Origin: Prostheceraeus crozeri
Taxonomy: Eukaryota > Platyhelminthes > Polycladida > Euryleptidae
DNA: 64,000 nucleotides
Assembly: GCA_907163375.1 (NCBI GenBank)
Contig: CAJQUW010016176.1
Span: forward strand, 124,001 to 188,000
Reading direction: 5' to 3'
Part shown: in pieces, positions 1 through 64,000 of the stretch
Numbering within the stretch: position 1 is the first letter of the stretch
How the letters are laid out: every line of letters begins with the position of its first letter
Notes under the pieces: model-generated
Seen by the model: the letters and a program-made list of their open reading frames with translations, nothing else
Databases searched by the model: none
Told to the model about the DNA's origin: nothing
Program-made: the position numbers and the translations under genes

Positions 1-419
1 TAAAATGGTTATTCATGACTTTTCAGGTTATGCATTGATGAAACATTATTTACTAAAATCACTACAGGTGATGCGGACATGTCTATTTTAACTTCTTGTC
101 TTAATGAGCCAACCACGCTTGAGAAATGACTACTCCGTTGATAAGCATTATTTATCAGCCAAAATGTACAAAACCCACGTGGCCTCAAGTCAGTGACCAT
201 ATCACCCCACGGTTTGCGTCTATTTGTGTATTTTGATGCTTTTTACAGAATCTGAAATCTAATTTTTTTAGTGAATCCTAGAGCCTCCATCTTTTTTGGA
301 GAGATAGTTGATTCACTCTTCTTGTCTTGAGTGTTGTTCGGTGTCGACAAGAATTACTTTGTCGAAGTCGTTACTTGAACCAAGTCAGAAAAGCTCGAGG
401 GGTGTCTCAATTGGTCCAT
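1..419. other. No gene seen, left flank
   Basis: AT-rich non-coding flank. The only open frames are short, lack recognisable motifs and are not supported by splice signals. Nothing else is claimed here. Confidence 0.5.
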
Positions 420-1167
420 TAGTCCGGGAGCCAGCGTGAAGTTGTGCAGGGAACGAGGTAGTACATAAAATTTTCACATAGCATAGTACACCTCTAACCT
501 ACTGCAAAACTTCGCGTCTGCCGGATCAGATCATTTGCTTTTAAGAAATAGAGAGGATAACAAAATCCTATGTATTTCCAATGGTAAAATTGTGACATTT
601 AAGATGTTGACTCCATTTTTTCGAATTTTTGCTCATAAAAGTTACACAAATTGGTATTTTGTTGAACTGGTTATTATAGAAATCATCTACAGATCATGAT
701 CTTTCAAATGAGTTATCATTCAATGACAGAGGATGAAGTAAAGTGTACAAACAGACACTTTTCGTTAAAGTATATCAACAATTTTCCTGAAATTTCGATG
801 TTAAAATTTGCAGTTACACCAACGAAAAGTGTCTGTTTGTACACTTTACTTCATCCTCTATCAATGAATGATAACTCATTTGAAAGATCATCATCTGTAG
901 ATGATTTCTATAATAACCAGTTCAACAAAATACCAATTTGTGTAACTTTTATGAGCAAAAATTCGAAAAAATGGAGTCAACACCTTAAATGTCACAATTT
1001 TACCATTGGAAATACATAGGATTCTGTTATCCTCTCTATTTCTTAAAAGCAAATGATCTGATCCGGCAGACGCGAAGTTTTGCAGTAGGTTAGAGGTGTA
1101 CTATGCTATGTGAAAGTTTTGCGTACTACCTCGTTCCCTGCACAACTTCACGCTGGCTCCCGGACTA
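420..1167. mobile_element. Fold-back (long inverted repeat) element, copy 1
   Basis: Two arms of about 347 bp (420-766 and 821-1167) are reverse complements with only scattered mismatches, separated by a 54-bp spacer. The outer ends read TAGTCCGGGAGCCAG and its complement. The ORF that crosses the structure is a by-product of the palindrome. No transposase is present, so this is a non-autonomous fold-back or MITE-like element. A diverged relative with a similar end (TAGTCCGGCAGCCAG) lies at 57038-57687. No convincing target-site duplication was found, so exact ends are uncertain by a few bases. Confidence 0.85.
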
Positions 1168-4100
1168 CATCCTCTTCTATGTTATTATGTGTATTGCATA
1201 ATATCCCTGGAAATAAAATTCATCAGCAAAAGATCCAAAACACAATATGCAGACCTAAAAATCATACAGTTCTTTATTGGAGTGCGGGTGCAATTTAGTG
1301 AGGCATGACAGGAACATTTTCTGATAACAATTTCTAAGAACAGGTCTAATAACAAAGGCGAAAGAAGTAGGAGGACTCGAAATGATAGCAGTGAAATTCA
1401 CCAACAAGATAAGTTAAATATCGAATAACTTAATAAATAACGTTTAATAGAATTCAAGTAACAAAACCCTTATACAAGCTTATATTTGACCTTCAAAACT
1501 GGTGCAGAAAGGAGACAAGTTTGATTTCTATGCAATACAACGGACTAAAATTGACAGTTTGTAAATCTGTGACTTATTTCAATCGAACTTTTAAAATTTA
1601 ATAACTCACTTGAATTTCCCTTGAGGATGCTCAAAGAAATAAAACCGGTTGGGAAAAAGTTGCTGAGTTTTCTTCGGGCATGTTTTTTGGCGTGCATCTG
1701 ATGTAATGGATCTTCTGATATATTGTAATCAAATAAGTAAGCTTCTGATATGATTATTTCCTATACATCATGATTAAATCAAAGTAAATAATGATGAAAG
1801 ATTACAGAGTGCTAGTTCACCGGGAATAAGATAGAAAATTGTCCTGCGACCTGAAAAAATTGAGCACCAAATTCCTTACCAGCCGAGGACACTGCGCTTC
1901 GCCATACAACGGCTCATCAACACCACTCTGTATGTCTACACTATGCCCAGGCGAACTGACACCTTGCAATATTTGATGATTATTAGCCTTATACACTAAG
2001 CCCGGCTAAATAAACACAAAACAGCATGCTGAGTGTTGACTGTGGACTGCTCTTCCAAATAGTTCTTTATGTACCAAGTAGAATGGAATAAGGGGTACTT
2101 CTATTCTTTCCCCCCCACACACATTTCTGTTGTTGACACCCGGAAGTGTTGCATCGTCAACGATCTTCTCTTGCTCCTACTTGTTCTCACTAACGTGGTA
2201 TAGCGTTGAGTGTGTAAAACTCATCTTATCTGACTTGTAGAACATTTACAGCCTCAGAATTAGACAACTGCACGTCATTTGTCTGTAGACAGCAATCACA
2301 CGAGGTTCATGATCACAGCTGTACCTTGTATTCTAACTGATCATCCAAGGGACCAACCCTTCATCCCAGGTTCAAGTAAGACTTTTCAGTCGTGTTGTAG
2401 TGTCACTCAGTGACATATCAAGTCTATTCTCAACCCAATGTGAATAACTTTGGTGAAATTTGATGATTTTGGAAAACTTCGGGGAAAAATGTGGGGGGGG
2501 GGGAGTATAGAGGTACCCAAAAAGGCATTGTTTTATAGGATTGCCATTTTTGTGTTGTCGACTGATGATATCCCTCATTTTCTGTTAATTCCTACAATCT
2601 AGTCTAGCATGCGCAGGTGGTATTTCTGTTCTAAATTATAGAACAATCATTTCTTTTAGTGCATTGCGGCTTGGCTGCTAATCAAATTCAAAGGGCTAAA
2701 GGTTACATGAACGACTAACCGGCCAATTTATCCACATTAGCATCAAATTTAATAAAGCAAATCATGAGTTCAAGTGATAAATATGTTGTAATGTTAGTTA
2801 GCAAATATGAAGAAGCCTGTTTCGATATCAAGATAAATTATGTCGCCAACCTTTATAGGATTAATCCTTGCTTCCTCGTGTGCCATCTTCTCATACTTAG
2901 TCGATATCCTTTTGCGAACTTCAGTGTTAGATGCTCGCTTCTTTTTGCTTTTTACATCTTTTTAGTTTCACTTCTGAGATGGAATAAGGAATGAACTAGA
3001 CTTGAGTAAACCGAGGAATTTAACGAATGTAGAATTGAGAGGAAAGCGTTTTTTAAGCTCAATGCTGAAAGAAATAAAAAATCTCTCTTGCAGTTGGCAT
3101 TCAATTTGGTAAGATCACATCGCTGTGGGAACCGCTTGGTGGTTCAGAACGGGCTTCGCCGCGGCAAATATACCGATACCGGGATGTCTATTATCTCTCT
3201 ATGAGATCCGAGCACATCTGAGCTGATTATTCTGTCAAAATTGCGTGACGTTTTGGAGTTACATGAGGAAAATTTAGACCGCCAGTTTTGACTTACTGTG
3301 TGAATAGCAATAATAACAAAATTGAAAGAGACGTTTCTTCCCTGTGCACGTGAGCTGAGTGAGAAATGTACTCATTTATCATTATTTCATTTCAGCTATA
3401 GACGCCCATTCCTCCCACATAGTCATTACTGAAAACCGTGTCAAACCCTTGTACTTTAAATTATATTGTTATCTTCTCCTCAATACGTCACGATCAGTTT
3501 CAGAAATCCTTTCCCAGATAGTAAAAGATCTTCAAATGCAACAAAATTATCTGGCCAAATAATGCTGCAGAATTTTTTTCGTTGCAATGCTTACTTGATA
3601 ATTGCTTGTCTTTGATGGTGAACGTATCAGACTTGCCGTGGGGCGAGGTCTCTTCATCCCACACCCATCCCACAGGACATGTGAAAATTTGCAACTTTTC
3701 CCATAGTAATTCCTATAAGCTAAATCTTCCCTTAATAAGTTAGGACGACTGAGAACCCTTTGCTGCTAGATTAGATAACGTATACATTCTAATCCATTGT
3801 GAGCCTACTGTCTACATGCATGATAGTCCTACAACAGGTTTTCTTAGTACGTCCATTGTCACTTACTACCCATAGGTAGTTTCGCATGTCATTAGATCAT
3901 GTAAAGTCGACAATCCAAGATATCAGACTACCCTGGAAACCCGCATTTCGAAAATCTTATTAGGCTAGCTTCCTTATTGGAGAATAGAATATGCCCTGCA
4001 GCATTATTAAATGGATTGCAAAAGGTTGTTAAGTCGGTATAATGGAACATGGGTAATTCTAGTGTATATTTCAGCACATTGTTCGTACGACACCGATGCC

Positions 4101-6930
4101 TAGTCTATGCGAAGCAGGTCTATGCAGTAGGCCCAAGCAGGCTACATTCACTCATGCTTGAAAATAGACAACATGTCTTTTTTAATGCGAGGATCAAACA
4201 CAGAAATTTCAACCATACAATCTTGCAATCGTCAAACATACTTTGTCGATTTCTGTATTAGGAAAATTAATGCCTCTATTGCAGCAACGTGCTAGTAAAA
4301 AATAAAGATAATGTGAATGCTTAAGTTATAATCATTTCATGGCATATTTTTCTTTAGGAATGAAAACTCATTACTACCATATCTATGAGAAACGTGCAGC
4401 AGAACTTCTCACATTTTTATGGAAATTCTCATAACTGAAATTTCTATTCCCATCGCATGAGAATTTCCATGGGAAACCCGTTCCAACGGTGAGCCTGGGA
4501 CCCATCCATAACAAGAAAGTGTTCTTTCTATCGCAATTTCGGTCTGACGCTTTAAATACTAAACCGGTTTTCGGAATCAGACAATACCTATTGTCATAGA
4601 AATCCGACCGTCGCTTGGCTTAAGTTGTTGATCCTAGACTGGACAACAGCGGCTTGTTGATGGTCATTTCAGTCGATCATTTCGGCACCGATCCAGGTCA
4701 ATGCTGCTGCACAGAATTAGATTGTTTTAGCTTATCACTTTGCAAGAAGTGCAAGGTGATTCAAAGCGATGGCACATGCAGGAACTAACTAAGTGGGCTA
4801 AAAGAAATTTTTTATACCTTGCAGAGATAGGAAAAATAGTCGCGAAAAATAGCTTGAGGATTACTGTGAATTCTTCAAAATGCTCCGATCACCACGATTC
4901 CTTCATATTCGAAGAATTCAGATCATTGCGCAAAAGTTTTGTCGATAATGTGGGGACTTCCGATCACTATTAAAAAGTCAGTAGGCGCACGAAAAAACGT
5001 CAAAAACTTCTCTGTAGAACTTGACATCGACTGTGTCTCTTTGCTGTGTGATCCGGTTGATAACAGTCACTGAAACTTTGCACAATTTGGCGTGTTTAAT
5101 TTTGAACTGACTGCTCATTGTTCGATTGGTATGGTATTACGTCAGCAGATTGTGCCATTTCATGGGCATTACATGCTCCAATGTTTCCGTTCTAGTCAAA
5201 CAGAAGAATAGACAACCTGTCTAATTCTGTGCCTGCTAGATGTTATAAAGAATCAAACTACTGACACATGCAACAGTTGTAGATTCCTGCCATAAGGCGA
5301 TTTATTGCAATTTATTTTATCAAAATGCTTTTATATATAAAGAGAAATGCTACTAATCGTGAGTGTTCTTAAAGTACACTGACAAGCTGATAACTTTGCC
5401 ATTGTCAACCACTGGAAGCCGCCATCGGTCATGTACCATGTAGCAGTAAATGCATGTCCACAACGCAATATTGCTTTCAATGTGTCTGCCCGTTCTGGGT
5501 TTTAAATTTTGTAGAGTGTCGTGTCACCATGTATGTTGCCTATTTTGAAATGTGCTTTTTCAAACGTCAGAATTTAGTCACCTTTTGTATGACAACTCTC
5601 AATGAAACTTACATATTTTTGTCATGTTTTATTGGTTAACCGCCAATTTTATTCAATAATTCTCATACTATGATGAAAACCATCCCAGCACATGTCATAG
5701 AAAGAACTTCTTGATGATTTGAATAATTGAAGCAATAATTGAATAAACTGAAGTAGACCCCGTGAGAACTGATGACGGTATCCAATCCGCAGGTTTTTAA
5801 ATCCAATGCTGCTGTAACCAATAGATTAACCAGATTAATGACAAATGGAATGAATGAAATAAAATTAGTAGATTGATTTTTGAAACCTCAATTTTGTAAA
5901 ACTTGGCTGATTGACTTATATTGTGATTGTTAATGGGTTGGATTAATATCCAATCCATTGCTGCAATACAAACTTCAGAAATATTATTTAGTGATAGACT
6001 ATATTTGTTAGGCATTTCAATCTTAAAACAGTCAACTCATGATGAGAAAGGCGCTTTGGAGTGAAGTATAGAAAGGATAATGACTTCAGCATGCAATGAA
6101 TTTTGGGAGGCAGATAAAATTGTACCCTATGCATTTTTAATTACAATGAAAACAAACTCCAAATAGCGCTAGTCTATGAATGTTGCAAACTGAAATACCA
6201 TGAATTTCATTCAGACGAAAACTTCGGTAATTTTATACCATTGACATTCAAACAGCCAGAAGCTTGATGATCTTCATTCTCCATTTGAATTTTGACTGAA
6301 TTCTTTCTTCTCTTGTTACATTCCATTTTACAAACACTGAGAGAAGACGCTAACTAGTATGGAAATACGAAAAATCGATACATCTGCCATGAGTAGATCA
6401 TTTGGAAGACATCTTTTGAATAATGGATTCAATTTTGAGAACTCGAAACTAATAAAACTTTAATGGATCTTTAAATTAATACTCAGACATTACTGAATCA
6501 AAATTCACAAAGAAATATTTGAGAACTCCGCCATGATAATCTCCCTTTTCCAGACTATCTTCTGATTAACATTCACTTCTTCACAATTTGCATTGCCACA
6601 TATTTTATAAATCAACGCGATTGGAAACAGTTTGGATATCTAATGCCTAGACGGAATATGCTTAGCACTTTTATTGTTTGATTGTCTCATTTGTTGCAGA
6701 CATGGCATATTTTGTGAGCCAAAATGTCCAACTTTGAAACCTGTTTCAACTTATTGTATATGTAAGTACAAGTCGTCTTAAAATTGCCTGGGAATCAAAA
6801 TTCTGGTGCCTAACTCTCACAGCCACTTCGATAGATTTTTTGCATGACTAGGACGGATGTTTTTTTAATCCTTTAAACTATCCAAATAGCGGTAAGGACG
6901 ATCTAAGTCTGACACTGGAAACATCGAATC
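1168..6930. other. Long intergenic or intronic host DNA without a recognisable gene
   Basis: About 5.8 kb of AT-rich DNA. Open frames are all below 80 codons and resemble no family I recognise. Minor structure: a poly-G tract near 2490-2505, and a 14-bp inverted repeat near 4418-4472 (ATGGAAATTCTCAT and its complement). It could be intron or intergenic; nothing in the sequence decides this. Confidence 0.45.
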
Positions 6931-6936
6931 AGCGTA
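6931..6936 (+). repeat. Target-site duplication AGCGTA, left
   Basis: AGCGTA directly abuts the left TIR and recurs at 41817-41822 directly after the right TIR. A 6-bp duplication is what Polinton integrases make, so this marks a genuine insertion event for the whole 34.9-kb element. Confidence 0.93.
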
Positions 6937-7328
6937 AGTAGTGAAAACTGTGCCCTACTTGCCACGGATAGGTACATGGATTGGTACATGTAAAGTTTAG
7001 TGTTATCAATAGGTACATGGATAGGTACATGTAAAGTTTAGTGTTATCAATAGGAACATGGATAGGTACATGGATAGGTACATGTATACTTTAGTTATCG
7101 ATAGGCACATGGATAGGTACATGTATAATTCAGTGTTATCAATAGGAACTTGTATGAGATCTGTTTTACTGGATAGGTACATGTGTTTGGTACACTCAGT
7201 TGAGTACACTGTGTTTGGGAACGTCTGTGATCGAACTTGTGTGGTTTGGTTCTGAGCACTTGGGTACGTACCGATAGACGTCCGTTGTTTGATTTTGAAT
7301 GGGTTTGCTCAATTGCGACTATTGTGAC
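6937..7328 (+). repeat. Left terminal inverted repeat of the Polinton (392 bp)
   Basis: Starts AGTAGTGAAAACTGTGCCC and matches the reverse complement of 41425-41816 with one mismatch seen (T/A near 6981). The outer half is built from imperfect short repeats of the type GGTACATGGATA and from copies of AAGTTTAGTGTTATCAATAG. Homology stops abruptly after ATTGTGAC at 7328. Small ORFs on both strands here are translations of the repeat and are not genes. Confidence 0.95.
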
Positions 7329-7389
7329 TATTGCAACCATTGTAATCAAGATGACACATTGATTTTCCTTTTACGTAGACAAACTATGC

Positions 7390-7397
7390 TATAAATA
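7390..7397 (+). promoter_or_regulatory. TATA box (TATAAATA) before the UBA-RING gene
   Basis: TATAAATA sits only 15-30 bp before the candidate start codons at 7412, 7424 and 7427. If transcription starts about 30 bp downstream of the TATA box, the first usable AUG would be 7424 or 7427 rather than 7412. This decides the start only tentatively. Confidence 0.5.
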
Positions 7398-7411
7398 TGA
7401 GATAGTTTTTG

Positions 7412-7921
7412 ATGGCATACATAATGATGACTAGTATCCCAACGTCGTGGGTTGTCGCAAGAGACCTTGGATATTCGTTCAAAGCCATAGAAACTGTAAC
7501 AAATCTCAGTGAAAATATCAACGCTGGTGATTTAGTTGATCGACTAATGGATCTAGATGAGCATGCTATGAATCACAATTTGGATCGTAGGTGGATAGAG
7601 GATTTCTCCATGCTACACTGCAATGATAGTGAAATTAGGAGGATCAAATTGGAACGATATGGAAAGAAGGAGACATCTGACAGTGTTTTAATAAAAAGTT
7701 CTCCCAATAAAAGTGACTTCATAAGGAAATTAGAACAAGAGACATTTAAATTATTATGTGAACGGAACTGCGTTAAATGTTTTAAACAGGAACGATCCCT
7801 TCTCTTTTTGCCATGTTCTCATAGCGTTATGTGTTCTACATGTTATGTACCCTTTGAAACTTCATCTTGTCCCCTTTGCGATGAAGAAATATCTTCAACA
7901 GTCACTGTATATCGTGCATGA
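7412..7921 (+). CDS. UBA-RING protein resembling the C-terminus of IAPs
   Basis: About 169 aa. The C-terminal 50 residues form a C3HC4-type RING: CVKCFKQ, then PCSHSVMCSTC, then CPLCDE. This is the compact RING seen at the end of inhibitor-of-apoptosis proteins, so the likely role is a ubiquitin E3 ligase. Upstream, residues about 12-50 (DLGYSFKAIETV ... GDLVDRLMDL) look like a UBA domain, which also precedes the RING in cellular IAPs. No BIR domain is present. It lies just inside the left TIR, outside the duplicated block, and only a scrambled 3' trace recurs at about 21.69-21.77 kb. Anti-apoptotic or host-interaction function is an inference. The start is uncertain (ATG at 7412, 7424 or 7427). 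Confidence 0.75.
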   Translation: MAYIMMTSIPTSWVVARDLGYSFKAIETVTNLSENINAGDLVDRLMDLDEHAMNHNLDRRWIEDFSMLHCNDSEIRRIKLERYGKKETSDSVLIKSSPNKSDFIRKLEQETFKLLCERNCVKCFKQERSLLFLPCSHSVMCSTCYVPFETSSCPLCDEEISSTVTVYRA

Positions 7922-7985
7922 TGAGTCATCATGCAGGTCTGTGATTGGTCACTATTGTGTCTTTGTGTGACTTTTCTATATAAGG
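7916..7985 (+). promoter_or_regulatory. Promoter: AP-1-type palindrome, CCAAT and TATATAAGG
   Basis: A 19-bp palindrome at 7916-7934 contains TGAGTCA (7922-7928), a canonical AP-1/bZIP site. It is followed by an inverted CCAAT (GATTGG near 7943) and TATATAAGG at 7977-7985, 47 bp before the ATG at 8032. The sequence after the TATA box, GGAGGACATTGTACC, resembles that after the TATA box at 40933. The palindrome overlaps the stop of the UBA-RING gene. Confidence 0.65.
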
Positions 7986-8031
7986 AGGACATTGTACCGT
8001 TCTATTTCAAGCATAATTTGAGGCTAATACA

Positions 8032-8655
8032 ATGTCAATCAGCATGTCGTTCACTACCAACATTCCCATTTCAATAATTTACCGAAGTCAACTCTTCACG
8101 GGCAATATATTTTATTCTGCCGTGAATATAACTGGCTATAAAGCGGATTTGGTGGATCTGATGGAGGAAATAGTGAAGTATTTCCGCTGCGGAGAGGACG
8201 TTGTGGTGCAGAGAATGTTGATGAGAGTCGTGAACAACGCTCTTACACGAGTTGCAAGATTCTGGCTCAACGAAGTATTTCGCCCACTATCTCAAACGGA
8301 GATTGCACCGGAATACTCTCGCTGTTGGTGCAGCAGTATCCAACGGAAACTCAACACATGTCTCCATGACATTATCACCTCCAGCTACTATGACGAGAAG
8401 GGTGAGAAGTGCAAACTGGACTTGTTCAGTGGACCGCCATCAGTAAGCATCAATGTGGCTGCTCAAGGACATTCTGAGGTGATCAGTTTGCGGGCATACT
8501 ATGCCAATATTTTAAAGACTTTCCATTTAAAGCCTTGCTGTATGTGCTGTCCTATTTCAAAACATCTAATGAAAGACATTGAGCAGCTCATAACTGCTAC
8601 AAATGAGACTCTAGCCGATGTGAGTGTATATCAGTTTCCCTCTACAACTTGCTAA
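8032..8655 (+). CDS. Unknown 207-aa Polinton protein, unit A
   Basis: Not a family I recognise. The 207-aa frame starts at an ATG 47 bp after TATATAAGG. It has a mid-region with several Cys (SRCWCSSI; later KPCCMCCPI) that might bind metal, and no obvious signal peptide or long membrane helix. The unit B counterpart (21893-22589) is broken in its first two thirds, but the last about 79 residues are kept with few changes. It is the first gene of the + strand cluster of the duplicated block. No function is assigned. Confidence 0.6.
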   Translation: MSISMSFTTNIPISIIYRSQLFTGNIFYSAVNITGYKADLVDLMEEIVKYFRCGEDVVVQRMLMRVVNNALTRVARFWLNEVFRPLSQTEIAPEYSRCWCSSIQRKLNTCLHDIITSSYYDEKGEKCKLDLFSGPPSVSINVAAQGHSEVISLRAYYANILKTFHLKPCCMCCPISKHLMKDIEQLITATNETLADVSVYQFPSTTC

Positions 8656-8783
8656 GTGTTTTATGTAATTTTATACGTACCAGCAACAAACTCTGTGTGA
8701 ATGCTTGTAAACTTTTATATATAATGTTGTAAGTACTAAGCAAAAATTGTAATTGTATTATCTATTTCCATATTAGAATAAAA

Positions 8784-9176
8784 ATGTCTGTAAAACGGAA
8801 GGCATCTTCTCGTCAATCGAAACGGTCCTTCAAACCTTCAAGTCAGTTTAAAAAGGCGTTGCGAAAGTTAAACAGGATACATGATAATAAGAGGAAGTGT
8901 AAATTGATTCAAAATTCAAGTGATGATTTCATTCGTGATTTAGCTTTTGCAATACACAAATGTCTACCTATTTACAAGCCTCTGTTGAATGCTGGCTCTT
9001 TGAATAGCATAAAAAAGTTTTCAAATCCAAGGAGTAGTGATAAGAAAAGGCGAAACTTAATTCAGCGCGGTGGTGGTGGGTTTCTAAGTATGTTAAATGA
9101 TATTGGAAACAGTATTAATGGTGTAATCAATAGTCCGCTTGGAAGGATTGCAGCAACTGCTGCAATGTTAATATAA
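8784..9176 (+). CDS. Small basic virion-type protein with GG processing motif, unit A
   Basis: 130 aa, very Lys/Arg-rich in residues 1-95, then RGGGGFLSML and a hydrophobic or amphipathic C-terminal tail ending AATAAMLI. Polintons commonly encode a small protein of this layout. Adenain-type proteases cut after Gly-Gly or Gly-X-Gly motifs, and one protease is encoded in this element, so cleavage near the Gly run releasing a membrane-active tail is a reasonable inference. Unit B has an intact copy with about three substitutions. A minor core or pVI/pX-like role is possible, unproven. Confidence 0.65.
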   Translation: MSVKRKASSRQSKRSFKPSSQFKKALRKLNRIHDNKRKCKLIQNSSDDFIRDLAFAIHKCLPIYKPLLNAGSLNSIKKFSNPRSSDKKRRNLIQRGGGGFLSMLNDIGNSINGVINSPLGRIAATAAMLI

Positions 9177-9327
9177 GGTTAGCGAATCATAAAGTGACAC
9201 GTCATCACTTTGATTGATGAGTCATATATAGGTGTATATAAGGAAGACGCTTTAATGATATTTTACCACTTTCAAGTGACAATTCATTTGCGCTGGTTGA
9301 AAGCTCCGAATTAGTACTTGTTGAAAC
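9177..9327 (+). promoter_or_regulatory. Promoter: ACGTCA, TGAGTCA and TATATAAGG
   Basis: Upstream of the 244-aa gene: GTGACACGTCATCAC (9195-9209, a CRE-like half site in a near-palindrome), TGAGTCA at 9218-9224 and TATATAAGG at 9235-9243. The ATG is at 9328. Same combination of bZIP-type site plus TATATAAGG as at 7916-7985. The region is nearly unchanged in unit B (23129-23177). Confidence 0.6.
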
Positions 9328-10062
9328 ATGACTCAGAAAATGTATACAATCAGAGAGGAAGGTGACGCTTTTGAGCAAGATCTCTTGAAGCTTCGTCCGA
9401 CACGAAAGGTGCAAGGGATTGGAAATACGTTCTACTTTCAAACCTTGAATTATGGTGATGATGGCTTTTATCTTCAAGTTCCATTCTTCCACAGTAATGG
9501 TATGTCTACATCAGGGTATAGCAATATGAGACAAATGCGAGTGACTTTTCCAAAATGGCAACAGGTGATTCTTAAAACTATTGACTCTTTCGCGAAAGAA
9601 TGTGTTGAGCTGCCTGAAAGTGCTCCCACTCATTGGAGAAAGGCATTAGAGAAAGGAGTTGGTTATAAGGAATTGCCGGAATTCGATACACTGTTTTTAA
9701 AACTATCTGATCATTTTCAAGCATTCGATCTCTTTACAAACGCGATGGAATGTGAGGATCTCAAACGGGGCCGCTATATGGGCTTAGTTCACGTTACCGG
9801 ACTTTATATTGGCTCACATGGTTCGACTGGTAAAGTCGCATCTTTACAAATGAAGGTTCTTCAACTAGTCTATGAACCACTACCAATTGATAAATGTTTG
9901 ATTAACATTGATAAGACTGCTTCAAGTGATGGGAAGGAAGAGAGCAAAAAGCGAGGTCGGAAATCTAAAGATGGGAATCCTAAATTGAAGTTGAAGCGCC
10001 AAGATGCTGACTTGAAAACTTTCTATAATCCTAATTGTGATGAGGAAACACAAATGTTTTAA
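9328..10062 (+). CDS. Conserved Polinton protein, possible ssDNA-binding, unit A
   Basis: 244 aa. It starts MTQKMYTIREEGDAFE and has a central region ending VTGLYIGSHGSTGKVASLQM, a layout I associate with a conserved protein of invertebrate Polintons. The C-terminal 45 residues are Lys-rich (KKRGRKSKDGNPKLK). The repeated beta-strand pattern and basic tail fit a nucleic-acid-binding protein, possibly ssDNA-binding for protein-primed replication, but no diagnostic motif proves it. Unit B carries a one-base deletion near 23530 that breaks the frame. Confidence 0.6.
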   Translation: MTQKMYTIREEGDAFEQDLLKLRPTRKVQGIGNTFYFQTLNYGDDGFYLQVPFFHSNGMSTSGYSNMRQMRVTFPKWQQVILKTIDSFAKECVELPESAPTHWRKALEKGVGYKELPEFDTLFLKLSDHFQAFDLFTNAMECEDLKRGRYMGLVHVTGLYIGSHGSTGKVASLQMKVLQLVYEPLPIDKCLINIDKTASSDGKEESKKRGRKSKDGNPKLKLKRQDADLKTFYNPNCDEETQMF

Positions 10063-10203
10063 TTTGTAAATGTTTTAATTTGTAAATGTAACTTGAAAGT
10101 TTCTATTCTGAATGTAAATAAACTTGATCTGGAACATGTGTCTGTTTTGTTGTTCTAAGCAAAATTAGCGGGATGATGAGTTTAATGTTAATGGAATTAT
10201 AAG
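10063..10203 (+). other. Spacer with possible polyadenylation signal
   Basis: After the stop at 10062 there is a 16-bp direct repeat (AATGTTTTAATTTGTA twice), then AATAAA near 10118, a candidate polyadenylation signal for the upstream transcript. The next gene starts at 10204. Confidence 0.4.
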
Positions 10204-10797
10204 ATGACAGATTTTCGTCTATTCACTGATCGCACAATGTGTGTCGCTGGACCAAGTCAGTCCGGTAAAACTACATTTGTAACTGAATTGCTACAATATA
10301 GAAATGAAATGTTTAACAAGGAAATTAAGAGAGTCAAATGGTATTATGGAATATTTCAACCACAACTACATTCTGCACTTCGCCAGAAAGGTTATGAGGT
10401 GAAGCAAGGGTTGCCATCAACTGAGGATATCAAAGCAGGTGACTTACTAGTATTAGATGATCTATTACGAGAAAGCAAATCTTCAAAGGATGTAACTGAA
10501 ATGTTCATTCAAACTGCACATCATAGGGAAGCTTTTATTATCTACATCACCCAAAACATCTTCGATGGAGGGAAAGAGCAAAGAACTAGAAGTTTGAATA
10601 CACATTATTTGGCAATATTTAAAAATCCAAGAGATAGCAGTCAGATACATCATCTCAGTAGACAGATATTACCTCAACAACCTAAAGTACTTTCAAAAAT
10701 ATATGAAGATGTAACAAAGAAACCACATGGTTATCTACAGGTATCTAACCCAGGAATGTCCGGAACGACTTCGATTTCGAACAAATATCATACCTAA
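10204..10797 (+). CDS. A32/FtsK-HerA-type genome-packaging ATPase, unit A (C-terminus frameshifted)
   Basis: 197 aa. Walker A is GPSQSGKTT at residues 16-24, Walker B is LLVLDDLL around residue 83, and the downstream FIIYITQN strand fits the A32-like packaging ATPases of Polintons and large DNA viruses. It would pump the element genome into a capsid. After the codons for HGYL the frame departs from unit B: CTACAGGTATC replaces CTATTTATTGATC, a two-base length change, so the last about 20 residues are replaced and the protein ends early. The catalytic core is intact. Confidence 0.88.
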   Translation: MTDFRLFTDRTMCVAGPSQSGKTTFVTELLQYRNEMFNKEIKRVKWYYGIFQPQLHSALRQKGYEVKQGLPSTEDIKAGDLLVLDDLLRESKSSKDVTEMFIQTAHHREAFIIYITQNIFDGGKEQRTRSLNTHYLAIFKNPRDSSQIHHLSRQILPQQPKVLSKIYEDVTKKPHGYLQVSNPGMSGTTSISNKYHT

Positions 10798-10876
10798 TTC
10801 CGCTGAACCAATGACAGTTTTCTCGGTTCACAGTTAGTTTTAAGCAATGTACTTTGTTGCCTTATTATTTTCAAAC

Positions 10877-11527
10877 ATGTCGTATTCAAAGATGGTAGTC
10901 ATTCCTCAAGAGGAGTATGTACAATTGACTACATTACAAAGTGCACAGGAAGTCAAAAATATAGATCAACCTATTACGAATCAACTTAAGGAACTAACAC
11001 AAAAGGATATGGAAATTCAGAAGATTAAGGATCCCTATCGACGAATGCAGTTAGCAGCTGAAAACATTGACGAGAGGCGACAGATTCGTGACAAGTTGCG
11101 ACGATTTATAACCTTGTCAACACCTCGACCATATCGTGTGCGCGCTGAGCGATTATTTGACTTCATTGATCCACATGTGAAGTTCAATGAGAGAGGGGAG
11201 ATAATAGATGAAACAACTGGTGATGTTATTAGAAATAGTCACATAGATGACCTTCTACAATATGCTGTCAGAGATGTAAGGCGAAAACTAGGTGCACCAC
11301 AAGGGTGGACATATTTTCAGAAAATTTTATCTGTTCAAAATGTACCTCACAATATTATTGGAGGACCGACTGTGAATGAATTGGATAAGGGTCACTTACA
11401 AGATGGATCAAAGAGTAAAACACCCACGATGGCGGTCAAGCGAGAGCTTGCAGATCCCGATGATCTGCAACCAAAAAGAGCTACTAGGCGCTCAATGCGT
11501 GTTGCGAAGGAGTATAGTAAATATTAA
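10877..11527 (+). CDS. Conserved coiled-coil Polinton protein, unit A
   Basis: 216 aa from the ATG at 10877 (MSYSKMVVIPQEEY). An open frame extends 10 codons upstream, but the later ATG has the better-looking start and the conserved IPQEEYVQL begins soon after. The first 90 residues are rich in Glu, Lys, Gln and Arg and likely helical; a folded-looking middle follows, and the tail is basic (KRATRRSMRVAKEYSKY). Polintons regularly carry a protein with this start and size; its role is unknown. Unit B is intact with about ten changes. A virion or DNA-associated role is only a guess. Confidence 0.6.
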   Translation: MSYSKMVVIPQEEYVQLTTLQSAQEVKNIDQPITNQLKELTQKDMEIQKIKDPYRRMQLAAENIDERRQIRDKLRRFITLSTPRPYRVRAERLFDFIDPHVKFNERGEIIDETTGDVIRNSHIDDLLQYAVRDVRRKLGAPQGWTYFQKILSVQNVPHNIIGGPTVNELDKGHLQDGSKSKTPTMAVKRELADPDDLQPKRATRRSMRVAKEYSKY

Positions 11528-11561
11528 GCAAATATGAATTAAGCCTTGCCTCTCTCATATC

Positions 11562-11888
11562 ATGTCGTTACAAAAATTTTGCTGTTGTTTGAAATCTGCG
11601 CTCGAAGGCAAAGGAGAAGAGGGCATAGAGGTTGATATCAATTGTGTTAGCAGTTGCTGTGCGAGTAATACGCGTGCAAATCAGAACAAAGACGATGAGT
11701 ACAGCAGTGAAACTCAGAAAGATTTATTACGACTTAAATCATCCCGCAAGTTTCAGTCGTCCGGAGGTTCTAGCTCGTGCAGCAGGTGTGGGAATAGAGA
11801 AAGTCAAGAAGTGGTTGAGGAGTCAACCGACTTACACTCTTCACAAAAATGCAAGAAAGCGGTTTCCAACAAGAAAATATGTTGTTAA
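11562..11888 (+). CDS. Small Cys-rich ORF overlapping the integrase start, unit A
   Basis: Starts MSLQKFCCCLKSALEG and contains a second Cys cluster, CVSSCCAS. In unit B the same ORF stops after 46 codons with a TAA that overlaps the integrase ATG (ATGAGTAA). In unit A that stop is changed (GAGTAC), so the frame runs on to 108 codons antiparallel in sense to nothing but out of frame with the integrase. The short form is probably the real one. Cys clusters could be palmitoylated or bind metal. No family is recognised. Confidence 0.4.
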   Translation: MSLQKFCCCLKSALEGKGEEGIEVDINCVSSCCASNTRANQNKDDEYSSETQKDLLRLKSSRKFQSSGGSSSCSRCGNRESQEVVEESTDLHSSQKCKKAVSNKKICC

Positions 11889-12783
11889 CAATATAGATAG
11901 TCAATGGCAAGCGGACTTGGCTGACATGCAACAGATATCACAGTACAATGATGGCTATAAATACATCTTAACCGTAATAGATATTTTATCTCGCTATGCT
12001 TGGGCACGTGCGCTGAAATCTAAACGAGGACCAGAAGTTGAAGCGGCTTTTCAGAGCATTTTCGATGAGGGGCGTGTTCCGCAAAGAATACAGACCGATC
12101 AAGGGAAGGAATTCGAAAACTCTCATGTTCGAAGTCTCCTTAAAAGTCATAATGTGGAATTGTTTAGTGTCAAAAGTGCTTATAAAGCTGCCATGGTTGA
12201 GAGGTTCAATCGCACACTGAAGACAAAAATATGGCGCTATTTCACTGCAAAAAATACACATGTTTGGGTAGGTGAGCTGCAGAAATTTGTTAAGAATTAC
12301 AATGAAAGCTACCATCGAATCATTAAGATGAAACCAGTTGATGTTACCCCAGATAATGCGATGGATGTATGGCTTCGATTGTATGATAAGAAAGCGAAAA
12401 ACATTTCCAATGAAAAGAAAATTAATGTTGGTGATAGAGTTCGGATTTCAAAGGTCAAGTCTACATTTGAGAAGGGGTATCTACCTAATTGGACTGAAGA
12501 AGAGTTTTTTGTGGATGAAGTAAATACAAAATTTAGGCCCACCATGTATAAATTAATAGATTACCATGGCAATCCAATTGAAGGAAAATTTTACTCTTAT
12601 GAATTGCAAGTAGTAGACAGAAGTGAAGAGGTGTATATGATTGATAAAATAATTAGGAAGAAAGGTCATGGCAATCAAAGAAAATATCTAGTTAAATGGA
12701 AAGGATATCCTGATTCATTCAATAGCTGGATAACGCACCAGGATCTACAAAATGTGGAGATGGGAGACACTCGTAACTTTTAA
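11695..12783 (+). CDS. Polinton integrase (rve/DDE) with chromodomain, unit A, intact
   Basis: 362 aa from ATG at 11695. The catalytic core shows the DDE triad: D in WQADLADM, D in QTDQGKEF, E in MVERFNRT. N-terminal residues 1-70 look like a helical DNA-binding region. The C-terminal 45 residues are a chromodomain (VYMIDKIIRKKG ... YLVKWKGY ... SWITHQDL). It performs insertion and makes the 6-bp target duplication seen at the element ends; the chromodomain may steer targeting to modified histones. This copy is complete, unlike unit B. An upstream in-frame extension to 11632 is not needed. Confidence 0.93.
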   Translation: MSTAVKLRKIYYDLNHPASFSRPEVLARAAGVGIEKVKKWLRSQPTYTLHKNARKRFPTRKYVVNNIDSQWQADLADMQQISQYNDGYKYILTVIDILSRYAWARALKSKRGPEVEAAFQSIFDEGRVPQRIQTDQGKEFENSHVRSLLKSHNVELFSVKSAYKAAMVERFNRTLKTKIWRYFTAKNTHVWVGELQKFVKNYNESYHRIIKMKPVDVTPDNAMDVWLRLYDKKAKNISNEKKINVGDRVRISKVKSTFEKGYLPNWTEEEFFVDEVNTKFRPTMYKLIDYHGNPIEGKFYSYELQVVDRSEEVYMIDKIIRKKGHGNQRKYLVKWKGYPDSFNSWITHQDLQNVEMGDTRNF

Positions 12784-12823
12784 GCTAATATAGCATGTGA
12801 CTTCTTCCATATATGAGTTTAAC

Positions 12824-14401
12824 ATGTCTACTAACTTCAATATCATTCTTCCAAGCAATAGCAACCCCAAGATATTCCCAAGTAACAAACCATCTCTATA
12901 CTCTGTTGAATTCGCTAATCCAATTACTCTGCATGGACCCCATGAAGTTGCTCTGACTGAAATTACTTATTACAACGATATCAGTTTGCTAAAGAACAAC
13001 TATTTTGAATTACATAAAGAAGTGCGAGAGAAGGATGATTGCTTTCGCATATTTCAAAATAGTCTACATGGTACATGGGCTTTTCATCATCTAACTTTAC
13101 ATCCTTTTTCAACATCTTTACCATCTGTTCAAAACATGATTAAAATTCAAAAGGCATTTGCAACGTCAACTTTTGATTCTAAGGTTCCCACAATGAGCTT
13201 GCAAGATACAGAAAAGGAAATCGGTAGAATGTTTGAACGAATAAATGATCTCTTCAAGCTGACTTTGAATAAATTCTACAAACCAGTCATAAAGGGGTCA
13301 ACAAAATTGATGAAGGAAGGGAAGCATGTTCTTCTTGTATTAGGTAAGGATTTGAGTCATACTTTTGGGTATTCCAGAACAACTTTCTCATCAAGGTATT
13401 GGTACAATGGACGTGGGTGGAATTCGGAGAGGAAAGTCACTGATTTTAAATGTAGAGTTGTGCCATTGTATGCATTACAAAGAAGGAGCATCCGAGTAAA
13501 AAATAAATTTGAGGTCATTAGAAGTGTTGAAGACTTTGCAAGAAAGTTTCAAGGATCAGTGCCAGAAACGTTAATGACTTGTGAATATAAGAAAGAGAAA
13601 GTAACTTTATTTACTGTTGAAACGGAGGCAGAATTTATTGTTTTTACTAAAAAGACACCATTGGAAAAGTCTGAGTCCGCTGTTATTGAATTTGGATCTG
13701 AAATGATTGGGATGTTTAAGGGCCTTGAAAGCGCACCTTGGTTGACAGAATTAAATGATACATTCAAGGTTCAATTGTCCTCTTCTAAACTCAAAGCATC
13801 AACAAATGCTTCATGGGATATCCACGTATACAGCGAAGACATATCGGGTGATGAATTGTCTACTTCCAGTGAACTTGTAAAAAGAGTTAATTTGAACATT
13901 GAAAGCTTGAAAACGCCATCTGAATTGTGTACAAAGTTAAATGAGTTTGGTGTAGATTACCTTGATGCAGATGAATATCACTTTTCTTATGACCCACATA
14001 AGAAACGCATGATTCTAAAGGTAGGGAAGAACTCTCTTATCAAGCTGGATAGCGTGTTAACGACCACATTGGGATTCTCAAAATCAACTATTTATGAAGG
14101 TACATCAATAGGCGATACAACCCCATCACTAGAGCGTGATATAAGTAACTTATACGTCTATTGTAACATTATTGAATATACAAGGGTTGGCGACATTGAG
14201 GCCCCACTTCTGCGCACATTTCCTCTCTCATCCGTAAGGAAGCAACTAATCAATCGAGAATTTTTTAATACAATGTATCTACCAATCAGCCGAAATTTCA
14301 TCAATAGAATTGACATATCAATTCATGATGACGCAGGAGAAGTAGTACCGTTCTGTGGTGGTGTTACTGTTTTGACCCTACATATTAGGTCACGAGAATA
14401 A
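12824..14401 (+). CDS. Candidate minor capsid (penton-like) protein, unit A
   Basis: 525 aa from ATG at 12824 (MSTNFNIILPSNSNPKIFP). The N-terminus, with ILPSNSNPKIFPSNKPSLY followed by a strand-rich SVEFANPITL...EVALTEI, is typical of a large protein found in most Polintons next to the major capsid gene and usually assigned to the minor capsid or penton. The C-terminal part (ISRNFINRIDISIHDDAGE) is strand-rich too. The assignment rests on recalled family layout and gene position, not a structural match, so it is tentative. Unit B has an internal TGA. Confidence 0.6.
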   Translation: MSTNFNIILPSNSNPKIFPSNKPSLYSVEFANPITLHGPHEVALTEITYYNDISLLKNNYFELHKEVREKDDCFRIFQNSLHGTWAFHHLTLHPFSTSLPSVQNMIKIQKAFATSTFDSKVPTMSLQDTEKEIGRMFERINDLFKLTLNKFYKPVIKGSTKLMKEGKHVLLVLGKDLSHTFGYSRTTFSSRYWYNGRGWNSERKVTDFKCRVVPLYALQRRSIRVKNKFEVIRSVEDFARKFQGSVPETLMTCEYKKEKVTLFTVETEAEFIVFTKKTPLEKSESAVIEFGSEMIGMFKGLESAPWLTELNDTFKVQLSSSKLKASTNASWDIHVYSEDISGDELSTSSELVKRVNLNIESLKTPSELCTKLNEFGVDYLDADEYHFSYDPHKKRMILKVGKNSLIKLDSVLTTTLGFSKSTIYEGTSIGDTTPSLERDISNLYVYCNIIEYTRVGDIEAPLLRTFPLSSVRKQLINREFFNTMYLPISRNFINRIDISIHDDAGEVVPFCGGVTVLTLHIRSRE

Positions 14402-14444
14402 GGCTTTACGCTATTGTGACTTCCATAGTTATTCAATAGTCATA

Positions 14445-14927
14445 ATGACAGGCATTTACAGTAGACCATCATATCAGAGCGGTTATCCCGTGTTTGTTGG
14501 AGGTAGACGACAAGTTGGAGGAGGCATATTTGGTGCACTAAGACGTATGGTTCTTCCAACACTCAAAAAGTATGGCGTACCAATCATGAAGCGTGTTGGA
14601 AGCAGGGCTTTAGATTTTGGTGCAAATGTTGCAGCTGATGCGCTTCAAGGTGAGGATATCGGTGAATCTATGAAAATACGCGCGCAGCAATCTGCCATAG
14701 ACGCATTAGATGATTTAACAAAGACGAGACGTACAGTTCGGAAGAAGCGTAGGAAGTCAAGACAAGTTGGATCAGGCCGAGTTACTAAGCAAAGACGCAG
14801 GAAAAGTAAAAAGCCGACTAGAGCAGCACGTTCTAAATCTAGACGTCGAGTGAAAACAAGAAAGCGCAAACGAAATTCCACAGCTACTAGAAACAAGTCA
14901 AAACGAAGGAAGACAACATATTTGTAG
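14445..14927 (+). CDS. pVI/pX-like basic virion protein, unit A
   Basis: 160 aa. A GRRQVGGGIFGAL segment near residue 21 is followed by an amphipathic helix-rich part (residues 30-85) and then an extremely Arg/Lys-rich tail ending SKRRKTTYL. Adenovirus pVI and core proteins have Gly-Gly cleavage sites, amphipathic helices and basic stretches, and Polintons have equivalents. Likely roles are membrane disruption and packaging of DNA in the particle. Unit B is identical apart from one Ile to Met change. It lies between minor and major capsid genes. Confidence 0.7.
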   Translation: MTGIYSRPSYQSGYPVFVGGRRQVGGGIFGALRRMVLPTLKKYGVPIMKRVGSRALDFGANVAADALQGEDIGESMKIRAQQSAIDALDDLTKTRRTVRKKRRKSRQVGSGRVTKQRRRKSKKPTRAARSKSRRRVKTRKRKRNSTATRNKSKRRKTTYL

Positions 14928-14937
14928 AGCTAATACG

Positions 14938-16221
14938 ATGCAGAGTATCAATTCGGCTTTGTGTTTCTTCGATTCTCCCCCTCATCAGACAGACATCATC
15001 TCCTCAACAATTGTAGACATAGTCCCCACAACAAATATCGATGGTAACCAGCAGCCTATTCAGTTTGATATACCTGCCAATCCTCAAGATTATATTGACT
15101 GTCAATCCATTGATTTAGAGTTGTGTATACAAATTAAGAAGACTGATGGTACAAATATCGATTCATCCAAGGATAAAGTGGGATTAGCAAATCTTCCTAT
15201 TGCCAGTCTGTTCTCAGATGTGTATCTAATATTGAATGACAAACAGATTGAAGGAGGGGATCGAGCATATCCATATGGAGCATATATACATACAATGACT
15301 CAATTTCAAAAGCAAGCTAAACAGTCACACTTGCAAGTTTCTGGGTGGTATGATGATCAGCAAGGGAAATTTGATGATGTCTCAAATACAGGGTTGAAAA
15401 GACGAATGGATTTAACAGCGGATTCAAAGGAATTATACTTGAAAGGACCCGTCTATCTTGATTTCCTTCGTCAATCTAGATATCTGCTATCACAGGTTAA
15501 AATGCAAATAAAATTTATTCGTGCAAATCCTGAGTTCGCGTTAATGGCTTTTGGAGCTACAAACTATCAAGTCAACATAAGTAATGCCGTGCTCAATGTA
15601 AGGCGAGTAACAATGAACCCGTCAGTCATCAACGAGCATGCGACAGGATTGAGGAAAAACAATGCAATATATCCAGTTAATCACAGTGTGTTGACAAACT
15701 TCACAATTGGTGCGGGATCATCCTCACATGCCTACCCAAATCTTTTTCCCACTGCAATGCCAAAGGCGGTGTATATCACATTTGTGGAAAATGAGGCATT
15801 CATTGGTGCTTTTGAAAAGAATCCATTCAATTTCCAACACTTTAATGTTAGCAAACTAGCACTCTATCAGGATGGGAAATTTGTATCTTGCAAAGCATAT
15901 GAGCCTAATTTCAAAGATGGCAAATTCGCACGTGAATATGGTTCTATTTTCACCGCCCTCAACATGTTTAATACAGACGATTCAAATGGAATTACAATGG
16001 ATATGTACAAGAATGGCTACTTCTTCATTATGTACAACCTCACAGCAGATGCAGATCTAGGTGGTGAAAGCGTAGGAGTTACAAAGCCTGGAAATCTACG
16101 ACTGGAGGTATCATTTGAGTCACCTTTGAAGAAAACAATTACTTGTCTCATTTATGCTATCTATGATAGCAAAGTTGAGATAACAAGAATGAGAGACGTG
16201 ACTGTCAGCTATCAGAGATGA
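14938..16221 (+). CDS. Major capsid protein, double jelly-roll type, unit A
   Basis: 427 aa, resembling the proteins annotated as F54H12.2-like in invertebrate genomes, which derive from Polinton major capsid genes. The sequence is strand-rich throughout, with an N-terminal DIVPTTNIDGNQQPIQFDIP and a C-terminal LEVSFESPLKKTITCLIYAIY. Position directly before the protease, with a 4-nt ATGA overlap, suggests they are co-transcribed. The unit B copy is identical at protein level and differs by one silent C/T change seen. Such proteins assemble pseudo-hexagonal capsomers. Virion formation by this element is not shown. Confidence 0.85.
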   Translation: MQSINSALCFFDSPPHQTDIISSTIVDIVPTTNIDGNQQPIQFDIPANPQDYIDCQSIDLELCIQIKKTDGTNIDSSKDKVGLANLPIASLFSDVYLILNDKQIEGGDRAYPYGAYIHTMTQFQKQAKQSHLQVSGWYDDQQGKFDDVSNTGLKRRMDLTADSKELYLKGPVYLDFLRQSRYLLSQVKMQIKFIRANPEFALMAFGATNYQVNISNAVLNVRRVTMNPSVINEHATGLRKNNAIYPVNHSVLTNFTIGAGSSSHAYPNLFPTAMPKAVYITFVENEAFIGAFEKNPFNFQHFNVSKLALYQDGKFVSCKAYEPNFKDGKFAREYGSIFTALNMFNTDDSNGITMDMYKNGYFFIMYNLTADADLGGESVGVTKPGNLRLEVSFESPLKKTITCLIYAIYDSKVEITRMRDVTVSYQR

Positions 16222-16682
16222 GTAACTTAAGCAACATAGAAATCTTGAGGAAAATGAGGAAAGCTCATCCCTACTCCAAGACAATATTTCTCAATGTCTT
16301 TTCTAGAGATAATTTACCTGATTCAATTCCTTTCTATCCTTGTTCACTTATCATCAATACGGATACCAACAATCTTCCCGGAAAACATTGGATTGCTGTA
16401 TACATCAATCGTTATAAAGTTGCCGAATATTTTGACTCTCTTAATCAACCTCGTTTACATGATATCGCATTATGGATGAACAGGTTTTCCTGGACTGTTA
16501 GGAAAGTGACATCGTTCCCACTTCAAAGTAATACATCTCTAATGTGCGGTGGCTATGTACTCTATTTTGTCAACGAGAGACCATTGAAAAATAACTGTAA
16601 AAGTGCTTTAGAACTATTTTCAAAAAACTGTGATAAAAATGATGTAATTCTTACTAAATATGTTGAAACAGTTTTGAAATAA
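16218..16682 (+). CDS. Adenain-type cysteine protease, unit A, intact
   Basis: 154 aa. The catalytic set of adenovirus endopeptidase can be read in order: His57 in GKHWIAVY, Asp73 in EYFDSL, Gln103 in PLQSNT, Cys110 in LMCGGYVLYF. It would process virion precursors at Gly-Gly motifs, such as those in the 130-aa and 160-aa proteins. It overlaps the capsid stop by 4 nt (ATGA). This copy is intact; unit B has lost one C at codon 69. Slightly shorter than adenovirus protease (about 204 aa) but normal for Polintons. Confidence 0.92.
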   Translation: MSNLSNIEILRKMRKAHPYSKTIFLNVFSRDNLPDSIPFYPCSLIINTDTNNLPGKHWIAVYINRYKVAEYFDSLNQPRLHDIALWMNRFSWTVRKVTSFPLQSNTSLMCGGYVLYFVNERPLKNNCKSALELFSKNCDKNDVILTKYVETVLK

Positions 16683-16832
16683 AGTTTTATGTTGTATCAT
16701 TAACTTGCTCTCTTTTTTTCCAAAACAAGGGTTTATAAGGAAAACAAAAAACATGCTCATATTTCATTATCTATTCACATATATACAAAAAACATGTTCA
16801 CATTTCATTATCTATCCACATATATACAAAAT
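16683..16832. other. Convergent 3' region between protease and TBP-like gene
   Basis: Short AT-rich spacer between the end of the + cluster and the end of the - cluster. It contains a near-direct repeat of about 45 bp (CATTTCATTATCTATYCACATATATACAAAA twice; first half shown in fewer than 20-base pieces: TTTCATTATCTAT and CACATATATACAAAA). AATAAA at 16680 may serve the + transcripts. Confidence 0.4.
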
Positions 16833-17402
16833 CTACAATTTGGTTTTCATGAAACATTTTTTCAAATCACATATGATGGGAGGCACATCACTTATGTCTT
16901 TAATGCCGGTTATCACAATCTTTCCATTATGGAACACATGAACATGATATGGATGCCAGTTAGTCAATTGAGCTGCTGGAAATAACTCCACTTCATAAGT
17001 TAGATTATGTGATGATGTAACTTTACGGAAATCATAGTGATAGTGTAATTCACATAACACGGTCATTGTCTTCACTTTCCAATCAGATAATGAATCACCA
17101 AGTAAATGTTCCAAAGTTAAGTGTAGATATGAGAGATCACCCTCCATGACCCTTCCAATACATTGGATTGTTCCATTTGGAAAGAATAGGATAGTGAGAG
17201 ATCTATCCTTCCTCTGAATCCTCCATGTTAACATTGAGGGTCTTCCAAGATGTAAGCTCGTTGTCGGCTTCAATTTGCGTTTTATCAGTAACCATTGTTT
17301 TCGGTTGGGTATATTCCTCTCGATCTCTTGTAGATTGAGTTTTGACTTTGCTTTTGTAGTTAACATCCGATTTACAACTTCCAACCGTTTGATGTCCTCC
17401 AT
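16833..17402 (-). CDS. TBP-like (TATA-binding-protein fold) protein, unit A
   Basis: 189 aa. The C-terminal two thirds read as two TBP-type repeats. Repeat 1 has MLTWRIQRKDRSLTILFFPNG followed by TIQCIG; repeat 2 has YEVELFPAAQL then VHVFHNGKIVITGIKD. TBP repeat 2 in eukaryotes has the pattern Y-E-x-E-L-F-P, a 14-residue gap, then a strand ending G-K-[IV]-V-[IL]-T-G-x-K, which this matches closely. The likely role is promoter recognition for element genes. The N-terminal 60 residues are basic and overlap the upstream gene in another frame. The protein is identical in both units, which argues against decay. DNA binding is inferred. Confidence 0.75.
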   Translation of the reverse strand: MEDIKRLEVVNRMLTTKAKSKLNLQEIERNIPNRKQWLLIKRKLKPTTSLHLGRPSMLTWRIQRKDRSLTILFFPNGTIQCIGRVMEGDLSYLHLTLEHLLGDSLSDWKVKTMTVLCELHYHYDFRKVTSSHNLTYEVELFPAAQLTNWHPYHVHVFHNGKIVITGIKDISDVPPIICDLKKCFMKTKL

Positions 17403-17763
17403 CTTTAATGAATGACGTTATCTGTGGTAGTATCTCCCTTGTAAAGGTTTCCCATGTGACGTCACTGAAACGAAAAAATCGATATTCAACATCTTCACGT
17501 TTTGGTGAACAGACGTATAGTTTGACTGATGAATCACACTTTATCCATACCTTGTCATCGAGAGGAATCTTGATCCGAGTCTTATGGTTGTCAATGAGAT
17601 CCGCAAAGTCTTTCAGTGAAGGCAATGAGTCAATACTAATGCAAACGCCACGATGTTTTCGATCACTATTTGCTATTGAATGACGAAATGCTATTCTTTT
17701 AGAATTTGTTATGTGAACGTTTTGAACGTCACTAAGTTTCCATGTTCTAATGTAATGAGGCAT
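17203..17763 (-). CDS. Possible PC4-like protein overlapping the TBP-like gene, unit A
   Basis: 186 aa from ATG at 17763 (MPHYIRTWKLSD); the frame is open a little further upstream without ATG. Residues about 65-120 (RIKIPLDDKVWIKCD ... YRFFRFSDVTWETF) have the strand-strand-strand then [IF]xxSxxxW layout of the PC4/p15 transcription coactivator ssDNA-binding domain, but this is a weak resemblance. The C-terminal 60 residues are hydrophilic and overlap the first 66 codons of the TBP-like frame. Identical in both units. It may be a separate gene, or be joined to the TBP-like frame by splicing or frameshifting. Confidence 0.5.
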   Translation of the reverse strand: MPHYIRTWKLSDVQNVHITNSKRIAFRHSIANSDRKHRGVCISIDSLPSLKDFADLIDNHKTRIKIPLDDKVWIKCDSSVKLYVCSPKREDVEYRFFRFSDVTWETFTREILPQITSFIKDGGHQTVGSCKSDVNYKSKVKTQSTRDREEYTQPKTMVTDKTQIEADNELTSWKTLNVNMEDSEEG

Positions 17764-17825
17764 GTTCCGAAAGCTATGTTTCAAATTTAAGTTTAATGTT
17801 TGCCTAAAGTTTGTTATTTTATTAG

Positions 17826-17995
17826 CTCAACATATCGGAATGATGTTGAGTACAAATTCTTCACATATTCATTCACATTAGGACTACCTATTTATTAGTA
17901 ATCATTTCTACATATCGGAAAGATGTAGAAATTTCAATTTTAGTAAGACTACTTATGTATTAGTAAGTGTTGCTACATGTCGGAAGATGCAGCAA
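17826..17995 (-). promoter_or_regulatory. Three stem-loops with a shared CGGAA loop, unit A
   Basis: Stem-loops at 17826-17850 (CTCAACAT/ATGTTGAG), 17904-17932 (ATTTCTACAT/ATGTAGAAAT) and 17970-17995 (TTGCTACAT/ATGCAGCAA, one mismatch). Loops on + read ATCGGAATG, ATCGGAAAG and GTCGGAAG. Stems differ in sequence but keep pairing, while the loop is constant. They lie between the polymerase stop and the start of the possible PC4-like gene, both on -. They could be RNA elements in a 3' or 5' UTR, or DNA sites. The block recurs at 31752-31921. Confidence 0.65.
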
Positions 17996-18042
17996 TCGCA
18001 AGATCTATTACAAGTGGAATATTATATTGTTTTTATTTAGAC

Positions 18043-21000
18043 TTATTCTACATCACCTGTGACAGGAAGGCATCTCCTTCTCTTCGACGGTGGGGGAAGA
18101 CCTAGGCTATAGTGTCCATATGGTAATGATAAATTTTTATCCAGCCAACAGCGCTTATCCTCCCAAAGTGAAAGACCTCGCTTCCTAAATGATTTTGTGC
18201 TAACTATGTGATTTTTTGAATTTATAATTGTCATATCTTCAGTTGTATCATTCTCACTATAATAGACACTCCTATAGTCATCATGTTTCAATTTTTTAAC
18301 TGCTGCTCTCTGAATTCCTTTTGCACGTTTGATGCTATGATTCGTAGAGTCTAGATATTTCATTGAATACATTTTCGGTTTTAGTAGGATCATTTCCTCA
18401 AGCAACTTTCCAGCACACTCATCCTTAAAACAACCTAATCTAGCTTTGTTTGTAGTTGAATATAGTCGGTGGTGACTGTCATAGTTTGAAGAGTCAAACT
18501 TTTCACCGAAGTATAGAAGTATATCTTCCAGACGGACAGATGGTGATGTGTATAAACATAGGAAGAAACTGTCGGTATCACCTCCACAAAGCCGCGTTCT
18601 ATTTATCAGTGGACATCCTTTTAGATCATTGTAATATAATTGATACATTTCCAACTTACTATAGTCAAGTACTGCTTGACCAACATATATTAATTTATTT
18701 AAAACTATTGAAGGTTTGTACATTTCCATACCAACCAGATCTTCATCAAATATTTTGTGTTGAACATAGAGAGGATGATTTGACAATTTCAGTAGTTGTT
18801 TCTCATTGTTGACTAGTTTAAATTTTTTCCTTCTCCTTACATTTTCCATTGTTTTACCATATAAAGAATTATTTTTCAATTTGTAGAATGACTTTTCGAA
18901 GTCAGTGCTTGATTGAGCCCTCTTTTGAGAGTTCATATCAATGTATGTTTTTAACCAAGGCTTTTGTGTGAATTTTATGCCACTATGAATCTTCTTGATT
19001 CTCATGCCCATGCTCAAGTAAAATTTTAAAATTGAGTAGTGGACTACATAATTTTCCCTATCAAATTGATGGAGCAGAAGTTTCTTGATAGAAGAAAAAT
19101 GTGTATTTGGTCTTACTTTTTCATATAGATTTTTCATATAGTGTGAAAACATTCTCTTTTCAATCATCTGCATTTCTGGAGCTAATGGGAAATCGGCAGT
19201 GTCATCATGAATGGCTGCAGGATACTTTAAAAATCTAAATCAAAAATGTAGCCGATTTCACCATTAACATCTATATTTTGAACATTTTCTTCATTTAAAA
19301 AATTATCTAATTCACTTTCATTCAACCATTTGAAATTTGAGTGGGGTAGATTTCTACTGAGTGAAGAACCGTAAAGGTTATTAACATCTAAGTAGGTCAA
19401 ATGTCGACTTTCATGTGTATTATTTCCTAATTCTTCAATGCGTGCACGCGCTCGGTGAATGTTGGTGAAAGTCATACCCCCTCTAATTCCTCGTTCAAAT
19501 AGATTGTACATATTTTCATCTTGTATGTAGTGTGGGGGATCATTGGAAGAGAAATTTAGTGCTGAGGTAAAGCTAAGATGTGGGAGACTGACAAAATGTA
19601 CAGGGTCGACTTCATCCTCACGTTGACTCAATGCCCTAAACACTTCAAATATGTCTGCCAACAATAAAACATCTAACTTCAGATATGCCAGCATGTAATC
19701 ACCAAATGTGCTGCAAATAAATTCAATCCACGCCTTGTTAGCGTGTTCATATTCACTATCGGAACAGTGCTCACGAGTAAGATCATTATAGAATTCAAAT
19801 TGTGGTGGTAGACAGTCTTCCGTCAACGTGTTTAAGTTTTTGAAGTATGAATATGGAAACACTCCCTTTTGATATAAAACATTATCACTTAATTGTAGAA
19901 ATTCTACCCTTAATGTCTCTACATGCTCATACGTTTGCAAGCCCTTGGCTAATTCACTCAAGGATGCACTTAGAAATTGATATGAGTCTAAGAATTTTAG
20001 TTTAAAGTATACTGTCTTCCCTTTGTATTCATTTACAGGGACACTGGCGGATAAAGTTATATATTTTTCAGCAGTTGCTGCTACAACATCTAATTTCCAA
20101 GACTTCATTCTTCCAATCGCTTTATAGCAAACGATGTGACTATCATAATTTTTAAAATTGTGGAAAAATATGGGGAGCTCCCGTCTGTTAAGTCTTAACC
20201 GGAGATTGCATTTCCTACATAATGTTTGCCTATATCGTCCGGTGATATGATCATGATCACGAACTTTTATGACTTCATCGCTGAATTTCAATTTACATTT
20301 GTTGCAACATTCTGCATTCTCGTGGCGTGCTTTTTCATCCGCTGACAGTGACATTGGCTGCCTAGTTGTTGCACATTGGTTGTCATATAAGTCTTGGGCT
20401 ACAGTTTCTAAGTGGTGCAAGAAACTAATAATGCAATTTTCTCCCTCAAAGAGGTAATACTTGTTTTCAAATTTCGATTGAAGGGCATTATGCCAGACAT
20501 GATAAGCTCCAATAGCCGCAGGTTTATGTATTTTATTATCAATGTAGCACTCTATATCTGCATAAATTACTAAAGGAGGACTTAGTTGATATTCCATGCT
20601 ACTTGTTAGTACTTTTAGATCTGATGGCATTTTTTCTATTTGCGCTTTTCCTCGAATGCAAAACTGGAAATGTCGTTCTAGTGTTGTCTTATATGTGAAT
20701 GACTGAGTGCATCTTTCGCAGAAGTATTTAAGTCTTTATAAAGTTCTCCTATACAATCTTGACAGCTTAGGAATTCCACAATAGTGTGCTGCTCCATTGT
20801 TTAGAATTATCAAAATATTAACCGTTTGCCTACCAGTAAAGTCCGAACTTTGTATCGAACACCTTTGAGTCCATTTTCATAAAAGTGAATGTTAATTTTA
20901 ATATCATTATTTTTCTCAAATTTTGGAATATCTTTGATTGATACTGGTGTGGAAATGCCTTCCATATTTAGCTCAGATGTCCACTTACTATATGATTTTA

Positions 21001-21643
21001 CTTCATTCCTTGAATAAGGTACTTCATTATAATGCAATATTGATAAAACTGCATATAGGAAGCAATCATTTGCATTTGAATTAACATTAATGACAGCTTT
21101 AGAGTTTTTTAACTTCTTTGGTAGAGGAAATGATTGTCCACCTGACAGTACTGGACTTGTTATTACATTGAACTCTATATTTTGTACATAATCTATAATC
21201 CAATTGCTACCCTTTTTTGTGAAGGCTTCAATATGATTTATTAGAGTATTTAGATGATCCTGAAACCAAGCATCATAGTCATAAATATAGTTTGAGGATG
21301 ATGAGGTAAAGTGTGCGAGAAAAGTTTCTTCTTCTTGAGGATTAGAACGGACATAACGAATTTGTGCAATCAGGCGACCGCGCAATTGATAGGTCCTTAG
21401 TAAGTCAGACACTAAATTCCCTAACATGGAACGCATGCTTTCTATGAATGATGTTATGTCCACAGTAGGTGTTGTTGGCGTGATATCATACACACGTGCA
21501 TGGCCATTGAGTGCGCTTTCGCTGAGACTAACAGTTCCATAGTTATTATGCATATTCATCTCACTATTTGTGTTATGTACATTCAGTGCTGTAAAAATCT
21601 CCTTATAAAGTGACTTCACAGAAGGAGTATTGCAGAAAGACAT
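18043..21643 (-). pseudogene. DNA polymerase B, unit A, broken
   Basis: Same gene as 31976-35833 but with lesions. A two-base length change near 19225-19230 splits the polymerase domain into frames 18043-19173 and 19227-20630. A TAA arises near 20740 where unit B has a Lys-Arg segment, and the stretch near 20843-20855 differs in length from unit B. The N-terminus is replaced beyond about 21584 by scrambled sequence, so the zinc fingers are missing. The polymerase motifs themselves are still readable: DVNNLYG (A), KLKNNSLYGK (B), GGDTDSF (C). Mutation or assembly error are both possible. Confidence 0.85.
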
Positions 21644-22260
21644 TTTGTATGTTAGTTGAACTGCGTTACATGTTTTAAAAGGAGATCCTTCTCTATTTTG
21701 ATTAGCCTTTGAATTTGTCTACTTGTTATGTACCTTTGACCCTTCTATCAGTCACTGTATTATTGCATGATGAGTCATCATGCCTCTTAAGATTATCCAT
21801 CCTATTGTGTCTTTGTGTGACACTTTCTATATAAGGAGGACATTGTACCGTTCTATTTCAAGCATAATTTGAGGCTAATACAAAATTCAGCATGTCGTTC
21901 ACTACCAAATTCCATCAATAATTTTTCGAAGTCCAAAACTTCGACGGGCATATATTTGTATTCTGCCGGTGAATTAATGGTTTATAGCGGATTTGGTCCC
22001 ATTTCAATAATTTTCGAAGTCAACTCTCTTCACGGGCATATATTTTTTATTTGCCGTGAATATAACTGGTTATAAAGCGGATTTGGTGGATCTGATGAGG
22101 AAATAGTGAACACTTTTCCGCTGCGGAGAGGACGTTGTGGTGCAGAGAATGTGATGAGGATCGTGAACAAGCCCTTATACACATCTTGCAAGATTTTGGC
22201 TCAATGAAGTCATTTCGCCCACTAGCTCAAACGGATGTTGATCTGATACTCTCTCTTGTT
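21584..22260. other. Scrambled junction between units A and B
   Basis: Up to about 21584 unit A matches the unit B polymerase closely. Beyond it, similarity to the polymerase zinc-finger region becomes patchy, mixed with pieces of the UBA-RING 3' end (AACTGCGTTA, ACTTGTTATGTACC, CAGTCACTGTAT) and with GCATGATGAGTCATCATGC fused to polymerase sequence (CTCTTAAGATTATCCATCCTATT). Between 21890 and 22260 the 207-aa gene contains many small indels and a partial local duplication of about 100 bp. No TIR or target duplication is present. The texture resembles a poorly resolved consensus of two different paths. Confidence 0.7.
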
Positions 22261-22589
22261 GGTGCAGCATTATCCAACGGAAACTCAACACATGTCTCCA
22301 TGACATTATCACATCCAGCTACTATGACGAGAAGGGTGACAAATGTAAATTGGACTTATTCAGTGGACCGCCATCAGTAAGCATCAATGTGGCTGCTCAA
22401 GGACATTCTGAGGTAATCAGTTTGCGGGCATACTATGCCAATATTTTAAAGACTTTCCATTCAAAGCCCTGCTGTATGTGCTGTCCAATTTCAAAACATC
22501 TAATGAAAGACATTGAGCAGCTCATAACTGCTACAAATCAGACTCTAGCCGCTGTGAGTGTATATCAGTTTCCCTCTACAACTTGTTAA
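21893..22589 (+). pseudogene. 207-aa unknown protein, unit B, broken
   Basis: Counterpart of 8032-8655. The 5' two thirds contain multiple frameshifts and a repeated segment around the CGAAGTC...CACGGGCATATAT stretch. The last 79 codons (22350-22589) are open and differ from unit A at a few positions (T-S-K for L-K, QTLAAV for ETLADV). The upstream TATATAAGG (about 21831) is retained. Confidence 0.75.
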
Positions 22590-22717
22590 GTGTTTTATGA
22601 AAATTTATAAGTACCAGCAACAAACTCTGTGTGAATGCTTGTAAACTTTTGTATATAATGTTGTAAGTACTAAGCAAAAATTGTAATTGTATTATCCATT
22701 TCCATATTAGAATAAAA

Positions 22718-23110
22718 ATGTCTGTAAAACGGAAGGCATCTTCTCGTCAATCGAAACGGTCCTTCAAACCTTCAAGTCAGTTTAAAAAGGCGTTGCGAAA
22801 GTTAAACAGGATACATGATAATAAGAAGAAGTGTAAATTGATTCAAAATTCAAGTGATGATTTCATTCGTGATTTAGTTTTTGCAATACACAAATGTCTA
22901 CCTATTTACAAGCCTCTGTTGAATGCTGGCTCTTTGAATGGCATAAAAAAGTTTTCAAATCCAAGGAGTAGTGATAAGAAAAGGCGAAACTTAATTCAGC
23001 GCGGTGGTGGTGGGTTTCTAAGTATGTTAAATGATATTGGAAACAGTATTAATGGTGTAATCAATAGTCCGCTTGGGAGGATTGCAGCAACTGCTGCAAT
23101 GTTAATATAA
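22718..23110 (+). CDS. Small basic virion-type protein, unit B
   Basis: 130 aa, intact copy of 8784-9176 with Arg to Lys, Ala to Val and Ser to Gly changes. The Gly run RGGGGFLSML and hydrophobic tail are kept. Same inferred role as the unit A protein. Confidence 0.63.
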   Translation: MSVKRKASSRQSKRSFKPSSQFKKALRKLNRIHDNKKKCKLIQNSSDDFIRDLVFAIHKCLPIYKPLLNAGSLNGIKKFSNPRSSDKKRRNLIQRGGGGFLSMLNDIGNSINGVINSPLGRIAATAAMLI

Positions 23111-23128
23111 GGATAGCGAATCATAAAG

Positions 23129-23177
23129 TGACACGTCATCACTTTGATTGATGAGTCATATATAGGTGTATATAAGG
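23129..23177 (+). promoter_or_regulatory. Promoter of the 244-aa gene, unit B
   Basis: Copy of 9195-9243 with the ACGTCA, TGAGTCA and TATATAAGG elements unchanged. Confidence 0.55.
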
Positions 23178-23261
23178 AAGACGCTTTAATGATATTTTAC
23201 CACTTTCAAGTGACAATTCATTTGCGCTGGTTGAAAGCTCCGAATTAGTACTTGTTGAAAC

Positions 23262-23995
23262 ATGACTCAGAAAATGTATACAATCAGAGAGGAAGGTGAC
23301 GCTTTTGAGCAAGATCTCTTGAAGCTTCGTCCGACACGAAAGGTGCAAGGGATTGGAAATACATTCTACTTTCAAACCTTGAATTATGGTGATGATGGCT
23401 TTTATCTTCAAGTTCCATTCTTCCACAGTAATGGTATGTCTACATCAGGGTATAGCAATATGAGACAAATGCGAGTGACTTTTCCAAAATGGCAACAGGT
23501 GATTCTTAAAACTATTGACTCTTTCGCGAAGAATGTGTTCAGCTGCCTGAAAGTGCTCCCACTCATTGGAGAAAGGCATTAGAGGAAGGAGTTGGTTATA
23601 AGGAATTGCCGGAATTCGATACACTGTTTTTAAAACTATCAGATCATTTTCAAGCATTCGATCTCTTTACAAACGCGATGGAATGTGAGGATCTCAAACG
23701 GGGTCGCTATATGGGCTTAGTGCACGCGACCGGACTTTATATTGGCTCACATGGTTCGACTGGTAAAGTCGCATCTTTACAAATGAAGGTTCTTCAACTA
23801 GTCTATGAACCACTACCAATTGATAAATGTTTAATTTACATTGATAAGACTACTTCAAGTGATGGGAAGGAAGAGAGCAAAAAGCGAGGGCGGAAATCTA
23901 AAGATGGGAATCCTAAATTGAAGTTGAAGCGCCAAGATGCTGACTTGAAAACTTTCTATAATCCTAATTGTGATGAGGAAACACAAATGTTTTAA
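23262..23995 (+). pseudogene. Conserved 244-aa protein, unit B, frameshifted
   Basis: Counterpart of 9328-10062. One A is missing near 23530 (GCGAAGAATG against GCGAAAGAATG in unit A), so the first frame ends at 23582. The downstream part is open again from 23606 to 23995. Apart from this the copy is about 98 % alike by eye. A one-base loss in a run of A could be a sequencing error. Confidence 0.8.
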
Positions 23996-24136
23996 TTTGT
24001 AAATGTTTTAATTTGTAAATGTAACTTGAAAGTTTCTATTCTGAATGTAAATAAACGTGATCTGGAACATGTGTCTGTTTTGTTGTTCTAAGCAAAATTA
24101 GCGGGATGATGAGTTTAATGTTAATGGAATCATAAG

Positions 24137-24772
24137 ATGACAGATTTTCGTCTATTCACTGATCGCACAATGTGTGTCGTTAGACCAAGTCAGTCCGGTA
24201 AAACTACATTTGTAACTGAATTGCTACAATATAGAAATGAAATGTTTAACAAGGAAATTAAGAGAGTCAAATGGTATTATGGAATATTTCAGCCACAACT
24301 ACATTCTGCACTTCGCCAGAAAGGTTATGAGGTGAAGCAAGGGTTGCCATCAACTGAGGATATCAAAGCAGGTGACTTACTAGTATTAGATGATCTATTA
24401 CGAGAAAGCAAATCTTCAAAGGATGTAACTGAAATGTTCATTCAAACTGCACATCATAGGGAAGCTTTTATTATCTACATCACCCAAAACATCTTCGATG
24501 GAGGGAAAGAGCAAAGAACTAGAAGTTTGAATACACATTATTTGGCAATATTTAAAAATCCAAGAGATAGCAGTCAGATACATCATCTCAGTAGACAGAT
24601 ATTACCTCAACAACCTAAAGTACTTTCAAAAATATATGAAGATGTAACAAAGAAACCACATGGTTATCTATTTATTGATCTAACCCAGGAATGTCCGGAA
24701 CGACTTCGATTTCGAACAAATATCATACCTAATTCCGCTGAACCAATGACAGTTTTCTCGGTTCACAGTTAG
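24137..24772 (+). CDS. A32/FtsK-type packaging ATPase, unit B, P-loop altered
   Basis: 211 aa with the full C-terminus that unit A has lost. The first Gly of Walker A is Arg: RPSQSGKTT instead of GPSQSGKTT (residue 16), together with Ala to Val at 15. Gly21, Lys22 and Thr23 and Walker B LLVLDD are kept. The first P-loop Gly is strongly conserved, so ATP binding may be impaired; this is inference. So neither unit has a fully normal ATPase gene. Confidence 0.85.
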   Translation: MTDFRLFTDRTMCVVRPSQSGKTTFVTELLQYRNEMFNKEIKRVKWYYGIFQPQLHSALRQKGYEVKQGLPSTEDIKAGDLLVLDDLLRESKSSKDVTEMFIQTAHHREAFIIYITQNIFDGGKEQRTRSLNTHYLAIFKNPRDSSQIHHLSRQILPQQPKVLSKIYEDVTKKPHGYLFIDLTQECPERLRFRTNIIPNSAEPMTVFSVHS

Positions 24773-24811
24773 TTTTAAGCAATGTACTTTGTTGCCTTAT
24801 TATTTTCAAAC

Positions 24812-25462
24812 ATGTCGTATTCAAAGATGGTAGTCATTCCTCAAGAGGAGTATGTACAGTTGACTACATTACAAAGTGCACAGGAAGTCAAAAATATAGA
24901 TCAGCCTATTACGAATCAACTTAATAAACTAACACAAAAGGATATGGAAATTCAGAAGATTAAGGATCCCTATCGACGAATGCAGTTAGCAGCTGAAAAC
25001 ATTGACGAGAGGCGACAGATTTGTGACAAGTTGCGACGATTTATAACCTTGTCAACACCTCGACCATATCCTGTGCGCGCTGAGCGATTATTTGACTTCA
25101 TTGATCCACATGTGAAGTTCAATGTGAGAGGAGAGATAATAGATGAAACAACTGGTGATGTTATTAGAAATAGTCACATAGATGACCTTCTGCAATATGC
25201 TGTCAGAGATGTAAGGCGAAAACTAGGTGCACCACAAGGGTGGTCATATTTTCAGAAAATTTTATCTGATCAAAATGTACCTCACAATATTATTGGAGGA
25301 CCGACTGTGAATGAATTGGATAAGGGTCACTTACAAGATGGATCAAAGAGTAAAACACCCACGATGGCGGTCAAGCGTGAGCTTCATGATCCCGATGATC
25401 TGCAACCAAAAAGAGCTACTAGGCGCTCAATGCGTGTTGCGAAGGAGTATAGTAAATATTAA
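24812..25462 (+). CDS. Conserved coiled-coil Polinton protein, unit B
   Basis: 216 aa from ATG 24812, intact copy of 10877-11527. Changes include Lys-Glu to Asn-Lys near residue 38, Arg to Cys in the DERRQI segment, Arg to Pro in RPYRV and Ala to His near the C-terminus. Function unknown as in unit A. Confidence 0.6.
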   Translation: MSYSKMVVIPQEEYVQLTTLQSAQEVKNIDQPITNQLNKLTQKDMEIQKIKDPYRRMQLAAENIDERRQICDKLRRFITLSTPRPYPVRAERLFDFIDPHVKFNVRGEIIDETTGDVIRNSHIDDLLQYAVRDVRRKLGAPQGWSYFQKILSDQNVPHNIIGGPTVNELDKGHLQDGSKSKTPTMAVKRELHDPDDLQPKRATRRSMRVAKEYSKY

Positions 25463-25496
25463 GCAAATATGAATTAAGCCTTGCCTCTCTCATATC

Positions 25497-25637
25497 ATGT
25501 CGTTACAAAAATTTTGCTGTTGTTTGAAATCTGCGCTCGAAGGTAAAGCAGAAGAGGGCATAGAGGTTGATATCAATTGTGTTAGCAGTTGCTGTGCGAG
25601 TAATACGCGTGCAAATCAGAACAAAGACGATGAGTAA
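25497..25637 (+). CDS. Small Cys-rich ORF, unit B (46 aa)
   Basis: 46 codons, beginning MSLQKFCCCLKSALEG and containing CVSSCCAS, ending at a TAA that overlaps the integrase start codon (ATGAGTAA). The compact stop-start arrangement suggests this is the intact form of the ORF. Two Cys clusters could be lipid-modified or bind metal. No family recognised; short length keeps confidence low. Confidence 0.4.
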   Translation: MSLQKFCCCLKSALEGKAEEGIEVDINCVSSCCASNTRANQNKDDE

Positions 25638-26711
25638 AACCGTGAAGCTGAGGAAGATTTATTACGACTTAAATCATCCCGCAAGTTTCAGTCGTCCGGA
25701 GGTTCTAGCTCGTGCAGCAGGTGTGGGAATAGAGAAAGTCAAGAAGTGGTTGAGGAGTCAACCGACTTACACTCTTCACAAAAATGCGAGAAAGCGGTTT
25801 CCAACAAGAAAATATGTTGTTAACAATATAGATAGTCAATGGCAAGCGGACTTGGCTGACATGCAACAGATATCACAGTACAATGATGGCTATAAATACA
25901 TCTTAACCGTAATAGATATTTTATCTCGCTATGCTTGGGCACGTGCGCTGAAATCTAAACGAAGACCAGAAGTTGAAGCGGCTTTTCAGAGCATTTTCGA
26001 TGAGGGGCGTGTTCCGCAAAGAATACAGACCGATCAAGGGAAGGAATTCGAAAACTCTCATGTTCGAAGTCTCCTCAAAAGTCATAATAAGGAATTGTTT
26101 AGAGTCAAAAGTGCTTATAAAGCTGCCATGGTTGAGAGGTTCAATAGCACACTGAAGACAAAAATATGGCGCTATTTCACTGCAAAAAATACACATGTTT
26201 GGGTAGGTGAGCTGCAGAATTTTGTTAAGAATTACAATGAAAGCTACCATCGAATCATTAAGATGAAACCAGTTGATGTTACCCCAGATAATGCGATGGA
26301 TGTATAGCTTCGATTGTATGATAAGAAAGCGAAAAACATTTCCAATGAAAAGATAATTAATGTTGGTGATAGAGTTCGGATTTCAAAGGTTAAGTCTACA
26401 TTTGAGAAGGGGTATCTACCTAATTGGACTGAAGAAGAGTTTTTTGTGGATGAAGTTAATACAAAATTTAGACCCACCATGTATAAATTAATAGATTACC
26501 ATAGATTACCAAAATTTTACTCTTATGAATTGCAAGTAGTAGACAGAAGTGAAGAGGTGTATATATGACTGACAAAATAATTAGGAGGAAAGGTCATGGC
26601 AATCAAAGGAAATATCTAGTTAAATGGAAAGGATATCCTGATTCATTCAATAGCTGGATAACGCACCAGGATCTACAAAATGTGGAGGTGGGAGACACTC
26701 GTAACTTTTAA
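25630..26711 (+). pseudogene. Integrase-chromodomain, unit B, broken
   Basis: Counterpart of 11695-12783. TGG to TAG (26305-26307 area) stops the frame shortly after the catalytic domain. A short internal replacement with loss of nine bases near 26500 and a two-base gain (GTGTATATATG) before the chromodomain add a further break. DDE residues are all present, but Arg to Ser follows the catalytic Glu (MVERFNST). The chromodomain codons are still readable to 26711. Confidence 0.88.
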
Positions 26712-26751
26712 GCTAATATAGCATGTGACTTCTTCCATATATGAGTTTAAC

Positions 26752-28329
26752 ATGTCTACTAACTTCAACATCATTCTTCCAAGCAATAGCAACCCCAAGA
26801 TATTCCCAAGTAACAAACCATCTCTCCACTCTGTTGAATTCGCTAATCCAATTACTCTGCATGGACCCCATGAAGTTGCTCTAACTGAAATTACTTATTA
26901 CAACGATATCAGTTTGCTAAAGAACAACTATTTTGAATTACATAAAGAAGTGCGAGAGAGGGATGATTGCTTTCGCATATTTCAAAATAGTCTACATGGT
27001 ACATGGGCTTTTCATCATCTAACTTTACATCCTTTTTCAACATCTTTACCATCTGTCCAAAACATGATTAAAATTCAAAAGGCATTTCCAACGTCAACTT
27101 TTGATTCTAAGGTTCCCACAATGAGCTTGCAAGATACAGAAAAGGAAATCGGTAGAATGTTTGAACGAATAAATGATCTCTTCAAGCTGACTTTGAATAA
27201 ATTCTACAAACCAGTCATAAAGGGGTCAACAAAATTGATGAAGGAAGGGAAGCATGTTCTTCTTGTATTAGGTAAGGATTTGAGTCATACTTTTGGGTAT
27301 TCCAGAACAACTTTCTCATCAAGGTATTGGTACAATGGACGTGGGTGGAATTCGGAGAGGAAAGTCACTGATTTTCAATGTAGAATTGTGCCATTGTATG
27401 CATTGCAAAAAAGGAGCATCCGAGTAAAAAATAAATTTGAGGTCATTAGAAGTGTTGAAGACTTTGCAAGAAAGTTTCAAGGATCAGTGCCAGAAACGTG
27501 AATGACTTGTGAATATAAGAAAGAGAAAGTAACTTTGTTTACTGTTGAAACGGAGGCAGAATTTATTGTTTTTACTAAAAAGACACCATTGGAAAAGTCT
27601 GAGTCCGCTGTTATTGAATTCGGATCTGAAATGATTGGGATGTTTAAGGGCCTTGAAAGCGCACCTTGGTTGACAGAATTAAATGATACATTCAAGGTTC
27701 AATTGTCCTCTTCTAAACTCAAAGCATCAACAAATGCTTCATGGGATATCCACGTATACAGCGAAGACATATTGGTTGATGAAATGTTTACTTCCAGTGA
27801 ACTTGTAAAAAGAGTTAATTTGAACATTGAAAGCTTGAAAACGCCATCTGAATTGTGTACAAAGTTAAATGAGTTTGGTGTAGATTACCTTGATGCAGAT
27901 GAATATCACTTTTCTTATGACCCACATAAGAAACGCATGATTGTAAAGGTAGGGAAGAACTCTCTTATCAAGCTGGATAGCGTGTTAACGACCACATTGG
28001 GATTCTCAAAATCAACTATTTATGAAGGCACATCAATAGGCGATACAGCCCCATCACTAGAGCGTGATATAAGTAACTTATACGTCTATTGTAACATTAT
28101 TGAATATACAAGGGTTGGCGACATTGAGGCCCCACTTCTGCGCACATTTCCTCTCTCATCCGTAAGGAAGCAACTAATCAATCGAGAATTTTCTAACACA
28201 ATGTATCTACCAATCAGCCGAAATTTCATCAATAGAATTGACATATCAATTCATGATGACGCAGGAGAAGTAGTACCGTTCTGTGGTGGTGTTACTGTTT
28301 TGACCCTACATATTAGGTCACGAGAATAA
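26752..28329 (+). pseudogene. Candidate minor capsid protein, unit B, internal stop
   Basis: Counterpart of 12824-14401. A TTA to TGA change at 27499-27501 splits the frame into 26752-27501 and a downstream open part to 28329. The rest is close to unit A with a handful of substitutions, some clustered near GAAGACATATTGGTTGATG (27770). Confidence 0.8.
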
Positions 28330-28372
28330 GGCTTTACGCTATTATGCCTTCCATAGTTATTCAATAGTCATA

Positions 28373-28855
28373 ATGACAGGCATTTACAGTAGACCATCAT
28401 ATCAGAGCGGTTATCCCGTGTTTGTTGGAGGTAGACGACAAGTTGGAGGAGGCATATTTGGTGCACTAAGACGTATGGTTCTTCCAACACTCAAAAAGTA
28501 TGGCGTACCAATCATGAAGCGTGTTGGAAGCAGGGCTTTAGATTTTGGTGCAAATGTTGCAGCTGATGCGCTTCAAGGTGAGGATATCGGTGAATCTATG
28601 AAAATGCGCGCGCAGCAATCTGCCATAGACGCATTAGATGATTTAACAAAGACGAGACGTACAGTTCGGAAGAAGCGTAGGAAGTCAAGACAAGTTGGAT
28701 CAGGCCGAGTTACTAAGCAAAGACGCAGGAAAAGTAAAAAGCCGACTAGAGCAGCACGTTCTAAATCTAGACGTCGAGTGAAAACAAGAAAGCGCAAACG
28801 AAATTCCACAGCTACTAGAAACAAGTCAAAACGAAGGAAGACAACATATTTGTAG
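28373..28855 (+). CDS. pVI/pX-like basic virion protein, unit B
   Basis: 160 aa, identical to the unit A protein except one Ile to Met. Gly-Gly motif near residue 25, amphipathic middle and Arg/Lys-rich tail as described for 14445-14927. Confidence 0.7.
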   Translation: MTGIYSRPSYQSGYPVFVGGRRQVGGGIFGALRRMVLPTLKKYGVPIMKRVGSRALDFGANVAADALQGEDIGESMKMRAQQSAIDALDDLTKTRRTVRKKRRKSRQVGSGRVTKQRRRKSKKPTRAARSKSRRRVKTRKRKRNSTATRNKSKRRKTTYL

Positions 28856-28865
28856 AGCTAATACG

Positions 28866-30149
28866 ATGCAGAGTATCAATTCGGCTTTGTGTTTCTTCGA
28901 TTCTCCCCCTCATCAGACAGACATCATCTCCTCAACAATTGTAGACATAGTCCCCACAACAAATATCGATGGTAACCAGCAGCCTATTCAGTTTGATATA
29001 CCTGCCAATCCTCAAGATTATATTGACTGTCAATCCATTGATTTAGAGTTGTGTATACAAATTAAGAAGACTGATGGTACAAATATCGATTCATCCAAGG
29101 ATAAAGTGGGATTAGCAAATCTTCCTATTGCCAGTCTGTTCTCAGATGTGTATCTAATATTGAATGACAAACAGATTGAAGGAGGGGATCGAGCATATCC
29201 ATATGGAGCATATATACATACAATGACTCAATTTCAAAAGCAAGCTAAACAGTCACACTTGCAAGTTTCTGGGTGGTATGATGATCAGCAAGGGAAATTT
29301 GATGATGTCTCAAATACAGGGTTGAAAAGACGAATGGATTTAACAGCGGATTCAAAGGAATTATACTTGAAAGGACCCGTCTATCTTGATTTCCTTCGTC
29401 AATCTAGATATCTGCTATCACAGGTTAAAATGCAAATAAAATTTATTCGTGCAAATCCTGAGTTCGCGTTAATGGCTTTTGGAGCTACAAACTATCAAGT
29501 CAACATAAGTAATGCCGTGCTCAATGTAAGGCGAGTAACAATGAACCCGTCAGTCATCAACGAGCATGCGACAGGATTGAGGAAAAACAATGCAATATAT
29601 CCAGTTAATCACAGTGTGTTGACAAACTTCACAATTGGTGCGGGATCATCCTCACATGCCTACCCAAATCTTTTTCCCACTGCAATGCCAAAGGCGGTGT
29701 ATATCACATTTGTGGAAAATGAGGCATTCATTGGTGCTTTTGAAAAGAATCCATTCAATTTCCAACACTTTAATGTTAGCAAACTAGCACTCTATCAGGA
29801 TGGGAAATTTGTATCTTGCAAAGCATATGAGCCTAATTTCAAAGATGGCAAATTCGCACGTGAATATGGTTCTATTTTCACCGCCCTCAACATGTTTAAT
29901 ACAGATGATTCAAATGGAATTACAATGGATATGTACAAGAATGGCTACTTCTTCATTATGTACAACCTCACAGCAGATGCAGATCTAGGTGGTGAAAGCG
30001 TAGGAGTTACAAAGCCTGGAAATCTACGACTGGAGGTATCATTTGAGTCACCTTTGAAGAAAACAATTACTTGTCTCATTTATGCTATCTATGATAGCAA
30101 AGTTGAGATAACAAGAATGAGAGACGTGACTGTCAGCTATCAGAGATGA
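28866..30149 (+). CDS. Major capsid protein, unit B
   Basis: 427 aa, identical to unit A at protein level; one silent T/C difference seen at 29908. It overlaps the following protease ATG by 4 nt. This near-identity stands out against the more diverged integrase and ATPase regions of the same two units. Confidence 0.85.
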   Translation: MQSINSALCFFDSPPHQTDIISSTIVDIVPTTNIDGNQQPIQFDIPANPQDYIDCQSIDLELCIQIKKTDGTNIDSSKDKVGLANLPIASLFSDVYLILNDKQIEGGDRAYPYGAYIHTMTQFQKQAKQSHLQVSGWYDDQQGKFDDVSNTGLKRRMDLTADSKELYLKGPVYLDFLRQSRYLLSQVKMQIKFIRANPEFALMAFGATNYQVNISNAVLNVRRVTMNPSVINEHATGLRKNNAIYPVNHSVLTNFTIGAGSSSHAYPNLFPTAMPKAVYITFVENEAFIGAFEKNPFNFQHFNVSKLALYQDGKFVSCKAYEPNFKDGKFAREYGSIFTALNMFNTDDSNGITMDMYKNGYFFIMYNLTADADLGGESVGVTKPGNLRLEVSFESPLKKTITCLIYAIYDSKVEITRMRDVTVSYQR

Positions 30150-30609
30150 GTAACTTAAGCAACATAGAAATCTTGAGGAAAATGAGGAAAGCTCATCCCT
30201 ACTCCAAGACAATATTTCTCAATGTCTTTTCTAGAGATAATTTACCTGATTCAATTCCTTTCTATCCTTGTTCACTTATCATCAATACGGATACCAACAA
30301 TCTTCCCGGAAAACATTGGATTGCTGTATACATCAATCGTTATAAAGTTGCGAATATTTTGACTCTCTTAATCAACCTCGTTTACATGATATCGCATTAT
30401 GGATGAACAGGTTTTCCTGGACTGTTAGGAAAGTGACATCGTTCCCACTTCAAAGTAATACATCTCTAATGTGCGGTGGCTATGTACTCTATTTTGTCAA
30501 CGAGAGACCATTGAAAAATAACTGTAAAAGTGCTTTAGAACTATTTTCAAAAAACTGTGATAAAAATGATGTAATTCTTACTAAATATGTTGAAACAGTT
30601 TTGAAATAA
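30146..30609 (+). pseudogene. Adenain-type protease, unit B, frameshifted
   Basis: One C is missing at codon 69 (AAGTTGCGAA against AAGTTGCCGAA in unit A), after His57 and before Asp73. The first frame runs to 30406 with unrelated residues; the true frame is open again to 30609 and keeps Gln and Cys of the active site. One-base loss in a CC pair could be a consensus error. Confidence 0.85.
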
Positions 30610-30758
30610 AGTTTTATGTTGTATCATTAACTTGCTCTCTTTTTTTCCAAAACAAGGGTTTATAAGGAAAACAAAAACATGCTCATATTTCATTATCTAT
30701 TCACATATATACAAAAAACATGTTCACATTTCATTATCTATCCACATATATACAAAAT

Positions 30759-31328
30759 CTACAATTTGGTTTTCATGAAACATTTTTTCAAATCACATAT
30801 GATGGGAGGCACATCACTTATGTCTTTAATGCCGGTTATCACAATCTTTCCATTATGGAACACATGAACATGATATGGATGCCAGTTAGTCAATTGAGCT
30901 GCTGGAAATAACTCCACTTCATAAGTTAGATTATGTGATGATGTAACTTTACGGAAATCATAGTGATAGTGTAATTCACATAACACGGTCATTGTCTTCA
31001 CTTTCCAATCAGATAATGAATCACCAAGTAAATGTTCCAAAGTTAAGTGTAGATATGAGAGATCACCCTCCATGACCCTTCCAATACATTGGATTGTTCC
31101 ATTTGGAAAGAATAGGATAGTGAGAGATCTATCCTTCCTCTGAATCCTCCATGTTAACATTGAGGGTCTTCCAAGATGTAAGCTCGTTGTCGGCTTCAAT
31201 TTGCGTTTTATCAGTAACCATTGTTTTCGGTTGGGTATATTCCTCTCGATCTCTTGTAGATTGAGTTTTGACTTTGCTTTTGTAGTTAACATCCGATTTA
31301 CAACTTCCAACCGTTTGATGTCCTCCAT
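30759..31328 (-). CDS. TBP-like protein, unit B
   Basis: 189 aa, identical to the unit A protein. Key motifs: YEVELFPAAQL and FHNGKIVITGIKD in the second repeat, LTILFFPNG in the first. The preservation of this frame and of the overlapping frame in both units indicates neither is an accident of sequencing. Confidence 0.75.
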   Translation of the reverse strand: MEDIKRLEVVNRMLTTKAKSKLNLQEIERNIPNRKQWLLIKRKLKPTTSLHLGRPSMLTWRIQRKDRSLTILFFPNGTIQCIGRVMEGDLSYLHLTLEHLLGDSLSDWKVKTMTVLCELHYHYDFRKVTSSHNLTYEVELFPAAQLTNWHPYHVHVFHNGKIVITGIKDISDVPPIICDLKKCFMKTKL

Positions 31329-31689
31329 CTTTAATGAATGACGTTATCTGTGGTAGTATCTCCCTTGTAAAGGTTTCCCATGTGACGTCACTGAAACGAA
31401 AAAATCGATATTCAACATCTTCACGTTTTGGTGAACAGACGTATAGTTTGACTGATGAATCACACTTTATCCATACCTTGTCATCGAGAGGAATCTTGAT
31501 CCGAGTCTTATGGTTGTCAATGAGATCCGCAAAGTCTTTCAGTGAAGGCAATGAGTCAATACTAATGCAAACGCCACGATGTTTTCGATCACTATTTGCT
31601 ATTGAATGACGAAATGCTATTCTTTTAGAATTTGTTATGTGAACGTTTTGAACGTCACTAAGTTTCCATGTTCTAATGTAATGAGGCAT
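31129..31689 (-). CDS. Possible PC4-like protein overlapping the TBP-like gene, unit B
   Basis: 186 aa from ATG at 31689, identical to 17203-17763. Overlaps the N-terminal codons of the TBP-like frame by about 200 nt in a different frame on the same strand. Confidence 0.5.
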   Translation of the reverse strand: MPHYIRTWKLSDVQNVHITNSKRIAFRHSIANSDRKHRGVCISIDSLPSLKDFADLIDNHKTRIKIPLDDKVWIKCDSSVKLYVCSPKREDVEYRFFRFSDVTWETFTREILPQITSFIKDGGHQTVGSCKSDVNYKSKVKTQSTRDREEYTQPKTMVTDKTQIEADNELTSWKTLNVNMEDSEEG

Positions 31690-31751
31690 GTTCCGAAAGC
31701 TATGTTTCAAATTTAAGTTTAATGTTTGCCTAAAGTTTGTTATTTTATTAG

Positions 31752-31921
31752 CTCAACATATCGGAATGATGTTGAGTACAAATTCTTCACATATTCATTC
31801 ACATTAGGACTACCTATTTATTAGTAATCATTTCTACATATCGGAAAGATGTAGAAATTTCAATTTTAGTAAGACTACTTATGTATTAGTAAGTGTTGCT
31901 ACATGTCGGAAGATGCAGCAA
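31752..31921 (-). promoter_or_regulatory. Three stem-loops with CGGAA loop, unit B
   Basis: Unchanged copy of 17826-17995. The DNA just beyond it, before the polymerase stop, differs between units by a 7-bp indel, so the stem-loop block itself is better kept than its neighbour. Confidence 0.6.
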
Positions 31922-31975
31922 TCGCAAGATCTATTACAAGTGGAATATTATGTTGTTTTTCTTCTTAATTCAGAC

Positions 31976-34900
31976 TTATTCTACATCACCTGTGACAGGA
32001 AGGCATCTCCTTCTCTTCGACGGTGGGGGAAGACCTAGGCTGTAGTGTCCATATGGTAATGATAAATTTTTATCCAGCCAACAGCGCTTATCCTCCCAAA
32101 GTGAAAGACCTCGCTTCCTAAATGATTTTGTGCTAACTATGTGATTTTTTGAATTTATAATTGTCATATCTTCAGTTGTATCATTCTCACTATAATAGAC
32201 ACTCCTATAGTCATCATGTTTCAATTTTTTAACTGCTGCTCTCTGAATTCCTTTTGCACGTTTGATGCTATGATTCGTAGAGTCTAGATATTTCATGGAA
32301 TACATTTTCGGTTTTAGTAGGATCATTTCCTCAAGCAACTTTCCAGCACACTCATCCTTAAAACAACCTAATCTAGCTTTGTTTGTAGTTGAGTATAGTC
32401 GGTGATGACTGTCATAGTTTGAAGAGTCAAACTTTTCACCGAAGTATAGAAGTATATCTTCCAGACGGACAGATGGTGATGTGTATAAACATAGGAAGAA
32501 ACTGTCGGTATCACCTCCACAAAGCCGCGTTCTATTTATCAGTGGACATCCTTTTAGATCATTGTAATATAATTGATACATTTCCAACTTACTATAGTCA
32601 AGTACTGCTTGACCAACATATATTAATTTATTTAAAACTATTGAAGGTTTGTACATTTCCATACCAACCAGATCTTCATCAAATATTTTGTGTTGAACAT
32701 AGAGAGGATGATTTGACAATTTCAGTAGTTGTTTCTCATTGTTGACTAGTTTAAATTTTTTCCTTCTCCTTACATTTTCCATTGTTTTACCATATAAAGA
32801 ATTATTTTTCAATTTGTAGAATGACTTTTCGAAGTCAGTGCTTGATTGAGCCCTCTTTTGAGAGTTCATATCAATGTATGTTTTTAACCAAGGCTTTTGT
32901 GTGAATTTTATGCCACTATGAATCTTCTTGATTCTCATGCCCATGGTCAAGTAAAATTTTAAAATTGAATAGTGGACTACATAATTTTCCCTATCAAATT
33001 GATGGAGCAGAAGTTTCTTGATAGAAGAAAAATGTGTATTTGGTCTTACTTTTTCATATAGATTTTTCATATAGTGTGAAAACATTCTCTTTTCAATCAT
33101 CTGCATTTCTGGAGCTAATGGGAAATCGGCAGTGTCATCATGAATGGCTGCAGGATACTCTAAATCTAAATCAAAAATGTAGCCGATTTCACCATCATCA
33201 TCTATATTTTGAACATTTTCTTCATTTAAAAAATTATCTAATTCACTTTCATTCAACCATTTGAAATTTGAGTGGGGTAGATTTCTACTGAGTGAAGAAC
33301 CATAAAGGTTATTAACATCTAAGTAGGTCAAATGTCGACTTTCATGTGTATTATTTCCTAATTCTTCAATGCGTGCACGCGCTCGGTGAATGTTGGTGAA
33401 AGTCATACCCCCTCTAATTCCTCGTTCAAATAGATTGTACATATTTTCATCTTGTATGTAGTGTGGGGGATCATTGGAAGAGAAATTTAGTGCTGAGGTA
33501 AAGCTAAGATGTGGGAGACTGACAAAATGTACAGGGTCGACTTCATCCTCACGTTGACTCAATGCCCTAAACACTTCAAATATGTCTGCCAACAATAAAA
33601 CATCTAACTTCAGATATGCCAGCATGTAATCACCAAATGTGCTACAATTAAATTCAATCCACGCCTTGTTAGCGTGTTCATATTCACTATCGGAACAGTG
33701 CTCACGAGTAAGATCATTATAGAATTCAAATTGTGGTGGTAGACAGTCTTCCGTCAACGTGTTTAAGTTTTTGAAGTATGAATATGGAAACACTCCCTTC
33801 TGATATAAAACATTATCACTTAATTGTGGAAATTCTACCCTTAATGTCTCTACATGCTCATACGTTTGCAAGCCCTTGGCTAATTCACTCAAGGATGCAC
33901 TTAGAAATTGATATGAGTCTAAGAATTTTAGTTTAAAGTATACTGTCTTCCCTTTGTATTCATTTACAGGGACACTGGCGGATAAAGTTATATATTTTTC
34001 AGCAGTTGCTGCTACAACATCTAATTTCCAAGACTTCATTCTTCCAATCGCTTTATAGCAAACGATGTGGCTATCATAATTTTTAAAATTGTGGAAAAAT
34101 ATGGGGAGCTCCCGTCTGTTAAGTCTTAACCGGAGATTGCATTTCCTACATAATGTTTGCCTATATCGTCCGGTGATATGATCATGATCACGAACTTTTA
34201 TGACTTCATCGCTGAATTTTGATTTACATTTGTTGCAACATTCTGCATTCTCGTGGCGTGCTTTTTCATCCGCTGACAGTGACATTGGCTGCCTAGTTGT
34301 TGCACATTGGTTGTCATATAAGTCTTGGGCTACAGTTTCTAAGTGGTGCAAGAAACTAATAATGCAATTTTCTCCCTCAAAGAGGTAATACTTGTTTTCA
34401 AATTTTGATTGAAGGGCATTATGCCAGACATGATAAGCTCCAATAGCCGCAGGTTTATGTATTTTATTATCAATGTAGCACTCTATATCTGCATAAATTA
34501 CTAAAGGAGGACTTAGTTGATATTCCATGCTACTTGTTAGTACTTTTAGATCTGTCGGCATTTTTTCTATTTGTGCTTTTCCTCGAATGCAAAACTGGAA
34601 ATGTCGTTCTAGTGTTGTCTTATATGTGAATGACTGAGTGCATCTTTCGCAGAAGTATTTATGTCTTTTTAAAGTTCTCCTATACAATCTTGACAGCTTT
34701 GGAATTCCACAATAGTGTGCTGCTCCATTGTTTAGAATTAGCAAAATATTAACCGTTTGCCTACCAGTAAAGTTACTATTGTAACGAACACCTTTGAGTC
34801 CATTTTCATAAAAGTGAATGTTAATTTTAATATCATTATTTTTCTCAAATTTTGGAATATCTTTGATTGATACTGGTGTGGAAATGCCTTCCATATTTAG

Positions 34901-35833
34901 CTCAGATGTCCACTCACTATATGATTTTACTTCATTCCTTGAATAAGGTACTTCATTATAATGCAATATTGATAAAACTGCATATAGGAAGCAATCATTT
35001 GCATTTGAATTAACATTAATGACAGCTTTAGAGTTTTTTAACTTCTTTGGTAGAGGAAATGATTGTCCACCTGACAGTATTGGACTTGTTATTACATTGA
35101 ACTCTATATTTTGTACATCATCTATAATCCAATTGCTACCCTTTTTTGTGAAGGCTTCAATATGATTTATTAGACTATTTAGATGATCCTGAAACCAAGC
35201 ATCATAGTCATAAATATAGTTTGAGGATGATGAGGTAAAGTGTGCGAGAAAAGTTTCTTCTTCTTGAGGATTAGAACGGACATAACGAATTTGTGCAATC
35301 AGACGACCGCGCAATTGATAGCTCCTTAGTAAGTCAGACACTAAATTCCCTAACATGGAACGCATGCTTTCTAAGAATGATGTTATGTCCACAGTAGGTG
35401 TTGTTGGCGTGATATCATACACACGTGCATGGCCATTGAGTGCGCTTTCACTGAGACTAACAGTTCCATAGTTATTATGCATATTCATCTCACTATTTGT
35501 GTTATGTACATTCATATGCTGTCGAAATCTACTTATAGAGTTATACGTTTTGCCACACCGAGAGCAGTATTGCATAAAGTTTTGTATGTTAGTTGAAGCG
35601 CTGGTTGTTGGCTTAGAAGTAGATCTATTTTGATTATTTGAATTTGACTCTGTTATGCTATCATTCGGTTTATTATTGCATACAAGTTTATGCCTCTTAA
35701 GATTATCCATCCTATTCGTCTTATATGGACACTTGCTACATTGATACGTTTTTCCTAACTTACAAAATTTTTCATGTCGTTGCAAATTGCCTATGAGAGT
35801 GAACACTTTTCCACACTTGGTACAGACAACCAT
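31976..35833 (-). CDS. Protein-primed-type family B DNA polymerase, intact
   Basis: 1285 aa. N-terminus: three C2H2/C2HC zinc fingers (about residues 4-24, 32-53, 89-110). About residue 270: VINVNSNANDCFLYAVLS, a Cys-containing region typical of Polinton polymerases. About 395-425: another zinc-finger-like stretch (CERCTQSFTYKTTLERHFQFC is split here as CERC and HFQFC). Exonuclease motif I is ADIECY (about 449); an endonuclease VII-like motif DHDHITGRYRQTLCRKCN lies near 548; then FHNFKNYDSH (Exo II) and LKLDVLLLAD (Exo III). Polymerase motifs A DVNNLYG (about 841), B NNSLYGK (about 1012) and C GDTDSF (about 1108) are present. It replicates the element. The start is fixed by the ATG before the first zinc finger and a TATA box 31 bp upstream. 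Confidence 0.95.
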   Translation of the reverse strand: MVVCTKCGKVFTLIGNLQRHEKFCKLGKTYQCSKCPYKTNRMDNLKRHKLVCNNKPNDSITESNSNNQNRSTSKPTTSASTNIQNFMQYCSRCGKTYNSISRFRQHMNVHNTNSEMNMHNNYGTVSLSESALNGHARVYDITPTTPTVDITSFLESMRSMLGNLVSDLLRSYQLRGRLIAQIRYVRSNPQEEETFLAHFTSSSSNYIYDYDAWFQDHLNSLINHIEAFTKKGSNWIIDDVQNIEFNVITSPILSGGQSFPLPKKLKNSKAVINVNSNANDCFLYAVLSILHYNEVPYSRNEVKSYSEWTSELNMEGISTPVSIKDIPKFEKNNDIKINIHFYENGLKGVRYNSNFTGRQTVNILLILNNGAAHYCGIPKLSRLYRRTLKRHKYFCERCTQSFTYKTTLERHFQFCIRGKAQIEKMPTDLKVLTSSMEYQLSPPLVIYADIECYIDNKIHKPAAIGAYHVWHNALQSKFENKYYLFEGENCIISFLHHLETVAQDLYDNQCATTRQPMSLSADEKARHENAECCNKCKSKFSDEVIKVRDHDHITGRYRQTLCRKCNLRLRLNRRELPIFFHNFKNYDSHIVCYKAIGRMKSWKLDVVAATAEKYITLSASVPVNEYKGKTVYFKLKFLDSYQFLSASLSELAKGLQTYEHVETLRVEFPQLSDNVLYQKGVFPYSYFKNLNTLTEDCLPPQFEFYNDLTREHCSDSEYEHANKAWIEFNCSTFGDYMLAYLKLDVLLLADIFEVFRALSQREDEVDPVHFVSLPHLSFTSALNFSSNDPPHYIQDENMYNLFERGIRGGMTFTNIHRARARIEELGNNTHESRHLTYLDVNNLYGSSLSRNLPHSNFKWLNESELDNFLNEENVQNIDDDGEIGYIFDLDLEYPAAIHDDTADFPLAPEMQMIEKRMFSHYMKNLYEKVRPNTHFSSIKKLLLHQFDRENYVVHYSILKFYLTMGMRIKKIHSGIKFTQKPWLKTYIDMNSQKRAQSSTDFEKSFYKLKNNSLYGKTMENVRRRKKFKLVNNEKQLLKLSNHPLYVQHKIFDEDLVGMEMYKPSIVLNKLIYVGQAVLDYSKLEMYQLYYNDLKGCPLINRTRLCGGDTDSFFLCLYTSPSVRLEDILLYFGEKFDSSNYDSHHRLYSTTNKARLGCFKDECAGKLLEEMILLKPKMYSMKYLDSTNHSIKRAKGIQRAAVKKLKHDDYRSVYYSENDTTEDMTIINSKNHIVSTKSFRKRGLSLWEDKRCWLDKNLSLPYGHYSLGLPPPSKRRRCLPVTGDVE

Positions 35834-36009
35834 GATTATTGATGAGGATTGAAATTAGCAAGCCCTTATATACATCTACCATCTAATGACGTCAGCGTCA
35901 TCACCAGCCAATACCGTATGTTCCGATCTGTTGTAAAGACAAAACACATACAATTTCAACAATTATTTTTTTTTCAAAAAAGAAGAAAATAAAAGTTAAA
36001 GTAATAAAG
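35834..36009 (-). promoter_or_regulatory. Polymerase promoter: TATATAAGG and CRE
   Basis: Read on -, TATATAAGG lies at 35872-35864, about 30 bp before the polymerase ATG. Fifteen bases further upstream is a perfect CRE, TGACGTCA (35887-35894), with a second TGACGC half next to it and an inverted CCAAT near 35910. This is the same bZIP-plus-TATATAAGG design as the + strand gene promoters. Confidence 0.65.
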
Positions 36010-38111
36010 TTACAGTCTGACACATTTAACAATACCACTATGGTAGAGTTTTAGGTGACTGCAGCTGTCACTACAGCCACCCAAATCGTCCATCCTCGTA
36101 AGGCGCACTCTTCTGATGCCATTTTGGGAGCATTCCAGGTGCACAAGCGTTTCTTTGTTATGCTGTTGGCTGGTGGTAACTTGGGAGGCCAACAGGAGGT
36201 TTGATTGAGTAATATTTCTTAGAGACTCAATCAAACCTCTATTGTCCTCCTCCAACTTAGCCTCGCGGGCCTCAGCCTCCTTTAGGCGCTCTTGGCAACG
36301 ACGGAGTTGCACCTCAACGTCTTGTACCTCTTCTGCTGTCGCGTCGAGATCCACATTATACTGCCGGACAGGGAGAGCAGCTGGAGGTGCGGGCGCAGCA
36401 GCGTGAGGGGAAGGATCTGCGGCTGGGATCGGAGAGGAAGGATCTGCGGTTGGGATCGGAGAGGAAGGAGCTGCGGCTGGGATCGGAGAGGAAGGAGCTG
36501 CGGCTGGGATCGAAGAGGAAGGACGCAGTGGAGATAACGGAGCCAGTGTCATCATGGGCGATAAAGGAAGGCGCACACTCCAGCTCGGAGAAGCCGGATG
36601 TGGCTGAACGAGACCTCCTCCTGAGATGCACACATCGCGGAGTCCTGTAATCGAAAGAAACAATTGTTTATCATCTATTTAGCATTTTACCATTGATGAG
36701 ATACAAAAGTGAATTTCTCTTACCTCCGGCTGGATTGCGGTTTCTTGATCGGATCCACTCGCCTTGTTAGGAGTCACCGAATCATTCTGAAAGATGAATT
36801 AATCAATTGTAGACGAATATATTAATAATAAAGTGTGTTTTAAAATAAATTTTAATGAAAACAATTCTGTACACATGCAGTTAACCAGTCATATACTTAC
36901 ATGTACATCAGAATCATCATCTTCGTCGGAAGAGGACGTCGGAGATGAAGTCGCTGAAGTAGTGGCTTCATCCTCGGATGAGGAGTCCGAATCCTCCGAT
37001 GACTCGCGAATTGAGTACGGTTTCTCCTCATTGTCCTCTACCGACGTTGTTGTCGCCGGCGTAGACAAGAAGCTTCTGTGGTGCTTCTTCAGCGACAGAG
37101 ATCGCATAGACTGCAACGAAAAATATGATGACATGTTTGCAACTCATTGACGAAGTATGTATGTTTTTAAAAATACTTGATGCATTTTCAGTTATTGTTG
37201 ACTGAGACCTATGTAATGACACTTACGGGACTCGAAGGTAGTCTGCTCCTCGGTGAAGATAAGCGCGGAATTTTCGGGCAGCTTTGAACACTGGGAAACA
37301 GCTGAAAGTAGGAAAAATTCATGTTTAATTTCACATTGAGAACTAATAAATAACTGAAATGCTTACATTTCGCAATTTTTCGGCCACTACATCCTCATTA
37401 GTCTTTGTCGGGTGAGGTAGCTCACTCTGAAATGTTTAAGCAATGTTGATTTACTTTATGTATAGAAATAATTAAATTAGTCAATAAATACTTACATCTT
37501 TAGCGAACAGTTTCTTCTGAACCAACACCTTGGCTCTCTTCGGTGGGGGGATCAGTACATCCTGAAATGTTTTACAACATATAATCATTTCATACATAAT
37601 GAAGTAGTATTTTTTTATTTTTCTGCTGTGAGCCAGTTATCCGTTGAAACTAGCATGTAGAATTGATGGCACTCACCTCACAATCACTAAAAGTCTCATC
37701 GATGAACTCCCGAGACTTAGGAACTTTCCTCTTAGGAACTCGCGAACTTTGAGGCTTATCCTTTGGAGCAGGTTCATCCAACTGGGAAAGCACGCCTTCA
37801 GTCGGTCGATCCTTCCCAAAAAGACGCTCCAACTTCTTCTTCTCAACTTTGGAGGTTAAGTTAATCCCCTTTCTCCCATTTAGTTGAGCACAAGGGGTGT
37901 GCTTGGTAATAAATGCTTTCGCGGAGTCACTATTCACCTTTGCATCGCTCTTTTCATACCTCTTACACGTGAGGCAGTAGAGGTAGGTGCAGTCCTCTCG
38001 GAAGGAGCATTCCTTATGCCCGCTTTTGTTCGCATGTCGAACGGGCAGTTGACAAGTCTCACAGAAATGGAAGATGAGACGTTGCCGTGCGATGCTTTCT
38101 TGTCGAACCAT
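36010..38111 (-). CDS. Spliced multi-exon gene inside the Polinton, function unknown
   Basis: Exons on -: 38111-37677, 37561-37496, 37426-37367, 37301-37227, 37110-36901, 36786-36724 and a last exon ending at 36010. Each donor is GTRAG-like (GTGAGT, GTAAGT, GTAAGC, GTAAGT, GTAAGT, GTAAGA) and each acceptor ends CAG. The first six exons are all multiples of 3 and join in phase 0. The product starts MVRQESIARQ, with a Cys/His-rich segment (CETCQLPV, HKEC, CLTCKRY), then basic and acidic stretches. The last exon has a Pro/Ala/Ser repeat from 27-bp units and a coiled coil. The strong acceptor at 36645 gives an early stop; an in-frame acceptor at 36604 gives 197 more residues. No family recognised. 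Confidence 0.65.
36405..36520 (-). repeat. 27-bp coding minisatellite in the last exon
   Basis: About four to five imperfect units of the type GGGATCGGAGAGGAAGGA on +, encoding SSPIPAAAP-like repeats on -. Open frames exist in several phases here because the unit is a multiple of three. Confidence 0.75.
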
Positions 38112-39286
38112 TTCTGTAGAGGATAAAAAAATTTTATTATAATTTAATCTCTTTTTAAATGAGAAATCATTTATGTACCATCTTCAAACCTTTATTAAGT
38201 ACTAGATTAATATTTGACAAATCTTAAGAAGAAATAAAATTTGAAGTTGAAATTGAAACCGAAAGTCGAAAATTAGATATTTATTCGAAAAGGGTTTGTT
38301 CATAAAAAGACATAAAATTTGGAAGCAGCTGATTAATCATTATTTAATTTCGAAATAATAACAGAATGAAAATGAGATTTCGAAAATTTGAACCACTTCT
38401 CAATTGGTTTAATTAAACAAGCTTGAATTTTATACATCTGTTAGCAGATGACAGACTGAATATTTAAAATGGATGAAGGCTTTATTTAGGTATCTTTTTA
38501 TTTATTTACAAACTGTGAAAATCTTGTTGATTCAAATACACTTACATTTAAACTGATATATTCATGTCTCTCGCTCAGTGACTTAATATAGGATGAAAAA
38601 TTAAAATAAAAAACATGGTTAATAATATAACATAAAGTGTTCCTATCCTAAAAACCCAAGCTTCTATATTTAAAGCTATTTGGTTATAAAAACTTAATAA
38701 TGTTCCTACTCCCGAATATCCTATAAAGTAGCAGAACATGACAATGAAACTCACTTTAGAATTGTAATAAGAACCGGAGAACGGAGGAACGAAGAACGAC
38801 GTCTGTTATGGACACTAAATAATTTGAAAATGAGTGAAAATTCGTTGTGTGCAACTTCTTTATATATGAAATTGACAAAGCAACTATGAACAAAGACCTT
38901 ATGACATCACATCCTGGAATTGGTACGGTTAAACAAAATTGATAACTCAAACAAGAATTGGAACAGCTGGTTTATTTTTAACCTTAGAAATGGAAGTGCC
39001 ATCATATGTGTTGAAACATTTCTACATGTTAACAGTAGAGTGAATTCAAAGTAATATGAACTGATGTACTGATGTATTATGTGATATACATGTTATTATT
39101 AATAGTCATATAATGATTCATATTTGAAGATATAAAACGTGTGGTTTGAATAGAACATTAAAATTTGAATTAAGCGCTAAATTTCGAAAATTCAAATTTC
39201 GCGCCAAAATTCGAATAATCAAATTTAAAGATTTTTTCGAAAATTTGAATTTCGCGCCAAAATTCAAATAATCAAATTAAAATACT
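38112..39286. other. AT-rich non-coding part of the Polinton right arm
   Basis: About 1.2 kb with no gene seen. It holds several short TTCGAAATTT-like repeats (for example near 38350, 39180 and 39235). It may contain the promoter of the spliced - gene, but no element is convincing. Confidence 0.4.
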
Positions 39287-39418
39287 AGGTTAGGGTTAAG
39301 GGTTAGGGTTAGGGTTAAGGTTAGGGTTAGGGTTAGGGTTAGGGTTAAGGTTAGGGTTAGGGTTAAGGTTAGGGTTAGGGTTAGGGTTAGGGTTAGGGTT
39401 AAGGTTAGGGTTAGGGAA
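39287..39418 (+). repeat. Interstitial telomere-like array (TTAGGG with TTAAGG variants)
   Basis: About 22 units of TTAGGG, several changed to TTAAGGG or TTAAGG, in one orientation. It lies inside the Polinton, 2.4 kb from the right end. The ORF of repeated NPNPNP on - is only a translation of the repeat. Confidence 0.95.
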
Positions 39419-39451
39419 GCAAGAAGAGTATCTATGGCACCCGGAACCCAT

Positions 39452-39502
39452 GGGTAAATAAATTTTCGAGTGCGCGAAGCGCACTCGAAAATTTATTTAC
39501 CC
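39452..39502. repeat. Perfect 24-bp hairpin
   Basis: GGGTAAATAAATTTTCGAG begins one arm; arms 39452-39475 and 39479-39502 are perfect complements around a 3-nt loop (GAA). A second, imperfect hairpin (AAAATTTCGAGGGCG / CGCCCGAGAAATTTT) follows at about 39510-39548, then a run of C and five GTGTATGAA units (about 39566-39608). Confidence 0.85.
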
Positions 39503-39734
39503 TATAATCCGAAAAATTTCGAGGGCGCAAATCGCCCGAGAAATTTTGAGGCCCCCCCCCGCCGTGTATGAAGTGTATGAAGTGTATGAAGTGTATGAAG
39601 TGTATGAAGGTCAAAGGTCAAGGACAGGTCTAAGGTCAAGGTCAAGTGTAGAGGTTTGTATATTATGGTCATTTTTGGTTGTAAAACTTTAACTTTGAAA
39701 ATTTGTAAACTTAGTCATTTTTGTAAAAAAACTT

Positions 39735-40075
39735 GGAATTTTTCAAGTTGCATACAGATGCATACAACTAGGATTTTTTCATCAAATGGGTACATACAAT
39801 ATATCATTCGAATGCTCTTTTCATGCTGATTCTAATGGTGTATTGTATGACACATGTATGACATATAACTAGAGAGCTACATGTCTTTAAAGAATGGGCT
39901 AAAAACTTAGTGAATTTAAAAATCTAACATTTGTCTGCTTGCATACAGTTGCATACAACTAGGATTTTCCCATCGAATAGGTACATACCTTATATCATTC
40001 TAAAGGTCTTTTCATTCTCATTCTTATGGTGTCGTGTATGACACATGTATGATATCATCCTGGACTGCTACAAGC
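39735..40075. repeat. Diverged direct repeat of about 195 bp
   Basis: Two copies share GCATACA-TGCATACAACTAGGATTTT, then GGTACATAC, TATATCATTC, CTTTTCAT, ATGGTGT and GACACATGTATGA. Non-coding. Period about 195 bp. Confidence 0.65.
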
Positions 40076-40311
40076 ATTTTAAAATTAACAACATAACTGT
40101 TTCTTTAAAAGTTATATGTTCCTATTTATTTCAAGTTGAAGTCTTCATACTTGATTTTTTGTTTCAATTCAGTTATTGAACATCATTAATTGTAGATAGT
40201 TATTCCCCTTTCCCATTCAGACCTTAATTGAAGACCGATTTATAAAATGATAAAACAAGTCTGTTCATATATACAAATAAATATTAAATAAAGAGATTAA
40301 GAAAAAACACA

Positions 40312-40773
40312 CTAAATGTCATCAAGGTAAGGAAAGGGTACAAGTTTTTTAAAGTCCACTTGCACATGGATCCTGGTCTTCTTGGGCGCACAGGGACAGC
40401 GACGTGGTGTGTCAAGGTCGATGACCGAAAATTCGAGAGCGGTTGTGAGGTTCCGCTCGTTTGGCTCCATCCTCATGAACACCCGTTTGGTGTGATACTT
40501 TTTCGGGGCGTTCTTGACTTTGACCGTGACCCGTCCATAAAGTGGCGTTCGCATGGACTTCTTATTCATGTGACGCGTCGTCTCGATTGATACGTCACTA
40601 TCTTCATCACTCGAGTAGTCGGGCGATGCAGGGGCTTGGGTGAACACCACCGGCTCGTTTGGTGTTGTCGATCGCTCCATCGGAGATTGGGGAGGTGTAC
40701 TGGTACGTTCCACTGGCGAAGTGGTACGATCAGCAGTACCGTTCTCAACTGCGGCTTTCTGTTTGCGATCCAT
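40312..40773 (-). CDS. Unknown 153-aa protein near the right TIR
   Basis: 153 aa, no family recognised. Residues 1-70 are low-complexity: Thr/Pro/Ser-rich with SP and TP motifs, then an acidic patch (YSSDEDSDVS). Residues 75-153 are basic and strand-rich (GRVTVKVKNAPKKY ... RIHVQVDFKKLVPFPYL) and look folded. It has its own TATA box (TATATAAG, 40862-40855 on -) and is divergent from the 96-aa gene. Present once per element. Confidence 0.55.
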   Translation of the reverse strand: MDRKQKAAVENGTADRTTSPVERTSTPPQSPMERSTTPNEPVVFTQAPASPDYSSDEDSDVSIETTRHMNKKSMRTPLYGRVTVKVKNAPKKYHTKRVFMRMEPNERNLTTALEFSVIDLDTPRRCPCAPKKTRIHVQVDFKKLVPFPYLDDI

Positions 40774-40997
40774 TATGACTTGTAGATTTAAAATAATTGT
40801 AACTTGTAAACGTGAGGATTAGAACCTTTGATAAGAATTGGTACAAACCTCGGACTTATATACTTTTTAAACAAAGGAAATCCTAACAGCCAATCAGAGA
40901 GGTACCGAACTTCCCTAAAGAATATATATAACTATATAAAGGATGACATTGTTCCAAACTGTTAAGTACTTATCCTCAACGTTCCATAACAAGAAGC
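40774..40997. promoter_or_regulatory. Divergent promoter of the two right-end genes
   Basis: On -, TATATAAG at 40862-40855; on +, TATATAAAGG at 40933-40942 followed by ATGACATTGTTCC, much like GGACATTGTACC after the TATA box at 7977. A CCAAT box (40890-40894) sits between the two. Confidence 0.6.
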
Positions 40998-41288
40998 ATG
41001 TCCTCAAAACCACTATTTTATTTTCAAAATGACAGCCAAGTCATTATGGGAGGTCAGTTGGACATGACCATGCATCTGTCTTGCGGCTGCAAAGTGGCCC
41101 TGTGGAAGACCTTGACTGTCTCTGCACTTCAAAGGCGGAATGGACTACCGGTGAAGTGTCCGGTACACGAGTGTGACCATGACTTTAGTAAAAATCCGAC
41201 ATTCCATGAGTGGTGTGATGACTTCTTGAAGATCATGGAGTCGCCTGAGGGACGTGATTTGCACCCGTCATTTATTTTTCACGCTTAA
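40998..41288 (+). CDS. Small putative zinc-binding protein (96 aa)
   Basis: 96 aa. A C-x-C ... C-x3-H-x-C-x-H cluster (SCGCKVAL, then KCPVHECDHDF) suggests a zinc-binding fold, perhaps RING- or treble-clef-like, but I cannot place it. Last gene before the right TIR, divergent from the 153-aa gene, with a TATA box 56 bp upstream. A regulatory or host-interaction role is only a guess. Confidence 0.55.
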   Translation: MSSKPLFYFQNDSQVIMGGQLDMTMHLSCGCKVALWKTLTVSALQRRNGLPVKCPVHECDHDFSKNPTFHEWCDDFLKIMESPEGRDLHPSFIFHA

Positions 41289-41424
41289 ATTAAACTTACA
41301 TTGTAAATCTCTTGTCTTTTCATTTTAAACATAGTTCTGGAATTGGTTTTCTTATTGGGGAGCAACTAAATCATAACTGCACAGTAAAGTTTCACATCTA
41401 AATAGTGCTACATTAAAAATAATT

Positions 41425-41816
41425 GTCACAATAGTCGCAATTGAGCAAACCCATTCAAAATCAAACAACGGACGTCTATCGGTACGTACCCAAGTGCTCA
41501 GAACCAAACCACACAAGTTCGATCACAGACGTTCCCAAACACAGTGTACTCAACTGAGTGTACCAAACACATGTACCTATCCAGTAAAACAGATCTCATA
41601 CAAGTTCCTATTGATAACACTGAATTATACATGTACCTATCCATGTGCCTATCGATAACTAAAGTATACATGTACCTATCCATGTACCTATCCATGTTCC
41701 TATTGATAACACTAAACTTTACATGTACCTATCCATGTACCTATTGATAACACTAAACTTTACATGTACCTATCCATGTACCTATCCGTGGCAAGTAGGG
41801 CACAGTTTTCACTACT
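41425..41816 (-). repeat. Right terminal inverted repeat of the Polinton (392 bp)
   Basis: Reverse complement of 6937-7328 with one mismatch seen. Ends ...CAGTTTTCACTACT. Confidence 0.95.
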
Positions 41817-41822
41817 AGCGTA
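41817..41822 (+). repeat. Target-site duplication AGCGTA, right
   Basis: Matches 6931-6936. Confidence 0.93.
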
Positions 41823-44800
41823 TAAGCTGATTTTTCTTCTGTTGCCTACTTATATATTATATTCCACTTTTATGTAAAGACGGAGTCCAGTATCTCCCTC
41901 TATCCTGATGTGAAGAGGGCTGATTGTGTTATGAACCTTCATTCTTTCATTCTTCAGTTAGATAGCCTAATCATTACTGATCATTCGTGATCCCGTAGAA
42001 GAATTCGTTAAAGTTTAGAAATTCGCATTGCCAGTGTGACTTCACATAACATTATAGCAGCACATTACTAGTTTGCCTGGATGTAGTAATGCAGAGATGT
42101 AGTTTGTGTAGTAATGTAGAGATGCCCTAAGAACTGAGCAGTTTATGTACTAAATTCCTTGACAGTTATATACACTGTCTTCATGATGTAAGTACTTTGG
42201 GGTTCGTGTTAAAGGCCCAACGAAAGGGAAAAATATTGAGCCCAAGATATGGCCTCAACATACGACCAGTCCGATAAGCTATGACATGTTACGAATAGCG
42301 CATGTTAAGAAGGCACTAAACAGGTTCATTCAGAGTTTTATCAACTTTTAGCTGGCCGCCAGTGGCTTCGGTTTGATTCAAGGCCAAATCATTGATACTT
42401 TCAGATTTCAAAATCAGAATTTTACAAATTATGGTGTTAAAAGATTTTCATAAACGGAAGCTGTCGTCTAATAGTAGCGAGAAATCATTCTCTTATTAAA
42501 ACGAACAAAGAAAGAATAATGTTATTGAGCTATGTCCAATAAACTATATATATACTTAGATGATCTCTAAGCGCCACTTCCACAGACTGCTGAAGAAGAG
42601 TTGGAATGCAGAAATAAATAGGCTGTGTTTGTTCCCAAGACTTTCTGGGTTAGGTTATAGTGTTCAGTAGTATTGACTGCACCCAGTTTTAGACCGAAAT
42701 ATGTGAAGATCTTTAAAGAATTCTGCAATTACTGATTATTCTCGTTTTCCTCATACAGGCCATTAGATGCTAAATTGTAAGCTGAAACTTTGCTGGTATC
42801 TTACGGATTCACAGTACTATGGACTGCATGTGACGGAACACAAAATTACACAGATAAAAGGGATGATGAAAAATCATATATAATAGAGATTATATTTAAT
42901 TTTCACTTTTGCTCGAAGAAAATGGTAAATGGGTTAACAATTATTTATCTGCAAATTTAGGCCGTTTTGGACACCACCTACCGATACCACATAATTTTTT
43001 AGGTGCTAAAAGTCCTGATTTTTTTGTATAACCTTTATTGATATCCATAATTAGCATATATATCAAAATTTCTATGATAACATACCCGCAAAAAACGCCA
43101 AAACAAGTCAAAAAATGAAGTATTTATTCTCTAAATGGCCTCTCAGCGCCATTTTAGTGTATATTACCAGGTCTCTAAGAGCCAATCGCATATAATTAAA
43201 GGGTATATGAGCGCCAAGTAGCATAACTACTTATCATATTATTCCCAATTTGAGAGCTGATGGCCTCGTTACTGTCACTTCAACGTACGCTTCTATATAG
43301 TACCAGCTGAGATGGAAAAGTACGTGAATAGGGAGAAGTTTACATCAGAACTTATGAATTTTTACTGTTGCTTGGTTAGCGCATAGAGTGGGAAAATAAT
43401 TTTACATTTTCGTATAGATTTTCTTCGAAGACTAATAGCATATCAATGAAAAACACAATGTACTATGCAACTGCATGTTTGCATGAATTTGAAATAGATC
43501 AACATTCACGTACTGGATAAAATTGAAAGTCACAACAAAGTTTAAATATCCACTCCATTCCGACAGATTTTGCCTGCATGAGAAAGGGGCTAATGAGAAA
43601 ATATGTGAAAAGATACGAATTTGTCAAGATTTGCATCAACCGTCAGGAGGAACCAGATATGGGAAGTAAACTTTCATATCTTGAAACAGGACTTTACGCA
43701 GCTAGGTAGTTTGTTTTAATACTATATTAATTTCAAATCAAAATTTATGAAATATTTAAACTACAGCTGACTGAAGTTCATTTTATAAAGAAATCAGAAG
43801 AAATCCTTGTATCCTATCATTTGTGCTCTCCAACTTTCACTGAAGAATTTTATCAATCGAGATATTTACTGACAGGTATACCTGTTAATAATCACGTTGA
43901 TCAAGTGGATGTTCTCTGTCGATACATGCAATGAACTAGATGTACGGTAGTGTACAATGCAACAGTTGATTTCAAGAATAATTCTATAAGTGTATGAGAT
44001 GAGTAACTCCTACTTCGTTAACTACGTTATCATTCAAACAGCTGTCATTGACTCATTGACTTTGCAATGCTAAAAAACGCCGGTGAAGTCATTGCTGTGT
44101 TCAGTGATTGTCAATATCATAATAGCGCAATGTGTTGATACCGTCTTGACTGACCACTATGCGTACGGTTTTTAATTGAGAAATAACTTGTCTACATTTA
44201 TTTGACTATTATTCTGACATATACATATGTGCATATGTTCTATAAGAAAAACATCTAAACAAAATCACGGATTTAGCAAATTTAATGAAAGAGCAGTCAT
44301 ATCGAAATGTCTTTTGATTTGATTTCCTTGTCGATTGGAATACCGCATCTTGTCGACTCGTTATCATAAATGTAGCACACAAAGCTCTCTTCGTTAAACT
44401 CCTACCCAGGCCACCAGAAGAATGCATAATTAATTTTTCTGGGAAGGTCAAATATTCTGCACGAGATCTTTGTACATGATTAGATTACATTTCTTGGTGC
44501 TGCGCCAGAGCTCGCAATTGGTCTTATCATCTTATCATGATGCATTTGACATTACATGGCACGATCTTAGGAGCTTTATTTGTCGTATGGAATACAACAT
44601 GTTGACGATCGCGAAATTCCGGTATTGCAAGCATGAGAATTCCATATTAGATCGCAATCAATTTGTTGTTCCTAATAATTCAGTTGAGGATACAACTTGA
44701 GTAAAAAGAGTTAAAGTGGAGGATTATAACAGATTTATGATGTTATAATTCTTCAAACTGGCTTTCCTTAATTTTGTCTCCTCATCTCGTCTTTATCTAA

Positions 44801-45540
44801 TCATATGACCCTGAGTGAATTTTCTATGGCGACAATTTTACATAAAGGCTCGGGTTAAAATTTAACTTCAAACCTTCTCAGTGTGTTATTGATGTGGACA
44901 GATTATTTCCACACTTGATTACATGAATGCAGCTACTTAGCTATAAGAGGGGTCTTTCCACACAAATATACGTACAAATAATTATTCTGTCGCTGAATTG
45001 TAATTCGTACACAACAGTACGTGGGTTCAACATTGTGGCTACAGCCCATAGAGTAGGGATATATAGGCAGAGTGTCGACTCAAAAGAGTATCTGTATACA
45101 GTGAAAATTTTGTATGAAAAGATTCAATTTCTTGAGGAGATTACGTTCTCGTGGAATTTTCAAGTTTTTAATTCAATTTTCACCGGCATGATTTTATGAT
45201 TCAATAAATTCATGTTTCATTTCTTGAATCTGAATAGTGATGTGGACCCATTTGCACCTTTAAAAGTTAATTGAAATCATTGTCATTGAGTGTGTGATTT
45301 TGCTCTACCAGTGGCAGGTTGCTTATTATATGATCACGCTTAAGAAAATACTCTTGAGGTTGATCATGAAAGCAATAGCATGTCATCGAGTTGCTAATTT
45401 AGCAAAAAATTTCTGCATTACTATCATGATCAATCAATTATGTTGTAATTTCTTTAAAACTTTGCATATCTCACATATACCAACTGTATTCCCCTCGAGT
45501 TCATGTAATAAAAGCGAAAGTGTATACACATGGCCCAAGT
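41823..45540. other. Host flank without a recognisable gene
   Basis: AT-rich; open frames are short and unsupported. Between 42563 and 43222 there are four complement-orientation copies of a short motif, e.g. ATCTCTAAGCGCCA, CCTCTCAGCGCCA, GGTCTCTAAGAGCC and ATGAGCGCCA; see the matching array at 50066-50268. Confidence 0.45.
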
Positions 45541-45800
45541 AGCACAGCCCAGTCGGCTCCAACATGGGAAGATACCGTTTTGCCCAATGGCTCCGTGGGC
45601 TACCCGAATGGTAGCAGGTGCCGGCCAACATCAGGAAATGGCCGTTTTAGAATAGTTAATCCCACGTAAGCCCATATGCACCGGCGTGTAAACGACGTTG
45701 GCCCAGCAAAAGTTGCCCAATGTTGCCACAAAATACCCATCGTCAGCGCGCATGCATTTAACGTGCACGCAGCGGCTCCACACCGAGCCGACGCCGAAAT
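45541..45800. other. GC-rich block before the recombinase gene
   Basis: A roughly 260-bp block with clearly higher GC and many CpG than its surroundings. The ends share an imperfect inverted piece (CATGGCCCAAGTAGCAC and GTGCTACCCATG), so it may be a non-autonomous insertion. It ends where the first open exon of the recombinase begins, and an in-frame stop lies at 45800. Confidence 0.35.
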
Positions 45801-45802
45801 GA

Positions 45803-48800
45803 GGTGCTACCCATGAAGTGCCGACACGGGTGCGTCAATCTTGCTATAATCTTGTCAATCTAGTAAGATCTGAGTGGCTGAAAATAGCAGAATCCGCCAT
45901 CGAGTTCTTCTACACCAGCGAGGAGGGACGTGGTCACGCCAACGCCGGTAAAATGACGGATCAAATGGTCCGCTTTATTAGGCGACTGTATTACCGAGTA
46001 AGTATAGTATTACTGTATTTACTCTACAAAGAGCTGCATTGGATAACTTAGATCTTACCTTAATATTCTGATTGGTCACAAATATGACTGTCTCTAAAAC
46101 TAATTTACATGGATATAACAAACATCGTTAGCGCCTTGGAACGACGTTAAATTAGTTGGTTTATATTGATTGCTATAGAATTGTATAGCAATTGAATTCT
46201 ATATTGCATCAGAAATTTTATGAAATGTAAAATTAATAAAGAAATCAATCTATTACTTTCAATTATCTTGTGTATCTTATATTCCCATAGACAAGGGCGA
46301 CGACTCGGGATGATGTCACATTTACTTCTTTGTTGGATGCCGATCTTTTCATCCAATTTCATCTGATGGATCCAGCATACGATTTTTCCACTCGAAGAAC
46401 TGACGCTTCCAATTTCATTACGGCATGTAAGTTAAGTATCCAAATTTAATACATAACTAAGTTTTCGTTGTCATGTCTCACGGATCGTTGTTATTCAAGA
46501 GTACAACTATCTATGTCATTTTTCGTGTATATCATAATTTTCCTTAGGACGGGGCATTGAAACTGTCAGAATATGGGAGTTAATATCAGATATATGAACT
46601 ACACATGCTACGGAACATTAAATTAGCGTGTTTCCTTTTTTGACAGGTAATGCATTCTCATGGATTAAATCAAACGCCTTGGAATCTGCATACGCTCAGA
46701 AACTGAAGGAAGTGTCCCTGGAGTTTCTCCAAGTTGCGTTTGAAAATGTCAGCCATCGTAGGGCCTTCCTCTCGAGAAAGGCTAATGCGTCCAAGGTGAT
46801 CATATTATATTGGAATTATAGCAGTACTTACCAAGTTTTTCTGAAAAGCGTGAGATTAGCTTGCATGCATAAGTTGCTAACTCATGAATGATGAATGTTT
46901 TTTACAGACTAATATAGATTTGCTTGTATGAACGAGATGTTAGCGATCGTTGAATATCGCCTTAATGTACAATGTACATGTAGCTGTATATGTAAGGACT
47001 ATTTGGCACTCAATGCACTAACACTGCAAAATATGTTGATATTTCCACTTGATTATTCTGCGTACTTGCCTATAGCTGAAGTTGCTTAGACAAAGATTTG
47101 GCTAATGTATTTATTGCATTTTGTGCTTACTTAAGAGGCTGATGCTTATTCACGTGCGGTACTTTTTTTCACTATTGAAGAATCGTACTCTCAAAGCTTA
47201 CCATGCACCACTGCATTTTGTATTTTAGGTGGAAAAGTTGATCGAACGCAGTATTCTGATGCCTTCGCGACTGGAAATCGCAAATGTCGTTCTCAAGACG
47301 AAGGAGCTCGTCAAGGAAGGAGACTTTATAAAGTAATATTTTTTCATCGAATATCATGCTATGTATCCTACATCGATTACTTAGGGTTCAATAATGAATG
47401 GTTGTTTTCAGCATCATATAGAATGTATGCGGGTTCTGAAGTACTGTCTTTAAACAGTTCTGAGAAGGGTTATACAAAATTATGCCTTTACCTCAATGAT
47501 CCTTTTTCCTCAGAGAAGACTGAAAAATATTGATAACAGATAAATTGATTTACATGAAAACCGAATTCTGACATTTTGACATGTCTCCTTTGCCTGTTGC
47601 TCACATAATACTCTCAAGTTTGTGAGACTTCCTCCTTACAAATAGGATTTATCTTTTTTAGGAGCAGAGATGCAATGCTGTTGACATTGGTGGCATTGAA
47701 CCCATTGCGAGTGGAACCGTTTGAAGACCTGACTTTCGGCAATGTTATTACTCCTTTCCATACCACGGCCAGCAAGGATGTCATCATAAAGATAAGCGGT
47801 GCGTCAGATGTTCTAACATTTTTTTGAAAATTCTTGCTGAATTTCATTTGTCTACGACACATTATGCACAACATATTTTTCACTGCTACATAGTTTGGAC
47901 ATAGCTATTCAATCCCTCCAATTCAATATTTCAATACTATTCTGTTTTCAATTGCGATATCAAATAAAACTGCTAAAAAGTAAGATCATAGCTGCCGCCA
48001 CAAATCAACAATTGATTCGATACTTTCCTTATATACTTACTTTGTATGAAAGCTTTAATAAGAGATTCGTCATTTCATATGCGCCAGTTTAAATTGGTGT
48101 TAATGTCAACTCAGGATATAGGAATACCAATGAAATTTGAATGCATTGATAAAACAAGTCAAAACATTATTCACCACTTTGGAGATCTTTATAGGCGTTC
48201 ACAAGACGAAGTCGCGATACGGCAGTGCCCTAATGACTCTGCATCCTGACCTTTACGAGGTCCTTATGGAATTTGTGGATGTCATTAAAGTTCACTTACT
48301 ACATTCTGAAGTGAACTTTAAGAGCACAATGAACCTTTTCTGCCAAAGGAATGGGAGCCACTAAAACAACTTAGTGGCTATATTGGTGACGCATCGGAGA
48401 AGGTAAGAAAAGCAAGTAATAGCATAATTTCAGTAATTAAGTGTGCACCAAATGTTACAGCACATCGGTAGACGTTTGACGTCTAACGATTTCCGGAAAG
48501 CCTGCACTTCCCATGCAGCCGAGGCAGGAATCAAACCTGGCCAGTTGTCGCGGGCTTCAATGCATTCGAAGGAGACGGCTTTCAAGGAATACCTCTCCTT
48601 CGTAAATCCTGCATTGAGCAGTAAGAAATATGTTACCAATTGCATGTTTTGTTAATTGCTTACACTTCAACGCTGATTATGAAGGGTTGCCTTGATTGTC
48701 TCTGCTTTATTTTCCTGCAAATGTTTGAGAATTCGTTGGTTGGCCTCGGACATCAAATGCGCATGACCTCTGTTTAGGATAGTGGTATAGTCTTGTTGAT

Positions 48801-49538
48801 TACTTTATGCCATCATTATTTAATCTTTTTTTATTATTTTTCATATAACTATATAAAAGATGACTATATATAGTTATAACTATATAACTATATGAAAGAT
48901 GCTTATGAACAGCTTGATGGACATCGTGAGAGTATAACTTAAATGAGATGAGTTTTAATCAGTAAACTATGTATAAACGCTAGTAATTTTTTCCTTGCTT
49001 TGTTAATTTTAGTATCCTCTTAGGTCATCATCAGAAGGAGATGATGATGGCCTAAGGGGAGGCTGAAATTAATAATTCAGGAAAAACTTTTACCATCTTG
49101 TATGCTTGATTTCCTAATTAAAACTCATGAGAAAAATGCCAAACCAAGGCCTAGTTAATACTTATATGCTTTGAGCTTGATTTTGTCACGAATGAGATAC
49201 TTTTTGGATTTCTTGTCAACTCTCATTGCCCTCATGTTGTTATTCGTCTTATGTAACTTGAATTTATCTTCTTTTCAGCATACTTCAAGTATATATCGTC
49301 GTGTCCTATTGTACCAAATGAAGCAGCTCCGGTTGACTCGTCAGAACCAACAACGTCTACTGCGACAGAGCCAACAATATCTACTCCTACACAGGCAACA
49401 GCGTCAAAACGTCCACTGAAACGAATGAGGAGCGATGAAGACGAAGATTGCGTACCCTCCACCCCATCACCCCCTGCCAAAAGATCAAGGCAAGCTAAGG
49501 TGGCTGCTATTTGTGACATTAATTCCTTTTTAGAATGA
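45803..49538 (+). CDS. Crypton-like tyrosine recombinase, eight exons, one frameshift
   Basis: Exons: 45803-45997 (5' end unresolved, no upstream in-frame ATG), 46291-46426, 46647-46795, 47229-47332, 47662-47798, 48195-48402, 48461-48620, 49279-49538. All junctions are GT-AG and phases agree. Motifs fit metazoan Crypton-type tyrosine recombinases: candidate first Arg in NPLRVEPFEDLTFG (exon 5), HKTKSRYGSALMTL (exon 6), TSNDFRKACTSHAAEAG with the second Arg, and MHSKETAFKEYLSF with His and nucleophile Tyr (exon 7). The last exon ends in a Pro/Thr/Ser tail with basic NLS-like segments. Exon 6 needs one extra base in a TTTT run near 48330 to stay open: sequencing error or mutation. It may be a transposon gene or a domesticated one. 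Confidence 0.72.
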
Positions 49539-50065
49539 CTTAATGACTTTCTTTCTTATTTCAAATCATTTGTGGATAATAAAAATAGTTGTGAAAACAG
49601 CTTCTTTATTTTCTTTCTTTCAAATGGGATTATATACAAGAAGATTTAATCATATGCAGTTTGATTTTGTTTGTTGAGTTATAATTTCTTATATTAAAAT
49701 TCACACAATTTCTTCGTAGTATTCAGCATAAATTGTTTTGAGTTTTGATATGATATGAATTTAAACTGTGCATCCCTGATATTCTTTAATAAGATTTCAT
49801 GAGGAGAGTTTCTTTTATTCATCAACTGAAGTGCCAATGTTTAATTGAACATGATCAATTTTGTCACAGAACACACGTCTCTCGAAGGTGCCGCACTTTA
49901 TTCAAAGTTTGATTTTTTACATATAGTCTGGATGAATGATGCTGATTTTATCTTTCATTGTTTATGTAACCTGCAGTAAAACTAAATTTGATGTAAGTTT
50001 TGAAATGATTAAGACTAATTAACTGATAACTGATTAACTGATAAGACTAAATTATCAATTATGAG
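49539..50065. other. AT-rich spacer
   Basis: No gene seen. AATAAA-like signals (for example AATAAAAA near 49578) could end the recombinase transcript. Confidence 0.4.
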
Positions 50066-50268
50066 TAATGGCGCTCATAGCCTTTCCAGCATATATGCGT
50101 TTGAGGCGCTTAGAGACTATATTGGCGCTCAGACACCACTTTTGGCGCTCGGAGACCATTTAATGGCGCTAAGATACCTTTTAAATATATCATCTACCAT
50201 TGAAATGACGCTCAGAGCCCTATAATGGCGCTCAGAGACCATTTAGCTTGGCGCTTAGATACCTTTTA
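50066..50268 (+). repeat. Array of GGCGCTCAGAGACC-like motifs
   Basis: Seven or eight copies of a motif close to TGGCGCTCAGAGACCATTT, separated by 15-30 bp. Copies in the opposite orientation occur at 42563-43222, on the other side of the recombinase gene. Confidence 0.75.
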
Positions 50269-50602
50269 AATATATATTAAATATATTAGACAGTAACTAC
50301 AGGTAATCAAATGCTAGTCAATGAAATGTTAGCCTTGAATGCAAGAGTTGGCACTATGGATGATTTTTCAATTCTCAAGCCCATCGTCTATCTTGGCAGG
50401 TTTAAAAATTATTAATTTTCTCGGCACCAAACTGACTTTGGTAATGCGTTATCTAAATACGGATTAACTGAATACACTGTTATACACAAAGTCTCAATTG
50501 AACACAAAAAAGAGCACTAAACTTGAGTACTAACTACGACTAAAAAATGAATCGAAGTATTTGAGTGCGAAAGTATCAGTACTCATTTTAGAACTGTTTG
50601 GG

Positions 50603-50848
50603 GGCACTACTGCAGTTTAGTGCACCCTCTATGAAAGAGACGGAAACGCGCCTACTGTAGTTTAGTAGGTGTAATGTGCGAAGACGAAGACGAAGACACA
50701 CGAAGACACAAAGACACTCATTTATAACTGTAGGGAAGAACGAACGGCATTCATTCTGTTGATTAAATCATGTTGTTCTCACATGCATTATAGGGTGCAC
50801 TAAACTGCAGTAGGGGTAAAAGAGGGTGCACTAAACTGCAGTAGTGCC
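50603..50848 (+). mobile_element. MITE, 246 bp, 9-bp target duplication
   Basis: Perfect inverted ends of about 27 bp (GGCACTACTGCAGTTTAGTG ... complement) and flanking duplication CTGTTTGGG at 50594-50602 and 50849-50857. No coding capacity. A 9-bp duplication fits Mutator-like elements, but the superfamily is not certain. It sits at the start of the minisatellite at 50860-51125. Confidence 0.9.
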
Positions 50849-50859
50849 CTGTTTGGGCT

Positions 50860-51125
50860 CCAAATCACAGTAGTTAATTCAGACTTCTTTACTACTCATT
50901 TACTACTCATTTACTACTCATTTTTGAGATGTTTGGGTTCGAAATCACAGTTGTTAGTTCGGACTTCTTAGGTACTCATTTACTACTCATTTTAGAACTG
51001 TTCGGGCTCGAAATCACAGTAGTTAATTCGGACTTCTTTAGTACTCATTTACTACTCATTTTAGAGATATTTGGGTTCGAAATCATAGTACTCAACTCGC
51101 AGTCATTTTGGTACTCATTTAGCAA
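50860..51125 (+). repeat. Minisatellite, about 65-70 bp unit, four units
   Basis: Units begin TTTGGGYTCGAAATCACAGT and contain GACTTCTTTAGTACTC followed by repeated ATTTACTACTC. A diverged half unit lies before the MITE at about 50570-50602. Open frames through it are repeat translations. Confidence 0.8.
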
Positions 51126-52200
51126 GCAATAGAGTAGCACCGCCAACAGTCGATAAATGCCATACGACATATCTAACCCGCTATATCACATATGCACATC
51201 AATCTAAGAGGAGTCGTGGTGATTAAACACAAATATATTTGATTCAATGAAATCATATTCACCTTGAAGAATAGGCTATGATTAAATACAAAATACACTG
51301 AATTACAGTTACGATCAAACAACGCTAACATATACCCTTGGGAAGAGGAAATTTGTAGGCTTATACAAGGGTTTCTATACGATATAATGAGGTAATAAGG
51401 AATAAAATAATCAGATGCAATCAGCAAGTGCCAAACGTATATTTAGTGAAATTAAAACAATTCACTTCGAATTCAAGTGTCACATGTATTTGAAAATAGT
51501 GAGATTGGTATTAAATTTGCACCTTACCTTCTGCGATTACAAAATTGACAATTCACCTGCTAAAGGTTGTTATAACATGTCAGCACGGAGAATCTGCAAA
51601 CACTGCATTTTAGAACATTAATGTTCAGCTTGGCACGCTCCATCTTAGTTATTGATACCAAATTTTATGTTCTTGGAATAGTTATAGAATTTTCAAAAAT
51701 ATCACATCAGATACGTTTTTGTGCTTTTATTTGAGCTTTTCAAATCAATATTTTGATTTTTTTCAGTAATGACATTGATCTTACACTTCTATAATATCTT
51801 CGAAATCAAGATTGACTGGATTTAATTATTCATATTTATGTATCATATTAGTACTTAATTAGTACTTAATCAGCATTTTAGAACATCTATGAATTTAAGG
51901 TCGACAATTTCAGCACTCTTCCGTTCAGCACCGAGATTCGTACTAAAACAGAACTTAATGATTTACACTGAAGGGTATTCATTACTATTTCACCCTTTTA
52001 CTATTCATTCCGAGGAAGTGTCTTTGGAGGTATCTCATTCGTTTGAAGTCCTTGAAGTATATTGGAAAGGTTCTTTTACCTGGATGATGTGCTGAACGCT
52101 GGAAGATAATATGAGGCTGTTGTCGTCGCAAGATTGCGCGCAGGCATGTCTCACAAAAGCGAAGCATGGGCTCTGAAAGCAGGACATGAAAGATAGCTGG
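51126..52200. other. No gene seen
   Basis: About 1.1 kb AT-rich; nothing recognisable on either strand. Confidence 0.4.
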
Positions 52201-52450
52201 ATACGGCTGATGGTGTGGTGTGTCGAATGTGTGGTGTGGCACTCAGAGACTCAATCGCGGGGTCAAGAACGCGCTTAAACTTAGCACCTGCAAGCAGCAT
52301 CAATCGTAGAAATCGTTTGCGATGGCTTGGACTAGATTACCGAAAGAAGAATGAAAACTTGGTAAAGAGAGCTTGGAAGTTGGAAGTGACGGGAAACGAC
52401 CGTCCGAAGAGAACCTGAGACGAAACGGTGGTGGCATCCGATTAACTTAA

Positions 52451-54943
52451 AGGTGTAGTTCGGTCAATTTCAGAAACCGCTTTTATCTCTGAAAATTAAT
52501 GTGTTCAGCCACTACGACGATTTCCTGTCACTCTCCTACTCATCTGCTCGTTAGTTTGTCTGCAAAGTCATGTCAAAGATGTATGATGACGTCACAGCTG
52601 CCAATTCACGCTCACTATGCAACTGAGAAACAGAACGCAGCTCACGATACATGAGGTTCGCTGTAGTTGGCTGATAGAGGAACCTGTAGCATGCAAGCAA
52701 ACAAAACTCTGCAAATCTCTGAATGGTCCAAAAGCACGACTGAACGCAACTACATTCTTGAATACAATTATTGACTATTAAGAGAATGAAATACATGCGG
52801 TTGATCACGATGTAACACATTCACTCCTACGGAAGCCAAAATACGATAGCTGATTGTAGGCAATATAGCTCGAGAATTTTTTTGATTATTTGGAAAATCG
52901 AAGGTTAGACGAACTAGAGCAGCTAACTTGGCTCTCTTCACTTTCTAGTCATACATGGAAGCTAAGAAAATGCACACTCATTTCATCGGCGAAATTCTCA
53001 AGTTCGACTGGCGAATTAATTGACTGTTCAATCTCTAATTTTGTCCGACTTCCATTCAGAAATTTTTTTCTTAGAAGATTCGCTTTTTTGCAATTCCGGG
53101 AAGGGAGAGGTACAACCGATGGCATGCTTGTAGTGAGACAGTTGATTGAGAAGACATTGGAAAGGGATCATAACATAGCGATTGGGTTTGTGGATCTGGA
53201 GAAGGCATACGACATGGTGCCCAGACGCTTGGTGATGGCAACGCTGAGGTGGATGGAGGCTGATGAAGTTGATGTACGGATGATTGAAGATATGTACAAG
53301 AATACGAGAGTAGCGGTAGTGATCGGAGCGAAGCGCGGTGATGATTTTGAAGTGCACATGGGCCTAAGACAGGGTAGTGCTTTGAGCCCATTTCTATTCA
53401 TAATGGTAACGGAGCTAGTTAGCAGAAAAAGCAGTGAAAAGGAAATCATGACGAAATTGTTGTACGCGGATGACCTGGCGGTAGCAGCGAAGGATGAATT
53501 TGAGTTAGAAGAGAGACTGAAAGACAGGGATAGAAATTTTACGTGTCATGGTCTGAGAATTAGCTCGTCGAAGACGGAAGTGATGTGAATAGACAGGGAG
53601 TGGAAAGACTTGGCCATGGGTGTGAGAGAGGTGGAACTGAAGCAGGTAGATAAGTTTGTGTACCATGGTGAAATGGTCTCTGAAGGTGGTCGGGGAGATG
53701 CAGAAGTAAGAAGAAGGAGACAGGCCGGAGCCGTGGCATACAGGAAAGTGACAGGAGTGCTGGCGGACAGAAAAATTGGTCAGAGGATGCGAGGAAAGGT
53801 TTTGGAAACATGTGTCTTGCCAGCACCGACAGACGGACTAGAAACGATGACACTAACCGAGCAGCAGCAAAAGATGTTGCAAGTGTGTGAAAATAACTGG
53901 ATAAGGCGCATCTTTGGGGTAAGGTTGGTGGAGAAACGAAGAATGGCGGAGCTGAGAGAGGAAGTGGGATTGAAGAAAACGGTGACACAGAAAGTGGTAG
54001 AAAAGAGACTGAGGTGGGCAGGGCATGTGGTAAGGATGGGAGACGAAAGGGTAGTGTTGCAAGTGGAAGATATGGATGACACCATAACAAGAGGAAGGGC
54101 CAAAGATTTGCCGGAAGGACTGAATCAAAAGAGACCTGGAACGCACAGAAGAAGACTGGAGGACTTGGAAGGAGAAGGACAGAGTGAATTGGCGACAAAT
54201 TGTCAAGGACTCGTCAAAAAGTGTGATGGAGAACATGAAGTGACTACTGACTGCGGTTTTCATAATGAATTGTTATTTTTGTGTATGATATTTCCCCCTA
54301 CCCCTTTTCAGGGAAAATGGGGCTGTTAAAATAAAATAAAAAAATACAAAAATTGTTTTTTTGCAAGATAAAATTTTAACCAATTAGCGTCCCATTTTCA
54401 AGCATGGTCAGCCTCCTTACTCAATCAGTCAATTAAGTGCTGTCTGATTTTGCACTGTTCCTTCAACATCGTGTATCTAAGATTTTCTACTTTATCTATT
54501 TCTTTGAAATGTTCAAAACACACAACACTAACTGGTGGGTTTAAAATTAACTAGTCCATTCTGTTACACGATATTTTTTCTGTCTTTTGTCTTTCTGAAA
54601 GCTGTAGGAGGCAAGTTCTTTAGGATCGTCTGTTTTGTTTGTACACTTCTGTTCGCAGAATTGTTCGATCTTGTCGATTTTTATATGTTTAGAGAGCACA
54701 AACAAGCGACTTCCTCTCCATTCTCTCCCTGTGCGTTGATCTTCTTATGCATAGGTAATTCGTGAAGAAGCAAGTTAACAATGGCGTATCAGATCACTGG
54801 CAGGTATGACGTCATCACGTCTCCTTAATTTGATGATTGCGGCTAAATGAGGCATCAGATGTGCGTTTAATTTGGCAAGATTGACTAAGCATACAATAAA
54901 GTAGTCTTTGAGACAAGGTTGAAAATTAGACCGAACTACACCT
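52451..54943 (+). mobile_element. TTAA-flanked TIR element (piggyBac-like target) carrying a LINE
   Basis: Inverted ends AGGTGTAGTTCGGTC (52451) and its complement (ending 54943), flanked by TTAA at 52447-52450 and 54944-54947. TTAA target duplication is typical of piggyBac elements. No transposase is visible. The interior includes the LINE at 52890-54345. Confidence 0.7.
52890..54345 (+). pseudogene. Decayed non-LTR retrotransposon reverse transcriptase
   Basis: Reverse transcriptase motifs in order: FVDLEKAYDMVPR, GLRQGSALSPFLF and YADDLAVAA. After one in-frame stop (TGA at 53586-53588) the same frame continues with the LINE C-terminal region (VYHGEMVSEGG, WIRRIFGV, EKRLRWAGHVVRMGD) to 54329. 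The 3' end has an A-rich tail (AAAATAAAATAAAAAAAT). The N-terminal endonuclease is missing, so it is 5' truncated. The clade is not resolved. Confidence 0.88.
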
Positions 54944-55050
54944 TTAACACCTGAAGCAGCCATCGACATTCAGACGGTGGTGGAGATCAGACGGAAGAAA
55001 CAGTCTGACCTAATGACATTGCAACAAAACAGACTAAAAACACGGAAATA

Positions 55051-57037
55051 AAAAAAAAGTAAGAAATATCTTTAGTCCAACAGCGGAGGTCACGAATAAG
55101 GCCTCACTGTTGATTAACAATGTGCTATGAACCTTGGGGGACCCATGTAATTTGCAAGCAAGTGATTCGGCATTATATGTTTTTGTTTAGTCTAGTACAC
55201 TTTCTGAAATCATCCAATCCTCATATGAGTTTTACAAAATCGTTTTCTCCATGCCGAAGGAAGTACGGTATGAGGTTTGCATCGCGCTCAGTTAGCATAT
55301 GGGTAATCTGCCTCAAAAGCAGGTTGCCCAACTTAGCTATGAATGTAAGTGTACTTCTTCGTTATCGGTAGAATATCGGTATCTGCAGCATGAATATTGC
55401 AACACTGTAGAATAATTTGAGTTTCCGGCTCTTCCTTTGCAATCGATCACATACATCGACGCTTATTTCTGGAGTCAAGTTTCTATGAGTTGTCTCTTTC
55501 TATGAAGCCACCTCTTCTATGAATCCTCTTGTCTGTTGAAGTTGCTAATAGTTTTTGCTGCGAAAAAAAAATTAGCCAAGTATTCGGTATGAAGGCATGT
55601 CATTCAGCCGTTAGAGGAACACTTTGATCTACAATGAGACAGTGGTTAGCTTTTGTTCTTTTAAGACTTCGCAGGATTTGACAAGTAGGCAACGACTGTC
55701 GTTGTGGCCTTGTGGTGGTGCTCGCCCTGTGTCAGAGTTCTAGACTCAAGCCCTCGACGGATCAAACCTGATAATTTTAAAATAGGTACACAAAAACGAC
55801 TCTAAATAAGCAAGAGAATCGCTACTACATGTGCTGTGCATACCGTTAGTCTACATGTATGTAATATAACAAGATATTTGAGAGGTGAGATGTGAGTGCG
55901 TCGATTAGTTGACTGCAATAGAATCAGCATTGATGAAGCTAGATGATGACAATTGAAATGGAGGGAATATTCATATGAAGACAATTCAAATTACATGGAC
56001 GGAAAAGCATAGACATCTACCAGAGTGAAGCAAGTGAGACAATAGGTATTCTACGAAGGCAGAAGGAAATGAAAACATAGAAATCCGAGGCTAAGAAGCG
56101 GAAGAGGATCTGTACGATTTTTTTTAAATTTTAAAAACATTTTAGAAATGTCACCTTTTGTCCTTAACTCCCAAAGGAAGTAAAAAAACACGCCAATATT
56201 TTGTCACTAATTTGGCTTACATACATCAATAAGGCTACAAAAATTTCATTCAAGTTTGAGGTGGGCCTTTTTGGATGTTCGGCTTCAAAGCTAGTGACTT
56301 TCGCAATTTTTGGACAGAAAATTGCCGACTTTGACCGTCGATGCCTATGTCATAAACAGTACAAATGCTAGATTGATCGTGTGGGCTACTAAAGCACATC
56401 ATCAACAATATGTGTGCAAAGTTTGGTGAGGCTACCTTCAAACGAAACAAATATAGACGTATTTTAGTGAATGCTAAAATGCTAGGGAAAATCTATAGAC
56501 AGCCAGACAAAACATCGTTCTTAAATGCGTTAAGGACTAAAATCTGCAATTCTTAAGTATAGATTGCGATTATGCAGTATACAAAGATGACTCTAATGGA
56601 ATTCTTATGTTTGCGCATGAATTTAGTGAGAAATGTGATTTTTACATTTTTAGCTTGAACACTGACCGAACGAGACTGGTTGTGACACAAGAATTTGATT
56701 TTTGGGTTCAGTGATTCAATATCTACACTTCCATGATAACAAACCTTTTGTTCTCGAATTTAGGGAGAAACTGTTGGTAGCTCCCGGACTACCTGGTTTC
56801 ATAGAAAATATTGCCCTGCAAAATTTTTCATATCATGGCAGGCAGCTTACTTCTACACATTTAGAAGATAATTAATTGCATAAGGTGGCAATCTGCCTTA
56901 TTGTACAAATCATATGCCAAGATCCAAAATGTCCTCTAGATTCACTTCCCGATGCTGCATGTGGAGAGATGATGCGAACCTAACCGGTTCTGAAGTATGG
57001 AAGATGAACGCGCTTCATGCCAAAGAGTATGTAATAT
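55051..57037. other. No gene seen
   Basis: About 2 kb AT-rich. Near 56776-56790 there is TAGCTCCCGGACTACC, a trace of the fold-back family end. Otherwise nothing recognised. Confidence 0.4.
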
Positions 57038-57687
57038 TAGTCCGGCAGCCAGAACGAGTTTCTGCAGCAAACGAGGCCGAAGGTGAGACTTTCACAGAAT
57101 GACGTACACCCTATGCCTACTACGAAACGGTGCGTCTGCCGAGTTCTTGTGAGTTCCTCTTCTTGTCAGACAGGATCAAAGAAAAACATGTAAATCCAAC
57201 GGGACGCAGATTGCAGTTTTTGGCTAAAATGAAATGTTCTATGCTTTCTCTGATTCACCTGATCTCACGAAGGGTACTAAGCCTAGGGCCATATTATTTT
57301 TGGCATGGAATGTCTTCAGGTCATTTCCTATGATGTACATGTGCTATTATCATGCATCTGATCGGTAATGTATGTGAGAATGTGGTTCAATGTGGATGAA
57401 GTGGGCCAACATGTGTGTTTACCGACATTAAGAGGCTCGCCAAATCTAAATGTGTCTAGCTTTACAGACAGGATTGCTTGAACATGAAAGGAAGAGACCT
57501 GAAGAAAATCCTTGCCAAAAATTATGACTCTAGCCTTAGTACCTTTCGTTTAATCAGAGAAAGCATAGAACATTTCATTTTAACCAAAAACTGCAATCTG
57601 CGTCCCGTTGGATTTTCAAGTGTTTTTCCTTGATCCCGTCTGACAAGAAGAGGAACTCACTAGAACTCGGCAGACGCACCGTTTCGT
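57038..57687. mobile_element. Fold-back element, copy 2, right end truncated
   Basis: Begins TAGTCCGGCAGCCAGAACG, related to copy 1 at 420. Arms 57122-57331 and 57488-57687 are diverged inverted repeats (near identical for about 135 bp, then less so). The right outer part is cut off where the TACACGTGTA repeat begins at 57688. Confidence 0.7.
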
Positions 57688-57960
57688 CCCAGTCAACCCG
57701 TACACGTGTAATACACGTGTATTTTTGGTGTAAATGAAAATACACCACTTTTACACGTGTAATACACGTGTAATCTTTGCATATAAATACACGTGTAGAA
57801 ATACACCACTTTTACACGTGTAATGCACGTGTTATTATTTATGACTTCCCAGTCAACCAGTACACGTGTATTACACGTGTAATACACGTGTATCGGACAC
57901 GTGTAATACACGTGTTTTGTGTTCAGATAATACACGTGTATTACACGTGTACAAATACAC
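57688..57960. repeat. TACACGTGTA-rich repeat, copy 1
   Basis: CCCAGTCAACCCGTACACGTG starts a unit of about 157 bp ending ATTATTTATGACTT, followed by a second start CCCAGTCAACCAGTACACG and a denser array. More than ten copies of TACACGTGTA, a palindrome containing CACGTG, lie here. Open frames of repeated VYYTC are repeat translations. Confidence 0.85.
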
Positions 57961-58881
57961 CAAAATTGCACTCCTTTTACACGACTTAAAATTCAATGCT
58001 AGTTTATTTTGGCGTTTCATTCTTTTATTGTTTCGAACATACCCAACCTCTAGATTGCTTAGAAATTTGTTCCGAATTCATATCTGCATCATATTACCTC
58101 CTAGCTATTCCGAATAGTTAAGCGCTTCTTAACTTGTATTTGCTCTGAGCATGCATAACACACATAAATCGCTTTAAATGGTCGGTCAAATGTGAAATCT
58201 ATAGCCCACAACTATAAAGTTTATAAGACACCGAATAAGTAGAAGCACTATTTTTTGGAGTAAAAGACTATCACATTAGAAACTGTAAATCACAGGAATT
58301 CACAAATATTCCATATCTAGCCAAAACCGTCTCATCCACTTCAATGACGTCTGAAAACTTCACAAGTAGCTTTATTCCAAAATTCATAAATCCAAATTTC
58401 CAATCAGGAGTTGAAAAAATGTTATAAATTCATCCAGGTGGCAAGCAATACTGGAAATAAATTGAAAATAAAGTTATAAATATCTATCATTTACGTGAGA
58501 GATTTTTATCATTAAAGATTGTGACAAAAGCTCTGCATGTAATCGGTAATTAATTTAATTCAATGCAATAATTTATTAATTAATTAATTACTTTAATTCA
58601 ATTTAAAGCAACGATAAGATTCATCAGATGCTCACTTTTTGAAATCTGATGCATCACTTACACAACGAAACTGCAGAAATGTAGAATGACAAAATAAGAA
58701 ATCAATCAAACCAATAATTTGTAATGCACAATAAGAATGAAAAAGCTTATCACTTGACTCATATAATCCGTCATCAGTGTTAGATATAATTCCCTAATTA
58801 TGGATCCAAACTTCAGTTGCTCCTAGCGTTTCATTAGTGCAATTATCCAAGTTACATCGTGTGAATCATTTCTACATTAAT
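57961..58881. other. AT-rich spacer
   Basis: No gene seen. Contains an ATTAATTAATTA stretch near 58570-58590. Confidence 0.4.
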
Positions 58882-61087
58882 TTGATGTTTTGTAATCCAT
58901 CTCTAGATCAATTCATATTTTAGAAATCTCATACTTAGATAAATTTTTACACGTCTATTCTAAACCATCTCCCATCTAAATCAGAGAGTGATACAATAGG
59001 ACAGCTACCTGTGAATGAATTATCTGCAGCAAAAGTCAGGAATTAAATAATGATAACGAATTAAGGACAATTAAGGTATGTTTTGATTTTATGGACATGT
59101 TGATTCTTAGTCAAAGGTCTTCTTCCTATGGTCTTGGAACTCGTTTTTATCGATCTGTTTCAGGAAAGGTTCGAAATGAAATTTATTTAAATAACTTAGC
59201 GTTCTCAGCAGCAGCATCTGAAACCAATGTCTCTATTAAAATTCTAGCCGGAAAATCAATGATAGCTTCTGCCAATTCGTGGAGATAGGTCTGCTTTCTA
59301 GCTATCAGCTGAGGCGACTGAGTCTCCGCCTGATATGAACATGTTAAAAAACGCATGATCTCCTAGGCAGGAGGATCGGAGGCTAACTGAAAACCTCCGG
59401 CTTCATCGCATTCAGTTGCATATAAGTTGTTTGAACACTGAACAGTGGGATTGGGTTCTGCAAAGAACTCAAAAAGAGTATCAAACGATTTTGAAAGCAA
59501 AGCAGCGATTTACAACATGAACTTGGTGTTTTTGAAATATAATAGATTAAACAAATAGTTATAAAACAGAAATGAGAAGTAGCCATTTACTGCATTGGTG
59601 AAAATATTTCTTCACTTGATGTGACGTTGATAATCAGCTTCAGAAAATCAGTCAACGTATTAGCTCCGTCCCTGGTGATTTTGAATTTACAAACCATCCT
59701 ATCTACAAAATATAACTTGCAAACTTATAAAATATTAACTTGTAATAGGAAAAATATTCTGATACATTTTGTGAATTGCAAACTCATTCAAATCAGTTGT
59801 AATATCAAATAATTAATCTCGTGTACACTACAAAAAGCATTCAATCCTAAATGATCACATTCATTTATAAGTTCTGACCTTGCCATGTTAATCGTGAGAC
59901 ATATTACATGGAATGCGATTAACAGCTTTCCAGAAAGATATACATGCAAGTGAAACTCGATTGTTACTTCAGAAAATATCAAAGAACTAATATTTTAAAG
60001 CGCATATGTCAGGAGAAAAAAATACTGTACATCATGCATGCATATTCTAAGAAACAAAATGTAAAGCTCACCGGACTTCATCACAGATAAAGCAATATGA
60101 AAACAATTCGTCAAAAAATGTGATCAAGTTCCATTTTCCTAATGTTTCAATTGATCATCAAATTGACTTCATCCTGCAGACTTCAATAATTCCACTAGAT
60201 CAATTTCCATTGAACCAGACATATCGCAATGAAGCGGAGCTGTTCAAATTTGAATTCACAACATTATGCTATGTTACTGCATGTGTAGCTAAGTTTCCAA
60301 ACCAATATAGATCATAGACTTCCATGCATGATCAAAGAAATCGACAGCAGCTAATTAGGAAGATGACAAAGAAATCGAACAGCACCATATACAAAATTCA
60401 ATAACACATGTTAACCATAGAAGTCAATGCATGCTTTTGAATCAAATTTTCTATCCATTGGAAAAGTTATCGTGCAGCTCAGATGATTGACAATGTCTCA
60501 GATAATGTGAATAAACATGAGTGAATGTGAATACAAAGTACCTTACTTTCAATTTTAAGACATGAAAACTCGATTGTAGCATTGCAGAGTATTTTTTTAA
60601 ATGGATTTTTACAGCCTAAATCTTCACATCGATTAATGCCGAAATGATGAGTTAATCGGACTCTAGCATTTGAACAAAATACAAATATAATTTAATTTTC
60701 TGGATTATCTCATGGCCTACCAAATATTTTTGCATGCTTTTAAAGAACGTTAATTAACACATCAACGAAGCTTTGTTCGGATCAGTTGATGAAAAAAGTG
60801 AATAAATTTAATTACTTCCAAGAAGGAATTTCGCCAAAAATGAGTAGCACATGGTCATTTATTTGTATATGTATTCTGTGAATTTAGAGAATCAACAGAT
60901 CAATAGTCAAAATCGCTATGATAGTGAAATTTTGACATTATTTTCATGTGGTAGCAATCGTTTATATGGATGTCTTGTTGTTGCCACTTAGTGTATAGCT
61001 GCAGTAGAACATAACTGACTATGACTTGAGATTCATGCACCCTGGCATTAGTATGAAATTGAAATTCTAAAATCAACCCTTGCAACA
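58882..61087 (+). repeat. Left arm of a palindrome longer than 5 kb
   Basis: Reverse complement of 61250-64000 apart from a 547-bp insertion in the right arm and a few single-base differences (for example near 58950, 59518, 59980 and 60940). Arm length at least 2.2 kb; the true outer end may lie further left of the match or beyond the window on the right. No gene is recognised in it. Confidence 0.92.
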
Positions 61088-61249
61088 ACCCAGTCAACCC
61101 GTACACGTGTAATACACGTGTATTTTTGGTGTAAATGAAAATACACCACTTTTACACGTGTAATACACGTGTAATCTTTGCATATGAATACACGTGTAGA
61201 AATACACCACTTTTACACGTGTAATACACGTGTTATTATTTATGACTTG
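61088..61249. repeat. TACACGTGTA repeat at the palindrome centre, copy 2
   Basis: About 160 bp, nearly identical to 57688-57847. It separates the two palindrome arms exactly: the arm ends (TTGCAACAA and its complement) directly abut it. Confidence 0.9.
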
Positions 61250-64000
61250 TTGCAAGGGTTGATTTTAGAATTTCAATTTCATACTAATGCCAGGGTGCAT
61301 GAATCTCAAGTCATAGTCAGTTATGTTCTACTGCAGCTATACACTAAGTGGCAACAACAAGACATCCATATAAACGATTGCTACCACATGAAAATAATGC
61401 CAAAATTTCACTATCATAGCGATTTTGACTATTGATCTGTTGATTCTCTAAATTCACAGAATACATATACAAATAAATGACCATGTGCTACTCATTTTTG
61501 GCGAAATTCCTTCTTGGAAGTAATTAAATTTATTCACTTTTTTCATCAACTGATCCGAACAAAGCTTCGTTGATGTGTTAATTAACGTTCTTTAAAAGCA
61601 TGCAAAAATATTTGGTAGGCCATGAGATAATCCAGAAAATTAAATTATATTTGTATTTTGTTCAAATGCTAGAGTCCGATTAACTCATCATTTCGGCATT
61701 AATCGATGTGAAGATTTAGGCTGTAAAAATCCATTTAAAAAAATACTCTGCAATGCTACAATCGAGTTTTCATGTCTTAAAATTGAAAGTAAGGTACTTT
61801 GTATTCACATTCACTCATGTTTATTCACATTATCTGAGACATTGTCAATCATCTGAGCTGCACGATAACTTTTCCAATGGATAGAAAATTTGATTCAAAA
61901 GCATGCATTGACTTCTATGGTTAACATGTGTTATTGAATTTTGTATATGGTGCTGTTCGATTTCTTTGTCATCTTCCTAATTAGCTGCTGTCGATTTCTT
62001 TGATCATGCATGGAAGTCTATGATCTATATTGGTTTGGAAACTTAGCTACACATGCAGTAACATAGCATATTATCAAACTCCCTTCCTATCTCCACTATG
62101 TTGAAACTATGCGTTCTACATTTTCTAATGTAGAACGGAATTTCTATGAATCAAAATACATGTAATCCAATGGGCTACCGTGCTACATTTTTTTACCCTA
62201 CAATGCACCCAAATTGCAAGTAAGCTTAGATGATATCTTGGGTATAGATAATAAGGCTACACCTCATGCAAATGCCAGTTAAATATCGTTTCACTTGAAA
62301 TTCAAATGAAGGAAATGCACATAGAAGTAGATAATAGTACTTTCTATGGTATTGTTAATTTCTATGGAAATGCATGACATCAATATTGGATAGGCTATCT
62401 ACTAGGACTTTGGATGCCATGGAAAGCCAACCACGTTTGTGTTCTTAGCAGATTGTCTATATCGTCACTGGTCCATAGAGTTCATTGACATTTCTTGATC
62501 GTTTGATAATAGTGATATAACTACTCCATCTGTACTACCATAGAAAGATGTAGCACTCGGCTTCGCCTCGTGCTACATTTTCTGTGGTAGTACAGATGTC
62601 GTAGTTATATCACTATAATGTTGTGAATTCAAATTTGAACAGCTCCGCTTCATTGCGATATGTCTGGTTCAATGGAAATTGATCTAGTGGAATTATTGAA
62701 GTCTGCAGGATGAAGTCAATTTGATGATCAATTGAAACATTTGGAAAATGGAACTTGATCACATTTTTTGACGAATTGTTTTCATATTGCTTTATCTGTG
62801 ATGAAGTCCGGTGAGCTTTACATTTTGTTTCTTAGAATATGCATGCATGATGTACAGTATTTTTTTCTCCAGACATATGCGCTTTAAAATATTAATTCTT
62901 TGATATTTTCGGAAGTAACAATCGAGTTTCACTTGCATGTATATCTTTCTGGAAAGCTGTTAATCGCATTCCATGTAATATGTCTCACGATTAACATGGC
63001 AAGGTCAGAACTTATAAATGAATGTGATCATTTAGGATTGAATGCTTTTTGTAGTGTACACGAGATTAATTATTTGATATTACAACTGATTTGAATGAGT
63101 TTGCAATTCACAAAATGTATCAGAATATTTTTCCTATTACAAGTTAATATTTTATAAGTTTGCAAGTTATATTTTGTAGATAGGATGGTTTGTAAATTCA
63201 AAATCACCAGGGACGGAGCTAATACGTTGACTGATTTTCTGAAGCTGATTATCAACGTCACATCAAGTGAAGAAATATTTTCACCAATGCAGTAAATGGC
63301 TACTTCTCATTTCTGTTTTATAACTATTTGTTTAATCTATTATATTTCAAAAACACCAAGTTCATGTCGTAAATCGCTGCTTTGCTTTCAAAATCGTTTG
63401 ATACTCTTTTTGAGTTCTTTGCAGAACCCAATCCCACTGTTCAGTGTTCAAACAACTTATATGCAACTGAATGCGATGAAGCCGGAGGTTTTCAGTTAGC
63501 CTCCGATCCTCCTGCCTAGGAGATCATGCGTTTTTTAACATGTTCATATCAGGCGGAGACTCAGTCGCCTCAGCTGATAGCTAGAAAGCAGACCTATCTC
63601 CACGAATTGGCAGAAGCTATCATTGATTTTCCGGCTAGAATTTTAATAGAGACATTGGTTTCAGATGCTGCTGCTGAGAACGCTAAGTTATTTAAATAAA
63701 TTTCATTTCGAACCTTTCCTGAAACAGATCGATAAAAACGAGTTCCAAGACCATAGGAAGAAGACCTTTGACTAAGAATCAACATGTCCATAAAATCAAA
63801 ACATACCTTAATTGTCCTTAATTCGTTATCATTATTTAATTCCTGACTTTTGCTGCAGATAATTCATTCACAGGTAGCTGTCCTATTGTATCACTCTCTG
63901 ATTTAGATGGGAGATGGTTTAGAATAGACATGTAAAAATTTATCTAAGTATGAGATTTCTAAAATATGAATTGATCTAGAGATGGATTACAAAACATCAA
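61250..64000 (-). repeat. Right arm of the palindrome, runs off the window
   Basis: Matches the left arm in reverse complement up to the last base of the window, so the palindrome probably continues. Contains an insertion at 62071-62617. Confidence 0.92.
62071..62617. mobile_element. 547-bp insertion in the right palindrome arm
   Basis: Absent from the left arm. It starts TTATCAAAC and has the complement GTTTGATAA at 62501-62509, then a strong hairpin at about 62508-62616 (GTGATATAACTAC and its complement, with inner TCTGTACTACCA and complement). Probably a young non-autonomous insertion; exact borders and target duplication are uncertain by a few bases. Confidence 0.75.

Follow-up and report, generated by a model that had tools for sequence, protein, structure and literature searches.

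Introduction

Polintons are thought to stand near the base from which numerous DNA viruses of eukaryotes arose, and their hallmarks are termini that begin with AG and a 6-bp duplication of the target site. A gene for a TATA-binding protein (TBP) goes unmentioned in the main texts on Polinton/Maverick elements and adintoviruses that we searched: both TBP and TATA are absent from the main text of PMC11071308, PMC8097293, PMC11071296, PMC10120064, and PMC10328495, TBP is absent from that of PMC3671162, and TATA from that of PMC4028283. No paper on a Polinton TBP stood among the matches listed in our literature search, the scope of which excluded the original adintovirus paper and PMC7786948 (a match to "polinton" and "TATA-binding"). 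Two papers that match "polinton" and "TBP" (PMC11464507, PMC12085832) concern, in the portions available, the TBPs of giant viruses. The view of an earlier note on this DNA, that TBP is not a standard Polinton gene, agrees with these main texts.

Viral TBPs are already known from large DNA viruses. The herpesvirus TBP mimics, BcRF1 of EBV and ORF24 of KSHV, are described in the available parts of two papers as serving late TATT promoters together with the host RNA polymerase II (PMC4893493, PMC12529657). TBP-family proteins of dsDNA viruses are likewise described, in excerpts of the respective papers, for giant viruses, for the asfarvirus (pB263R), and for mirusviruses (PMC10132985, PMC7221094, PMC11464507, PMC12085832, PMC5825884); the excerpt of PMC10132985 places a TBP in 59% of mirusvirus genomes, and TATA-binding proteins are also reported, in an extract of a paper on Cymbomonas, from heliorhodopsin elements that putatively derive from mirusviruses. 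In a survey of viral folds (PMC11410667), TBPs are listed for large dsDNA virus families, three known and four additional ones; the available part of this survey does not mention polintons or adintoviruses. According to the accessible part of PMC7221094, viral TBPs tend to lose the acidic residues that contact TFIIB and to accompany a viral TFIIB-like gene; apart from poxviruses, nearly every virus with a TBP in that study was found to have a gene for a TFIIB-like protein too.

Here, we describe a Polinton that carries a TBP-family gene within a 64,000-nt window, by which we mean the whole stretch of DNA that was analyzed. The encoded protein is, like the herpesvirus mimics, a TBP-like protein of a virus-like system; it is a bare TBP of 189 aa, whereas KSHV ORF24 carries additional domains at both termini. 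A TBP in such an element would show how Polintons control their own genes, and its presence here, together with related proteins in public sequence data, suggests that these elements may steer the gene-reading machinery of the host to their own genes.

The Element Is a Polinton with an Internal Tandem Duplication

A single element of 34.9 kb (approximately 21 kb without its internal duplication) was found at positions 6937–41816. It is bounded by 396-nt terminal inverted repeats, the left of which (6937–7332, forward strand) begins with AGTAGTG and is 99.5% complementary to the right (41421–41816, reverse strand), and it is flanked by two copies of a 6-bp target-site duplication, AGCGTA, read directly at 6931–6936 and repeated at 41817–41822. 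By its termini, its target duplication, and its genes, the element is a Polinton. The earlier note had given it this identity, and the AG-starting inverted repeats, the 6-bp duplication, the polymerase motifs, the rve/chromodomain integrase, and the adenain-like protease all bear it out; these features are shared with Polinton/Maverick elements and adintoviruses.

The genes on the forward strand begin with a 169-aa RING-finger protein (7412–7921; PF13920, E 1.6e-10) and a probable packaging-type ATPase of 197 aa (10204–10797), which showed a weak match to the PHROG 6891 ATPase (E 6.7e-4) and weak AAA and Pox_A32 matches in Pfam that fell under the cut-off. The rve integrase has 362 aa and a C-terminal chromodomain (11695–12783; PF00665, E 3.1e-13; PF00385, E 1.5e-9), and an adenain/C48-like cysteine protease of 154 aa (16218–16682) matched the cysteine protease S273R of PDB 6lj9 at E 6.7e-4, its C48 match being under the cut-off. 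Between these two genes lie a 525-aa protein (12824–14401), which we take to be a probable minor capsid or PY-type protein, and a 427-aa protein (14938–16221), presumably the major capsid protein as judged from Polinton capsid sequences; neither of these capsid candidates had a significant match in the Pfam, PHROG, or NCBIfam searches. On the reverse strand, a family B DNA polymerase (PolB) of 1285 aa is encoded at 31976–35833. Its assignment was made from polymerase motifs read by eye (DxNNLYG, KNNSLYGK, and GGDTDS), and none of the PolB family models in Pfam matched. C2H2 fingers were present at its N terminus, and an Endonuclease VII-like patch was located at residues 527–569 (E 1.1e-5). 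One stretch of this polymerase is OTU-like by its motif. A PolB with an OTU-like stretch is a feature of adintoviruses as well, according to the available part of PMC11071296. The region 36000–41400, which separates PolB from the right inverted repeat, is partly GC-rich (0.447 at 36–38 kb) and holds three open reading frames (ORFs), one with weak coiled-coil matches, one Cys-rich at its N terminus, and one with a TATA box of its own. A Pfam search of 19 ORFs of the element returned no RNA polymerase or TFIIB family match at E 1, a search that a strongly diverged TFIIB could escape.

The earlier note had described two identical units. Two units are indeed present and their TBP genes are identical; the units themselves are parts of one Polinton with a tandem duplication of approximately 13.9 kb, in which 8064–21660 and 21997–35597 are 98.25% identical. 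The genes listed for unit 1 are open with the exception of PolB, a copy of which (18043–21643, reverse strand) is split over three frames and lacks the N-terminal part. The second, duplicated unit (21742–35597) retains open frames for PolB, TBP, the gene overlapping TBP, and the 130-, 226-, 160-, and 427-aa genes. Its 207-, 244-, 108-, and 525-aa genes, its integrase, and its protease are broken, the end of the ATPase is altered, and the RING gene is absent. Identity between the units reached 99.8–100% per 500-nt bin at 14500–18000 versus 28430–31930, compared with 96.7–99.2% in the other bins of 8.5–21.5 kb, apart from one bin of 100% at 18.5 kb and lower values at both ends. Recent exchange or gene conversion, or an effect of the assembly, is a possible source of the near-identity at 14.5–18 kb.

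A TBP-Family Protein Is Encoded in Both Units

The gene in question lies on the reverse strand at 16833–17402 in unit 1 and at 30759–31328 in unit 2, with zero nucleotide differences between the two, so that the 189-aa frame and its identical twin are present as the earlier note had claimed, with the same protein and the same DNA. Against Pfam, the protein matched PF00352 with 49 bits (curated cut-off 22.9; E 5.6e-13), and the sole other entry appeared at E 0.14, below its own cut-off. Searching the PDB sequences with phmmer up to E 10 yielded 36 matches, of which 35 are chains of TBP or of a TBP fusion (E 7.5e-5 to 0.0078); the remaining one is unrelated (E 0.5). The TATA-box-binding protein models of NCBIfam also matched, the best at E 3.6e-7 and every one under its curated cut-off. 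When a 17-row profile was compared with the sequences of solved structures, the matches were TBPs from many organisms, the best at E 2.4e-9. PF00352 was further matched by all 35 rows of an alignment (A2) chosen among 121 TBP proteins.

Both repeats of the fold were recovered. A 113-row family profile aligned with human TBP at a probability of 98.1 (E 7.4e-14), the 157 aligned columns spanning both repeats. The N- and C-terminal halves of the profile also aligned with each other, at a probability of 86 (E 5e-6). The best AlphaFold2 model of the protein had a pLDDT of 95.0 and a pTM of 0.86 (pLDDT 90.9–95.0 among the five models), and its strands and helices follow the saddle order of two TBP repeats, the one exception being the helix that follows strand 1 in the second repeat, which DSSP did not call. 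The TBP signature and the two half repeats that had been read by eye in the earlier note thus stand well above chance, and two of the checks it had proposed, profile search and structure prediction, led to TBP, with no better match elsewhere in the family and profile searches and with the modeled elements in TBP order.

The resemblance could in principle be due to chance or to the fold only, and in single-sequence searches repeat 2 was the stronger TBP match, with repeat 1 weak when taken alone. Against this explanation, the Pfam, profile, and structure-model analyses each indicate TBP, with both repeats covered, and we consider its probability close to negligible. From its sequence and its predicted structure, the membership of the 189-aa protein in the TBP family is close to certain.

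The Family Is Distant from the Cellular TBPs Compared

A search with the single protein identified 16 relatives, and a profile search at E 0.001 gave 187 matches, 120 of the 187 being listed. The sources of these relatives are labeled ena, jgi, lgn, and mgnify, and two are also or only labeled ncbi. From 121 proteins, 8 shorter than 115 aa were excluded, and the resulting alignment of 113 rows (A5) comprises 112 relatives and the window protein. Scans of viral contigs for TBP, PolB, the integrase, the overlap partner, and the capsid candidate confirmed no relative; scans of genome contigs for TBP likewise confirmed none, and phage records held none for TBP. A TBP gene in a Polinton context is shown by this element only, and the relatives are known as proteins alone.

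The Polinton TBP shares with the human, yeast, and archaeal proteins the two repeats and the predicted topology. Its sequence identity with the TBPs of human, yeast, and two archaea is nonetheless only 20–21%, a value to be compared with the 37% between human and Pyrococcus TBP. In a tree of the 84 of 113 rows with at least 165 aa, together with 4 cellular TBPs, the family did not group with the cellular sequences: a branch with support of 100/100 split the 84 family rows from the 4 cellular rows.

These distances bear on the idea that a gene for TBP, or one related to it, was recently captured from the host and is carried as a functionless passenger. Eukaryotes do possess TBP paralogues from which such a passenger could be drawn. 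The low identity and the separate branch speak against a recent capture, as do the continuous frame and an overlap with the upstream gene that is also found in a relative, the two proteins of which show 46% and 56% identity to those of the window. We therefore regard such a recent passenger as highly improbable.

The TBP Gene Overlaps a Conserved Upstream Gene

At 16833–17763 and 30759–31689, two conserved genes of the same strand share 200 nt in different frames. The upstream member encodes 186 aa on the reverse strand (17203–17763 in unit 1 and 31129–31689 in unit 2, with the same DNA), and the TBP gene starts inside it. Its protein has seven database relatives, 43–99% identical along its length, and the window protein had no Pfam match at E 10. 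The best of five structure models had a mean pLDDT of 69.2 (the other four, 50.3, 45.8, 45.8, and 37.2); in it, residues 1–120 form two beta4-alpha repeats, mostly above pLDDT 80, and the disordered tail is the part that overlaps TBP. This model presumably resembles a nucleic-acid-binding fold of the Whirly-like kind. A likeness to PC4, first noticed by eye, was not supported by profile comparison: with either of two PC4 sequences, hhalign gave a probability below 1%.

The overlap was traced in relatives by asking, for each partner protein, which TBP residues its shifted frame could not possibly yield, and counting these misfits. For the pair in the window the count was 0 in 66, as it must be, and the database pair P0127 and P0002, with 46% and 56% identity to its counterparts in the window, gave 1 in 75, compared with a mean of 57 and a minimum of 48 among shuffled sequences. 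All 40 pairings of eight partners with five TBPs of full N terminus fell under the lowest of their own 50 shuffles. Because P0127 and P0002 are located on different contigs (5,093 and 2,082 nt), the single misfit may be a strain difference. Since the overlap can be traced in this relative pair, the arrangement is older than the present element.

Repeat 2 Is Well Kept and Repeat 1 Is Altered

Residue equivalences were taken from an alignment of the window protein with cellular TBPs. The yeast residues have roles in intercalation, DNA contact, and TFIIB contact. Some of these roles follow the available parts of PMC12529657 and PMC7221094, the former numbering the acidic pair E184 and E188. Relative to yeast TBP, the residues kept are N69 (N11 here), F116 (F74), E186 and E188 (E137 and E139), L189, F190, and P191 (L140, F141, and P142), F207 (F157), K211, V213, and T215. 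Eight positions, F74, Q80, F141, P142, H153, F157, G160, and G166, were invariant in 113 of 113 rows. E137 was found in 110 of the 113 rows and E139 in 107, the other 6 having Asp; N11 was present in 76 of the 77 rows having a residue there. The Polinton TBP thus has in common with cellular TBPs the phenylalanines F74, F141, and F157, the residue N11, and the TFIIB-contacting Y-E-x-E-L-F-P loop with its canonical acidic pair.

Several DNA-contact residues have been lost from repeat 1. Of the four intercalating phenylalanines of canonical TATA binding, three are present; the fourth, at the site of yeast F99, is replaced by the Pro of a GRP motif, and Pro occupies this column in 92 of 93 rows with a residue there. 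Yeast V122 is replaced by Gln80 in all 113 rows, and in the window protein T124 is replaced by Ile and K120 by Thr; these changes, together with that of F99, make ordinary TATA binding doubtful. In addition, yeast N159 is Thr in the window protein (Asn in 85 of 113 rows), and yeast R196 and the basic residues of helix 2 are lost from it. Repeat 2 mostly resembles a working TBP half and repeat 1 is altered, as judged from these alignments. As a naturally occurring TBP of which only one half is changed, the protein would lend itself to studies of how TBP selects its DNA sequence.

This combination differs from those of other viruses. KSHV ORF24 keeps four phenylalanines and lacks the acidic TFIIB residues, according to the available part of PMC12529657, whereas the Polinton TBP has three phenylalanines and the acidic pair. 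Unlike an orthogonal viral TBP that works with its own TFIIB, the Polinton protein keeps this pair, and no TFIIB match at E 1 was seen among the 19 ORFs of the element. A TBP in a Polinton with no match to TFIIB or RNA polymerase at that threshold, and with the surface for host TFIIB kept, would represent a far smaller system of another design. We propose that the Polinton TBP is most likely a promoter factor in which the interface with host TFIIB is kept and the DNA specificity is changed.

Two other roles can be weighed against these residues. In the first, the protein would be a decoy that has kept the TFIIB surface and lost promoter binding, tying up host TFIIB and damping host transcription to the benefit of the element. 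The near-invariance of the acidic pair fits such a role, as does the loss from repeat 1 of the equivalents of yeast F99, V122, T124, and K120; three intercalating phenylalanines kept in 113 of 113 rows and N11 in 76 of 77 would be superfluous in a pure decoy, which we regard as unlikely. In the second, the protein would bend DNA for replication, packaging, or target choice and take no part in transcription. The TBP fold occurs in nontranscription proteins as well, the gene is grouped with PolB on the reverse strand, and it adjoins the 186-aa gene, whose product has a best model that looks like a nucleic-acid-binding fold. Under DNA bending, nearly invariant TFIIB-contact residues have no evident reason to persist, and we consider this role rather improbable. 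A promoter role exercised through host TFIIB seems to us, from the residues kept and lost, somewhat probable.

Promoters and a Possible Two-Stage Programme

The upstream regions of 16 genes were examined for TATA boxes, and TATAWAR was found within 130 nt upstream of five of them, o207, o130, o244, PolB, and o153b, against an expectation of 0.079 per window (P about 0.006). The 16 windows omit the ORFs at 36010–36555 and 37650–38111, both of which are without TATAWAR, and the fraction is 5 of 18 if these are included. The TATATAA boxes sit 39–93 nt upstream of PolB and the four other genes; that of PolB (35866–35872, reverse strand) begins 39 nt upstream of its start. Within the same 130 nt, no TATAWAR was found at the ATPase, integrase, 525-aa, capsid-candidate, protease, and TBP genes, and there was none upstream of the RING gene, which is not a virion gene.

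A different shared pattern was first noticed by eye in the upstream regions. In a k-mer count, three 8-mers occurred in 6 of the 16 upstream windows compared with 0.8–1.1 expected, and RGCWAA was present within 80 nt upstream of 8 of the 16 genes, with an unadjusted P of 1e-5 for a pattern picked after inspection; two of the TATA genes have it too. When motifs were sought blindly, the actual upstream windows scored 33.7 and the best of 20 Markov simulations 33.4, a marginal difference, and 13 of 20 sets of within-element windows, which could overlap one another, outscored the actual ones. We thus regard a shared RGCWAA promoter motif as a candidate and a lead. Scans for Rfam families, tRNAs, and bacterial promoters and terminators returned nothing useful.

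On these observations, a scheme for the proposed promoter factor can be outlined. The host TBP would first read the TATA-box genes of the element, PolB among them. The element's own TBP would then bind its own core promoters through the well-kept repeat 2 and the altered repeat 1, and its acidic pair would recruit host TFIIB. Host RNA polymerase II would in this way be brought to the TATA-less genes, which include the capsid candidates, the ATPase, the protease, and the integrase, in a manner analogous to the herpesvirus TBP mimic at late genes. The TATA-less virion genes are perhaps the target of the changed specificity, and the division into early and late genes is an assumption made from function. 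Such a two-stage programme, in which host TBP serves the TATA genes and the element TBP serves the TATA-less virion genes (candidate RGCWAATA) as a dedicated late non-TATA code, is offered tentatively and appears to us more doubtful than the promoter role itself. Equally tentative is the wider part of the same reading, that an ancient and widespread line of promoter factors exists in small selfish elements and makes use of host TFIIB and RNA polymerase II.

Flanking DNA

The DNA on both sides of the Polinton contains further repeats. Near the left end of the window, an inverted repeat with 347-nt arms was located at 420–1167. Outside the Polinton on the right, a reverse transcriptase domain (PF00078, E 3.5e-17) was found at 53124–53588 and is probably a retroelement remnant. 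The region 58882–64000 holds large inverted repeats, with 1386-nt arms at 99.6% identity and a second pair at 60265–61088 and 61247–62070.
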